Shown: positions 1 to 64,000 of the stretch, piece after piece
Layout of the letters: each line of letters starts with the position of its first letter
Position numbering within the stretch: position 1 is the first letter of the stretch
Assembly: GCF_022458985.1 (NCBI RefSeq)
Contig: NC_061784.1
Coordinates: 24,610,545 to 24,674,544 of the forward strand
DNA: 64,000 nucleotides
Direction: 5' to 3'
DNA from: Mugil cephalus
Taxonomy: Eukaryota; Chordata; Actinopteri; Mugiliformes; Mugilidae
Notes under the pieces: generated by a model
Told to the model about the DNA's origin: nothing
The model's database searches: none
The model's input: the letters and a program-made list of their open reading frames with translations, nothing else
Program-made: the position numbers and the translations under genes

Positions 1-297
1 CTGAACCATTGTCCTCAGGAGGAGGGGGGTGGTGGGTAAAGGAGTTCAGCTCAGAGACGGGACAGAACGAGGATCAGCAGTCTGATCTACAAACTAAATA
101 AATCTAAATCTAAATAAAGCGGAAAACTGAGAGTAGTTTAGTAACTAATTTGGATCAAAGGAAGGTTTATAACGGTTTCATTTATCTGTATAACAGTTGG
201 TTTTTACCAGGTTCTCCCAACGGTGCAAGAAACGTTTCCTCTTCCCGCCACTTTCAGCAAATTATTTCAGCTTGAAAACAAGCGACACGAGGAGAAA
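1..297 (+). other. Probable promoter end and 5' UTR exon of PYD-OB gene 1
   Basis: This stretch has a close counterpart before PYD genes 2 and 3 (about 5386-5557 and 11610-11893). In each copy it ends in a purine-rich stretch followed by GTGAGT, here exon end 297 and donor at 298. The next acceptor is a CTCTTCAG seven bases before the PYD start codon. I infer a non-coding leader exon spliced to the PYD exon. No TATA box is obvious, and the transcription start is unknown. Confidence 0.45.
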
Positions 298-815
298 GTG
301 AGTATTAGTTTTCATGCATTTATCAAATGTTAAAAATGACTTAGGAACAAACAATCAGTCAATTACAGCCAGTAAAACTCGCCAAAAATAAAAGTATAGT
401 GAGGTAGACTGTATGAAAAGTACATATAATAATCAACCCTGATTAACCAAATGGTTGCAGTAGTTAATGACCATTAACATTTACTTAATATTTAATTTAA
501 TAATTTGCTTCTTTATGTAAATGTAGATTATTATATGATTATCATTGTTATTATTATTGTTGTTGTTGTTGTTGTTATTAGTATTATTTTTCTTATCTTG
601 TATCATTTTAGGTAGTTAATATAAGGTTGATGAATGGTCTTATGTCAAAGTTTCGTTTTAGTTTTTAATTTGATGCTATTGAAACAGGATGTGACATAAT
701 AGTGAGCACTAGTGTGGTTTAGCATATTGTTTCCCTCTAACTTTCATACAATCAGAGTATTTCCTGATGAATGTTTCGTAGACCAGTGAGTCTGTGGTCT
801 CTCTTCAGGTGAGAC

Positions 816-3800
816 ATGTCCAGGATCTCAGAGAGGGAGTGGAGGGACACTCTGGTGTCCATCCTGGAGGAGCTGGACGAGACACAGTACGAGAAGACAC
901 TGTCACATCTCAAAAAGATAAAACAAAGCGTGAAGAATGGAAAGTCCAGATTTAAGATGGTGGATGTGATCGTACAGCACTACGGATTAGAGGGATCCAT
1001 CAATACCATCAGTGGGATCATGAAGAAACTTCCCAGGAATGATGAAGACATCCAGAGTCTGTTGAGACCTTTCATGGACAAACTGAAGAAGACAAAGAAA
1101 ATGAGTGAGTCATCAACACAAACTGAGAATCAAGATTTTTTTTTTTTTAAAAAAGTTGATTCATACTTCCTGTTGGGTATTTGTTAACTTCTCCTCCTTC
1201 TCCTCCTTCTTCGTCTTACTTTTCTCCTTTGTACCTAAATATAAAGCTTCTGTGTTTTAATTCTTGAACTCAGATAAACACTTTTAACTCTGTGTTGAAG
1301 CTTCATCTTCAGGATTTAAGAAGAAACGTGTTGTGAGTAATTCAGGTTCTTCAGCTTACGAAGACGAAGCTGAAGCTGGTGAGTTAACACCATGAAAGAC
1401 GTGTCTTTACTGTTTGAAATGTTTCATCACATTAAAATGAAACTGAACACCATAAAAAAAAAACACTAACGTTTCCTGTTTTAAAGACGAACCAACGAGT
1501 CAACAGCCTGTGCAGGTAACAGCTCTGATCACACTCATTTACACAACATGGTCTTAGATACTGACTTTAGTTAAAGTTCAAACTTTTTCTTTTCCAGGAG
1601 AAAAAACTTCCGTTGTGGGTGAGTGGATTCATTTAGGTCATTAAAGAACATTCAAATGACTTTGAGTTTTGAGTCATATTTATGCAGAAATGTAAAACAT
1701 TCTGGAAAACATAACATTTTTAAACTATATGTTGATTTCTTCCCAGAGAAAATCCATCCGTGATCTGAAGATCGACCGTGACCTCGGCCAAAAAGCCATA
1801 GCTGGGAAGGTGGTTCAGAAATCAGGTCTGATAACATATCAGACAAAAACCAAGGAGCAGAAGTTTTTCTTTTATTTGGGAGTGGCTGACGACACAGGCA
1901 GCATTAAAGTGATGGTTTATGGGAAAGAGTTCTTCCAGGAATTCCAGGAGAAAACCTGCTACATGTTCAGAAACATAATCATGGATGGGGATCTCATGAA
2001 AGTCACCAAACAAAGCCTTTATTCAGTGACGAGCGCCATAAACATCCCCGAGGATCTGGAGCTGGAAGCTCGGATGCTGATTTCTCAGAAGCCAGTTTCC
2101 TTCATTGCAAAGGCCAAAAGTTATGACGACAAGACGATCGTGAGCGTTGAAGGAACTGTGGAAGAGGTAAGTTCCCATCAGACATTCAGCAGCACAAACA
2201 GAACGGTTGAATTCCCTTAAAGACAAATCATTCAAGGGTTAATTGATGTGTGATACTGGCTAATTTTATTGTATTGACAAATACACAAGTATTGTACAAT
2301 ACCAGGCCAAGTAAAAGTTTCCACCTGGATCTAACTAAGCTCATAGTCCAGTGCCTCCTGGTGGATCATTAGTTCATGGTGATTATCTTCAAGTTATTAA
2401 AGACCAACTGATGCAATGAGGAGCTTCTCATTTCCTCCACATCCCATGGTGGTGGAGAATATGTTAATCTTGTGGAGGAGATGTTAGTCTGGTGGTGGAG
2501 GAGATGATGTTAGTCTGGAGGAGAAGAAGATGTTAGTCTGGTGGAGAAGATGTTAGTCTGGTGGAGAAGGGTCAAATCATTGGCTGCATCAAGCAGAGGA
2601 AACATCTAGAAACTACTAAAACTGGCTTAAGACCTGTCCAAGCACGAGGGAGCATGAGACCAGACCAGAGTCCAGACCTGAACCCAGAGAGAATGTTTGG
2701 GATGAGCTGGAGACTCAGACTCTGACATCATCAACACAAGATCTGAACTAAAAACACTGGATGGAAGAAACCTGGAGACACTGGAGAAGCTTCTTATTGA
2801 ACCACTGGAGTCAAAGATAAAGGAGTGGAAGACATTGTATTTTGACCAGTGTATTTGTGCTCCATGTGTCTGATCGCTGATTGGTTTCTCTTTGTCTACT
2901 TCCAGGAGTTGAGTAACGGTGACTTTGATCAAGTCTAGATATCTGGTTTCAGTTGTTTAACGTGAAGGTGTTTAAAAGTTGGTTGAATCTTCTGTTCTTT
3001 TTTCTCAGATTGGTTCCATCGAACACGTCTCAATAAAAAATAAACAGAGAAAGACAGAGAGGCTGGAATTCACAATTCATGACGAATCAGATTCCATCAC
3101 AGTCAAACTTTGGGGCAAAGAGACCAGTGAGCTGAGAGGGAAAACAGTTGGAGACTACGTCAGAGTGATCAACGTTAAGACCAATCGCTACAACGACACA
3201 GTCTCCCTGAACTCAACGGACTACACCAAGATTTTAAAGGTAAATGTTTAACCTTCAACCTTTGAAATAAACTTACATTTCATCTCCCAAGTCAAACTCT
3301 GGTCTCATCTGTCCACTAAACATTGTCCCACATGTTCTTTGTGGACAGAGAGCAGTGTCTTTGGTTGTTGAGTGGATTCATCAACATGAACATCAGCCAA
3401 TGTGAGAGAGGCCTTTAGCTGCTTAGAAGTTCCCCTGGGTTCCTCTGGTTCCTCTCCCACTATGATGGAGTGATGTTTGTTGGTGGACCACTCCTGTGGA
3501 GGGGAACAGTCGTCTTCAATCTGTCTGACTCTCTGTGGATTATTTGTGGCTTCCAGACTCTTTACAGATGGTTGTGGAACCTTTTCCAGCCTGATGAGCA
3601 ACAACAACTCTTTTTCTGAGCTCCTCACAAAGCTCCTTTCATCTGTTGTCATCACACACTTCAACACAAACATGAGACAAATCCCTGATTCATAGAAACT
3701 GAACCAGGACCTGAGTCTCACTGATGGAAACTCTTCTGAACTCATGATCCTGGTTTGACCCTAGAGGAGCTCCTCTCTGATCTGAACACTGACTCGTTTT

Positions 3801-4127
3801 AGTCTCATATTTCTGTTTCATGTGTCTCATTGGCTTCTCTTCGTCTTAATCTGTTCTTTGGTGCAGATGCAGAGCGCTGCCGTCCAGGATGTCGACATTC
3901 AGATCATTGGGATCGTGAATGCCAGCAGGGTTGAGACGGAGCTGGATGCAGAGATCAGCGGTCAGATAGTTGGTCTTGTCGTGGAGTCTTCACTTCTGGC
4001 GAAAGCGTTTGGCCTCAGACTGAGTGGCAACTTTAGAGAAAGGCTTCTGGAAATAATGCCTCTGTCAGCAAAAGCAGAAATAAATGGAAGTAAGATCATC
4101 AGAATAGTAGCTGATACAGAGATGTAA
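816..4127 (+). CDS. PYD-linker-tandem OB-fold protein, 438 aa (PYHIN-like architecture)
   Basis: Seven coding exons are seen: 816-1104, 1313-1378, 1487-1515, 1598-1618, 1747-2166, 3009-3239 and 3867-4127. All have GT/AG borders and matching phases, and together they give one frame of 438 codons plus stop. Residues 1-96 are a pyrin-like helical death-fold domain (LEELDETQYEKTL, then MVDVIVQHYG, then a PRNDEDIQSLL helix). Residues 97-135 are a short linker with a basic patch FKKKR at 98-102, a possible nuclear signal, and an acidic stretch. Residues about 150-245 look like an OB fold (FFFYLGVADDTGSIKVMVYG). Residues about 268-352 look like a second OB fold (FTIHDESDSITVKLWGKE, GDYVRV). Residues 353-438 are an unrecognised C-terminal module. 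The domain order and the IPEDLELEARML segment between the OB folds recall HIN-200 domains of AIM2/IFI16, while VKLWGKE also recalls RPA-type OB folds. A DNA- or RNA-binding, inflammasome-type role is inference. Introns hold transposon relics. The start is the first ATG after the leader acceptor. Confidence 0.78.
2280..2840 (-). mobile_element. Interspersed repeat (Tc1-like derivative) with internal minisatellite, in a PYD-OB gene intron
   Basis: Between exons 5 and 6 lies a repeat whose reverse complement matches the 35380-36120 segment of nup98. Shared parts are the flanking text (dinucleotides around the 'gcctcctggtggatcat' block and the 'gcttgatgcagcc' block) and a tandem unit built on GGTGGAGGAGATGTTAGTCT (about 2440-2570). 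Only about five units are present here. The segment after about 2640 resembles degenerate Tc1 transposase sequence. Borders are approximate. Confidence 0.5.
3290..3765 (-). mobile_element. Decayed Tc1/mariner-like transposon fragment
   Basis: On the minus strand, short frames resemble the N-terminal DNA-binding part of Tc1 transposases (an ELRKRVV, AHQAGKGSTTISK type helix-turn-helix block), with frame disruptions. The same fragment recurs at 52200-53060, 58240-58690 and 62000-62400. It lies in the intron between PYD-OB exons 6 and 7, in antisense orientation, and is not functional. Confidence 0.65.
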
Positions 4128-5385
4128 AGGTTCTGATACAGATTCATGAAATGAGTTGAAGTAACGAACATTAATCTGCTTCGTGTCTGATATTTTCTTT
4201 AAGTTTGTTTTCATGTGAATCTTGGTGAAGGGAGTCCACAATGAACCAAGTTAAAACTAAAGAAAGAAAATGGTAAATGGGTAAATTTAATCAATGAAAC
4301 AAAGAACCAGAAAGAGAAGTGAAGGACAAACGTGTCAGTAATTTCAAATAAATAAAAAGCTTTTTCTTGTTTTTTGACTGAATCATGTTAGTAGAAAGGA
4401 AATTAAAAGTGTAAATACTACAGAATGAATGGTTTGTTGTTTTTGTTTGTTTTATTTCTTTGTGAATTTTAAAGGCATTTCTTTTAAAAGTCAACTTGAA
4501 AAAAAAATACCAAAAAAAGGAAAATGTGTCACAATATTTCAATGCATTCTGAGCTGTTCCTGTTTTTAGTTTAGTTGAATGTGTCTCATCTCATCACTGC
4601 TCATTTCTCAATAAAATGAATGAATTCAGTCGTTTGTCTTCATTCTTTGTCTCTGAGTCTGAGGAGCTGAATAAAAAATGAAAAACGTTTCCGAGATGTT
4701 GAGAGTTTGCAGACGGCTGCAGGAAACATGAAACATTATTTACAGAGACTCTTCCTCTTCCTGGATCCAGGATTTGATTCCTCATGGTAACTAGGAGAAA
4801 TCAGAAGGATCCACGTGAGCTGTGATAGATTCATGTCTTTATAAATCATCTCCATCTGCAAACAACATCTATTAAAAACTAAAACTAGAAAAGTCTGTCA
4901 GGGTTCTCAGTCCAACAGCTCAGCCTTTAACACAACAAACAAGAAAACTGAAGACACAAATTTTCAGAGGATCATCCCAGTCTTCAGTTCTAAAGAACGA
5001 ATGTATTTACTCCAATCAAAGTCTTCAACTGCATCCAGTTCGTGGAGGTTCTTCTTTTTGTTTGCTGGAAATCTCTCCATAATGTATTGTCCTATAAAGC
5101 CATAAACATTGATTTCTGGTCATTTTAAAATATTCAAGTTTATGTGTTGCAATGATTCAATTCTTGATTAATAATTTGATTAGAATAATAAAATATTATA
5201 AACACATGCAGGTTTGTTGGAGAGAGATTGGTGGTGTGTTTGGGTTCATAACATTAGTGTAGTTATATATATTAATGAAGTAGTTGTTGTTTGTATAAAT
5301 GATGTTTTGACGAATAAAAAAAACAAATACACGTTCAAAATGGCCGCCATGCAGAGAAGAAGCTTCGTGTGGGCGGGAAGATGTT
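4128..5385 (+). other. 3' flank of PYD-OB gene 1, with duplicated 3' end block
   Basis: No further coding exon is seen. Several AATAAA signals occur; the one at about 4610-4615 sits in a block (CTCATCACTGCTCATTTCTC then AATAAA) that recurs at about 14,990 and 17,110, so it is probably a duplicated transcript end. A second shared block, a GATCCAGGATTTGATTCCTC stretch, is at about 4762 and recurs near 10,410 and 15,285. A third starts near 4880 and recurs near 10,640. These mark the borders of the tandem duplications. Confidence 0.5.
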
Positions 5386-5557
5386 GGACTGAACCATTAT
5401 CCTCAGAAGAGGGGTGGTGGTGAAGGGAGTTTAATTTATCAGTCTAACTTGTTGGTCTCTACCAGGTTCGTCTAAACGGTGCATGAGACGTTTCCTGTTC
5501 CTGCCACTTTCAGCAAAATATTTTCACTTTGAAAACAAGCGACGATAAAAAGGAGAA
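5386..5557 (+). promoter_or_regulatory. Leader exon region of PYD gene 2, with IRF-like site
   Basis: This is a duplicate of the 1-297 leader region. It ends at 5557 before GTGAGT. At 5521-5530 the minus strand reads AAAGTGAAAA, close to an IRF/ISRE half-repeat. PYD gene 3 has the same site at 11857-11866, but gene 1 has diverged there. A regulatory role is inference. Confidence 0.35.
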
Positions 5558-6099
5558 GTGAGTGTAGTTTTTTATTTATTAAAACGTGGATGTTTCTGAT
5601 TTAGAAGATGTACCTATCTGGTTAAAGAGTTAAATAACTATTACATTTTAAAAACAGATTTAGTGAATTACAGTGAGTAAAAGGAGTCAAAAATAAAAGC
5701 ATAATAAGGCAGACTGTATGAAAAATATATAAAACATAAAAAGACATATGAATATACATAAATAAAAATCTTAAGTTAACACCGTCCGTATCAGACCAGG
5801 ACATCAGTAAATAACAGAATAAGATCCATCACATGGTTCCAGTAGTTAACGAGCATTTAACATTTACTTTCTAATATGATGAATGAATGCTGTTTTATGT
5901 AAGTGGTTATTATTACTATTTAACACCAATACATAGACATATACAGTCCAGAATATTCACCAGAAAAACCTGCATCAGCTGGGACAGAGCTTCAACCAAT
6001 CAGAGCAAAGAACCATTGACGGCTGCTTCTTAAAAAATGTCTTTCCTGTATATTTCCTAATATCTCTGATTCTAAACAGTTCTCTTCTCCGACTCAGAC

Positions 6100-6480
6100 A
6101 TTTAGTTGTAAATTGATCAGATGACGTGTATGACGACAGTTACAGGCGGTTTATACTACTGAGTTCAGATGATGCAGATCCTGATGTTGTAGCTGAAAAA
6201 AGAACAGGAGCTGAATTGGTCCTTTTTTAGTATTTAAATGTAAGTAGAGCTGTGATTGGTAGGAAGGTAGGTGACTGGCTGCAGTATAGGCTACATAAGC
6301 TCCACCTCCTGCATATTAGTGGGCGGGGTCAAACTAAAACACTAAGGCCGTGTCCGAAATCGCCACCTTACGCCATTTTGTTGTGGTGTCCGAAACCTTA
6401 GTGATCAAATTCTGTGTCCTATATAGGGCCCTCAAACCAGTGATCCAGTGTCACTAGTGTCCATGTGTGGAGCAGAGCGT
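6100..6480. repeat. Duplicated upstream repeat of PYD genes 2 and 3
   Basis: It contains a block starting GGCCGTGTCCGAAATCGCC and the phrase GACGTGTATGACGACAGTTAC. Both recur at 12450-12800, and the second also recurs near 7640. The first block looks like a widespread fish repeat (MITE-like), but I cannot name the family. It belongs to the segmental duplication that includes PYD genes 2 and 3. Confidence 0.4.
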
Positions 6481-6620
6481 AGGATTAATTAAACCCAAAC
6501 ACCAGTGAGTCTGGAGGACGTATTTTATATGTAACTTTCTTAATATTCTCATAAAATCAGAGTATTTCCTGATGAATGTTTCGTAGACCAGTGAGTCCGT
6601 GGTCTCTCTTCAGGTCAGAC

Positions 6621-7380
6621 ATGTCCAGGATCTCAGAGACAAAGTGGAAGGAAACTCTGGTGTCCATCTTGGAGGAGCTGGACGAGACACAGTACGAGAA
6701 GACACTGTCATTTCTCAGAAAGATACCTCGAAGTAAGAAGGATGGAAAGTCCAGAGTTAAGATGGTGGATGTGATCGTACAGCACTACAGATTAGAGAAA
6801 TCCATCTCTACCATCAGTGAGATCATGAAGAAACTTCCCAGGAATGATGAAGACATCCAGAGTCTGTTGAGACCTTTCATGGACAAACTGAAGAAGACAA
6901 AGAAAATGAGTGAGTCATCAACACAAACTGAGAATCAAGATTTTATGAAAAGTTGATTCATTTTAAGTCGTCCGAGATGGTCATACTTCCTGTTGGATAT
7001 TAATTAACTTCTCTTACTCCTCTCATTCCTCTTCTTCTTCCTCCTTCAGGAGTTAAGACGACGAACAGTGTTGTGAGTGATTCACATTCTACACACAACA
7101 AATACGAAGCTGAAGCTGGTGAGTTAACAGTCCAAATAAACCAGACATTTACAATGCTGCTACTATTCCTCCTCAGACCCAAAGGGACCTCCTGAACAGA
7201 GAAGAGGAGAAGGAAGAAGAATATGAGGAAGAGGAGGGAGAAGAATATGAGGAAGATGGGGAGGAAGAAGAAGGGGAAGAAGAATATGAGGAAGACGGGG
7301 AGGAGGGAGAAGAATATGAGGAAGACGGGGAGGAAGAAGAAGGGGAATATGAAGAAGAGGAAGAAGAATATGAAGAATAA
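6621..7380 (+). CDS. PYD protein with acidic Glu/Tyr-rich tail, gene 2 (171 aa as spliced here)
   Basis: Exons are 6621-6909 (PYD, 289 nt, same length and phase as gene 1), 7050-7072, and 7177-7380 with the stop. The sum is 516 nt in one frame. The PYD (residues 1-96) is nearly identical to that of gene 3. The tail has about 67 residues and is mostly E, Y, D and G, in EEEYEEEEGEEYEEDG-type repeats. Exon 2 has two GTGAGT-type donors, at 7073 and 7119. The first keeps the acidic frame open; the second gives a short arginine-rich end (PKGPPEQRRGEGRR). No OB exons were found downstream. It could be a PYD-only-like regulator of gene 1, but that is inference. An in-frame ATG at 6576 lies before the splice acceptor and is not the start. 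Confidence 0.6.
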
Positions 7381-7793
7381 GAAGAAGAGGAGAAAGAGGG
7401 GCAAGGGGAGGAGGAAAAAATACGAAGAGGAAAAGGAGGAACAAGTATATAAGAGGGGAAGAAGAAAAGGGAGAAGAAGAAGAGGTGGACAACCAGCAGG
7501 ACTTGAGGGACAACAGTGATGCTGTGGACTAGAAGGACCTGGCTAGACTCTAATTTCTCAGGAAGCTCAGGTCTTTCAATGTGTGCACTGAGTTATTAGA
7601 GTCTTTCTACCAGTCTGTTCTTCGCTGTGGTTTGTTGGATGACGTGTATGACGACAGTTACAGGCTGTTTATACTACTGAGTTAAGATGACACAGTACTA
7701 TGACAAGAGCTGTGATTGGTCCTCTTGGCAGCATTGTGTTCCGTCTCATTAAGTTTTTAGAAGATTATCTGAGTCTTCACTTCTAAAGAACTA
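7381..7793. other. 3' flank of PYD gene 2
   Basis: Purine-rich sequence continues past the stop to about 7520, then comes unique-looking sequence with a second copy of the 'gacgtgtatgacgacagtta' block at about 7638-7658. No gene is seen. Confidence 0.4.
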
Positions 7794-8324
7794 CAGTCAG
7801 TGCGTTTACATGCACGTGAAAAAATTGTCTTAATTGGACTATAACAGGAGAACTTAAGTGCATGTAAACAAGTTACTCCAATTAAAATCAGAGTTCTCAT
7901 TATCCGATTGAGACACACAGATAATGACATTGGAATTCTTTTTTCTTCGTCATGTATATGCTTAATGCGTGTGCGCATGCTCCACAACCGCTGCGCTGGC
8001 GTGTGACCCCGGAACAAAAACATCCAAGAAGATAAACACGACTAGAAGAACCGTCTGAGGGACAGCGCGGATCTTACCTGCACCAGAAGTAGCGCAAACA
8101 TTACGTAAGAGATTTAAAAATGTTCTATTATCCGTCTGGTTGTTGTTTAAATGTCTGACACATGAACGACTCTAGTTTATTATATCACGTAATAGGTCAA
8201 CCAGAAATCGGGCCGTATTAACGTGGTATTATCCCGCTGAAAAGACACGTATCGCCCCCTAGTGTGGAGGAGGAGAACAGTTATTAGATTTTCTTGCGCT
8301 GCATGTAAACGTGGACAAGGACTG
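7794..8324. mobile_element. TA-flanked MITE, 531 bp
   Basis: The left end reads CAGTCAGTGCGTTTACATGC and the right end reads GCATGTAAACGTGGACAAGGACTG in shortened form (gcatgtaaac ... ggactg). The ends are imperfect inverted repeats, each flanked by TA. This is typical of non-autonomous Tc1/mariner-type elements. There is no transposase frame inside. A Harbinger-type origin is less likely given the TA flanks. Confidence 0.55.
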
Positions 8325-8509
8325 TAGTCAGAAAGTAGAACTTAGAGCATAGCTCCATTAAACTCTGCATGTTAATGCAACTAGTGGTGTTAAAGTGTTC
8401 CTCCTTCTTGATTTCTTTCTTTTTCTTTTCGTATGTTTGTCACATTTAAATGTTTCTGATCATCAAACAAATCAAAGTTAAAATACGTAAACACAACATG
8501 CAGTTTTTA

Positions 8510-10075
8510 AATGAAGGTTTTTATCATTAAGGAGAAAGAAATCCAGACCTCTATGGTCTTTTATGGTGGTGAACTGTTTGCTCCTCTCTTCTGTTGAAAC
8601 ATAACTTAACTGTGGTTCATCACCTGAGTTCAGTTCTTGGTCCGGAAAAGGTTCTAAAGCCATTTCTAAAGCTTTGGGACTCCAGAGAACCACAGTGAGA
8701 ACCATTATCTACAAATGGAGGAAACATGGACCAGTGGAGAACTTTCCCAGGAGAGGCCGGCCCAATTAAGGTCAGAGTTCACATGAGAGACCAAGTAAGT
8801 TGGCAAAGAGGACAAGAGTAACTTCAAACAAAGGGGCTTTTATTTACCCAAAGTATAGAATATCAAAAAGTTCTGAAAATGAAAATAAGGACTGGGCCCA
8901 TAAAAGAGGTCAAATTAACAGAACTGCACAAAAAGTCAACTAACAGAAGACACAACAGACTTAGAGGGGTTAACTCAAACACTGGACAAAAAAGACAAAA
9001 GCTAACTTACGAACAAAGCAGATCAGAAAAATGAACTCATTTGAACAAACAATCTATATCCAACCAAACCAAATACAATTACTAACTGTCTAAAGCAAAC
9101 AATAAACACAACTAAAGCACTAAATCTCCCCCCCATGGTGCACCGGCCCTTGGGTTGGCCCAATCAGGGATGCTATAAATTGGCCGAGCTTGTGGGGGCG
9201 GACCCTTTTAACTGGAGGATCCACGCATTAGCACCAGCAGCACCAGCAGCACCGGTAACTCAAAAAAGGATTAGAAAACAATACTGAAACAAAGAGTACA
9301 AAAGCTAACTAAATCTGCATGCTCAAATAGAAAATTAATGTACTGTCAAATAATAAAGTGTGTTGTATGAAACCAAAAACCTGTGTGATTTATTTCAATA
9401 CTTAATCTTAAACTAATAAACCAACTTAATTGAACGTATAATGTGCATAAACAAAATATGGCTAACTCAAATATAGAAACCAATGTGATAGTGTGGGTGC
9501 CGAGGGTCACGGCTGTAGTTATCACAGTTCATAACTCCACCATCACAAAGAGACTGGCCTAACATGGCCTCATATCAGAGTTCAAGACCAGAACCACTAC
9601 TGAGCTAAAAGAACATAAAGGCCAGAAAACATCTGGAGGACCCCAAGACTTTTGAGAAAATACTCTGTGAACCGATGAGACAAACGTTTTGGAAGGTGTT
9701 TGTCCCACTCCATCTGGAGTCAGTGACAGCAGCAGTAAAACCTGGTCCTGGTAGAGTGCTGGTCTTCAGGACCCGGAAGACTTGCTGTGATTAATGGAAC
9801 CATGAGTTCTGGTTCTACCTGAAGGAGAACGTCCGTCTGTCTTAAGAGAACTTGGACAATGATCCAGAACACAGCAGCAAGTCAACCTCTGAATGGATGG
9901 AGACAAACTACATGAAGACTGTGGAGGAGCCCAGTCAGAGTCCAGACCTGGATCCAGACCTGGATCCTACTGAGATGCTGTGGCCTGACCTTAGAAAGGA
10001 GGCTGATGCTGGAGAACCCTCCAATGAGGCTGAACTACAACAACTCTATAAAGACGAGTGAAACAAACTGGGTAA
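8510..10075 (+). mobile_element. Tc1-like transposon relic split by an insertion
   Basis: Plus-strand text from about 8620 (GKGSKAISKALGL-like helix-turn-helix, then VENFPRRGRP) and from 9532 to about 10060 (catalytic-half phrases such as NDPEHSSKSTSEW and SQSPDLDP) fits a Tc1-family transposase. It is interrupted by an insert at 8782-9526. Many frame disruptions make it inactive. The DPDLDP repeat shows a small internal duplication. Confidence 0.75.
8782..9526 (-). mobile_element. Unclassified insert (LTR-like) inside the Tc1 relic, 745 bp
   Basis: GTTCA occurs at 8777-8781 and again at 9527-9531. Removing the stretch between them restores the expected Tc1 order. Read on the minus strand, it starts TGTGATAACTAC and has an AATAAA near its far end, which would fit a solitary LTR, but the far end is not a clean CA. 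The family is not determined. Confidence 0.4.
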
Positions 10076-11107
10076 AATAAATCAAAAAGAGACGTTGGGA
10101 GTTTCCAGACGGCTGCAGATGTGAAAGCTTTGTTTGAGGGTTTGTTGAGCTGTGGCTCTTTAATTTATCTGCATGTCAGAGCCCGAGGGTTCAAACGTGT
10201 CTGTACTACATCCCTTTATTAGTTTTACTCAGGTGAAAGTGAAAGCTGAGCATTAGGCGGGAACAGGAAGGACTCAGCCATTGTTCAGAGGATTTCTGTG
10301 GATTAACGACTGAATTTGGACAAAGTAAAATATATGAGAATTTAAAGTGTTTGTATAGAGGTGTATATTTCTATATAGTATTTGTACTTTGACCATTCCT
10401 CTTCCTGGATCCAGGATTTGATTCCTCATCATAGCTCGGAGAGATCAGAGGGAACAACGTGAGTAACAATAAAAAACTGATGTAAAATCAAACATTTGTT
10501 TCTGTAACATTAGAAAATCTGATGAAACAGACAAGTACGACTACCAGCTCCTCTGGGAAATATGGATCCACGTGAGCTGTGATAGATTCGTGTCTATAAA
10601 TGATCTCCATCTGTAAACAACACGTAAGAAACATCTGTTAAAAACTAGAAAAGTCTGTCAGGGTTCTCAGTCCATCAGCTCAGACTTTAACACAACAAAC
10701 AAGAAACTGAAGACTTAAGTCTTTAGAAGATTATCCAAGTCTTCAGTTCTAAAGAACGACTGTATTTATATTTAATGAAAGTCTTCAACTGGATTCAGTT
10801 CGTGCCGGTTCTGTTCTGTTTCACATATTCTAAATACACTTTCAACTGGAAATCTCTCCGGGATCTATTGTCTCCTAAAGCCACAAACATTGATATGTTT
10901 AAGAAAAAAAAGACTCAATTCTTGATTAATATTAATAAAATATTATATACACAAATGCAGATTTGTTGTAGAGAGATTGGTGGTGTGTTTGTGTTCATAG
11001 TATTAGTTTCATAGTAGTGTAGTTATATATTAATAAGGAAGTTGTTTGTATAATGTTTGTCGACAAAAAAAAAAAAAAAAAACACGTTCAAAATGACCGC
11101 CTTCCAG
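10076..11107. other. Duplicated flank between PYD genes 2 and 3
   Basis: No coding exon is recognised. It is mostly a diverged copy of sequence after gene 1 (compare 4680-5340) and around 15,090-15,320 and 17,215-17,430. It includes the GAAAGTGAAA site listed separately and an A-run at about 11066. Confidence 0.45.
10235..10244 (+). promoter_or_regulatory. IRF/ISRE-like site GAAAGTGAAA
   Basis: The sequence exactly fits the GAAANNGAAA consensus bound by interferon regulatory factors. It sits in a conserved duplicated block that also holds AGCATTAGGCGGGAACAGGA. Copies at 15211-15220 and 17347-17356 read GAAAGAGAAA and still fit. It lies about 1.6 kb upstream of the leader exon of PYD gene 3. 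Function is inferred from the consensus only. Confidence 0.4.
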
Positions 11108-11117
11108 AGAAGAAGCT

Positions 11118-11585
11118 AGAGTTGTGACGTTCATGAACGAACCGAATCTTTTGACCGGCTCAGTAACATGAATGATGGGAACCAAATCGCGTTTGTTTGG
11201 GAGCCGTTCTTTTTTTTTCTTTCATATACATTAGCTCTATTTTAATTTGAATTTTTTACAAAGTTACTATATGCACCTCAGGACAGTTCACTAGTCCATT
11301 GTAGAGTACACATTTCATTTAATTTATATAATTTTAAAATATTGTTTTGAGATTCTGTGTTGTTAAAATGTTCTTTTTTGAGTTGCAAATTATTCTGATC
11401 CAAATCTCAGTCCATCATTCCTCCCTGTGATTATTTACAGGATAAAATTAATTAACCTCAGGCTGGTTTCTTAAAAGTGAATAAAAATGAAAATGAGCTA
11501 AATGAGCCAGTGTTGTGAATGGCTCTTTGAAATGAACGGATCCTAAAGATCCGGCTCCCTCCAAAGACTCGTAAATTCTATCTCT
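11118..11585. mobile_element. hAT-like non-autonomous element, 468 bp
   Basis: The insert is flanked on both sides by AGAAGAAGCT (11108-11117 and 11586-11595), of which 8 bp is the likely target duplication. It begins AGAGTTGTGACG and ends CTATCTCT, so the ends are short inverted repeats. Genes 1 and 2 lack it at this place (compare 5355-5375). There is no coding capacity. Confidence 0.55.
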
Positions 11586-11609
11586 AGAAGAAGCTCGGAT
11601 GGATGGGAA

Positions 11610-11893
11610 TATGTTGAACCTTTGTCCTCAGGAGGAGAGGAGTGGTGGTGAACAGAACGAGGATCAACAGTCTGATCTACAAACTACAAATTAAATCAAC
11701 CTGGGCAGAAAACAGAGAGTAGTTTAGGAACTAATTTAGATTTAGAACAGGAAAGTTTATAACAATTTCATTTATCAGTCTGACTTGTTGGTCTCTACCA
11801 GGTTCGTCTAAACGGTGCATGAGACGTTTCCTGTTCCTGACACTTTCAGCAAAACATTTTCACTTTGAAAACAAGCGACGATAAAAAGGAGAA
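11610..11893 (+). promoter_or_regulatory. Leader exon region of PYD gene 3
   Basis: This is the third copy of the leader region, ending at 11893 before GTGAGT. An IRF-like AAAGTGAAAA lies on the minus strand at 11857-11866. The following intron runs to the CTCTTCAG acceptor just before 13404 and is a close copy of the gene 2 intron, with one extra segment at about 12800-13290 that partly resembles the gene 1 intron (600-760). Confidence 0.4.
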
Positions 11894-13403
11894 GTGAGTG
11901 TTGTTTTTTATTTATTAAAACGTGGATGTTTCTGATTTAGAAGATGTACCTATCTGGTTAAAGAGTTAAATAACTATTACATTTTAAAAACAGATTTAGT
12001 GAATTACAGTGAGTAAAAGGAGTCAAAAATAAAAGCATAATAAGGCAGACTGTATGAAAAATATATAAAACATAAAAAGAAATATGAATATACATAAATA
12101 AAAATCTTAAGCTAACACCGTCTGTATCAGACCAGGACATCAGTGAATAACAGAATAAGATCCATCACATGGTTCCAGTAGTTAACGAGCATTTAACATT
12201 TACTTTCTAAATACGTAATGAATGAATGTGCTGTTTTATGTAAGTGGTTATTATTACTATTTAACAGACCAATACATAGACATATACAGTCCAGAATATT
12301 CACCAGAAAAACCTGCATCAGCTGGGACAGAGCTTCAACCAATCAGAGCAAAGAACCATTGACGGCTGCTTCTTAAAAAATGTCTTTCCTGTTAATATCT
12401 CTGATTCTAAACAGTTCTCTTCTCCGACTCAGACATTTAGTTGTAAATTGATCAGATGACGTGTATGACGACAGTTACAGGCGGTTTATACTACTGAGTT
12501 CAGATGATGCAGATCCTGATGTTGTAGCTGAAACAAGAACAGGAGCTGAATTGGTCCCTTTTTAGTATTTAAATGTAAGTAGAGCTGTGATTGGTAGGAA
12601 GGTAGGTGACTGGCTGCAGTATAGGTTACATAAGCTCCACCTCCTGCATATTAGTGGGCGGGGTCAAACTAAAACACTAAGGCCGTGTCCGAAATCGCCA
12701 CCTTACGCCATTTTGTTGTGGTGTCCGAAACCTTAGTGATCAAATTCTGTGTCCTATATAGGGCCCTCAAACCAGTGATCCAGTGTCACTAGTGTCCATG
12801 AGTGAGACACATTTAGAATTTTCAGCATGAAAATTTGAAACTTTTTTTTCGTGAACATCACATACTTGTCACGTTTTAGTCATGTGTAAATGATAAGGTA
12901 ATAACCAGGGGAGCGGCGGCAGTCTGAAGCTGTTGGGATTGAGCTCACTATACAGTGCAACTCAACACGGGGAGCAGGGATTACAGACAGGGAAAATACA
13001 CACAATTTTAATTTGTTAGTTTTTTTCAAGGATTCTGTCATTTTAGGTAGTTAATATAACGTTGATGAATGTTCAGCTGTCAATGATCCAACGTTTCCTT
13101 GTAGCTGGTGGAGGTGGAGCAGAGCGTAGGATTAATTAAACCCAAACACCAGTGAGTCTGGAGGACGTATTTTATATGTAACTTTCTTAATATTCTCATA
13201 ATAGTTAATATAAGGTTGATAAATGGTCTCATGTCAAAGTTTTGTTTTAGTTTTTAATTTGATGCTATTGAAACAGGATGTGACATAATAGTGAGAATAG
13301 TGTGGTTTAGCATATTGTTTCCCTCTAACTTTCATACAATCAGAGTATTTCCTGATGAATGTTTCGTAGACCAGTGAGTCCGTGGTCTCTCTTCAGGTCA
13401 GAC

Positions 13404-14165
13404 ATGTCCAGGATCTCAGAGACAAAGTGGAAGGAAACTCTGGTGTCCATCTTGGAGGAGCTGGACGAGACACAGTATGAGAAGACACTGTCATTTCTCA
13501 GAAAGATACCTCGAAGTAAGAAGGATGGAAAGTCCAGAGTTAAGATGGTGGATGTGATCGTACAGCACTACAGATTAGAGAAATCCATCTCTACCATCAG
13601 TGGGATCATGAAGAAACTTCCCAGGAATGATGAAGACATCCAGAGTCTGTTGAGACCTTTCATGGACAAACTGAAGAAGACAAAGAAAATGAGTGAGTCA
13701 TCAACACAAACTGAGAATCAAGATTTTATGAAAAGTTGATTCATTTCATTTCAAGTCGTCCGAGATGGTCATACTTCCTGTTGGATATTAATTAACTTCT
13801 CTTACTCCTCTCATTCCTCTTCTTCTTCCTCCTTCAGGATTTAAGACGACGAACAGTGTTGTGAGTGATTCACATTCTACACACAACAAATACGAAGCTG
13901 AAGCTGGTGAGTTAACAGTCCAAATAAACCAGACATTTACCAAGCTGCTACTATTCCTCCTCAGACCCAAAGGGACCTCCTGAACAGAGAAGAGGAGGAG
14001 GAAGAAGAATATGAGGAAGAGGAGGGAGAAGAATATGAGGAAGATGAGGGAGAAGAATATGAGGAAGATGAGGGAGAAGAATATGAGGAAGATGAGGAGG
14101 GAGACGATGAGGAGGAGGATGATGGAGAAGATGAGGAGGAGGAGGAAGAAGAAGAGTGGCAATAA
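13404..14165 (+). CDS. PYD protein with acidic tail, gene 3 (170 aa as spliced here)
   Basis: Exons are 13404-13692 (PYD), 13838-13860 and 13965-14165 with the stop, 513 nt in one frame. The PYD differs from gene 2 by very few residues (for example SGIM versus SEIM). The tail has 66 residues and is even more acidic, ending EEEEW-Q-stop. Its length differs from gene 2 only by whole codons, which supports this frame. The competing donor at 13907 would give the short arginine-rich end instead. An alternative terminal exon with the same entry phase lies at 14326. No OB exons follow. A role as a PYD-only-like partner or decoy is inference. Confidence 0.6.
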
Positions 14166-14325
14166 GATTAAGAGGAGAGAGGGGTGAGAAGAGGAGGACT
14201 CATCTTTCTGTAACAATTAAGACACTGTGACCATTAATTTTCCTTCTAGATCATTTAACTGTTTAACTCTAGTCCATCCTGATTCACGCCGTTATTATTT
14301 CAGTGTGTTCAGAGTTCCTCCTCAG

Positions 14326-14409
14326 ACCCAAATGGACCTCCTCAACAGTTCTGGTTCTGGTTCTCGGCACCAGAACAAGGCAACGAGGAAAAATCACAAA
14401 ACGAACTGA
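14326..14409 (+). CDS. Possible alternative last exon of PYD gene 3, basic tail (28 codons with stop)
   Basis: After a TTCCTCCTCAG acceptor the sequence reads TQMDLLNS, almost the same start as the acidic exon (TQRDLLNR). It then turns into GSGSRHQNKATRKNHKTN and stops. Acceptor and entry phase match the acidic exon, so it could be spliced instead of it and would give a basic tail rather than an acidic one. No transcript evidence is available. Confidence 0.35.
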   Translation, partial: TQMDLLNSSGSGSRHQNKATRKNHKTN

Positions 14410-15320
14410 ATATAAATAAATATATACCCACACATCTTATTATATTATTGGTACAGTAGCTGTTTAGTAGACGTCATCATTCAGAAACAGAATTCATTTT
14501 TGTTTTTCTTCGTATTCGTATTGTTAACAGTTTGATTTATTGCGCCACCTCCTGAGACGGACGGATATTTATAGAAAACTGTGACAAACCCGATGGTCGC
14601 CCAGAGCGGACGCTGGATAGATTATCTACTTACTGACCTCGGTTGACGCGTACGAAAACACTATGGTTTTCCTTGACTGTGTCGACTATTTCACAGTAAA
14701 TACTGATCCGTTACAAAACCGCATTTAGTTGTAGGAAGTTTGTCGTACATACCTGGATTGAAAAGGGTGCGGTTCCAGTTCGTGGAGGTTCTGCTCGGTT
14801 TGTTCTGTCTAACTGGAAATCCCCCCACGACATAGTTGTGATACAGTTGATATATTTCCTAAGAATAAAAAGATTGACTTCTTCATGAATAACTTGATTC
14901 TAATAATTATATACACAAATGCAGATTTAAGTGAAAAGATTGTCTATTGATTGTTGTACTACACGTATTAAAACCTGTGTCTCTTCTCATCACTGCTCAT
15001 TTCTCAATAAAACGAATGAATTCAGTCGTTTGTCTTCATTCTTTGTTTGTTTCTGAGGAGCTTAATAAAAGAAATGACGTTTGTGCGACGTTGGGAGTTT
15101 CCAGACGGCTGCAGGTTTGAGGGTTTGTTGAGGCATCTCTTTAATTTATCTGGATGTCAGAGCCCGAGGGTTTAAACATGTACTCTATTACTCTATTATT
15201 TTACTCAGGTGAAAGAGAAAGCTGAGCATTAGGCGGGAACAGGAACGATTAAACATTACTTACGGAGACTCTTCCTCCAACCTGGATCCAGGATTTGATT
15301 CCTCATCATAGCTCGGAGAG
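14410..15320. other. 3' flank of PYD gene 3
   Basis: No gene is seen. The stretch at about 14990-15060 repeats the presumed transcript-end block (AATAAA at about 15005). 15090-15310 repeats the flank block with the IRF-like site at 15211-15220. 14430-14980 shows nothing I recognise. Confidence 0.45.
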
Positions 15321-16480
15321 ATCATTTGGGTTTTAAGGGGTTAAGAAGGCCTTCAGCCTGTGTATGACACTGGGAAAAATCAGGAAGTGTGTTACTTCTG
15401 TTATCTCGGGCTCTGTGCAGGACACAGTGATTTATTCTAATATCAGCAGCCTTTAGAAAGATCGGGGGTTTAACTCTTCCATTGTTCAGGTCATCAACAA
15501 ACGGCAACTTTATCTGCAATGTAGCGATGAGGGAGGAACAAACAGGCAGCAGCTCTCACAGCGAGAAGTCTGACCGGGACTTTTACCGATCTGAAAGCAC
15601 CAAAGGCGAGTCGAGCCGGGTCGGGATTTTCGATGTGAAAGGGACCAGAGTGACGGATAAGACAGCTCCTGATAATGAATCCGACTGAAATTGTGAGGAA
15701 ACAGCCGTGGCGAAAAAAGGCAGGAAATTCTTTTTTTGTGAGGAGTGGCTGCGTGAGTTCACCTGTCTGGGTAACGTTAGTCTATTTCAGAGAGACAAAT
15801 TCAATGAACTGCAAATTCTGCTGTTGATACCCACAACATGCAGGGAACACAAAATCTGCTAACACCAACACTACACAATCAAAACACGACACACTGGTCA
15901 AACACAATGCCAGTCTGATACATAACATGTTTCAGGACCTGTGTAATGAACGTGCAACTTCACTTCCAGTTGCATTTAGAAGACAAGAGGCTGCTTTTAT
16001 TAGGAAGTTTCGTTTCAAGATGCCGCCTCAACTTTGACAACTTCAGGACTTCAGGACATTCGATAGTGTTAGCTCACACTCAACGCACTGGGCTCTCGGC
16101 TCCCCCCTTCGCCATCTCCATTAAAAAAAAAGAACTTAATAAGGGGTTGTACTTGCGTGTAAATTTGGGGGGAATTGGCATCAATCTCATTTTCATGTTT
16201 TCATTTTAAAAACTTCTCCATTACTGAACTTTGGCAACAGTCCAATCATACACAGAGGACCACAAAAGCCCCATCACCCTTAGTTACTGTTGCTAGCCTG
16301 TCAGCTTTGTATGAAGGAGTTCACATCATCATCAAGGACAAGTCACACCCGGTTCTCAGCTGTATTAGCTGTTACCCTCCAGGAGGCGCTACAGATGTAT
16401 GACTGACACCCTTTTCAGTGGCAGCCGTCACCACCCTGAACTCTCACATGCAACAATCCACGTAAAACACAATGTGCTAT
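15321..16480. other. Unclassified stretch, probably repeat-derived
   Basis: It holds short open frames on both strands (for example 15526-15688 plus, hydrophilic and Ser/Glu-rich), none of which matches a family I know. It lies between two copies of the duplicated flank, so it may be an inserted and decayed element. Nothing more can be supported. Confidence 0.3.
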
Positions 16481-16499
16481 ACAAGACTTGACTACATTG

Positions 16500-17030
16500 A
16501 CTCTTTAGCTGCAATTATGTCTTTTCTGTATATTATAAAAACCTTCTACGTTTACACCATTGCTGCTACACTTTTTGCACTGCTGCAACAAAAACAATAG
16601 TTTAGTTTATGATTTTGTATATTTTCAATATTTACTTTTGTATTAGTATTCTAACTTTAGCTGTATATTTTGTAAATAGTACGTTCTCTGTACTATTTTG
16701 TACATACTTGTGTTTTTTGCACTGAAAAGGAGAAGCTCTCCAATCTCGTTGTACTGTGGAGATGTAAATAATTATGACCAGAGGCTGAGGTGAGTTGAGT
16801 CCCTTTATTCTCCACACAATTAATGCACTGAAAACGTAAGGTTGTTAGGAGACCAATAAACTCTCTAGAACCAGGAAGCGGCATAAACTCTCTGGTTACT
16901 AAGTAACCGTATAAACTCTAATTCTTAAAGGTACAGGCCCTCTGTTACCTGGGTGAATGTCTTTACTACGCTAACTATTGTGGGTCACCACAGTACGCTG
17001 TATAATGACAATAAAGGACATTGCGTCACA
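16500..17030 (+). mobile_element. 3' end of a common fish LINE-type repeat, split by an insert
   Basis: The text TTTTTTGCACTG, AGGAGAAGCTCTCCAATC and TGTATAATGACAATAAAGG is the familiar 3' tail of an abundant fish retroposon. It is interrupted at 16755-16992. I cannot give the family with certainty. Confidence 0.45.
16755..16992 (+). mobile_element. Probable solo LTR, 238 bp
   Basis: The insert begins TGTGGAGATG, ends TCACCACA, and is flanked by a GTAC 4-bp direct repeat at 16751-16754 and 16993-16996. TG...CA ends, short target duplication and size fit a solitary LTR left by an old retroelement. No internal region is present and the family is unknown. Confidence 0.5.
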
Positions 17031-17039
17031 ACATTTCAA

Positions 17040-17544
17040 CAGATTTTGAGTTGTTGCTGTTTTTAGTTTAGTTTTATTTATGTGTATAAAAAGCCGTGTG
17101 TTTCCTCTCATCACTGCTCATTTCTCAATAAAATGAATGAATTCAGTCGTTTGTCTTCATTCTTTGTTTCTGAGTCTGAGGAGCTGAATAAAAAATTAAA
17201 AACGTTTCCAAGACGTTGGGAGTTTCCAGACGGCTGCAGATGTGAAAGCTTTGTTTGAGGGTTTGTTGAGCTGTGGCTCTTTAATTTATCTGGATGTCAG
17301 AGCCCGAGGGTTCAAACGTGTCTGTACTCTATTATTTTACTCAGGTGAAAGAGAAAGCTGAGCATTAGGCGGGAACAGGAACGATTAAACATTACTTACG
17401 GAGACTCTTCCTCATCATAGCTCGGAGAGATCAGAAGGAAACACGTGAGTAACAATAAAAAAACTGATGTAAAATCAAACATTTGCTTCTGTAACATTAG
17501 AAAATCTGAACCAATCTTTCTGAACCAGACAAGTACGACTACCA
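17040..17544. other. Another copy of the PYD-gene 3' flank
   Basis: 17100-17165 repeats the transcript-end block and 17215-17440 the IRF-site block (17347-17356). No PYD exon precedes it here, so it is an orphan duplicated flank, perhaps the remains of a lost gene copy. Confidence 0.45.
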
Positions 17545-17665
17545 GATCCTGTGTTCAGTTCTAAAGGGCTAACTAGCTTCTTCAGTTCTAAAGGGCTAAC
17601 TAGCTTCTTCAGTGCTAAGGGGCTAACTAGCTTCTTTGAGGCTAACTAGCCTCAAAGAAGACTAC
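17545..17665 (+). repeat. Left part of a 27-bp tandem array
   Basis: Units read GGCTAACTAGCTTCTTCAGT plus TCTAAAG, with variation. The array continues at 20915-21010 and 21285-21555, so the LINE at about 17680-20912 probably landed in it. Confidence 0.7.
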
Positions 17666-17679
17666 TCTGAAAAGAAGGG

Positions 17680-20600
17680 AGCTACTGCCTAATCTGAGGG
17701 ACGCTTGGGACAGAGGGGACATTGCATATCTGAAATACGATCGCTCGGTTGTCCACCCACCAAGGGAAAGGGGGGGTGGTAGCAACTGCAGCACCAGAGC
17801 TGAGCCCTCCCATGCGACCTCTACTCCAAAATGAAGGTACTGATATGGACTAAGTGATACAAGAAATGTTTGTTTAAATTTTACTTTACGTACTTTTATT
17901 TTTTGATTGTTTTGTTTGACATATGTCTATTAAATTACCCAAAAAAGGTTTAAAGTTTGCTCACTTAAACATCTGCAGTTTAAAAAATAAGACTAATGAG
18001 TTAAGCTCAGTATTAAAGCACAATGATATCCACATAATGGCTATTTCTGAAACACATTTGGATAATACAATAGAGGATTCAGTAGTTTCTACACATGGGT
18101 ACAACTTATTTAGACTGGATAGGGATAGATTTGGAGGTGGCACAGCTTTTTTTCTGAAGGACCACATTCCAGCTAAAACCAGAAATGATTTGAGTAGGAA
18201 TGGTGTGGAGGCCTTTTGGCTGCAAATTCATATTCCCTATTGCAAACCAATACTAATATGTTGTTGTTATAGGCCACCAAGTTCAAATGCTGGATATTTG
18301 GATAATATATGTAATATGTTGCAGAATGCAACTGATAAGAACTTTGAAGTATTTTTTGTGGGCGATATGAATATCAACTGGTTGGCTAGTAATTGTACAT
18401 TGAGAAAAAAGCTGAGTGATGCAGCTGTTGTATGTAATCTGTCACAGATCATTGATATTCCAACAAGAATTAATATTAACAGGCAGGGTTCACTCGTGTC
18501 AACTTGTATAGACCATTGTTTTACAAATGCCCTGGAGAAATGTTCAAAAGCAGTGTCCATACCTGTAGGTTTTAGTGATCACAACATAATTGCACTAACT
18601 ATAAAGACAAAGGTACCAAAAGCTGGACCGAAAGTAACACTTAGAAGAACATATAGAACATTTTCTGAAAAAACGTTTTTAGACGACCTAACAAATGTGA
18701 ACTGGCAAACTGTTCTGGATTGCTTGCATCCGGATGCTGCGTTTTTTAATAACTTTTATGAAATTATTCTCAGCTGTTTGTGATAAACATGCACCAGTTA
18801 AGAAAGTATCAGTTAGATCAGCTAAAGCTCACTGGATTGACAATGAATTGAAAAGCCATATTAAAGAAAGAAACTTACTAAAAAAAGTCTGCCATTGAAA
18901 ATGGTAACGCTGCGGAACGGCAAGCTTATCGATCACTGAGGATGAACAAGATTCGGTAGATCGGTGTGATCAATGAGGTGGAGCTTGAGAAACTTCTTTT
19001 ATGGATTAAATGTGATAATCCCTGTGGCATTGATAATTTAGATGCCAGACTATTGCAGTTAGGAGCAAGAATATTTTCATATTTTCAATTTGTGTTTTGA
19101 TTTAGGTGTGTTTCCTCAGCTGTGGAAGTTTGTAAAGGCAACGCCACTGCCCAAAAACAATAGAGTGACTCTCTCAGGACCAAATAGCCGACCGATTTGT
19201 ATCTTACCTGTCTTAAGTAAACTTATGGAGAAAATCCTTTTTAACCAAATTCAGAAATATTTTGAAGAAAATGGCATTAATTCTGAGCACCAGCAGCCTA
19301 TAAAACGGGCTAATCGACCTGCTCAGCCTTAACATCTCTTACAGATGACTGGTTAAAAAGGACTGATTGATGAAATTAACTGTAGGTGTGGTAAAGTTAG
19401 ACTTTAGCACAGCTTCGACATCATAGATCATGAGTTATTACTCAGAAAGCTGTTAGCGTATACTTTCAATGATTCAGCAATTAAACTATTGAAAAGTTAC
19501 CTGGCTAACAAACAGCAATGTGTAATATTTAACGCACCCTCTCAAGCAACGCTGAGTAGTGGTGTTCCACAAGGCAGCAGCCCGGGGCCGCTCCTATATT
19601 CTGTCTTTGTTAATGACATGTGATATGCATTAAAACTTGCAGGTATAGGGATTTATGCTGGTGACACAACATTGTATGTCTCTGCAGAAAACATTGCATC
19701 AGTTAATAAGTTACTTCAACAGGAATTGAGGCTAGATTGGATATTGGAGAGTAAATTAAAACTGAACGTCTTGAAAACTAAATGTATTGTTATTGGCTCT
19801 AAGCATACGCTGAGGTCTGAACCCAAACTGTGTCTTTCTATGCAAGGCACTGCTATTGAACAGGTTAGAGAAACTAAACTATTGGGAGTAACAGTGGATG
19901 AAACTTTATCTTGGTCAAGTCATATTAATAATATAGTGTCTAAAATGAGTAGGAACATCTCTAACATTAGAAGAAGCACTTATCTGCTTAATAAATCCAC
20001 TGTTAAACTATTAATTAACTCTTTAGTTCTGTCTCATCTGAACTACTGCCCAATGGTCTGGTCCAGTGCTTCAAAGAAAGATCTTTCTAATCTTCAGCTC
20101 ATTTAAAATAGAGCAGCACGTCTTGCTCTGAGATGCTCTATCACAGACAGTGTCATGGGTATGAACACCAGACTCTCATGGATGCTGGTAGAGGAGAGAC
20201 TGGCCTATAGCCTCATCATGTACTTGAGAAAGACTTATGTTTCACAAAAACCTGCTTTTTTGTTTTTGCAACTTCAACCAGCAAATGTTAGACATAGTTA
20301 TAGCACTAGACAGGCCTCTGGTAACAACTTCACGCTGCCTTTACCTCCAACAAATGCTCTCAAGAAGGCGGTTATATAGAGCTGTAGCACACTGGAATAG
20401 TCTCCACACACACTTTACCACAACTGTTGGAATATCAAGTTTTAAAATGAAACTGAAGGCTGTGATTCGTCATGAAATTATGGTGAACAGCATGAGATTA
20501 TGAGTTGAACGGTGCAATGGAACAGAGTATTATGTTAAAACATTTACTTTAAATGTGTGAATGTAATTTTGTCTCAATTGTGTTAATATATTTATGTTGA

Positions 20601-20912
20601 AAGACTTCATGATGTAAATTTTACTATAATTCTTCAATAATTATGTTAATACACTCACGTTTAATGACTTCATGTAATTCTTCAGAGAATTTTCTATAAT
20701 CATGTTAAGGTATTTATGTGGTATAATTTCATGTATTATTTATTTTTTTAATTACTATTAGCAGCAGTAATAGTAGGATTATTACTTTTGTGTGTGTGAA
20801 AATGCTGTAATGTTGTAATTGTCGGTGCTTGACCTGATGTGGACCCCAGGAAGAATAGTCTTCATTTCTATGAAGACTAATGGGCCAAAAGACACAATAA
20901 ACAATAAACAAT
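17680..20912 (+). mobile_element. LINE (CR1/L2/Rex-like non-LTR retrotransposon), inactive
   Basis: The frame at 17923-18783 is an apurinic-type endonuclease: HLNICSLKNK, SETHLD, CCCYRPPS, GDMNINW and SDHN motifs are in the expected order. The reverse transcriptase follows in pieces: 19090-19332 (PLPKNN, RPICILPVLSKLMEK), about 19556-19620 (SSGVPQGSSPGPLLYS), about 19648-19690 and 19672-20106 (KLLGVTVDETLSW, LNYCPMVWSS). The catalytic YADD reads YAGD, and stops and frameshifts separate the pieces (for example TGA directly after VNDM near 19620). The 3' end near 20840-20910 holds GGACCCCAGGAAGAATAG and ends in an ACAATAA repeat. The exact 5' end is not certain. Confidence 0.85.
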
Positions 20913-20914
20913 AG

Positions 20915-21555
20915 CTTCTTCGGATCAAAAGGGCTAACTAGCTTATTTGGGCTAATAAGGGCTAACTAGCTTATTCAGTTCTAAAAAGCTAACTAGTTTC
21001 ATTTGGGTTAACTAGCTTCTTCAGTTGTCTGTGAAGGTTTTCAGTCATCCAGGTCATGGTAACCAAAAAAAAAAAAAACCAGCGTTGAGTAAGATCAGCT
21101 GGACTTGTAAAATTTCTTGAAGCCGTTTCATCCGAGCAGTTTCTTCAGTTCTGATAAACTAGTGGGAAATTGAGGTTTAAATAGGAAAAACTCTGTGGGT
21201 AACACCCACCAGAAACTAGGGTGTGAATGTTGTTGAAACTTCTTGGGGACAGAAGTCAAAACTGAATTATAAATAGATGGTAAATTAGCTTCTTCAGTTC
21301 TAAATGGCTAACTAGTATCTTCAGGTCTGAAAGACTAAATAGCGTCTTCAGTTTTAAAGGGCTAATAAGCCTCTTCAAGGCTAACTAGCACCTTCAGTTC
21401 TAAATGGCTAACTAGTATCTTCAATTGTAAAGGGCTAACTGGCTACTTCAGTTCTAAAGAGCTAACTAGCCTCTTCAGTTCTAAAGGGCTAACTAGCTTC
21501 TTCCGGGCTAACTAGCTTCTTCTGGGCTAACTAGCTTCTTTGGTTCTAAAGGTAC
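20915..21555 (+). repeat. Right part of the 27-bp tandem array, interrupted by an interspersed repeat
   Basis: Units around GGCTAACTAGCTTCTTCAGT run at 20915-21030 and 21285-21555. Between them (about 21007-21280) is a known-looking fish repeat with TTTTCAGTCATCCAGGTCAT and GCCGTTTCATCCGAGCAG. The array ends about 90 bp before the PYD exon of gene 4, so it may cover the promoter of that gene. Confidence 0.65.
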
Positions 21556-21647
21556 GAGTTGGTGCATCTTCAAGAAACTCTACAAATCCAGCTGTTTTAT
21601 TTCAGCTAATGCTAACTCTTCGTCCTCTTTGTGCTGTTAATGTTAAG

Positions 21648-22348
21648 ATGTCTCAGAAGAACTTTGAGACCGAGTGGAAGACAGCCCTGTCCGATATCCT
21701 GGAGGAACTGGACGGGCCTCAGTTCAAGAAGCTGCTGATGCTCCTGGATTTACCTGAAGGGGTAACAACGGACAAGGACAGAGAGGAGATGCCTCGAATC
21801 CTCATCCAGCACCACGGACTTCAAGACTCCATCACCAGCATCCAAGAAGCCATGGATAAGATCCCCAGGAAGGACGCGGCCGTCCAGGATCGGCTGCGTC
21901 CCTTTGTGGACAAAGTGAAGAGCGGTGAACTGAACGGTCAGAAAAAGAGTGAGTTCACAGAAACACAGCGTCCCAACAGAGACGGTTCAGAAAAATGTAA
22001 CGCAAAGGAACAGGTCTGTAAAATTAAACTCATGTCCTTGTGTCTGGTTGAATGTGTGATAAGCTAACATCCACCAAGGCTACATGCTACATAGCAATAT
22101 TTAGGCTCTTATATTTTAACTAATTTAATCAACTTGGACACAAATTGACACCAAATAAAATAAAATACAGTTGGAGGTTGTTTTACAGGTTTACATCAAC
22201 CTGTAGTTGTAGCTTCACAACATCTGGAAGAACTGGCAGAGGATGTTAGATCAGGTTTGATGAATCAGATCTGAGTCATTTTCACTTTGTTATGAACTAT
22301 TTCCTTATGAACTCATGGATGAATGAATCTCCAACAGAGTTAACCGTT

Positions 22349-22395
<47 letters not shown>

Positions 22396-22834
22396 CTGAA
22401 GTTCAACAGAAGAGTGAACCAATGAAGGTCAGAGAGAGAGACAGAAAAACCAATTTCCATCCATTCATATGTTTGACTGATTTCACCGACATTAATCTGC
22501 TTTTGTTAGAAGAAGAAAATCCAGACGAAGACTCCAGCTAAGCGGATTGTGAGCGCCACCCAGAAGAAGAAGAAGGTTTGTTTTTTCTTAGGATGTCATC
22601 TAAACAAATAGTTGATGTTAATCTGTAGAGAAGAAATGAAAACACTGATGTGGTGATGTTTGTTCAGACCGACGCCGTTGGACCAACGAAGGCCAAAAAG
22701 AAGATGACGGTAGATTCTTCTTTCAGTCAATCAGACAATCTGATCTCTTCAATGTTAAATGAATAAATATCTGTTCATGTGTCTTTCTGCAGGTTCCAGA
22801 GCAGCCGGCAGAAAGACAACTAAATAAAATATGA
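21648..22834 (+). CDS. PYD protein with basic Lys-rich tail, gene 4 (158 aa)
   Basis: Exons are 21648-21948, 22402-22427, 22510-22575, 22668-22709 and 22793-22834 with the stop, 477 nt in one frame with GT/AG borders. Residues 1-100 are a PYD-like domain (SDILEELDGPQFKKLLMLL, then RILIQHHGL, then KDAAVQDRLRPFVDKV). It is clearly homologous to but diverged from genes 1-3, and its donor has the same phase. The tail (residues 101-158) is Lys-rich: KKKIQTKTPAKR, ATQKKKK and TKAKKKM. It could be a nuclear signal or a nucleic-acid-binding tail. A TTTATTTCAG acceptor ends at 21605, so the 5' UTR probably joins there. AATAAA at about 22905-22910 is a good polyadenylation signal. Upstream Met codons in the same frame precede the acceptor and are not used. 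Confidence 0.65.
22347..22395 (+). repeat. (TTTC)n microsatellite
   Basis: About twelve TTTC units lie in intron 1 of PYD gene 4, directly before the exon 2 acceptor, where they may act as its pyrimidine tract. Confidence 0.9.
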
Positions 22835-22959
22835 ATCAGTTCATCGTCACCACTCAGAAGAAGGAGGAGGCTGTTCATTCACAAAATGCTTCATGAAAGG
22901 AGGAAATAAATTCAGTTTAAATTACCTGCTGGGACGTTTTGTTCTAACTGACCAAACAT

Positions 22960-23170
22960 ACCGGTAACGTTAGAGAGAGCTCATAGCAATGAGACACAGC
23001 AACAGCTAAAGCTAGCTAGCTAACGTGAACTCGCTAGCTAGCTAGCTAACATTAAGTACCTAGTAAGTATTAACTAACCAAGGTTAGTTAGGTTCTAATA
23101 TTGCTCATTTGATGCTTTGATATACAGTGTTGTATATATGAGCTCGGCGTTAGCTAGCTAGCTGTAGCTT
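22960..23170. repeat. GCTAGCTA-rich interspersed repeat
   Basis: It contains AGCTAGCTAGCTAACG palindromic blocks between conserved text (GAGACACAGCAACAGCTAAA and a TTCACGT-like part). The reverse complement recurs at about 56580-56770 and 60410-60620 near the receptor genes, so it is an interspersed element, family unknown. Confidence 0.5.
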
Positions 23171-23310
23171 TAGCCCCTTCTAGTCTTACCTTGGAGAAGA
23201 TACTTACACTTAAAGCTCCGCTCCTGCTGGGAAGAAAACTCTAGTGACACCTAGTGTCCGACTCACATATGTCATAGACACAGACACACTTCGCCTGCTC
23301 GTCGGAGTCG

Positions 23311-23490
23311 GAGCGGGGTTTTGTGACGATGACCGTTAGAGGCGGGGTTTTGTGACGATGACCGTTAGAGGCGGGGTTTTGTGACAATGACCGTTGGAGG
23401 CGGGGTTTTATGACAATGACCGTTGGAGGCGGGGTTTTATGACAATGACCGTTAGAGGCGGGGTTTTATGACAATGACCGTTGGAGGTTT
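23311..23490 (+). repeat. 29-bp minisatellite with GC boxes
   Basis: About six units of GACCGTTAGAGGCGGGG plus TTTTGTGACGAT occur. Each holds GGCGGGG and the first ones hold TGACGAT. They lie between PYD gene 4 and the nup98 3' end. Confidence 0.8.
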
Positions 23491-24882
23491 TGGGGTCAGT
23501 TCGGTCCCGAGTCACAGGTAAATAATAAATGAGGCCTTCAAGTGCAGACTGAATCCAGACTCTGGTCTAAACCGGAGGGACGGTGCAGGAAAGCATGTCC
23601 AGTCATCACTAATGTTTATTTTTAATAATTTATCCAGAATTGTGTCCAGAGACCGTGTCTTTTATTCATCTTCCTTCATGTCTGAATCTGTAAACACTTA
23701 CTCCATCCCAGACTCCAGAGCAGATCAGTCATTTAATTAACACTAAGGACTCTAATTAATAACAGAATAAAGGAAACAACAGTTTTCCTGATTCCTCCGA
23801 ATAAATCTGAACTTCAGATTAATAGTAACATTTGGTAAAAGTCTGAATTTTCACTTAGACTTAGAGACTTTAATGATCCATGAGAAAAATTACCACCATA
23901 GACCGTATATAAATATTGACGCCACGTCTCCACACGTCCTCTACCAGTTATATGTTGGATTACACAAATAGTTCTCACAACTCTCAGTCCCATGGACCTG
24001 TTTCCGGAGTGGTTGGCATGGCAACCGGTGGTTTTAGTGTTTGGTGGAGGGGGTGGAGCTTATGACCTATACTGCAGCCTCCTGCCACCAGGGGGAGCTC
24101 TACTAGCTTTAGCTTCACTTCACCGTTTCCAAACAGAAGTAAGAAGAAACTCTTTATTTCTATTCAACTTTATTAAAAAAATGTTATCAACAAAATCACC
24201 AGGAAAACATGCGCACACACAAACACATACACACAGCAGCAGACCTCCATGAATCCACAAACACTGAGCCGTCCCCACAAAGAAAAAAAAAATCCAACCT
24301 GTAAATATTTAATGGTAGAAGATAAAATGACCTGATGTTCGATCCTGAAAAATATACAATTATATTTCTATAGTTATGTTCAGTGAAGCTGGAAGGAAAC
24401 TAACAAAAGAAAAAAAAAAAACCTAGTTTGTTTATGTCTGGTGCAAACACACTTCATTTACATTCAGACAAACGAAACACAAGAGCGCTACAAAAATAGA
24501 CCAGCAGACGTCTGACACGCTGCTCTTCGTCTCCTTTAAACGTTACAGATCGTCGTTATTCACATATCGACACATGAACAGACGCCGTTTTACTTTTACT
24601 GGTCAATCATTGAACCCAAACTGGGAAACAAATAATCAATGAAGCGTCGTTTTCTTTGGGGTCAAATGAGAAATTAATTTTTCCAGAGTTCACACAGAAG
24701 AAAAAAAAACAAAACAAAACGTGTTTCTCGCCCTAAATGAATAAACATCAGATTTATTGTTAATAAAAATAATCTCTGTCCTGTCACTGCTCCTCTTCAA
24801 GATGAATCTTCGTCATCTTTTAAAACGTCATCCTGAGGAAGTGACGGTCGGAGGTCGGAGTCCGGAGGTGTTTTCTTGGATC
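23491..24882. other. Intergenic stretch and nup98 3' UTR
   Basis: No gene is seen apart from the nup98 3' UTR on the minus strand. TTTATT at 24753-24758 is AATAAA on the minus strand, 125 bases past the nup98 stop, and is the likely polyadenylation signal. Other copies occur further on. A short CA-rich stretch lies at about 24212-24238. The nup98 gene and PYD gene 4 converge here tail to tail. Confidence 0.5.
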
Positions 24883-27800
24883 TCATTGGCTGACGATGAG
24901 CTGGCGCAGGTACGACTGCGTGAGGCCTCTCAGCTCCTCCAGGGTGTAGTCCTCCGGCATCGGGAGGCGGCTGATGTGCGGCGCCAGCCGAGCGAGAGGA
25001 ACGGCGGCGGAGTCGGACGCTGCGTCGCCCTGTTGCAGCCTCAGCACCACCCGCAGGATGTTAGCGACACGCTTCGCCATTTCTGCAGGAGGGAGGCGGG
25101 TTATTCAACCAGTTATTATTTTAATCGTCATCAAACAAACAGAAAGAACCGGACACATACGGTGTTTTTTTTTTAATTTTAACTAGGAGAGTTAAGTGGG
25201 ACCGTGAGTCTCCAGTGAGCGGGTCCGGTCTCGGTCAGTGTTCTGGTCCTACCTGACTGGGCCAGCCGGTCTCTGGCGGTGCTGCAGGGCAGGAGCTCGA
25301 TCCGGCTGCACAGAGACGTGACGTCGGTGTAGAGACGCTCCAGCTGGTAGCCGGCGTTCTCCGCCTGAGGACGAGGTTCATGGTTTAAACACAGAGTTCG
25401 CTAACGTTTGCAGAAGTCACTAATATCACCTGCACATCTCAAGAACAGACACTAATCCTCCTCATGTTGGAGCAACATTACAGTTATTTAAAAATAATGG
25501 TTGTGAACTAGTTTAGTCTCTAGTTTTACTGCTATAGAATCTAAACACACATACAGAAAATCCTCTTTTAATTATAAACATCACATCTAATCAACTCCTT
25601 AAATGAACAGTTGCACCAAGTTCATCATAAATAACACGTTCATTCAGTTTGTTTCCTTCATGTTTGAGACGAATTTTAACAATAAACATGTTTAGAGAAT
25701 AAATGTCAGAGCGTGAAAGAGTTTTTAATCAGCTCTGATGAATAAAGTTTTATTCCTGTGGTTCAGATTTTACCAGACGACATTAGATTAATTAAACTGG
25801 TCCCTGAACAGGATGTAGGACGGTTAATGTCCAGAACAGGACGTAGGACGGTTATGTCCAGAACAGGACGTAGGACGGTTAATGTCCAGAACAGGACGTA
25901 GGACGGTTAATGTCCAGAACCCGGCCTCGTTTACGTTCATTTAAATATTCATCAGCGTTCGTTAAATTAAACCACAACTCTTCCTGAAGGACTCGTGTGT
26001 TTTCTGGTCGTCTCCTTGTCACCTGCTGGATGTCCTGCAGAGACTTGAGGACCCGGATGTAGTCCAGGTAGACCCGCCCCGCCGTGTCCCAGTCCTGGAT
26101 GGTGGCGCTGTGTTCAGGGACCGCCAGCCCCTCCAGGAACTCCAGCAGGTAGTCGTGGTTGTCGTTGATGATGCAGTCTGCAGGAGGAGACACACTCACG
26201 TCAAAGATAAAAAAGAGGAGGCTTAAATAGAATGACCACAAGGAAAGCAGGACTCGGCAGCTACCTGAGGCCAGGTGCTGGATCAGGAGCCGGTGGCACT
26301 GGTTCCAGTACCCGGCCCGGTACAGGTGCAGGGCCTGCTGGGGTCTGTCGGCGTGGCGCAGGGCCCGGGTGGCTTTGGCCTCGTGGATCCACTGCTCCGG
26401 GATCAGGAGCCGCTCGGTCAGGAAGCGCTGCCTCCGGACCGACTCCTCCGTCTCCTGCAGGGGGCAGTGCAGCGCCAGCATCTCCCTCACGGCTCGTTCC
26501 CGCAGACTGGAAAACCACAACACTGGCCTCAGAAACACCTCTACATTAAAGGGGGGGGGGGGCATGTATGACAACGAGACACAGGGACCAGGACTAATCA
26601 TAAAAACTAGAACTGGATCAAATACAGAGACAGGAGAAGAACTGGACATGGGAAATTCAAAGTTCATCTCTGTGTTTTCTGTTTTCTGAGGCTAGTTGAT
26701 ATAGCTGAGGCTAGCTGGTAAAGCTGAGGCTAGCTGGTAAAGCTGAGGCTAGTTGGTATAGCTGAGGCTAGCTCGTTAGCTGAGGCTAGCTGGTATAGCT
26801 GATATAGCTGAGGTTAGCTGGTTAGCTGAGGCTACCTGGTATAGCTGAGGTTAGCTGGTATAGCTGAGGCTAGCTGAGGCTAGCTAATATAGCTGAGGTT
26901 AGCTGGTATAGCTGAGGTTAGCTGAGGCTAGCTGGTATAGCTGAGGCTAGCTCGTTAGCTGAGGCTAGCTCGTTAGCTGAGGCTAGCTGGTATAGCTGAT
27001 ATAGCAGAGGCTAGCTGGTTAGCTGAGGCTACCTGGTATAGCTGAGGTTAGCTGGTATAGCTGAGGTTAGCTGAGGCTAGCTGGTATAGCTGAGGCTAGC
27101 TCGTTAGCTGAGGCTAGCTGGTATAGCTGATATAGCTGAGGCCAGCTGGTTAGCTGAGGCTACCTGGTATAGCTGAGGTTAGCTGGTATAGCTGAGGCTA
27201 GCTGAGGCTAGCTAATATAGCTGAGGTTAGCTGGTATAGCTGAGGTTAGCTGGTTAGCTGAGGTTAGCTGGTATAGCTGAGGCTAGCTGGTATAGCTGAG
27301 GTTAGCTGGTATAGCTGGTTAGCTCCTGCTATGTGATGCTTGGTACCAATGGACAGAGGCAGCAACAAACACCTTTCAGAGTTTAACTTTAAATCCTGTT
27401 GACTGAGCTACTGATTAGTGGTTCAATACAGAACATTCAGGCGACAGACCAGAACCAGACAGAACCAGAACCAGACAGACCAGAACCACACAGACCCAGG
27501 ACCAGACAGACCCAGAACCAGACAGACCCAGAACCACACAGACCCAGGACCAGACAGACCCAGAACCAGACAGACCCAGAACCACACAGACCCAGAACCA
27601 GACAGACCCAGAACCAGACAGACCCAGAACCAGACAGACTTGAGTCCAGATTACACTGATGATTCTTGAGAATTAAATTTTTTTGAAGGATAGTTTATTA
27701 AATGTAAATATTCTGCTAATTTCCTTGTTCTTCTTTGCACTAAAACGAATGGAAACGTTCGTGTTCGTGTTGATCTGTAGGTTATTGTTGGGGTTAGAAC

Positions 27801-30800
27801 GGGTCGGACCCGTCCTGTGGGTGTCGGTGGACGTACGTGTGGTCGGGGATGTGCAGCAGGATGAACACGGCCATGTGCCAGAGGCCGGCGCTCTCCAGCT
27901 GAGCGGCGTAGCTGCTGTGGACCAGCCCCTGGCGCGAGGCGCTCAGGTGGCTGTAGTGCAGCGCCTGCAGGACGTCCCACAGGTGCCAGCTGAGCCGGTA
28001 GTCCAGACGCCCCCAGGTCACGGTCAGAGGGTCCAGCAGCTGCTGCAGGCTGTAGTGTCTGCAGGAGGACGGGTCAGACTTTAGCCACAGTCTGGATCTC
28101 TAACGGGGACTAGTTCAGTCTGGAATAAGATCCTGTTCCTGGTGCCACACAGAGGTTATGTTTCTCCGTGTGTTCACGTTTACCTGTCGCTGTAGAGCTT
28201 GAGCAGGTGGAAGCAGAGGTCATACAGCGGCCGCTTGGGCTCCTCCTCCTCCTCCTCCTCCTCCAGGTCCGGCTGCTCCTCCTCCAGGTACGGAGGCAGG
28301 GGGGCGACGGCGTATTTCCCCCCCTCACAGGAGCCCTGCAGGAAAACAGCAGCTGCTCAGACCGTGTGTGGATCTGCTCTAAACTCCTCCCGTCTTCCCT
28401 GGTCTGGTTCCTGAGGATGTTTTACCGCCGCTCACCTGGAAGGCGTCCTCGTACTTGCCGAGGGCGTCGGCCACGGAGGCGGTGGGCGGCAGCATGAACC
28501 AGAGGTGGACGGCCACGCAGCGCTTCCAGTCCAGCTCGGAGCAGACGTTCACCACCGAGTCCGACGACTGCCACACCTGAACACACACACAGAGCGAGAT
28601 TCAAACCACGCGGAGACGCTTCGGCCGTTTAAACTCTGAGGCCGGGGACGTGTCCGAGCGGCGTTCAGCGTACGGGCTTCCCGGCGAGCAGCGCGAAGAT
28701 GCGGAGCCGCTCCTCGGACAGGAAGCAGTCGGTCTGCATGCGGTTCCAGTCGGCGAGCTGCAGGCCCAGCAGGTCCCGGGAGAACTGGGACCCCGTGGCC
28801 TGGGACAGCAGCAGGGACAGACGGTGGTCTCCTGGAAGGACAAACACATGAGGAGGAGGTTTTCTCTATTTCCTGAAAGTCAAAGCATCACCATCCTGCA
28901 CATGCTCACTGCGGGAACTGTAGTAACATGTAAATAAGTGTATGACATCATATTGTGAATGTTGTAATTCTATTGCTGCTGGTGCTGCTTCACTCTGGGT
29001 TATATTTCCTAAAGACTTAAACCTTCTACGGGCTCGGATTCTGTGCGGTCCGGCACCGTGTGGTGAGTAGCTGATGGAGAACGATGCCCGACATGATGTG
29101 ATAAAACCCAGTGAACCGGTTCCCCACAGACCTTCCTTCTGAGCCAGACGACACGCTTCGCTGATACAGTTTCCCGTCAGGTAACTGAAGATGGCGTCGG
29201 TGTGTCGCCCCTTCGCCGCCAGGGCCACCTCCTCCTCCACCCGGCTGGCGGCGCCTCGGGACAGCCAGGCCGAAAACGTCCGCCTCCGCTCCAGCTGCTG
29301 CTCGTAGTCGCTGGGCGTCTCGGCGTCCGGGTCCTGGTCCGGGGGGCCCAGCTTTCCCCACAGGGCCTCACACAGCGTCCAGACCTCGGCCCAGTAACAC
29401 AGAACAGCTGAAAGGGTTTAGAAACGAACAAAGGTTTTAACGGGGGTTTGTGCGACTCCTCCGACCTCCAGCAGGTGGAGACAAAAGACAAAAGAGTCCA
29501 GTTCAACGTCTCCAGGAGATCAGAGACTCTCAAACGGTGCTGATGCTAACGGTGCTGATGCTAACGGTGCTGATGCTAACGGTAGTATCCAGACTGATCC
29601 GGTTCCAGTGAGTGTTTAATTAGCTTAGCCTCCTTAGCTCTATAGCTGCATGGATGGAAGTGAAGCTTCAACATGTCTGAGACCAAACGTTTGTCTAAAG
29701 TTTGTCTGGACTTCACCTCTAAAGATGCAACAAGGAGGAAACACCTGGAATTAGACTCAACATCTGACCACACATAGCATTAGCATTAGCATAGCATTTA
29801 TTAAAGGGCCAGAGATGTAGCGTCTGTGATGCCTGACAGACGCCACGACACTGGTTTATTATTATTATTATTATTAATTAATATTGGTTCATTTAGTTGT
29901 ATTGACATTATTTAAATTCATTTTCTGTTCACGTCACAAAATGCCTTAAAAATAAAAAGGCATCATTTCTGGACAAAGTTTGTTTGTTTTCATTTTTTAA
30001 GCAGCGGCACCGTTTCTAGAGATAAAACCTGAACCAGACCCGGACCTGGTCTGAACTGGGGACAGATTAAAAAAGAAAAGATTCTCTGTGGAGACGCCAC
30101 AAATCCTGACTCTTAAAAGCTTCGACTGAATCAACACTTTGCTTCTGGTATTAACACTAGATCCTTCTACATCGTTTACACTTCTGGGCCGAACAAAGAG
30201 GCTCAGTGGGACCGAGTCCTGACAGGAACCTGGTTCTGACGGAGGCAGTGAGGTGGGAACAGTCTCAGTGAAAACCAGGGACCAGGACCGAGCAGGTCTG
30301 GATCTGGAGCCGCTCAATAATAAAAACCTTCATTTATCTTTGACTGATATTTAAATTAGTTTGATGATGTGAAACATTTAAATGTGACAAACATGTAAAT
30401 AAATCTGGAAGGAGGAAACACTGTAACTCCACTGTGTTAATGAATGTTTCTTTTTAAGAATAAAGCTCAGGTGTCAAACCTGAACCAGTCTTTTCTAAAA
30501 CTTTCCGACCGCAGAGCATAAAGATGTTTCTTTCGATGACAGAGGCTGATGTGGTTTAAAGTTTGTTGAACTCACGGTCGGCGTCTCCCTGCTTCTCCTT
30601 CAGCTCTGTGATCCACTCGGCGTATTCGTGCAGCGCGGCGACGCCGAGCTGAGGACGAACCAGGGGACAGGACGAGCCGTCCACCGCGGCGACGCTGCTG
30701 TGCTTCAGGCTGATCTCCAGGGGGCGCTGCAGCACGGCCTCCTCATCCTCAGCCTCCTCCTCCTCACTGGGCTTCAGCGGCTGCAGCTCCAGACCCACCA

Positions 30801-33800
30801 CCTGCTCCAGCACCACTTTATACGGGCTCTCGGTCAGTCTGCAGGAAGGAAGCAGCTTATTATTAAATAAATTATTAAATTATTATTTAATTATCAAACC
30901 AGCATTAGACTCCAACTTAAACGTACTTTGCACTAAATCTCCTGCATTTATTCTCTGACTGTGGATCATTTGTGGCAGCTCTGAACATCATTAACAGTAT
31001 TAACTGAACAGGCTGATCTCTGAGGGACTCTTATTTTGTAGGGCTGGTCTCTGAGGGGCATCGGTTAATTTATTGACTCTTATTTTGTAGGAGGGGCTCA
31101 GGGTCTTACGGTTTGTTTATTGACTCTTATTTTGTAGGAGGGGCTCAGGGTCTTACGGTTTGCTCACTGACTCTTATTTTGTAGGAGGGGCTTTGCTCAC
31201 TGACTCTTATTTTGTAGGGCTGGCTCAGGGTCTTACGGTTTGCTCACTGACTCTTATTTTGTAGGGCTGGCTCAGGGTCTTACGGTTTGCTCACTGACTC
31301 TTATTTTGTAGGAGGGGCTCAGGGTCTTACGGTTTGTTTACTGACTCTTATTTTGTAGGAGTGGCTCAGGGTCTTACGGTTTGTTTATTGACTCTTATTT
31401 TGTAGGAGGGGCTCAGGGTCTTACGGTTTGTTTATTGACTCTTATTTTGTAGGAGTGGCTCAGGGTCTTACGGTTTGCTCCTGGAGGGTTTGGGCAGGAA
31501 GCTGAAGTCCGTCTTGGCCGTGAGTTCGTGGCGTTGCGGCTGGCTGGAGGAGGCGGAGCTCAGCCGGCCGCCACAGTGGGCCAAGGTCCAGCCGGGGCCC
31601 CAGCCCACCCTGAAGGAGCGCACCGCCACCAGGCCGGTGTCCATCAACAGGCCTCCCTGAGGGACATCACACAGGGTTAATGTCTGGACCAGAACCCGCC
31701 CATAAACAATATATTAATAAATAAATGAAAGATACATAATAAACCTCCCACCTTCCCCTGGGTCACAGACTCCTTGATGGGGACGGGCCCCCCCAGACGC
31801 CGGGCCCCCACCGTCCTGATGGGCGGCTCCGGAGCTCGGGAGGGCAGCTGGAAGGAGGACGGCACCGACTCGGCCCACGGGAAGGAGGAGCGGGAGGAGT
31901 CGACCCCCAGCGACGACGAAGGAAGAGGAAGAGGAGGACGGGGGGAGTCTGACATCTGAGAGAAGAGGCCTGAGGAGAACCGAGCCTGGAGGAGACCACC
32001 GACTACAGAGAGAGGGGGGGGGGGTTAATGGAGGAGGAGGTTAATGGAGGAGGAGGTTAATGATGGAGGAGGAGGAGGAGGTTAATGATGGAGGAGGAGG
32101 AGGAGGTTAATGATGGAGGAGGAGGAGGTTAATGGAGGGCGGGGTTAATGGGAGGGGGCGTGGTACCTGAGGGCCGGCCCTGAGCTCCAGGGATGATGAG
32201 CCGAGGAGACGAAACGTCAGCGGAGGTTTTCATGAAGCTCTGGTCCTGGAACGTGTCACATTCATCGTCGTCCTCAGTGAAGAGAGAAGCTTTCATGATC
32301 TGAGGAGAGAGTCTGTGTTTAAACACAATCTGTTCCTGATCATTTAAACATCTGCTCTACCTGTAAGGTGTGAGGGGGCGGGGCTCTACCTGTAAGGTGT
32401 GTGTGGGGGGGGCGGGGCTCTACCTCTAAGGTGTGTTTGGGGGCGGGGCTCTACCTGTAAGGTGTGTTTGGGGGCGGGGCTCTACCTGCAGGGTGTGTGG
32501 TGTGGGGGCGGGGCTCTACCTGTAAGGTGTGAGGGGGCGGGGCTCTACCTGTAAGGTGTGTGGGGGGGGGGGGCGGGGCTCTATCTCTAAGGTGTGTTTG
32601 GGGGCGGGGCTCTACCTGTAAGGTGTGTTTGGGGGCGGGGCTCTACCTGCAGGGTGTGTGGTGTGGGGGCGGGGCTCTACCTGTAAGGTGTGAGGGGGCG
32701 GGGCTCTACCTGTAAGGTGTGTGAGGGGGCGGGGCTCTACCTGTAAGGTGTGTGGGGGGGCGGGACTCTACCTGTAAGGTGTGAGGGGGGCGGGACTCTA
32801 CCTGTAAGGTGTGTGGTGTGGGGGCGGGGCTCTACCTGTAAGGTGTGAGGGGGGTGGGGCTCTACCTGTAAGGTGTGAGGGGGCGGGGCTCTACCTGTAA
32901 GGTGTGAGGGGGGGGCGGGGCTCTACCTGTAAGGTGTGTGGGGGGGGCGGGGCTCTATCTCTAAGGTGTGTGGGGGGGGCGGGGCTCTATCTCTAAGGTG
33001 TGTTTGGGGGCGGGGCTCTACCTGTAAGGTGTGTTTGGGGGCGGGGCTCTACCTGCAGGGTGTGTGGTGTGGGGGCGGGGCTCTACCTGTAAGGTGTGAG
33101 GGGGCGGGGCTCTACCTGTAAGGTGTGTGAGGGGGCGGGACTCTACCTGTAAGGTGTGAGGGGGGCGGGACTCTACCTGTAAGGTGTGTGGTGTGGGGGC
33201 GGGGCTCTACCTGTAAGGTGTGAGGGGGGTGGGGCTCTACCTGTAAGGTGTGAGGGGGCGGGGCTCTACCTGTAAGGTGTGGGGGGGGGGCGGGGCTCTA
33301 CCTGTAAGGTGTGGGGGTTGATCCCCAGGGACGAGGCCATGTGGCTGGACGCTGAGACACCGTCCATGTCCATGGACGTCAAACCTCCCAGCTTCCTGTT
33401 GGCGGCGTCCGTCTCCCCCAGGACTGGCTCCGCCTCCTCCTCTCCTCCCAGCATGCTCTCTGTGGGGAAGCTCTGAGTGATGTCGGCCATGTCGCTGTCC
33501 AGCTCCCCTCCTCCTCCTCCTCCTCCTCCTCCTCCTCCTCCCAGGACGTCCAGGACGACGTTGGACTGAAGACGAAACCAACAAGATGAACTGGATTTAT
33601 TACGAGACGTTTTTTACTTGTGACACAAACTAAACCTGGTTAGAAACATCAGCGAGTTTCCGACTCTCTGAGCTTGTTTTAAATAAAAAAATAAAAAAAA
33701 CAAAAACTGAAACTTCAGCTTCTTTAACTTTATTTTTATTTAGTAAAGTGAAAATTAGTACAACTCACGTCACAACTCAAAGAACTCACAACATGACGTC

Positions 33801-36800
33801 GTCCTGGAGGTCAAAATATTTCTTATAACACATGAAAAGAGTCTGCGAAGATATTTGACTCTAAGATTAAGACAGAGTCAGAATTTAAACTTTCATTAAA
33901 AATATTAATAAAAAACTAAAGTCGATATATCTGGATCTTTCACCGGTTCATGATCAGAGTTAAAGTGACACATGGTGAAGACAAACTGTCTTCTAGGAGA
34001 CGTCTCCCTCAGTCTTTAGCTTTATCTTCCTGTAGAATCACTTTAATCTGAGGGAAACTTTCATTAAACGCAGGTTTATTATTATAGTTTAACCCACAAC
34101 AACAACACAACAACTCTGAGCCCAGAATAAAACCCTCAATGTTTCTATTTCTGTAAATACTCACCAGCCTCTGCAGCTTTATTTATCCACGACTTCATTC
34201 TACATAATAATAATAATAATAATAATGATTGTTCTTCTTTCCCTGTTAAACCATCTGAGTCCAGTCTGAGCTCAGATCATTAAAACCAACCTCATCATTT
34301 AAACCATCAGGGCTGATAAAGCTGCAGCTCTGATTTAAAAACTCAAAGGCAAAGATGCAGAAAGACGAGAGACGGAGCGGACGCCACGAACGTCTGGAAC
34401 CAACGAGGAAAACAGTTTGGAAACTGAAATAAGTTCCGTGAGGCTAGAACCAGACTCGTGAAACGTTCCTTTAATGAGCTGCTGGGGTCGGTGTCAGTGA
34501 GGAAGAGGAGGATGAGGAGGATGAGGAGGGGTGTGGATGGGCGCAGGCTGCTCTACCTGAGCCTGTGGCGCCACCTGCTGCTGGGAGGGAGGAAGAGACG
34601 CCGCCGTCTTCAGCTTCTTGGGGTCGGTCTTCAGCGGGACGTCCTCGTCCTCGTCAGAGTCCTGGAGGCCGTATTTGGAAAAGTGGGCGACCTGAGGGAA
34701 AGAGGGCGGAGTCAGACACACCTGAGACCAGGTCTGAGACTTTTAAATACTATCAGGGGTCAAACTTAAGACGTACAGGATCATGAGGGGTCACACAGCA
34801 GATAATGACATGAGGATTTAAGACTTTTTAAGGCCTGAACTTGGGATTATCAAATGTTAGACGTGGTCAGTTTCTACATGTTGGGTTCACTACGGATGAT
34901 GCCGTCTTCAGTGAATCCAGAATCACTAATCTGACGTGGATTAAAACCCACCTCGAACACCCAGGACCCGGTCTCGGGCCGGTACTCCAGGAAGCGAGCT
35001 CCCTGTTTCCGTGAGGCCTTCTCCAGCCGGCCCTCGTAGTTCATGTCGCCCAGACGCTCGGGGCTCCGGATCTGAGTGCAGGTCGTCTTATCGTTGGGCC
35101 AAACCCCGTCCAGAGTCACCTCCGCCCTCCTACACAGACACAAGGACACCACGGTCAGGGAGGACAACCGGGAAAAACGGCTTCAAGGCTCCACAGCTGC
35201 TCAGTCCCTTGAGTTCCCTTCACATTGTCCATGGTGTGAAATGTTCTTCCTTCCACTATTAAACACAGCCCTGAGTTCTACTGCTGCTTTTCTTCCAAAC
35301 GTTTCTCCATCAGTCAGGATTTATTTCTTCCTGGTAGAACATGGTTCTCCACTATCCTTCCAGTCTGGAATAAAGGTCTTAAGCCAGTTTCAGTAGTTTC
35401 TACATGTTTCCTCTGCTTGATGCAGCCAATTATTTGACCCTTCTCCACCAGACTAACATCTCCTCCACCAGACTAACATCTCCTCCTCCAGACTAACATC
35501 TTCTCCTCCACCAGACTAACATCTCCTCCACCACCAGACTAACATCTCCTCCTCCACCAGACTAACATCTCCTCCTCCACCAGACTAACATCTCCTCCAC
35601 CAGACTAACATCTCCTCCTCCACCAGACTAACATCTCCTCCACCACCAGACTAACATCTTCTCCTCCACCAGACTAACATCTCCTCCACCACCAGACTAA
35701 CATCTCCTCCTCCACCAGACTAACATCTCCTCCACCACCAGACTAACATCTCCTCCTCCACCAGACTAACATCTCCTCCACCAGACTAACATCTCCTCCA
35801 CCAGACTAACATCTCCTCCTCCACCAGACTAACATCTCCTCCACCACCAGACTAACATCTCCTCCTCCACCAGACTAACATCTCCTCCACCACCAGACTA
35901 ACATCTCCTCCTCCACCAGACTAACATCTTCTCCTCCAGACTAACATCTCCTCCTCCACCAGACTAACATCTCCTCCACCAGACTAACATCTCCTCCACC
36001 ACGGGATGTGGAGGAAATGAGAAGCTCCTTGTTGCATCCGTTGGTCTTAAATAACCTGTTGAACTAATGATCCACCAGGAGGCGCTGGACTATGAGCTCA
36101 GTTAGATCCAGGTGGAGGCTTTTATTTTGGCGAGGCTGCGTATTAGACCCTTTATACCTCCTCACTTTGTGACACGCCCTCACCTGTTAAGACCCGCCCC
36201 CTCCGGCGGCTTGTTCTTGTCGTCCGGGTACACGATGACCTCCTTACGCCTGAAGTGGACGATTTCATCGAGGTTCAGTCCCGACACGTTGACCTCACCG
36301 GGGAAGAAGACGGAGCCGTAACCTGCCAGAGCCAATCACAGCAGAGACAGAGACAGAGAGAGCCAATCAGAGCAGAGCAGAGCAGAGAGAGAGCCAATCA
36401 GAGCCAATCAGCCAATTTTCTTTAATGTACTATCTGCTTTCAGTGATTTTATTGATCTGCTCTCTATTATTTTTTTACTTCTGTGCTAATAAATAAATAA
36501 CTAAATAAATAAATGTCTGCAGTTACCTTTGCGTCCGACGGTGAAATTCTCCACGACACAGTCTCCGTTTTCGTCCACCATCTCAGCCAGGTCGTCCATG
36601 GACGGGATGGTGTAATAACCCACACGGTTCAGGACGATGCCTGGAGGACGGACAAGACACTTTAAAGTGGACGCGATGAAAACGATGCGATGCAACTGAG
36701 CTTCACCCAAACCCAGGACCCGTCTCCCTCTGAGCCTAGAGGAGTCTGGTCTGAGGAGGTGTCAGTGAGGAGGTGTTAGTGAGGAGGTGTGATGTTAGTT

Positions 36801-39800
36801 CTCCTCTCTAAGCCTCTTAAAGTTCTCTCAGTATTTAGCTGTTTGAGTCTTTAGCAGCTGCTGGTGTTTAAAAGTTATTTATTCGCCATTTGTTTTTTGA
36901 TGTGAGCTTTAACAGAAGAGATGAATGAGACCTGCAGGATGAGGAGACTGCTGCACCTCCTGCTCCTCCTCCCTGTCCTCCTGCAGTGACTCCTCCCCCA
37001 GAGAAGCCGAGACGTCGTCGCTGCTCAGCTGAAAGGAAAGAACATTCTGCGTTAACGTGAGCTGCAGGCGGCTACGCTGAAGGACCGGTTCCGGCCCGGA
37101 CTCTGAACCGGGCTCTGTACCGACCTCCAGGCCGTTCCTGGACACTTTGTGCATGTTGAGGTCGCTGATGGTGTCCTGCAGGCTGGTCTGGACTCGGCCC
37201 TGTGGGATCGGCTTAGCGATGGGGTTCACGTAGAACTGGGTCACCTCGGGGTCGTCGTCCGCTCGGCCGCTGGGACCCGGCACCTCCCTCAGCTCCTCGT
37301 CCTCCTCCACCGGGCTAAAGACAGACAGAAGAGGAACCTTCAGGGTGGAACTCTGACGGTCCTAAAACAGGGCTCCCAGCCTCTGGTCCCAGAACCAGGA
37401 CCAGGACCCGGACCAGGACCTCCTGTAGACAAGACGCCTCTGGACAAAATACTCTTTCTGTCAAGGCCAGTTCTCAGTTCTTCCTCTCCCACACATTACA
37501 AACCTGCAGGAACCTTCAAGGGAACCAGTGAACAGGGCACTAATGAACAGGGACAGAGAAACGTCTTGATGCTTCATCATCTGAAACTGTCTAAAGGGTT
37601 CAGGGACAAACTGAACCTGATCCAGTTCTAATGTTCCCATGGACTAAAGGACTAAAGGACTGAAGGACTGAGGGACTAAAGGACTGAAGGACTGAAGGAC
37701 TGAGGGACAGAGGGACAGAGGGACTGAAGGAATAAAGGACTGAAGGACTGAAGGACAGAGGGACAGAGGGACTAAAGGACAGAGGGACAGAGGGACTGCG
37801 TGAGACCGGACCTGTTTCCGTTCTGTGGATACTCCGGTGGTGACGCCAGGTCGTCGGCCTCCTTGCTGACTGGGCTGCTGTACTGGCTGCTGTTCAGGTT
37901 CTTCAGAACGAGCTTCTTGATGCTCTTCCTGTGGAGATGAGAGACGCCATCGTTCAGAGGTTTTCTTTAAATTCGCAGTCATGTGACGGCGGCGACCAGC
38001 TGATACCTCGGGATGAAGGCTCCGTTGGTGAGCGAGGGCTCGTCGTCGTCCAGCCCGTCGAAGAGCTGCGACTTCGAGGCCCCGGACGACGTCAGCGCTT
38101 TGGGCCGGACTCGGGTCGCCGGGCGCGGGGTCAGCTTGTAGTGGGTGGGCGTGGTCAGAGCCTTCTGGGCCGTCGGATTGGTCGGTTTCAGACGCTGTCG
38201 GAGGAAAGGAATTATAGAAGAAATTAAAACCCAACCAGGCTGAATCTGCAGAGACGTGGATTAAAACCAAATAATAAACCTCAGGCCAAACATCATCATG
38301 ATCAGTTATGATCCAACGTTGGGCTGAACGACTCGGGAAAATAATCATGATAAGTAATATCAGAATGAGAATATGTGAGTACTGATGAGCTTCAACACGC
38401 TCTGGATTTATTTTAGATTTTAGCGCCGTATTGATAGAGGACACATGCTGCTGCAGGTATTTTTGTCAGTGTCCAGGAGAAGGAAGGATCCACTGTTGTT
38501 TTTACGTCTCGTATCGTTTTGTCTCGTCTGTGATGAGGTGTAGCAGCAGACTCACCTCCTCCTTCTTCTTGGGGTCTGACAGCGGGTTCCTGAACAGCGG
38601 CGAGTCTCCGTAGGGGGAATACGCCAGGACGCTGAGCTGCTGCTGGAGCATCGCCTGCTGGGAGGCGGCGGCGTTCGGATCCGTCAGCGCTGAAATAACA
38701 AAGTTAAAATATAACCAAACGTTCCACAGACTCCAGCTGTGTTTCCATGACAGGTTTCTCAGAATAAAAGATATTTGCTCTTTGTGAATGAGCTGTAACT
38801 GGTGAAGTCTGGTCTGGTCATGTCCCATAATCCTCTTAAATTCCTTGAGGAAGATGGATTCAGATGAACTGGTCACATGACCTCCTGCATCATCACCATC
38901 GATACGTCTGAAACCAAGTTTTCTAAGGATTATTTCTATATCTGCTCACCGACGGGTTGCTGTGGAGCTCCAAAGCCCAGGGTACTCGCGCCGCTGTTGA
39001 ATCCGGTCGCTCCAAACGTTCCCATCGTTCCCAGAGCGGAGCCCAGTTTGTTCTGGTTGTTCCCGAACAGGGTCGGTCCCGCTCCCACTGCTGGACACAG
39101 CTCCACGTTAATAAATTTATGTTATCAGCTCCTAAACCATCTACCTCCAGAACCAGCAGGTCTCTATGTACAGGCATCATTCTGATCTCATCCATCAACT
39201 CCTGGACCAGACCTGGACCCAGACCTGGACCCAGACCTGGACCCAGACCTGGACCCAGACCTGGACCCAGAGGTTCTAGAAACACCACAGAGCTCACATG
39301 TTCTCCAAAGGTTCTAGTGAAACAGAACCAGGTCCACTCTCCATCTGGACATTAGGATCAAACCAAAGAACCCAAAGTTCCTCCACGTTGGGTTTTTACC
39401 TCTTAAAGTGAATCTGGCTCCAAAATGCTACTGATTCACTACAGGAGTCAACGTTCACACAATTCAACCTGTGGACATTTTATTTCTCCTGGACATTAAT
39501 CCTGGAGGGTTAATTAAGCGTAATTAATTAAGTGTAATTAAACGTTCTCTTGTCACCTGTCCCAAAGCTGGTTCCCAGTCCGGTGCCGAGTCCTCCGGTG
39601 GTCGACTTGTTTCCAAACAGACTCCCTCCAGCCGGGTTCCCACCAAAACCTGAAGCCAACAAAAACCAGGATGTGTTAAGTTTTTGTCTGAATGTTCTGA
39701 ACCGTAATTATTTCCCACATGTTTGTGACGTTGATGCGAGTTGTATTTTCTCTTATTAAAGCTTAACACTGGGTTGTGTATTTAACGGTGCCTTCGTGTC

Positions 39801-42800
39801 GGACTCAGTAAAACCTTCAGACTGTAGCTGGACTCTTTGAACGAGGACAGAGTGGACATCAGTGGACATACCGAAGGTGGACGTGTTGGTCCCGGTTCCC
39901 AGTGTGAGGGTCGGCTTGTTCCCAAAGAGCCCGGTGCCGGTCCCAAAGGACGGGGCGCTGGTGGTGGTGGTTCCGAACCCGGCCGTCTTGTTACCGAATA
40001 AACTTGGCTGTAAAAGGCAGAGGATACGTATCAGCTGCAGGGACTCGACCGTCCTCAGGCCGACCGGCTCTAAATGTTCCCGCGTTCTACCCGCGTTCTA
40101 CCTGCGTGCCGACGTTCCCAAACCCAGCGTTGGGCTGCCCGAACAAGCCAGTGTTTCCAAAGCCGGTGGCCGTGCTGGTCTGAGTGGCTCCAAACAAACC
40201 GCCGGACTGAGCCGGCGTCGTGTTCCCGAACAAACCCTGGAGACACAACCGGGCGTCATCAGCACAACATGAACTCACACTGGGTCAAAGCTGCAGCAGG
40301 ACACAGGTCCATTCATTTAAACTAAACCTGACTTTGTTGAATCAAAAGAGAGAAACTACACCAGGTTGACTCATCTGCCTGAACCTTTGTCTCTGCTGTA
40401 TCTTCCATCATTACATTATGCTTTTTATTTTATTTAAATTCATCACTTACTACACAGTGCAACAAACAAAATGTTTTTATTCTGACAGTGACAGTTAAAC
40501 CGTGACTGATTACAGACCCATGTTCCATAAATATCTGTCTCTGTCCACCACATCTAATGTCATAACTTGCTGTTGATCTGAGCCTGTTCTCGTCTTGTCC
40601 TGCCTCTCGTTGTGATGCTGTGGTGAACATGTTTGTGTATTGAGGCCCTCACCATGCCGCTGGTGTTGGGCTGCCCCATCGTGTTGGTGTTGCCGAAGGA
40701 GAAGCTGGTGCTGGGGGCGGTGGTGGTGGCGCCGAAGGGCTTGAAGAGGCTCCCGGCCGCCTGCTGGGTGGGCTGGCTGAACAGGCCGCCCGTGGTCGTA
40801 CCGAAGCCGGCGGCTGGAGCTGGAAACGGGACCAAGGAAGTGGACATTTTAATTGGACGTCCATCACATTCGTCCATTAAATATTAAAAAAAAACATTTA
40901 AAAAGGCAACTGGAGATGTAGATGTTGCCAAACAACTGGTTTCATATTATACAGACGTTCCATCACTGTGCACATTATTCAATCCGTAGGAACATTGATG
41001 CCATTTCCTCAGGGACACAAAGAAAACAGTTATATTTACGCAGCTTTAGTTTTACTCCGGTAATTTCTAATAATCACGGAGGCCGTCTGATATAAATTAG
41101 GTGGAAATCGTCCATGATTTGTAAGATAAAAATTACTCCACCAATTTCCCACCATAATTCTCGTAACACACAGGTCCTCTGATAAAAACTAATCCAGCAC
41201 AAATCAACATCTCTATGATTTAGGTGTGAGTTTCTATTCCCATCCATTATAATCTGTAAAGTAATTAAAACTGCATTTATAGACTCACTGAGTCTCTGTT
41301 TCTACTTCAGTAGAAACTTCAGCCCAAAGATCAGGTTTTAACTCGTGTTTCTAGACCAAGTAAAACTAGACTGGTTCTAAATAACTGAGACTTTTTCCTG
41401 AATATTGTCGTCATGTTTGGTTCACGGAGGAAAACGCTAACAAGAGGAGAGAGCTAGCAGGAGGAGAGGAGAGCTAGCAGGAGGAGAGAGCTAGCCAGAG
41501 GAGAGAGCTAGCCGGAGGAGAGAGCTAGCAGGAGGAGAGAGCTAGCAGGAGGAGAGAGAGCTAGCAAGGAGGAGAGGAGAAGCTAGCAGGAGGAGAGAGG
41601 CTAGCAGGAGGACGAGAGCTAGCAGAGCTACACATGATAGAAAGAAAAAACATGACAGCTTCTTTCCTATTGGTGGAAAATGCATCCATCAACAATCAGG
41701 ACATGATGTGTCAGTGGTTGCTAAGCAACAGTGAGGCTATATTCAGTCTATGGAGACAGGAGACAGTTTAGAGACATTTAGACATTATTACTGGTTGGAC
41801 ACCTGATAGTTGTGGACATGGTCCTAAATAATTTTAGTGGAAATAGTTGTAAATAACTAAATGTGTTGATCAGCTTTAGAAATGTCCAGGTTAGATTTAC
41901 ATTCTAAGTTCTAGAAATGGTTGGTTCAACATGTTTGTGGTTTTCTAACTGGTTCCTCCTGGATCTGATGGTTCTAGTCTGGTTTTAGCTCCAACGTGTT
42001 CACACACATGAAACCAAAGGAGATGAAATATAAAGAGAAGCCCAGAAGGAGTCAGACTTCAGGACCATTAGACTCCGGAGGGTTAAATGTTTCTCTTTTC
42101 ATTCGTACCTGCTCCGAACGTGCTCTTATTCGGCCCAAAGGAGAAACTGGTGTTGGGGGCGGCGGAGCCGAAGAGGCCGGTGGCGGCGCTGGACGTGGCC
42201 GTGGCTCCACCAAAAAGACCCCCGGCCCCTGGAGCCGCCATCGGGTTGGCGGGGCCCTTCCTGCCCGCCTGGTAGTCCTCCAGCCTCAACTCCTGCAGGA
42301 GGCAACAGAATCAGATCACAAACACCACACAACACAACAGCCTGACACCACAACGTTCAGACCGTTTATCATTCGGTCCCGACACCACAGCACCAACATC
42401 AACCAGAACCAAGCTTCAGTCCATCCAGTGAGCGACATGGTCGGGTTACGGGTCAGTGTTATATTCTGCCACGGAGAGGAAGCCAACGCAGTGATGTCAC
42501 CAGTGTTTAGTGGACAAAGTTTTAATCCTCAAGAAGATCTAATGGGTTAAACGGTTAAACCGTCCTGGTGTCAGCAGTGACTCACTCCTCCAGACACATA
42601 AACAAAGATAATAATAAGTTCAGTCATAAACATGATAAGAATGAAGGAGCCCAGTGACTGTGGAGATTAAGAACAGTTTGGATAAGACTGAACAGGAAAG
42701 ACCTTTTAAAACCTCCCAAGACGCAGTGAAAGCAACTGAACATGTTGGAGCTCATTCAAGGTCCTGGTCTCTTTTTAAAAGCCAAGACTCTGAACTTTCT

Positions 42801-45508
42801 ATCGTGGTTTAGTTCTGGAGGAATTAAAGTTAGAAAATAACAAGTTGTTGTGTTGGTTGAATCCTATAATGGCTCAATGAAACCAGACAAACTCAAACAG
42901 AAGCTCCAGAGCTCTGATCGGATCAAAAAGACGGCGGCGTCCATGGAGCACACAGAGGAAGGATAAACGCATTTAAAGCGAAGCTCCCGCTGACATGAAG
43001 ACATGATGTTAGCAGCTGGTCCTGCAGACTCACCTCCAGGGACTTGTTCTCGTACTCCTTCATGGCCGTGATGCACTGGTGCTTGGTGTTGATGCTGGAG
43101 GTCACGCCGGCCTTCACCATGGTGTCACTTCCCGTCGGAGGCTGTGGACAAAGAAACTCCAGCTTTACAGTCTGAGCTTAATGACTCGATTTAAAATGTG
43201 ACACGAGAAACTGACCTGAGACCATGATGAGACTTTAAAATAAGTTCCCCAGTACAGACTTTAATGTGTGTGACTACAGACTAGTCTGGAACTCGGTACA
43301 TTGAGAATTGATTCACGAAATAAAAAAACAAACTGAAGCTGGCTTCAGTCTTTTTCCCCTCTGACCAACCACATGCTAGAAAACTACACTAGAGTCTCTC
43401 ACTTAGAAGAAAAGATATGAATCTGTAGTCAGTCCGAGATTAACCCCAATTTGTTTTTTTACATGTAGCCTGGAGACTAGACCAGCTTCTACCACCCACA
43501 ATTATTATTTCCTGAATGGAATTTGATCCAGAGTTTCTCCGCTGGGAACCGATTCTGCTCCAGCCGAGATGAATTAGGTTAAAACCAAAAGGCTGTGATT
43601 GGCTGGAGGACTCTCCAGGTGATACACAACGTTCTTTCCTCACATCGTGATAAAATCCAGAGGTTCAAGATCCGGACTCTGATTATGAAAACGAGGTTCG
43701 TTCAAACTTGGACTCACGTTGAACTTCACGGTGGTTCCCGGCTGCTGAGCGGCCGAGAACCCGGAGCCTCCAAACAGGGAGTTGGTTCCACCGAAGGGGT
43801 TGGCGGTGGTGTTGGTGGCTCCAAAGAGTCCACCGCTGCTGGTGCTCGTCCCAAAGCCTGAAGGACATGAAGGACATGAAGGACAGGACGATAAAAACAA
43901 ACAAGGTGTTCAACATTAAACCTCCACAGAGTCCGGAGAGACCGGGATCCATAAAAAGGTCCTCACTTCCAAAGGACGACGGTTTGTTGGCGCCGAATGC
44001 GTTGTTCTGTTGGTTGAAGAGTCCTCCGCTGGTGCCGGTCCCCGTGTTTCCGAACAGGCCGGTGGTCGTACCACTGGCGGCTCCGAAGCCGAAGCCGGTG
44101 CTGGTGGAGGACGTCGCCGGCTGGTTGAAGGTACTGGACCCAAACAGGCCTCCTGGACACAAAGACAGCGGGGACAGATTAGCTTGAGTCGCTGTAGACG
44201 CCTCCTTTCACCAACTCATAAATAAAGTAGGACGGTCAAAATAAACTCGGATTAAAAATGGAACCTGATGAGGCCACAGCAGAATGTCTCCGAATGTCTC
44301 AAGACAAACAAGGAGACGGAAGAGAGGACGAGGAGACGGAGGGGACAAACTAAGACAAAGACAAGCTGACTTGAAAACATCTGATCAATCCTAAAGCAAA
44401 ATGAAGTGATTAATAGAGGAAATAAAAATTACATATTAACGATATTTAATCGCAATTAATCGCAAACCTGAGATTAATCTGATTCAAGGTTTCATCCTTC
44501 AACAGCACTAAAGACACACCAGATTAATTCTACTTGTTCAGCGTTGACAAGAAAAACGCTGGCGTAACGGCACAAAGAACTAACAGAAAACTTAGAGAAC
44601 ACTTCCATTTTACTTTCCTTTTATTTATTTTTGTAACATTTTCCTCCCATTCTTGTTTTTGTAGGTGTTTGGAGCAGGTCACGTGTCCAGAGAGTGGTTG
44701 TGTTGGGGAACAGGAGGCAGTGGGACAGTAAAATCTCTGAGATAAGCAGCTCTGTACTTAAACCACCAGAGAAACCAAAGATGCGCTGATGCTAAAAATA
44801 ATAAGTCAAATTATGCTGAGTTCTGCTTCGGGATGACAGAATATCATGTCGGGAACAATAAAGTACGAATCTAAGTCCAACAGTTGTTGAAACAAGTTAT
44901 TTTACAGACGGATATTTAAATTTTAATGCCGAGTTCCTTTTCTTGTGTTATTCAATGATGTGATACCATAGTACCATATATTTTTCTAGAGTGTAACACC
45001 CGAATTTTTTATAATGGCAAAATCCTGGAAATGTATCTTTAACTTTATGTGGTTTTCTCTCCCTTGGGAGATGAATTCAGTCAAAATAACAGTAGAACAG
45101 AAGAAAACAGACAGCAATATATTAATAAACATTGGTAGGTCCCTGGTTTTCCCTTAATAAATACAGATTTTTTGATGATAATAATATAAATAATGAGTTT
45201 GAGCCCTGATCTAAGCTAGAATAACAGGTGCATACCTGGTTTATTGGGGGTGGTTCCAAACAATCCTCCTGTGTTGTTGGTCGCTCCGAATGCTGACGTC
45301 CCAAAACCGCCCGTCGCCCCGAAACCAGCATCTGGAGAAACCAGAGTCCACATGAGGACGGGTCATTTAAATCCACAGGAATCAAACTGAGCGCACGTTA
45401 GATTTACAACAAATAAAGCTCAGACTTACTTTGCTGACCGAAGGTGGAAGAGGTTCCAAACCCCCCCGTCCCTCCACCGAAGGAAGTACCGAAAGACTTG
45501 TTGAACAT
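24883..45508 (-). CDS. nup98: nup98: NUP98-NUP96 precursor, 1836 aa, 34 coding exons
   Basis: Encodes the nuclear pore precursor that cuts itself into NUP98 (FG nucleoporin) and NUP96 (Y-complex scaffold). Coding exons (low-high): 45430-45508, 45236-45331, 43967-44152, 43718-43857, 43034-43141, 42109-42292, 40653-40819, 40102-40236, 39872-40007, 39557-39649, 38950-39090, 38556-38689, 38007-38194, 37812-37928, 37125-37314, 36932-37028, 36527-36640, 36184-36322, 34952-35129, 34557-34691, 33302-33565, 32167-32299, 31752-32002, 31472-31656, 30576-30838, 29132-29407, 28674-28831, 28436-28576, 28184-28335, 27837-28058, 26265-26506, 26023-26177, 25253-25364, 24883-25082. All borders are GT/AG, all phases agree, and the sum of 5511 nt is an exact frame. 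The length is close to the human protein (about 1817 aa). The acceptor at 40819 could instead be 40813 (six bases, NAGNAG-like). No break was seen; the gene looks intact. Confidence 0.97.
25800..25925. repeat. 28-bp minisatellite in a nup98 intron
   Basis: About four units of GGACGTAGGACGGTTAATGT plus CCAGAACA lie in the intron after the exon at 26023. Confidence 0.8.
26690..27335. repeat. Compound GCTGAGGCTAGCTGGTATA tandem array
   Basis: Dozens of short units (GCTGAGG(C/T)TAGCTGGT(AT)A and variants) fill much of the intron between exons 27837-28058 and 26265-26506. Longer blocks repeat inside it (for example about 26810-26960 against 27010-27180), so there is a higher-order structure. Confidence 0.85.
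27440..27645. repeat. 16-bp minisatellite (CAGACAGACCCAGAAC)n
   Basis: About a dozen units lie in the same nup98 intron. The long open frames across it on the plus strand are artefacts of the repeat. Confidence 0.85.
29521..29585. repeat. Short 18-bp repeat, three to four units
   Basis: ACGGTGCTGATGCTA type units lie in a nup98 intron. Confidence 0.7.
31020..31475 (-). repeat. About 47-bp minisatellite carrying copies of the exon 24 donor site
   Basis: About ten units begin CTCTTATTTTGTAGG and most contain GGGTCTTACGGTTTG. On the minus strand this reads CAAACC|GTAAGACCC, which is the exon end and donor of coding exon 24 (31472-31656). Seven intronic copies of this donor precede the real one in genome order, so they lie downstream of it in the transcript. 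Confidence 0.85.
32015..32135. repeat. GGAGGAGGTTAATGAT tandem repeat
   Basis: GGA-rich units joined by GTTAATG fill most of the short intron between exons 32167-32299 and 31752-32002. Confidence 0.75.
32350..33330 (-). repeat. 27-32-bp minisatellite carrying about 30 copies of the exon 21 donor site
   Basis: Units read GGGGCGGGGCTCTACCTGTA plus AGGTGTG and fill almost the whole intron after coding exon 21. On the minus strand each typical unit reads CACACCTTACAG|GTAGAG, the end of exon 21 (..H-T-L-Q) with its donor at 33302/33301. I count about 30 intronic copies besides the real one. Some are altered (CCTCTAAG, CCTGCAGG). A higher-order pattern of several units repeats around 32400, 32580 and 32960. 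Confidence 0.88.
34557..36970 (-). other. nup98: NUP98 autoproteolytic domain and HF|S cleavage site
   Basis: Exons 36932-37028 (its end) through 34557-34691 encode [76 protein letters not shown] and [12 protein letters not shown]. The cleavage motif [14 protein letters not shown] follows, with F878 and S879 as the scissile pair at 34680/34679. Cleavage frees NUP98 (878 aa) and NUP96 (958 aa). His877 and Ser879, the catalytic pair, are present. Confidence 0.95.
35400..36120 (+). mobile_element. Interspersed repeat with expanded internal minisatellite, in a nup98 intron
   Basis: The tandem part at about 35445-36000 repeats AGACTAACATCTCCTCCTCC with variation, in 20 to 25 or more units. The edges (GCTTGATGCAGCC on the left, GGATGTGGAGGAAATGAGAA and GGCGCTGGACTATGAGCTCA on the right) match the repeat at 2280-2640 in PYD-OB gene 1 in reverse orientation. 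It is the same element with a longer repeat. Confidence 0.65.
37640..37800. repeat. GGACTGAAGGACTGAGGG tandem repeat
   Basis: Short GGACTAAAGGACTGA and GGGACAGAGGGAC units run up to the donor of the exon at 37812-37928, without including it. Confidence 0.75.
39200..39275. repeat. 12-bp repeat (ACCCAGACCTGG)n
   Basis: About six units lie in the intron between exons 39557-39649 and 38950-39090. A related non-repeated block occurs near 55980-56160 and 60160-60240. Confidence 0.75.
40880..42060. other. Long nup98 intron with an AGCTAGCAGGAGGAGAG array
   Basis: At 41440-41630, about ten AGCTAGCAGGAGGAGAG units with small indels occur. The rest of the intron shows no feature I can name. Confidence 0.6.
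42250..43141 (-). other. nup98: GLEBS motif (RAE1/GLE2 binding) across coding exons 5 and 6
   Basis: Exon 43034-43141 encodes [18 protein letters not shown] and [13 protein letters not shown]; the next exon opens with [14 protein letters not shown]. This is the GLEBS segment, at about residues 168-217, that binds RAE1 in vertebrate NUP98. It is highly conserved, so the binding is very likely retained. Confidence 0.93.
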
Positions 45509-45536
45509 CTTGCTCCGTTAGCAGGACGGCATAAGT

Positions 45537-48081
45537 CTGGAGAGAAAAGAGCAGCAGCAGCGTTCGTTAACGAAACGAGACGAAAATACGACCAAGACGA
45601 GACATCGACGCCCTAAAACCAATATCTGATGAGCTCAAGTTTCAGGGTCAAATGTTAAAATGTGCAAAAAGTCCTTTTTCCTTGTTTTTAATGGGGACAA
45701 GGCTTCATGACGTCCTCAAGATATTTTAACTACAACACAATCTTTCACCATTTTAGTAAATTCTGAAAATCTCTAATAAAAGAAAGTGACATTTGTGGTG
45801 TTAAATATGCACGAACCCATGAATGATAGAAAATGTTTTAGTTGCTCTCTGAATAAAATTTAACTAAATTCACGCTAAGATGAAAACAAGTGGTGTATTC
45901 AAAGATAAAAGGTCTAATGGGCCAAAAAACAAGTTAAGATATGAGGAGAAGAACAACACTGGATGATAAACATAGTTTTTTGGAAATATAGGGCTGAATT
46001 AAATCAACACAGTCTAACACAGAAGACGTGAGCAGATCCCAAACACATTATAAGAGTTCAAAAGTATTTTACTACTTCCACAAAGTTACTGACCTCTGAC
46101 TTGTTACTGACACATATTTACATATTTAAACAGTGCAGAGTAGAGTGGATGGTGGAGTAGATCTATAAATATAGTTCCTGGATATAGTACCTGTTACAGC
46201 CTGTTACCAAATACACATTAAACTGATTTAAAGAGACAAAATCTATGATTAATGGCTAAAGACGACATATTAATGTTGTTAGTGTGTGTTTGACTAAATG
46301 TAAGAATTAAACAGTTGATAAAAACACAGTTGACTTAAACTATAAAAAGATAAAAATGACGATAATGCAACTAAAACTAAAATGGTCGCCAACAATGACG
46401 CTTGAAATCTTCTGTTCACATTTTGAAATAAACTCTTTATTAATTGAGAATAAAGACTGTTCAGCCTGTAATTACTGAGAGTTTCCATCATCATTGAGTT
46501 CAGATTAACATATTTATTTTTTGTTAAAAGGAAAGATAGTAAATACAAGAACACAGGACGTCTGCACTGTGACATTCCAACGAGAAAATTATACATTTTA
46601 CGTATTTAGACTTAGACTTTAAATATCCACAACGTAAAAGGCTCGGTCACAGTAGCTCTAATGCACATATTAGGTTGATTTTAATTAATATTACTTTTCT
46701 CAGTCACACACTGATTCCTATTTTGTGAGCTGTGTGGAAATATTACTGTTTCTCCTGCTTTACTTTTCTTTAACTGGCTGCATGTACAACAATATATTCA
46801 CTGTCCTATGTAGAACTGTGCATGTGACAAACAAAATAATCTCATTGACAAGTTTCTACATTGTGCACATGACAATAAAACCTTTGAATCTTTGAATCTA
46901 ACCTTCTCCAAGAGACACCGACAACTCGGTTGTTTCAAACAAACACTCCAGGAAAAGGTTCCTATGACAGAAAACTCTGGACTTTATTTATATAGCACAT
47001 TCGCACATAGTGGTTTGGTTATTGGTCAAAATCTATTTCATTTCCCAAGTACCTGGGAGTCTAAATAACCACCAGACTGTAGTTCCTGAGGAAGCTCAGG
47101 TCTGTGCTTTGCTGTGGTTTATTGGGGGAGTAGTCGCAGCCAAAAACACATCAGTAGGATCAACAAATTGATCTGAAAGGCTGGAAATGTCGTTTGTGTC
47201 AGTGAGAGACAGGAGGACACCAGATAAACTGTCCATCATGGACAAGTCATCACATCCACTACATTACGTATATTAGAGAAGCTCATTCTCCATCACACTG
47301 AAAACTACATGACTCTACACCAAACTCCATCCAGCTGGATAACAGCTCTTCTTTCAGAAACAATTAAGCTACTGCGACCAATTCATTTCCTTTGTGCATC
47401 ATTAAAGTAAATACTGTTCATATAGTATATTCATCCATCCTCAGCTCCTCCAATCAGCTCCTCCAGTTCCTAAATCCAGGCTGAAGTCCAGAGAAAACTT
47501 TCACAGGTGTTATCTGTGTTGTACATACTCGTAAAACACGTTGGCCTCAACCCTGTTGTTTTAAATATGCTACAGAAATAAATTGTTTGCTTGCTATCGA
47601 TCTAACTAACTAACTAACGGGGACATGAGTCTGAGTCTCCTGCTCCACGTGTAGAGACCGGACCGAACCATCTAAAAGCCCCGAAAACACATGACGGGTT
47701 TCATGCCACGAACCCTGGATGCTTTTAATAACCTGATTAAAAAGAGTCCATCGCGGGGGAGGCTAGTTATTTAAGAACCCGCTTAAACAGAGGCCAGTTA
47801 TTTAATAAACCCGGGTAGCATGGTTTCCGCTGCGGCTAGCAGGAAGTTAGCTCACAGAATTCACATCAGAATCCCGGAGGTTCCACGAAAAAAACGAGAT
47901 GTGGTTGTTAACGAGCTGTGTAATCTTTTAAATCTACATACACATGTACTTCTGTTCGATATTTCACACAGAGAGTTACGTACGTCATGCTAGTTAGAAT
48001 GCTAGCTGCCCAACTAGCCAAACGTTAGCAAAACAAACCCGAGAAACCGGTAAAAACAGTAAAAAGTTTGACAAACGTTTA
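45537..48081 (-). other. First intron of nup98 (between 5' UTR exon and start-codon exon)
   Basis: The exon holding the ATG runs 45430-45536, with 28 bases of leader after a CCAG acceptor. Inside the intron, about 46780-46905 ends GACAATAAAACCTTTGAATC in a short direct repeat, like a retroposon 3' tail. The rest is unremarkable. No other gene is seen. Confidence 0.55.
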
Positions 48082-48250
48082 CCTTTGAGTGCTTGTCCAC
48101 CGTCTTATAGACGCTCTGTGTCCTCGTCGTCCTCCCTCCTACAGCCAGCTGAAGCTACTTAGTCGTGATAAATGTTTAGAAGTGTTTAAAAGTGCTTCGC
48201 TTATCAACGACAGCTTCGACAACGAGGAGGGAAAAACGGTCCGCCGGCTA
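48082..48250 (-). promoter_or_regulatory. nup98: nup98 5' UTR exon and CpG-rich promoter
   Basis: On the minus strand CACTCAAAG|GTAAACG is a good donor at 48082/48081, in phase with no coding need. The DNA from about 48090 to 48300 is rich in CG dinucleotides, unlike its surroundings, as at a housekeeping promoter. The exact start is not visible. Confidence 0.5.
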
Positions 48251-48337
48251 CGTCATCACGCAGCGACAGACGTCATGACGACGACGACTCGAATGACGCA
48301 GTTTTATTTGTTTTGGTTTAAATTGAAGCGAATTAAT

Positions 48338-48339
<2 letters not shown>

Positions 48340-48403
<64 letters not shown>
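48340..48403. repeat. (GATA)n microsatellite
   Basis: About sixteen units of GATA just upstream of the nup98 promoter. Confidence 0.95.
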
Positions 48404-48404
<1 letters not shown>

Positions 48405-50140
48405 CGGCCGTTAATCATTTACAACGTTGCCCAACTCATTATTCCTACAGTCAAAATTAATAAAGTTTACAGACATCACGGAACAACAAACATCTCAAAT
48501 AACGTCCAAACCTAAAAATACAGAAATTATTCAGTATTCATAAGGGGAGTTATAATTTAAGAGGAAAATGTAACTTTAATATTCTGTAAATTCGTACAAC
48601 CAGGGAAGGTTTTTGTGTTTCAGTCAGTGGTGTGAGATCATGGAGTTAAAGGAACTCGGTTTAAAATGAGACACTAGTTTCAACAGGTACAGGGATGATG
48701 GCAGAGTTGGGTAACACTGAGGATATTGTGTTATGTGAATATGTCATTAATCCTGCAGTAGGGACGGGGGCTGCTGGCCTATCGCAGGACTAACACTGAG
48801 ACACACAACCATTCGCACTCACAGGGTCAATTTAGAGTCACCAATCAGCCTAACGAGCGGGTCTCTGGAGGGGGGAGGAGGCCCGAGCTGGACTCAAGCC
48901 CGGACCTTCTCGCTGGGAGGTATCAGACTAACCACCGAGCCACTGTGTCGCCCCATATTAGATTTAAGTTTATTTAATAAAATGCATGAAACTAATTCTC
49001 TTTGTCTACAAGTATCATCTAGACATGTTTAGACCAGGAGAGGGAGTGGTAGACTTTAAGTTATACTTCTTCCCACTCCTTTTCACATATTAATATTATA
49101 TCTTATGTTTAAATGTTTTGCGCTTTTTTTTTGTTTCACTCATTGTTCAATATCTGTATACCTACACATATATTTATTTTATTATTGCTCACTTCTGCTA
49201 ATTGCACTGCTGCTTTTACTTTGCTTTGAGACTGTTCAGTTCATTTAGTTTTATTGACATTCGTTGGGATTATTATTATAATTATTTTAATAAATAATAT
49301 TTTAATAATAAAAACCCTGAAACCTTTTTCAGTCATTACCAGAACAGGAAGTTGCTGTAAATAATCTGAGCATCACCTTTGACTGTCACATGACTCTAGA
49401 TCAACACACTGTTAAATGTTTCATTACATCAGTAAATTACTGTGAATATCTCAGAGTGGAAACATCTTTTTCACAGTAATACACTAAATTACAGTATTAT
49501 ATTGTGAATATGTAAGTAAAATCCTGTGATGTCAAAATATTATAATTTATTGTGGAAAATGTTGTGAGATCCTGGTGATATGTTACAGTGCAGAGAACTA
49601 AACTTTTTCTTTCAACTATGAAATATTGTCCATATCAAACATTGTCCTGTTCTCATCTGATCTTGAATTATTAATCCACAGTCTCATCTAATTGTCTGCA
49701 CACTCAGATACACAACAGGTTACTTAGTGCAGCTTTTCGTTTCCTGTCAGCGAACGTTCAGAATCCTTGTGACCTCCTTTAGACCCCTACTCCACCGTGT
49801 CCCCAGACAGAGACGTCCAAGTACAAAGAGACGATGTCCTTCCACATAAATGACTCTTTTTGAATAATAATTTATTGAAAGCTCAAAGCTGACAAGAGGC
49901 TTCTAGCTCAATATCACCATGAAGTCTAATCTGCTTTGGTATTTTTTTATTAACCTTAAACTAATTTGCATTTATGTAAAATTTGAAAACTAATTTACAT
50001 GAACAGTGTTTCCAGCGTAAGTTTAAAATATTGACATGTACAGGAAGGCCTTTGTCTGCAGAGACCGATTTTGGTGCAGCTCAAACAATTTAACGACATT
50101 TTATCTGACAGTCATTGAAGTGAGAGCTTCTCATAAAGCT
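48404..50140. other. Intergenic stretch between nup98 and the receptor array
   Basis: About 48770-48960 is a common fish repeat (GGGGCTGCTGGCCTATCGCA at its start and CACCGAGCCACTGTGTCGCC at its end), SINE- or LINE-tail-like, family not certain. The rest is AT-rich with no gene seen. Confidence 0.45.
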
Positions 50141-51100
50141 TCACTTCTCAGCCTGCGTTGATGTGACGGAGACTTTCATTCGACAGCAGAAATAGTACAT
50201 GACTATGGGTCTGATGGTCTGGTCTCTGATGCCATAGATGAGAGTACTCAGACATCTGGGAAACATGATAAAACACACATAAAAAACGTTATAAATACGC
50301 ACAAAAACTATCCTGGTTAACGCCTTCGAAAAAAGTATGAACAAAGGGTAAAAGATTTTGGACGACAGGTTGAGTCCCAGCTGAACCATGTGCATTATCA
50401 GGGTGTTACGAGCTTTACGAGCTGAAGCTTTATCGGTGGAGGCCGACCTGGCTGCTACTATAACACCAACATAAGAGGAAACGATCACCAGAGCCGCTGA
50501 TACAAACACAAAGAAACTAAAACCTTTGTCATAATCAGCAGACGTGGAGCCCAGAAACATAGCGATGTCCGAGCAGAAGTCCGTCATCTGAAGACTCTCC
50601 AGTTCTTCAAAAGGAAATTCTAACAGCAAACCGACTCGGATGAGAATATTCAGCAAACAAAACACCCAGACGAGGACGATGGTGACCCCTGTGTTTCTGA
50701 CCGTGATGATGGTAGCATGTCTGAGTGGGTAGCACACGGCTACGTACCTCTCCAGAGACATCACCACCAGAGTCAGAGGAGAGATCACAGCAGTGAGGCT
50801 GGTGAGCATGGTAAGAAAACCACATGCAGGATACGTTACAAATATTCTGAATAAAGAGATGATGTAGAGTAACTGGCCCAGAGCCATGTGGACCGTGTCT
50901 GCAAACAGGAGGTTATACAGCAGAATGAAGCGGCAGGTGTCTCTGAACACACATTTACTCCTCAGAATAAACAACATGGTCCCGTTAATGAAGAGAAAGA
51001 CGCAGCATGGAACTGAAGTCAGAGTCCCCGTCATTATCCTCGTCACCAGCCCCTGATACTGCAGCTCAGCAGACACGTTGATTTGAGACGTGTTCAACAT
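50141..51100 (-). CDS. Odorant receptor, 131-2-like type, copy 1 (319 aa)
   Basis: A single open frame, as usual for odorant receptors. The N-terminus has glycosylation sites at N3 (NTS) and N8 (NVS). Seven hydrophobic segments follow. MSLERYVAVCYPLRHATI (residues 114-131) is the end of TM3 and loop 2. A Cys is conserved at the start of TM3 (YPACGF). TM7 ends FPRCLSTLIYGIRDQTIRP, replacing the usual NPxxY. The tail has FCCRMK. Such receptors sit in the cilia of olfactory neurons and couple to a G protein; the ligand is unknown. It is the most diverged of the four receptors here. The frame is intact. Confidence 0.9.
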   Translation of the reverse strand: MLNTSQINVSAELQYQGLVTRIMTGTLTSVPCCVFLFINGTMLFILRSKCVFRDTCRFILLYNLLFADTVHMALGQLLYIISLFRIFVTYPACGFLTMLTSLTAVISPLTLVVMSLERYVAVCYPLRHATIITVRNTGVTIVLVWVFCLLNILIRVGLLLEFPFEELESLQMTDFCSDIAMFLGSTSADYDKGFSFFVFVSAALVIVSSYVGVIVAARSASTDKASARKARNTLIMHMVQLGLNLSSKIFYPLFILFSKALTRIVFVRIYNVFYVCFIMFPRCLSTLIYGIRDQTIRPIVMYYFCCRMKVSVTSTQAEK

Positions 51101-52200
51101 TGCAGAACAAATTCAACACAGACAAACACAACAGCTCAGTGAGTTCAGTTACAATTCCTACAACAGCTTAGAAGCAGCATCTTTTAAACACAGACCTCTG
51201 TTGGTTCACTCAGAGTGGTGCAAATATCTTTTAGCAGTGCAGACACAGCAGGTTAGAGCTGATCTGCAGCGTCTGCATCCTCACATACAACTTATAAAGT
51301 CTCACAACCTGCATATGCAACACAGTCCATGTAAACATGGCAACCAGATCTCTGTCGTAATGCGCCACTGTTCTCTATATGTGTCATGTTGTCTTCTATT
51401 GGTGTTGGTACATGTAGCCCAAATTTTTGTGTCCTTCAGAATTTTCTATATTTTTGCAAAAAAAAAAAAAAAAGACAAATTAAAACATTTGCAGATTCTC
51501 ACACAAGTCCCGAAAGTAGATGAAGAGAACCCAGTCAAACACACGAATAAATGGGCTAACGGGGCTAAGCCTCCCAAGCTAGCACCAAAAAGTCAAAAGA
51601 AAAACAGAATATCTCAAAATGGGCTGATTAATTATTACATTAATTAATTACAGCCCAGCGCCACCGGTCCACTTCCATTCATTTCATTTTTGTAAATGAT
51701 TGACAGGTGTCATGCCACGCCCCCATCATTCACTGATGGTTTGGGCTAAATCCAGTCAGGCCTCAGGCCGCTGCTCATTGGTCTAAAGAGCTGCTGGTGT
51801 CAGACTGGGAGAAGAAGGTCAGTTATGGCGGTGTTAGCATAAACCAGGATGACTGGATTTCGATGTTGAAATAACTCAAAGGGAGAATATGCAAACTATT
51901 TTAAAATATTTCTCAGTAGTTGCACTTTTTCATTTCATGTATTTTGCATGAAAACACCAACTGAGTGTTAATTCAATTACTGCCTTCAATAAATCTGAGA
52001 AGTTGACATTAAGGGGTGATGGTGGGTCCTGGACCACTGATGTAGAGCACCAAAGAAGTATAGTGTACCTGTAACTGAGTATTGTAGCTGATGTTTCTTG
52101 CTGCTGTGTCACTAAAACTGTATTTACTTGTATTTATTTATTTTGGAACATTTGAGACAATATTACACATCAGAGAGGCTCAGCTAAACCAGAGTCCATG
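51101..52200. other. Flank of receptor copy 1
   Basis: Upstream sequence of receptor 1 with an A-run at 51459-51474. No gene is seen. The frame at 51090-51647 on the plus strand has no recognisable domain and overlaps the receptor start in antisense. Confidence 0.4.
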
Positions 52201-53060
52201 TGTCCAGGAGTGTTTCCATCAATGTTCCTGGTTCAGGTCCTGGTTTAGTTTCTATGAATCAGGGATTTGTCTCATGTTTGTGTTGAAGTGTGTGATGACA
52301 ACAGATGAAAGGAGCTTTGTGAGGAGCTCAGAAAAAGAGTTGTTGTTGCTCATCAGGCTGGAAAAGGTTCCACAACCATCTGTAAAGAGTCTGGAAGCCA
52401 CAAATAATCCACAGAGAGTCAGACAGATTGAAGACGACTGTTCCCCTCCACAGGAGTGGTCCACCAACAAACATCACTCCATCATAGTGGGAGAGGAACC
52501 AGAGGAACCCAGGGGAACTTCTAAGCAGCTAAAGGCCTCTCTCACATTGGCTGATGTTCATGTTGATGAATCCACTCAACAACCAAAGACACTGCTCTCT
52601 GTCCACAAAGAACATGTGGGACAATGTTTAGTGGACAGATGAGACCAGAGGAGAATAGTTTGGTTTAAATGTTTGGAGATGAACCAACACTGCATTCCAG
52701 CATCAGAACCTCATCCCTCCATGAAACATGGGGGCGCTAATGTCCTGGTTTGGGCCTGTTCTGCTGCATCTGCTCATCATTGATGGACCAATGAACTGTG
52801 AATTCTACCAGTGAACTCTGAAAGAAAATGTCAGGACATGAGTCCATGAGCTGAATGTGAAGAGAAACTGGGTCATGGAGGAAGACAAGGAGCCCAAGAA
52901 CACCAGTGGTTCTCCAGAAGAACCAGATGAATGTTTAGGAACAAGTCAAAGTCCTGACCTTCATCCAGTACAAATGTTGGAGCATCAGCTGATGAGAGGA
53001 AACCACCAACATCTCACAACTCAGCTGGTTCTGATCTGGGATCAGATTAGACCCTGATCA
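52200..53060 (+). mobile_element. Tc1-like transposon relic
   Basis: Plus strand: ELRKRVVVAHQAGKGSTTI-type helix-turn-helix block near 52320-52400, LFPSTGVVHQQ-like text, ACATGGGGGCGCTAATGTCC (the usual start of the catalytic half) near 52727, and SQSPDLHPVQM near 52950. Many frame breaks. It is the longest copy of the family whose pieces also lie at 3290-3765, 58240-58690 and 62000-62400. Confidence 0.75.
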
Positions 53061-53207
53061 GCTGTTACAGGAACATTTATTCTGAAAGACTCACAGACTC
53101 ACACACTGGACACAAGGACCCACTCAGGTTCAGTATTTTCTTGAGGTTGCTCATCCCTCTGTACTTCAACTGTGAATTGCACCTTTTGTTCAGACCACAC
53201 TCTAACT

Positions 53208-53422
53208 CAGTGCTGCCCAATTCCGGTCCTCGGGGACCCACTGCCCTGCATGTTTATAATGTTTCCCTCCTACAACACACCTGATTCAAATGAATGGTTC
53301 GTTATCAGGCCACTGCAGAGCCTGATAACGAGCTGATCATTTTAATCAGGTGTGTTGTAGGAGGGAAACATTATAAACATGCAGGGCAGTGGGTCCCCGA
53401 GGACCGGAATTGGGCAGCACTG
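53208..53422. mobile_element. Palindromic hAT-type MITE, 215 bp
   Basis: The left arm starts CAGTGCTGCCCAATTCCGG and the right arm is its near-perfect reverse complement over about 85 bases. The flanks are CTCTAACT (53200-53207) and CTCTAACC (53423-53430), an 8-bp target duplication with one change, which is typical of hAT elements. It could fold into a long hairpin. The near identity of the arms suggests recent activity. Confidence 0.85.
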
Positions 53423-53476
53423 CTCTAACCTGTTGTAAAGTATCTGACTATCATTATTCATGCAATTCAATACTTA

Positions 53477-53478
<2 letters not shown>

Positions 53479-53514
<36 letters not shown>

Positions 53515-53580
53515 GTGTATAACATATATATATATATATATGTATATATATGTATATGTATGTATATGTATATACCAACA
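53479..53580. repeat. (CA)n/(TA)n compound microsatellite
   Basis: CACACA followed by TATATA and TATATG runs. Confidence 0.9.
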
Positions 53581-54438
53581 CTTGTATATCGTTTATTCTA
53601 TTCTATTTTTTTCTCATCATTTAACTTTTATATAACTCACTCTTTAGTCTTGTTATTTTTCTGCCTCTATGTTGCTGTTGCAGACTGTGATTTCTTCATT
53701 GTGGGACAAGTAAAGGTTTTCTAATTGTAATTCTAACATGGTGCTCACTTATTTTTTCATTTTCTGGTTAGAGTGAAGTTTATATCATTCATTTTATTGT
53801 AGTTCTTTATTTTTTTATTTATTATTTGCTGTAAGTGGGATTCACAAAGTAAGAATTTTATTGTTTAAGCTTCGCTGTGTGTATGACAACAAACTTATAG
53901 AATCTCAAATCTTGAATCTTTAATACGACTCTAACAACTACACTGTAGTTGTTCTGCTACTATATTATATACAGAATTCATAAATCTTGTATAGTTTCAT
54001 GCATATACTCATATAATTATATATTTATTTCTTATGCTGTCACATATTTTATATTAACACATACCCTGAATTTCTTTTATTATCTTAAAACAAGTACAAA
54101 TTAATTGGGTTTGAGGACGAGACCAGAGCCAAAAAGAATACACATAGTGTGAAAGATATGAACAGTTCAGAAACCCTCTGAGTGAGAGTCGCTGTAATAA
54201 GAGTTCCTAATTTGATTAAATCCTCCAATATGGAGGTCAATGGCAGCAACGTCCATATAACACAGATATCAGTGGCTGTTTTCTCTCTTTACAGCCAACA
54301 TCCCTGTATCAGCAGTGCTACATATGAGTCTTAACCAGAACAGCAAAATTAGTTTTGTTGGACAATGATAAAAAATAGAATTGTCGTCTGTAGGAAACGT
54401 CTTTTTTTTTTTTTTTTTAAATCGAGTATAGACGTCAT
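53581..54438. other. AT-rich spacer between receptor copies 1 and 2
   Basis: AT-rich DNA without a recognisable gene. About 53800-53925 looks like a retroposon 3' tail (GACAACAAACTTATAGAATC and a short TTGAATC repeat). A T-run lies at about 54402-54418. Confidence 0.4.
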
Positions 54439-55422
54439 TTACAAGTGCATGAAGAGCTCAGGGTGACCGCCCGGCCGGACCAAACCAACTTTGAGTTGAC
54501 AGCAGAGATGGTGCATGAGGACGGGTCTGATGCTCTGGTCTCTGATGCCATAAATGAAAGAGCTCAGACATCTGGGGAAGATGATAATGAAGATATATAA
54601 AACATTCTGGATGCGTACAAATATGATCCTTGTTGTAATTCTGTACAGAACCGTGAGTAACGGGATGTACATGGTTGAAGAGAGACTGAGGCCCAGCTGA
54701 ACCAGGTGCAGAAGCAGAGTGTTACGAGCTTTTTGGGTCGAAGCTTTGTCGGTGGAGGCCGACCTGGCTGCTAGCGTCACACTGACGTACGTGGACACAA
54801 TGACCACGCTGGCTGACACAAACACCAAACAAGTAAAACCTTTGTCATAATCAGCAGAACCTGACCCAAGACGCATAGCTACGTCAGAACAGAAGTCTTT
54901 CATCTGCAGACTATGGAGGTCTTCAAAAGGAAACTGTAAGAGCAAAACTACTCGAATGATTATATTTAGTGAACTGAAGGCCCAGACTAGGACGATAGCC
55001 AGCCCTGTGTTTCTGACCGTGATGATGGTAGCATGTCTGAGTGGGTAGCACACGGCTACATACCTCTCCAGAGACATCACCACCAGAGTCAGAGGAGAGA
55101 TCACAAACGTGAGGCCGGCAAGAAAGGTGAGAACACCACAAACAGGATACGACAGCATCACTCTACAAGCTGCGACCACGTAAAGTGTTTGGCTCAGTGC
55201 CAACTGTACAGTATCTGCAACGAGGAGGTTGTACAGCAGAACGTAGCGGCAGGTCTCCCTGAACACCGGTTTACTCCTCAACACAAACAACATGGTCCCG
55301 TTAATGAAGAGAAAGACACAGCATGGAACTGTAATCAACATGGAAAACAACAGTCTCTCCAACACACCCTGATACTGCAGCTCAGAAGTAACATTAGACA
55401 CAGATTGGTTTCCACTGGACAT
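54439..55422 (-). CDS. Odorant receptor, 131-2-like type, copy 2 (327 aa)
   Basis: Intact single-exon receptor. I start at the second Met (MSSGNQSVSNVTSELQYQG) because it lines up with the start of copy 1; an in-frame Met 14 codons upstream (55464) is possible. Sites NQS and NVT are likely glycosylated. MSLERYVAVCYPLRHATI and FPRCLSSFIYGIRDQSIRP mark TM3 and TM7. It differs from copies 3 and 4 at few residues, one of them a single codon (ITTRII against ITRII). It also has one C fewer in the tail, which shifts the last codons to a longer end (GGHPELFMHL). Confidence 0.9.
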   Translation of the reverse strand: MSSGNQSVSNVTSELQYQGVLERLLFSMLITVPCCVFLFINGTMLFVLRSKPVFRETCRYVLLYNLLVADTVQLALSQTLYVVAACRVMLSYPVCGVLTFLAGLTFVISPLTLVVMSLERYVAVCYPLRHATIITVRNTGLAIVLVWAFSSLNIIIRVVLLLQFPFEDLHSLQMKDFCSDVAMRLGSGSADYDKGFTCLVFVSASVVIVSTYVSVTLAARSASTDKASTQKARNTLLLHLVQLGLSLSSTMYIPLLTVLYRITTRIIFVRIQNVLYIFIIIFPRCLSSFIYGIRDQSIRPVLMHHLCCQLKVGLVRPGGHPELFMHL

Positions 55423-57460
55423 TTTAGAGAAGCAGTCAACTTCCTGATGTAAAAGAAACCACAAAGAAGATGTTGCTGTTCGTAGTCCGACTATTTAGAT
55501 CCGGGATCGGCAGAGATGTGGAGTCGCTGGGTTTGGAGCTATAACTGCTGGGTTTGCTTCCATCCAACACTGTTTATGAGCTCTGTACTCACGCCTGTTT
55601 GACGTCACATCACAACCTCATGGATCTTTTCTCCCTAGTTACTTTCCAGAAACTTGATCTCTAGGGTACCTAGGGTACTGGGAGGTGAGTCTCACCTGAA
55701 AGACCAAATAAATACAAATATCTCCAAAACTATCAGGTCCATGTTCATGACCCTGGTCTCCATGATGGACTCTGGTCTCCATGATGGACCCTGGTCTCTA
55801 TGATGGACCTTGGCCTCTATGATGGACCCTGGTCTCTATGGTGGACCCTGGTCTCTATGGTGGATCCTGGTTTCTATGGATAGGTCAGACTTCAGTAACA
55901 TTGTCTCTGATTAATTAGCGATAAACTAAAATATCTTCTAGGTTAGAGATAAGAAACCACCCTAATAGCAATTATATCATTCTGAACTCATCTATCAACC
56001 CCTGGACTAGACCTAGACTAGACCTAGACTAGACCTGCACCCAGAGTTTCTAGAAACACCAAAAAGCTCACATGTTCTCCAAAGGTTCTATTAAAATAGA
56101 ACCAGGTGCACTCTCCATCTGGAAATTTGGATCAAACTCAAGAACCCAAAGTGTTCCTCCATGTTAGGTTTTTATTAGAGATGCAACGAAGTAGAACTAC
56201 TTCACTACTTTACTTAAGTACATCAATGATATCTGTATTTTTTCCTCCTATTTGAACCTTTCCTTCGCTCCATAATTTCTGTTTTATTTTCTGTTACTCG
56301 TTACAACCGACATTTCATAAAACCCCGCCCCCATACATCGGTCATACATCCTAGCAACCGTTACTATGGGAATAACGTCTGTCAACTGCCAACTTCCGAC
56401 AGGTTAAATGTTGAAGCAGCGTTGCTGACACTACGTAGTCGGGGGGCCGTGTTCTTCCCAACAGGAACGGACCCTCAAGTGGATCAAACAGTGTGGAAGG
56501 CTCCACTCCAGCTACATATCAAGAAAATAACAAGCTACATACTTCTGCTCCAAGGTAAAGCTAGAATGGGCTAAAGCCGTAGTGATAGCTAGCTAGCTAA
56601 CGCCAAGCTAGCAAGACGCTCATATATACAAAACTGAATATCATTGATACGGTTACTACTGGAAAGTATTAGTAATATTGGAGTCTAACTAACATTAGTT
56701 AACTTATTGTTAGCTAGCTAGCGAGTTCACGTTAGCCAGCTAACTTTAGCTGTTGCGTTGTGTCTTTTGAGAAACGCCAGTTATAAAAATATTAGGAACC
56801 ATTCCACGCCCGTGTTATCGTCATCATCGCTACCAGAGCGGCAGATGGTAGATCTGTCACCAGGTTTGATGAATCAACTGATGGAGCTGTCTTATAAAGA
56901 GACTTTGATTGGATTTGATTCATAATAAGACGACAGTGTGTGCTCCTGGAGGGACATAATTGGTCATTTTTTGTCTACAGAGAGCTAAGCTCAGTGTTTC
57001 AAGGTGCTCTAATCACTTGTTATTTATTTATTTATTTATTTTTTTTACATTAGAAACACTTGTATGTGGTGTTTGGCAGCTTTAGTTGGTTTTACAATAG
57101 TGATTGACTCCATGTACATGTACTCTGTCATGTACATTCCTGTTCTTGTTCTGCTGCTACAACCAAAGGAACTGGAGTGTCCTTTAGGCTTAACCTCCTG
57201 AGATCCGAGCTTTTACTTGGTCTGCATTTTTAATTTTGCCAAGGTATTTGGGATCAGTAGGACCTAAGGCATATAAAAACTAAGCATCATCTTTGAACAG
57301 GAAGTAGTAGTTTTTGAAAAAAAAAGAAGAGACAATGTCCTCATATGTGGACACTCCTCTGGGATTATTTTTTCCTTTATGTTGTAATAAAGTCACCAAT
57401 GTGTAACAAAATATAAAAGTGTTTATTTTAATACCTGAACGTGACGGAGCAAAGACAGAA
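55423..57460. other. Upstream flank of receptor copy 2
   Basis: The first part (to about 55680) matches the upstream DNA of copies 3 and 4, so it may hold the receptor promoter. 55750-55870 has a GGTCTC(C/T)ATGATGGACCCT repeat. 56450-56580 and 56580-56770 match 60280-60410 and 60410-60620, the latter being the GCTAGCTA-rich repeat. No gene is seen. Confidence 0.45.
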
Positions 57461-58239
57461 CAATGAAATCCCAACGTCCTCAAAAGAGTACTTACTAATT
57501 AGATACGTATGGGGCTTATTGAAATTGATAAAAATTTGTGCATTATATCAAACTAGAAACGTTACTAACCATAAATAAATAACTTTGCTACCACTAGGTG
57601 GCAGATCAAAGCATCCTTTAATGAGGACAATGGGTTTAAATAAAGCTGAATAAGCTCCATTAAAACCTAAATTAATGTCCCCATATGAGGACACAGGGTC
57701 TCAGGAAGCTAACGTTTGATAAAATATAAACAATGATAATCAAATTGTTGACTGCGTTCTTTAATAACTACATAACACAAAACTTGTGTTTTTACTTTCA
57801 GTATTTAAGTAATAAATATTAAAATACACTACTTGCAATACTTAAGTACAAAAAATGTTGAATACTTTAATACTTCCACTTAAGTGTGTTGCTTAAAGAA
57901 CCCTTCAACTTCTACTCATGTCACTTCTTTAAAAGAGTACTTGTACTTTTACTCAAGTATGTTTAAGCTAAACAGCCACCAAGGCTACATGCTACATAGC
58001 AATGCTAAGCTAACTTTCACTACAAGAGGGCTGCGTTATTTATTATCTGTAGTACCACCAATAGACCACTGGATAGAGACAAACAGCATGTATGAAAATT
58101 GAGGCACATGGCTCAGATTCTGTTTGTATATCCACTGTGGATATAAAAAGTATGCACAATTGCACAGCCCTGTTAAATGACAGGTATTTGTCATGTAAAA
58201 AATAAGACCAGCATCAATCATTTCAGAGCTTTTTCCACC

Positions 58240-58690
58240 TTTAATACAACTCAAACTCATACTCATGTGTTTGTTTATTTGAAAACACGGGCCAATATTC
58301 CATATCAGAGAGGAGCTATTCCAGGATTAAACCAGAGGTCCATGTGTTCAGAAGTGTTTTCCATCCATGTGATGAGACTCAGGTCCTGGTTTAGTTTCTA
58401 TAAGTCAGGATTTGTCTCAGTCTGATCTTCACAACACATGTTTGTGTTGAAGTGTGTGATGACAACAGATCAAAGGAGCTTTGTGAGGAGCTCAGAAAAA
58501 GAGTTGTTGTTTGCTCATCAGGCTGGAAAAGGTTCACAACCATCTCTAAAGAGTCTGGAAGCCACAGATAATCCACAGAGAGTCAGACAGATTGAAGACG
58601 ACTGTTCCCTCCACAGGAGTGGTCCACCAACAAACATCACTCCATCATAGTGGGAGAGGAACCAGAGGAACCTCCTTTTTTCCGATATGT
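58240..58690 (+). mobile_element. Tc1-like relic in duplication unit A
   Basis: Same family as 52200-53060, holding only the N-terminal part (near 58480-58680), then cut off at CAGAGGAACCTCC. A TATATCCACTGTGGATATA palindrome at about 58130-58150 may be part of the element end. Confidence 0.6.
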
Positions 58691-58899
58691 GTTGTGTTGT
58701 TATACACTGTTTAATGTTAAAGGACTACAGATGTAAATTATCATCTCTGCTATAATTCTGCATGTTTACATGACTGTTTGTTTGTTCATTGTTAATTTCT
58801 AATCCATAAATAAACATAATTAGTTTTGTTGTACAACAATAGGAAACTTGAGGGTTTTTGAAATCGAGTATAGACGTCATTTACAAGTGCATGAAGAGC

Positions 58900-59862
58900 T
58901 CAGGGTGACCGCCCCGGCCGGACCAAACCAACTTTGAGTTGACAGCAGAGATGGTGCATGAGGACGGGTCTGATGCTCTGGTCTCTGATGCCATAAATGA
59001 AAGAGCTCAGACATCTGGGGAAGATGACAATGAACATATATAAAACATTCTGGATGCGTACAAATATTATCCTCGTAATTCTGTACAGAACCGTGAGTAA
59101 CGGGATGTACAAGGTTGAAGAGAGACTGAGGCCCAGCTGAACCAGGTGCAGAAGCAGAGTGTTACGAGCTTTTTGGGTCGAAGCTTTGTCGGTGGAGGCC
59201 GACCTGGCTGCTAGCGTCACACTGACGTACGTGGACACAATGACCACGCTGGCTGACACAAACACCAAACAAGTAAAACCTTCGTCATAATCAGCAGAAC
59301 CTGACCCAAGACGCATAACTACGCCAGAACAGAAGTCTTTCATCTGCAGACTATGGAGGTCTTCAAAAGGAAACTGTAAGAGCAAAACCACTCGAATGAT
59401 TATATTTAGTGAACTGAAGGCCCAGACTAGGACGATAGCCAGCCCTGTGTTTCTGACCGTGATGATGGTAGCATGTTTGAGTGGGTAGCACACGGCTACA
59501 TACCTCTCCAGAGACATCACCACCAGAGTCAGAGGAGAGATCACAAATGTGAGTCTGGCAAGAAAGGTGAGAACACCACAAACAGGATACGACAGCATCA
59601 CTCTACAAGCTGCGACCACGTAAAGTGTTTGGCTCAGTGCCAACTGTACAGTATCTGCAACGAGGAGGTTGTACAGCAGAACGTAGCGGCAGGTCTCCCT
59701 GAACACCGGTTTACTCCTCAACACAAACAACATGGTCCCGTTAATGAAGAGAAAGACACAGCATGAAACTGTAGTCAACATGGAAAACAACAGTCTCTCC
59801 AACACACCCTGATACTGCAGCTCAGAAGTAACATTAGACACAGATTGGTTTCCACTGGACAT
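58900..59862 (-). CDS. Odorant receptor, 131-2-like type, copy 3 (320 aa)
   Basis: Intact single-exon receptor, close to copy 2 and almost identical to copy 4. The start is taken at the Met matching copy 1; an upstream in-frame Met lies at 59904. Tail end is VRPGRSP. ERYVAVCYPLKHATI carries K where copies 1 and 2 have R. The seven hydrophobic segments and the TM7 motif PRCLSSFIYGIRD are complete. Confidence 0.9.
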   Translation of the reverse strand: MSSGNQSVSNVTSELQYQGVLERLLFSMLTTVSCCVFLFINGTMLFVLRSKPVFRETCRYVLLYNLLVADTVQLALSQTLYVVAACRVMLSYPVCGVLTFLARLTFVISPLTLVVMSLERYVAVCYPLKHATIITVRNTGLAIVLVWAFSSLNIIIRVVLLLQFPFEDLHSLQMKDFCSGVVMRLGSGSADYDEGFTCLVFVSASVVIVSTYVSVTLAARSASTDKASTQKARNTLLLHLVQLGLSLSSTLYIPLLTVLYRITRIIFVRIQNVLYMFIVIFPRCLSSFIYGIRDQSIRPVLMHHLCCQLKVGLVRPGRSP

Positions 59863-61166
59863 TTTAGAGAAGCAGTCAACTTCCTGATGTAAAAGAAACC
59901 ACAAAGAAGATGTTGCTGTTCGTAGTCCGACTATTTAGATCCGGGATCGGCAGAGATGTGGAGTCGCTGGGTTTGTTTCCATCCAACACTGTTTATGAGC
60001 TCTGTACTCACGCCTGTTTGACGTCACATCACAACCCCATGGATATTTTCTCCCTAGCTACTTTCCAGAAACTTGGTCATGTAAGATTCGTCTCCATTGG
60101 GGATATTTAAATTTAAACCTGTAATGAGTCTTACTGATTAAAGTCACTTCTGTACTCATCTATCAACCCCTGATCTAGACCTGGACCAAGAGTTTCTAGA
60201 AATACCACAAAGCTTGCATGTTCTCCAAAGGTTGTTAGTAAAAATAGGATTCAGTAATAATACACTGGATACTCCAGGATCATGGTTCTTCCCAACAGGA
60301 GCGGAGCCTCAAGTGGATCAAACAGTGTGGAAGGCTCCACTCCAGCTACATCTCAAGAAAATAACAAGCTACATACGTCTGCTCCAAGATAAGGCAGAAT
60401 GGGACTGAAGTCATAGTGAATGCTAGCTAGCTAACATTTAGCTGGCAAGTTGCTCACATATACAAAACTGTATATCAAAGTTATGGTTACTACTGGGAAA
60501 TACGAGTAATATTAGAGCCTAACTTACATTAGTTAACTAGCTAGCTAGCAAGTTCACGTTTGCTAGCTAACTTTATCTGTTGCGTTGTGTCTCAATGCTG
60601 GAGCTCTCTCTAACGATATGTTTCGTTGGTTTAAATCAGAGTTTGAACATGGCATCCAACGGGCCATTTAAACTTTTTAATTTTCGTCTTATCCTACTCC
60701 CTGAGGCTGCTCGTTGTGTTTGAGGTAGAGCTCGTGGGGTTTCTCAGATATGGTACGCTTTCTCCTCAATAATCGTATTTTCCCTTTTGTTGCATTTTTT
60801 AATATTTTGGATATCTCCCTCCACTGCATACTTAGACTTAGACTTAGGCCCAATCCTCCCCTTAGCCTTCCCTTAGTCTAACCCCTTCCTCTCCGCCCTC
60901 TGTTTCGAGTGACAAGAGTGAGGGGTGAAAACATTCCCCTAGGAAATGAAACGGCACTCAGTTGCCGTTAGTCATCACGCATTGCCGTTTGCTTGCGAAG
61001 ATGACAACTGTAAACAATCCAAGATGCCGCCGCCAGCTGTTGCGGCATTTGTTTTGGCCTTAATACATTTACGACTTTCTGCGGCGGCCGAAGACCTACG
61101 AGAAACGACAGTATCTGAGGAACCTGCAATGGAAACAATCCTGTTCATGCACAGCTGTAAGCTGTA
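59863..61166. other. Upstream flank of receptor copy 3
   Basis: It repeats the upstream DNA of copy 2 up to about 60,110, then a block shared with 56450-56770 including the GCTAGCTA-rich repeat (60410-60620). From 60,640 to 61,166 is sequence seen only once here; the frame at 61024-61167 (MPPPAVAAFVLALIHL) resembles the hydrophobic start of a Harbinger-type transposase-neighbour protein only weakly, so I name nothing. Confidence 0.35.
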
Positions 61167-61999
61167 ACAATGAAATCCCAACGTCCTCAAAAGAGTACTT
61201 ACTAATTAGATACATAGGGGCTCATTGCAATTGATAAAATTTGTTAAATTTGTGCATTATATCAAACTAGAAACATTACTAACCATAAATAAATAACTTT
61301 GCTACCACTAGGTGGCAGATCAAAGCATCCTTTAATGAGGACAATGGGTTTAAATAAAGCTGAATAAGCTCCATTAAAACCTAAATTAATGTCCCCATAT
61401 GAGGACACAGGGTCTCAGGAAGCTAACGTTTGATAAAATATAAACAATGATAATCAAATTGTTGACTGCGTTCTTTAATAACTACATAACACAAAACTTG
61501 TGTTTTTACTTTCAGTATTTAAGTAATAAATATTAAAATACACTACTTGCAATACTTAAGTACAAAAAATGTTGAATACTTTAATACTTCCACTTAAGTG
61601 TGTTGCTTAAAGAACCCTTCAACTTCTACTCATGTCACTTCTTTAAAAGAGTACTTGTACTTTTACTCAAGTATGTTAAGCTAACAGCCACCAAGGCTAC
61701 ATGCTACATAGCAATGCTAAGCTAACTTTCACTACAAGAGGGCTGCGTTATTTATTATCTGTAGTACCACCAATAGACCACTGGATAGAGACAAACAGCA
61801 TGTATGAAATTGAGGCACATGGCTCAGATTCTGTTTGTATATCCACTGTGGATATAAAAAGTATGCACAATTGCACAGCCCTGTTAAATGACAGGTATTT
61901 GTCATGTAAAAAATAAGACCAGCATCAATCATTTCAGAGCTTTTTCCACCTTTAATACAACTCAAACTCATACTCATGTGTTTGTTTATTTGAAAACAC

Positions 62000-62400
62000 G
62001 GGCCAATATTCCATATCAGAGAGGAGCTATTCCAGGATTAAACCAGAGTCCATGTGTTCAGAAGTGTTTCCATCCATGTGATGAGACTCAGGTCCTGGTT
62101 TAGTTTCTATAAGTCAGGGATTTGTCTCAGTCTGATCTTCACAACACATGTTTGTGTTGAAGTGTGTGATGACAACAGATCAAAGGAGCTTTGTGAGGAG
62201 CTCAGAAAAAGAGTTGTTGTTGCTCATCAGGCTGGAAAAGGTTCCACAACCATCTCTAAAGAGTCTGGAAGCCACAAATAATCCACAGAGAGTCAGACAG
62301 ATTGAAGACGACTGTTCCCCTCCACAGGAGTGGTCCACCAACAAACATCACTCCATCATAGTGGGAGAGGAACCAGAGGAACCTCCTTTTTTCCGATATG
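62000..62400 (+). mobile_element. Tc1-like relic in duplication unit B
   Basis: Copy of the relic at 58240-58690, with a less disrupted ELRKRVVVAHQAGKGSTTIS block at 62195-62260. Confidence 0.6.
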
Positions 62401-62610
62401 TGTTGTGTTGTTATACACTGTTTAATGTTAAAGGACTACAGATGTAAATTATCATCTCTGCTATAATTCTGCATGTTTACATGACTGTTTGTTTGTTCAT
62501 TGTTAATTTCTAATCCATAAATAAACATAATTAGTTTTGTTGTACAACAATAGGAAACTTGAGGGTTTTTGAAATCGAGTATAGACGTCATTTACAAGTG
62601 CATGAAGAGC

Positions 62611-63573
62611 TCAGGGTGACCGCCCCGGCCGGACCAAACCAACTTTGAGTTGACAGCAGAGATGGTGCATGAGGACGGGTCTGATGCTCTGGTCTCTGAT
62701 GCCATAAATGAAAGAGCTCAGACATCTGGGGAAGATGACAATGAACATATATAAAACATTCTGGATGCGTACAAATATTATCCTCGTAATTCTGTACAGA
62801 ACCGTGAGTAACGGGATGTACAAGGTTGAAGAGAGACTGAGGCCCAGCTGAACCAGGTGCAGAAGCAGAGTGTTACGAGCTTTTTGGGTCGAAGCTTTGT
62901 CGGTGGAGGCCGACCTGGCTGCTAGCGTCACACTGACGTACGTGGACACAATGACCACGCTGACTGACACAAACACCAAACAAGTAAAACCTTCGTCATA
63001 ATCAGCAGAACCTGACCCAAGACGCATAACTACGCCAGAACAGAAGTCTTTCATCTGCAGACTATGGAGGTCTTCAAAAGGAAACTGTAAGAGCAAAACC
63101 ACTCGAATGATTATATTTAGTGAACTGAAGGCCCAGACTAGGACGATAGCCAGCCCTGTGTTTCTGACCGTGATGATGGTAGCATGTTTGAGTGGGTAGC
63201 ACACGGCTACATACCTCTCCAGAGACATCACCACCAGAGTCAGAGGAGAGATCACAAATGTGAGTCTGGCAAGAAAGGTGAGAACACCACAAACAGGATA
63301 CGACAGCATCACTCTACAAGCTGCGACCACGTAAAGTGTTTGGCTCAGTGCCAACTGTACAGTATCTGCAACGAGGAGGTTGTACAGCAGAACGTAGCGG
63401 CAGGTCTCCCTGAACACCGGTTTACTCCTCAACACAAACAACATGGTCCCGTTAATGAAGAGAAAGACACAGCATGAAACTGTAGTCAACATGGAAAACA
63501 ACAGTCTCTCCAACACACCCTGATACTGCAGCTCAGAAGTAACATTAGACACAGATTGGTTTCCACTGGACAT
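62611..63573 (-). CDS. Odorant receptor, 131-2-like type, copy 4 (320 aa)
   Basis: Intact single-exon receptor. The protein differs from copy 3 by what appears to be a single residue (FVSVSVV against FVSASVV). Start chosen as in copy 3; the upstream in-frame Met is at 63615. It belongs to duplication unit B, whose upstream flank continues to the window end. Confidence 0.9.
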   Translation of the reverse strand: MSSGNQSVSNVTSELQYQGVLERLLFSMLTTVSCCVFLFINGTMLFVLRSKPVFRETCRYVLLYNLLVADTVQLALSQTLYVVAACRVMLSYPVCGVLTFLARLTFVISPLTLVVMSLERYVAVCYPLKHATIITVRNTGLAIVLVWAFSSLNIIIRVVLLLQFPFEDLHSLQMKDFCSGVVMRLGSGSADYDEGFTCLVFVSVSVVIVSTYVSVTLAARSASTDKASTQKARNTLLLHLVQLGLSLSSTLYIPLLTVLYRITRIIFVRIQNVLYMFIVIFPRCLSSFIYGIRDQSIRPVLMHHLCCQLKVGLVRPGRSP

Positions 63574-64000
63574 TTTAGAGAAGCAGTCAACTTCCTGATG
63601 TAAAAGAAACCACAAAGAAGATGTTGCTGTTCGTAGTCCGACTATTTAGATCCGGGATCGGCAGAGATGTGGAGTCGCTGGGTTTGTTTCCATCCAACAC
63701 TGTTTATGAGCTCTGTACTCACGCCTGTTTGACGTCACATCACAACCCCATGGATATTTTCTCCCTAGCTACTTTCCAGAAACTTGGTCATGTAAGATCG
63801 TCTCCATTGGGGATATTTAAATTTAAACCTGTAATGAGTCTTACTGATTAAAGTCACTTCTGTACTCATCTATCAACCCCTGATCTAGACCTGGACCAAG
63901 AGTTTCTAGAAATACCACAAAGCTTGCATGTTCTCCAAAGGTTGTAGTAAAAATAGGATTCAGTAATAATACACTGGATACTCCAGGATCATGGTTCTTC
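63574..64000. repeat. Upstream flank of receptor copy 4 (start of duplication unit B flank, cut by window end)
   Basis: Nearly identical to 59863-60290. It differs by isolated single-base indels (for example GTAAGATTCG against GTAAGATCG near 60082 and 63793). No gene is seen. Confidence 0.7.

Follow-up and report, generated by a model that had tools for sequence, protein, structure and literature searches.

PYHIN proteins are interferon-inducible, bind double-stranded DNA and seed ASC filaments. The mammalian PYHIN locus lies between CADM3 and a cluster of olfactory receptors, which is a mammalian habit rather than a strict criterion. The second system of relevance here, RPA70, follows the full plan DBD-F, A, B, C. 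The AIM2-like receptors (AIM2, IFI16, MNDA and PYHIN1; Pfam PYRIN plus HIN) are composed of an N-terminal pyrin domain (PYD), a basic linker and a tandem pair of OB folds. As far as the accessible portion of the source goes, the HIN domain has been reported as coded by two exons and no trace of it was reported outside mammals (PMC3458909). The absence of AIM2 in teleosts or zebrafish was stated in the available parts of two papers (PMC9978379; PMC6721725), and the accessible text of another places the origin of the PYHIN family in therians (PMC13253634). Mammalian PYD-only proteins, namely POP3 and mouse p208, p213 and AIM2b, were documented in excerpts of the same literature, according to which PYD-only genes neighbour the mammalian PYHIN loci (PMC3458909, PMC13253634). 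Nothing on fish PYHIN genes that alters this picture was found in the available portions of PMC7582293, PMC13076529, PMC4007548, PMC6335826, PMC11253629, PMC6447671, PMC7433898 and PMC6005158. The place and phase of the intron inside mammalian HIN were likewise not found in the open literature, so far as its texts were accessible.

The present locus lies in a stretch of 64,000 nucleotides of Mugil cephalus (the window), in which a predicted PYD–OB–OB gene, gene A, occupies 816–4127 of the forward strand (Table 1). The initial annotation had proposed seven in-phase exons here. Their coordinates agree with our analysis, every one of the six introns is GT..AG, and together the seven coding exons form a single open frame of 438 codons plus stop. 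The proposed order of PYD, basic linker and two OB folds is borne out by Pfam profiles, splicing and frame. The FKKKR patch is present at residue 98 of the protein, and the segments quoted for the region between the OB folds, IPEDLELEARML, and for the second OB fold, EFTIHDESDSITVKLWG, were located at residues 235 and 295, respectively. KKTKKMRFKKKR, which is encoded in exon 2 and includes FKKKR, was judged by eye to be a possible nuclear localisation signal. The initial observation is confirmed for gene A as a predicted gene. The tail encoded by exon 7 carries a net charge of −4 and found no significant match in Pfam or PDB; one other match to this exon was obtained in the genome, a weak one (E 0.97) on C7. 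The initial annotation was silent on this tail beyond the OB pair, on the three PYD-only neighbours and on the co-linearity with RPA70 DBD-A/B (see below).

Table 1. Coordinates of the predicted exons of gene A and of its PYD-only paralogues in the window.
Feature	Position	Strand	Content	Basis
Gene A exon 1	816..1104	+	pyrin domain (residues 1-96) with the start codon	
Gene A exon 2	1313..1378	+	basic linker with FKKKR	splice sites, frame, motif position
Gene A exon 3	1487..1515	+	29-nt linker exon, required for frame	
Gene A exon 4	1598..1618	+	21-nt linker exon, dispensable for frame	
Gene A exon 5	1747..2166	+	OB fold 1, linker between the OB folds, strand 1 of OB fold 2	
Gene A exon 6	3009..3239	+	remainder of OB fold 2	
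Gene A exon 7	3867..4127	+	acidic C-terminal tail, 86 residues, and stop; no known family	
Paralogue B	6621..7226	+	predicted pyrin-only, 135 aa; exons 6621-6909, 7050-7118, 7177-7226	
Paralogue C	13404..14014	+	predicted pyrin-only, 135 aa; exons 13404-13692, 13838-13906, 13965-14014	
Paralogue D	21648..22834	+	predicted divergent pyrin-only; exons 21648-21948, 22402-22427, 22510-22575, 22668-22709, 22793-22834	

With the Pfam cut-off at 22.9 bits, the PYRIN score of gene A was 23.1 bits as an exon in the genome search and 19.3 bits in the spliced protein. The PYD of paralogue B, which is 84% identical to that of gene A, scored 30.4 bits, and the PYD exon DNA of paralogue C is 99% identical to that of B. 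Paralogue D shows 44% identity to the gene A PYD; it scored 22.7 bits in Pfam, just below the cut-off, and 24.6 bits in the genome search, and a lysine-rich tail is predicted for it. Long open frames had suggested acidic tails for B and C, but these were discarded because the splice phase ends both proteins after DPKGPPEQRRG[E/G]GRRI. A single-sequence PDB search with the PYD of B found no PYD. No NACHT domain was found in gene A by Pfam, and among the other PYD loci, four of the 12 with the highest scores (L017, L023, L025, L026) showed a NACHT-type P-loop by pattern. Like the mammalian PYD-only proteins, the predicted products of B, C and D contain a PYD without a DNA-binding domain; the three genes lie next to a PYD–OB gene.

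Residues 136-438 of gene A, when scanned alone, exceeded the cut-offs of three Pfam models: tRNA_anti-codon with 30.8 bits (cut-off 27), REPA_OB_2 with 29.6 bits (cut-off 27) and HIN with 23.8 bits (cut-off 22.7, a margin of 1.1). Both types of model thus pass on the OB region, in agreement with the mixed HIN/RPA character noted initially, and the two RPA-type models outscore HIN. In the full-length protein, tRNA_anti-codon and REPA_OB_2 each gave 29.1 bits and HIN 20.4 bits, below its cut-off. Exon 5 alone reached 22.8 bits with HIN, 0.1 above the cut-off, over profile positions 9-96, and exon 6 alone gave 24.7 bits with REPA_OB_2, below the cut-off of 27. By sequence profile, gene A contains two OB folds, and no further OB domain was found by Pfam. 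Home-made models gave 29.5 bits for RPA and 21.7 bits for HIN on the OB pair, the best shuffle reaching 12.9 and 13.9 bits, respectively (1895 of 2000 shuffles). In hhalign, the single sequence of gene A matched RPA with 80.3% over 175 columns and HIN with 77.5% over 35 columns out of register, both of which are too weak to rely on. Single-sequence PDB searches with the OB region returned mixed weak matches, the best being Ifi204 (E 0.0018), followed by Ustilago RPA (0.0054), archaeal SSBs (about 0.01) and mouse AIM2 (0.017).

Control scans were employed to read these scores, with the provision that HMMER filters conceal most matches with E above about 0.1. HIN matched none of four RPA70 DBD-AB controls (human, Ustilago and the two own RPA1 genes; E up to 10 requested), and REPA_OB_2 matched none of four HIN controls (human AIM2, mouse AIM2, p204 A and p204 B). 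Because of these two results, the OB region of gene A is, at the level of profiles, a bridge between HIN and RPA, two families mutually unrecognised in these scans. Weak matches of tRNA_anti-codon to p204 B (15.5 bits) and p204 A (12.9 bits) mean, therefore, that the families are not wholly separate. The decoys scanned in Pfam, one reversed version and two of the three shuffles made, matched no HIN or RPA-type OB model. One shuffle matched the unrelated DUF499 with E 6.5e-4, so weak Pfam E-values merit little trust. It was also considered that the HIN match of gene A reflects generic OB likeness; this was not sustained, as the four RPA70s, the reversed decoy and the two shuffled ones were all without HIN.

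The best domain-by-domain alignment of the gene A OB pair is with RPA70. In all four RPAs, OB1 matched DBD-A and not DBD-B, and OB2 matched DBD-B and not DBD-A; the corresponding pairings gave z 4.6 to 8.6 and the crossed pairings z −1.1 to 1.2. By this alignment, the pair is co-linear with DBD-A/DBD-B. W361 of RPA70 aligns with W310 of gene A and F238 with Y193; RPA has four stacking aromatics, and the other two are without an aligned partner. An RPA-like first loop accompanies the tryptophan in OB2, which grouped in the tree with RPA DBD-B, apart from HIN-OB2, with a support of 93/86 that is below star level. In the same tree, gene A is placed about midway (HIN stem 1.54, RPA stem 1.52, gene A branch 1.06). 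Gene A nevertheless differs from RPA70 by its PYD, by showing no additional OB fold in Pfam and by OB1 loops that are instead of HIN length. It neither follows the full RPA70 plan nor is orthologous to it, the RPA1 genes being two other loci.

These observations suggest that a PYD and a copy of RPA70 DBD-A/DBD-B may have been joined in a fish lineage independently of mammalian PYHIN. Gene A would then be PYHIN-like in its working only, and its kinship to HIN would reflect distant RPA-like ancestry. We regard this as a strong contender, though not quite as the probable course of events. The co-linear match, the higher scores of RPA-type models, both Pfam and home-made, and the tree position, first loop and tryptophan of OB2 all argue for it. 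The genomic context points the same way: among 150 of 185 candidates, searched with an approximate query, 13 CADM3-like matches were obtained, the best of them on C7 and none near the gene A locus, the only C15 match being at 11.9 Mb. Olfactory-receptor-like genes are located 46 kb downstream of the locus, beyond a NUP98/96-like gene, and no gene could be firmly named in the upstream flank (L010-L012). The absence of PYHIN from monotremes and birds, reported in the accessible part of PMC13253634, also fits an independent joining. On the other hand, gene A matches HIN while the four RPA70s do not, its OB1 and linker are in register with HIN, and its exon plan, with OB1 and linker within one exon, is unlike the plan seen in both RPA1 genes of this genome.

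The likeness to HIN is confined to certain parts of the pair. In Pfam, OB1 and the inter-OB linker match HIN in register, and a further alignment pairs them with gaps of 1 and 3 residues only. To this extent the initial statement that the HIN layout is followed closely is upheld; it does not extend to OB2, which is RPA DBD-B-like. Three other comparisons (hhalign, the home-made HIN model and the top PDB match, Ifi204) placed OB1 out of register on the second OB fold of HIN. The whole OB pair against human AIM2 gave z 1.8, equalled by 20 of 300 shuffles, and OB2 against HIN-OB2 gave z 0.3 to 2.9. Little likeness was seen when HIN was compared with RPA directly (five HINs against two RPAs, z −0.2 to 2.5). 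Of 11 basic positions that we take to be DNA contacts of AIM2, gene A retains four by alignment.

Gene A could alternatively be a surviving pre-mammalian PYHIN, mammalian HIN having descended by rapid change from an RPA-like OB pair of this kind. This is a possibility that we hold with some reserve. The domain order is identical to that of PYHIN, the HIN cut-off is exceeded by exon 5 alone as well as by the OB region, and gene A bridges two families with scant mutual recognition. The OB pair is derived from two exons (5 and 6), as described for HIN in the accessible text of PMC3458909, and the PYD-only neighbours recall the mammalian loci (PMC3458909 and PMC13253634, available parts). Exons 5 and 6 meet in phase 0, directly behind VEGTVEE. 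Nevertheless, OB2 is nearer to RPA DBD-B than to HIN-OB2, a number of the alignments to HIN run out of register, no CADM3-like match is nearby, and loss in most non-mammals would be required. The fish host and the extra 86-residue tail are further differences from PYHIN. More tentatively, gene A may be a living intermediate, in which a PYD and an RPA70 DBD-A/B-like pair were fused before the fish/tetrapod split and later became the source of mammalian HIN. Its role in fish would be to detect single-stranded or replication-type DNA via an RPA-like surface. It would follow that AIM2-like sensing is a vertebrate and not a therian invention, with RPA as the source of HIN.

When the whole genome was searched in six frames with the HIN model, no match reached E ≤ 0.001 (E for 635 Mb; gene A is split by introns; two candidates scored), a null that shows no absence because no mammal was among the search controls. 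For exon 5, gene A itself was the sole match found in the genome, and a second copy of the OB exons did not turn up there. A search for viral relatives with a 217-residue query yielded 15 stretches that matched patterns, none of which is a relative. Strict ISRE or GAS sites (GAAANNGAAA, TTCNNNGAA) were absent from four upstream stretches, that of gene A comprising 815 bases.

It is unlikely that two genes have been fused on paper, i.e., a PYD-only gene like B or C and a separate, unrelated OB gene whose start is near exon 5, exons 3 and 4 being chance matches. These exons are indeed tiny, exon 5 is preceded at a short distance by an ATG that shares its open frame, and B and C are without OB exons (within 5341-24000, tblastn with the OB region returned just two matches, both at chance level, E 4.4 and 7.2). 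Nevertheless, the introns are uniformly GT..AG with donors that appear consensus-like by eye, and a polypyrimidine-AG acceptor marks the start of exon 5. Direct joins of exon 1 or exon 2 to exon 5 run into early stops, and exon 3 is therefore needed for the frame. A recently relaxed or non-functional gene A with no sensor role is likewise unlikely: its PYD dN slightly exceeds dS (A versus B 0.095/0.063, A versus C 0.090/0.082), which for A and B is equally compatible with adaptive change or relaxed constraint, and no backup copy of the OB exons was found, whereas the frame runs without stop or frameshift, the splice sites are intact and three curated models still recognise the OB folds.

We consider it probable, on the strength of the sequence comparisons, that gene A is real and intact and encodes, in this fish, a PYHIN-like nucleic-acid sensor with PYD-led inflammasome signalling and PYD-only dampers. 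The OB pair would bind DNA, more likely single-stranded or mixed than the double-stranded DNA of the AIM2 type, because gene A retains the stacking tryptophan of RPA DBD-B but lacks most of the basic AIM2 contacts. Gene A proteins aligned along the nucleic acid would draw their PYDs together, and the gathered PYDs would form a filament and recruit a PYD-CARD (ASC-like) adaptor for inflammasome signalling. A PYD-CARD gene is present on C18 (PYD 76.9 bits, CARD 49.3 bits). Paralogues B, C and D may act as dampers of the PYD filament.

A PYD–OB–OB gene in a fish means that either the PYHIN-type origin predates the fish/tetrapod split or the joining of PYD to OB folds evolved twice. HIN domains and RPA70 are linked by the gene A sequence, and where the HIN domain came from thereby becomes a testable question. 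For the fish itself, gene A is a candidate DNA inflammasome sensor.

Gene A, the seven-exon candidate with a pyrin domain (PYD) and two OB folds, reads through its joined exons, from 816 to 4127 on the + strand, as a single open frame of 438 residues. The stretch is C15:24610545-24674544 of a 635 Mb genome of 24 contigs. The introns are GT..AG throughout, which confirms the seven in-phase exons of the initial annotation; the frame depends on exon 3 and not on exon 4. Residues 1-96 form the PYD, the basic stretch KKTKKMRFKKKR begins at residue 91 and the OB folds occupy approximately 150-352, so that the order of PYD, basic linker and two OB folds proposed earlier is found in the predicted spliced gene. 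The assignment of exon 1 as a PYD was also borne out by Pfam, with 23.1 bits for PYRIN (cut-off 22.9) for the exon alone and only 19.3 for the spliced protein. Exon 7 (3867-4127) adds an acidic tail of 86 residues (net charge -4), which has no significant relative in Pfam or PDB and a single, weak further match in the genome (E 0.97, contig C7).

The OB pair had been said to resemble both HIN and RPA, and both were indeed matched by profile in residues 136-438 (Pfam cut-offs in brackets): tRNA_anti-codon 30.8 (27), REPA_OB_2 29.6 (27) and HIN 23.8 (22.7), the last dropping to 20.4, below its cut-off, in the full-length protein. Exon 5 alone gave HIN 22.8 over profile positions 9-96, with OB1 and the linker in register and tRNA_anti-codon behind at 19.0, and exon 6 alone gave REPA_OB_2 24.7, below its cut-off, and no HIN. 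In Pfam, HIN was absent from all four RPA70 DBD-AB control pairs (human, Ustilago and the two of this fish), and REPA_OB_2 from all four HIN controls (human AIM2, mouse Aim2, p204 A and p204 B; four of the five HIN domains used here), while weak tRNA_anti-codon matches appeared in p204 B (15.5 bits) and p204 A (12.9 bits). Home-made models scored the pair at 29.5 bits for RPA and 21.7 for HIN.

Smith-Waterman z-scores (300 shuffles for whole pairs) of gene A were 1.8, 3.9, 10.2, 8.9 and 7.0 with human AIM2, p204 A, p204 B, mouse Aim2 and IFI16-A, and 7.5, 10.8, 6.7 and 12.6 with RPA70 of human, Ustilago and the fish's own C9 and C15 genes; HIN against RPA directly (5 by 2) gave -0.2 to 2.5. 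Domain by domain (500 shuffles), OB1 scored 6.2, 5.2, 4.6 and 7.0 with the four DBD-A and -1.1 to 0.8 with DBD-B, and OB2 scored 4.7, 8.6, 4.8 and 7.2 with DBD-B and -0.8 to 1.2 with DBD-A. With the five HINs, OB1 reached 0.3, 2.8, 4.1, 6.9 and 6.2 for HIN-OB1 and 3.6, 6.5, 12.3, 5.8 and 5.4 for HIN-OB2, and OB2 reached -1.0 to 1.2 and 1.3, 0.3, 2.9, 2.7 and 1.7, respectively. By these scores the pair clearly follows the A-B order of RPA70, and the HIN likeness lies in OB1, often out of register; hhalign, the home-made model and the top match in PDB likewise paired OB1 with HIN-OB2. A ten-row tree placed gene A between the RPA and HIN clades (stems 1.52 and 1.54). In a midpoint-rooted split-domain tree first and second OBs part weakly (47/49), OB2 groups with RPA DBD-B (93/86, not starred) and OB1 has no resolved place.

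In the alignment to RPA70, Y193 falls at F238 and W310 at W361, while F269 and F386 have no partner; in RPA70 these four residues stack on ssDNA. Of 11 basic contacts of AIM2, four are still basic. The residues kept relative to RPA70 and AIM2 lean towards single-strand binding in the manner of RPA. One exon of gene A codes for OB1 and the linker and runs on into OB2 as far as its first strand, whereas DBD-AB of the fish's own two RPA1 genes is spread over six exon pieces whose breaks match (the C15 gene's first piece is a weak match). These two genes lie at G000:C9:8652000-8668999 and G000:C15:12848000-12865999 (stretches L013-L016). HIN is described as coded by two exons in Cridland et al. 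(PMC3458909); the intron position in mammalian HIN was not found in the portions of the open literature retrieved.

Features neighbouring gene A, with pieces from stretch L030 of the same genome
Feature	Position	Strand	Remark
B, predicted pyrin-only gene	6621-7226	plus	same strand as gene A
C, predicted pyrin-only gene	13404-14014	plus	same strand as gene A
D, predicted pyrin-only gene	21648-22834	plus	same strand as gene A
LINE-like endonuclease and reverse-transcriptase pieces (open frames)	17920-18780, 19624-20103; L030 6064-7050		by eye
NUP98-NUP96-like gene	~24700-44210	minus	Nup96 match 39.7 bits at 25882-26691
Olfactory-receptor-like GPCR frames	50144-51112, 54442-55494, 58903-59934, 62614-63645	minus	Pfam scan of first two

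The PYDs of B and C, tandem copies, are 84% and 85% identical to that of gene A in protein, and their exons 99% identical to each other; D has a lysine-rich tail. The B PYD scored 30.4 bits in Pfam and matched no PYD as a single-sequence PDB query. The 5′ flank of gene A recurs beside both B and C, and stretches around C share its 3′ flank, so these two genes appear to be copies lacking the OB exons. Between the PYD exons of A (816-1104) and B (6621-6909), dN is 0.095 and dS 0.063, with every amino-acid difference falling within residues 1-67 and none in the final 29, a pattern possibly due to fast evolution or gene conversion. A profile search found at least 41 PYRIN places in the genome, four of them in this cluster; at G000:C11:26753337-26802627 PYD exons are densely clustered, together with some CARD exons. 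On C18, a PYD exon is followed on the same strand by a CARD exon, the arrangement known from ASC.

Downstream of the cluster are the NUP98/96-like gene, with several minisatellites and an FG-rich frame seen by eye (43686-44207, no Pfam match), and the olfactory-receptor-like genes, the last three of which begin nearly alike, as does a further such frame in L030. Unlike the mammalian PYHIN locus, this one is without the CADM3 anchor, because the best CADM3-like matches sit on C7.

Teleosts are described as without AIM2 genes (PMC9978379), PYHIN as having arisen in therians or, elsewhere in the same paper, as placental-specific (PMC13253634), and DDX41 as the sole member of a list of cytosolic DNA sensors identified in teleosts (PMC4588145). 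Among the matches listed from the open PMC literature (titles and abstract starts), no fish PYD–HIN or PYD–RPA gene was reported; some fish annotation in NCBI or Ensembl possibly carries an automatic ‘AIM2-like’ label.

A PYHIN-like sensor is the best explanation of gene A, of which the domains alone are directly observed. Nucleic-acid binding leading to a PYD filament and ASC signalling is established for AIM2/IFI16. By analogy with these proteins, the OB pair would serve as the nucleic-acid binder, and crowding of the protein along its ligand would start a PYD filament, with an ASC-like adaptor relaying the signal. The predicted B, C and D parallel the pyrin-only proteins at mammalian inflammasome loci, and such neighbours may limit signalling by gene A.
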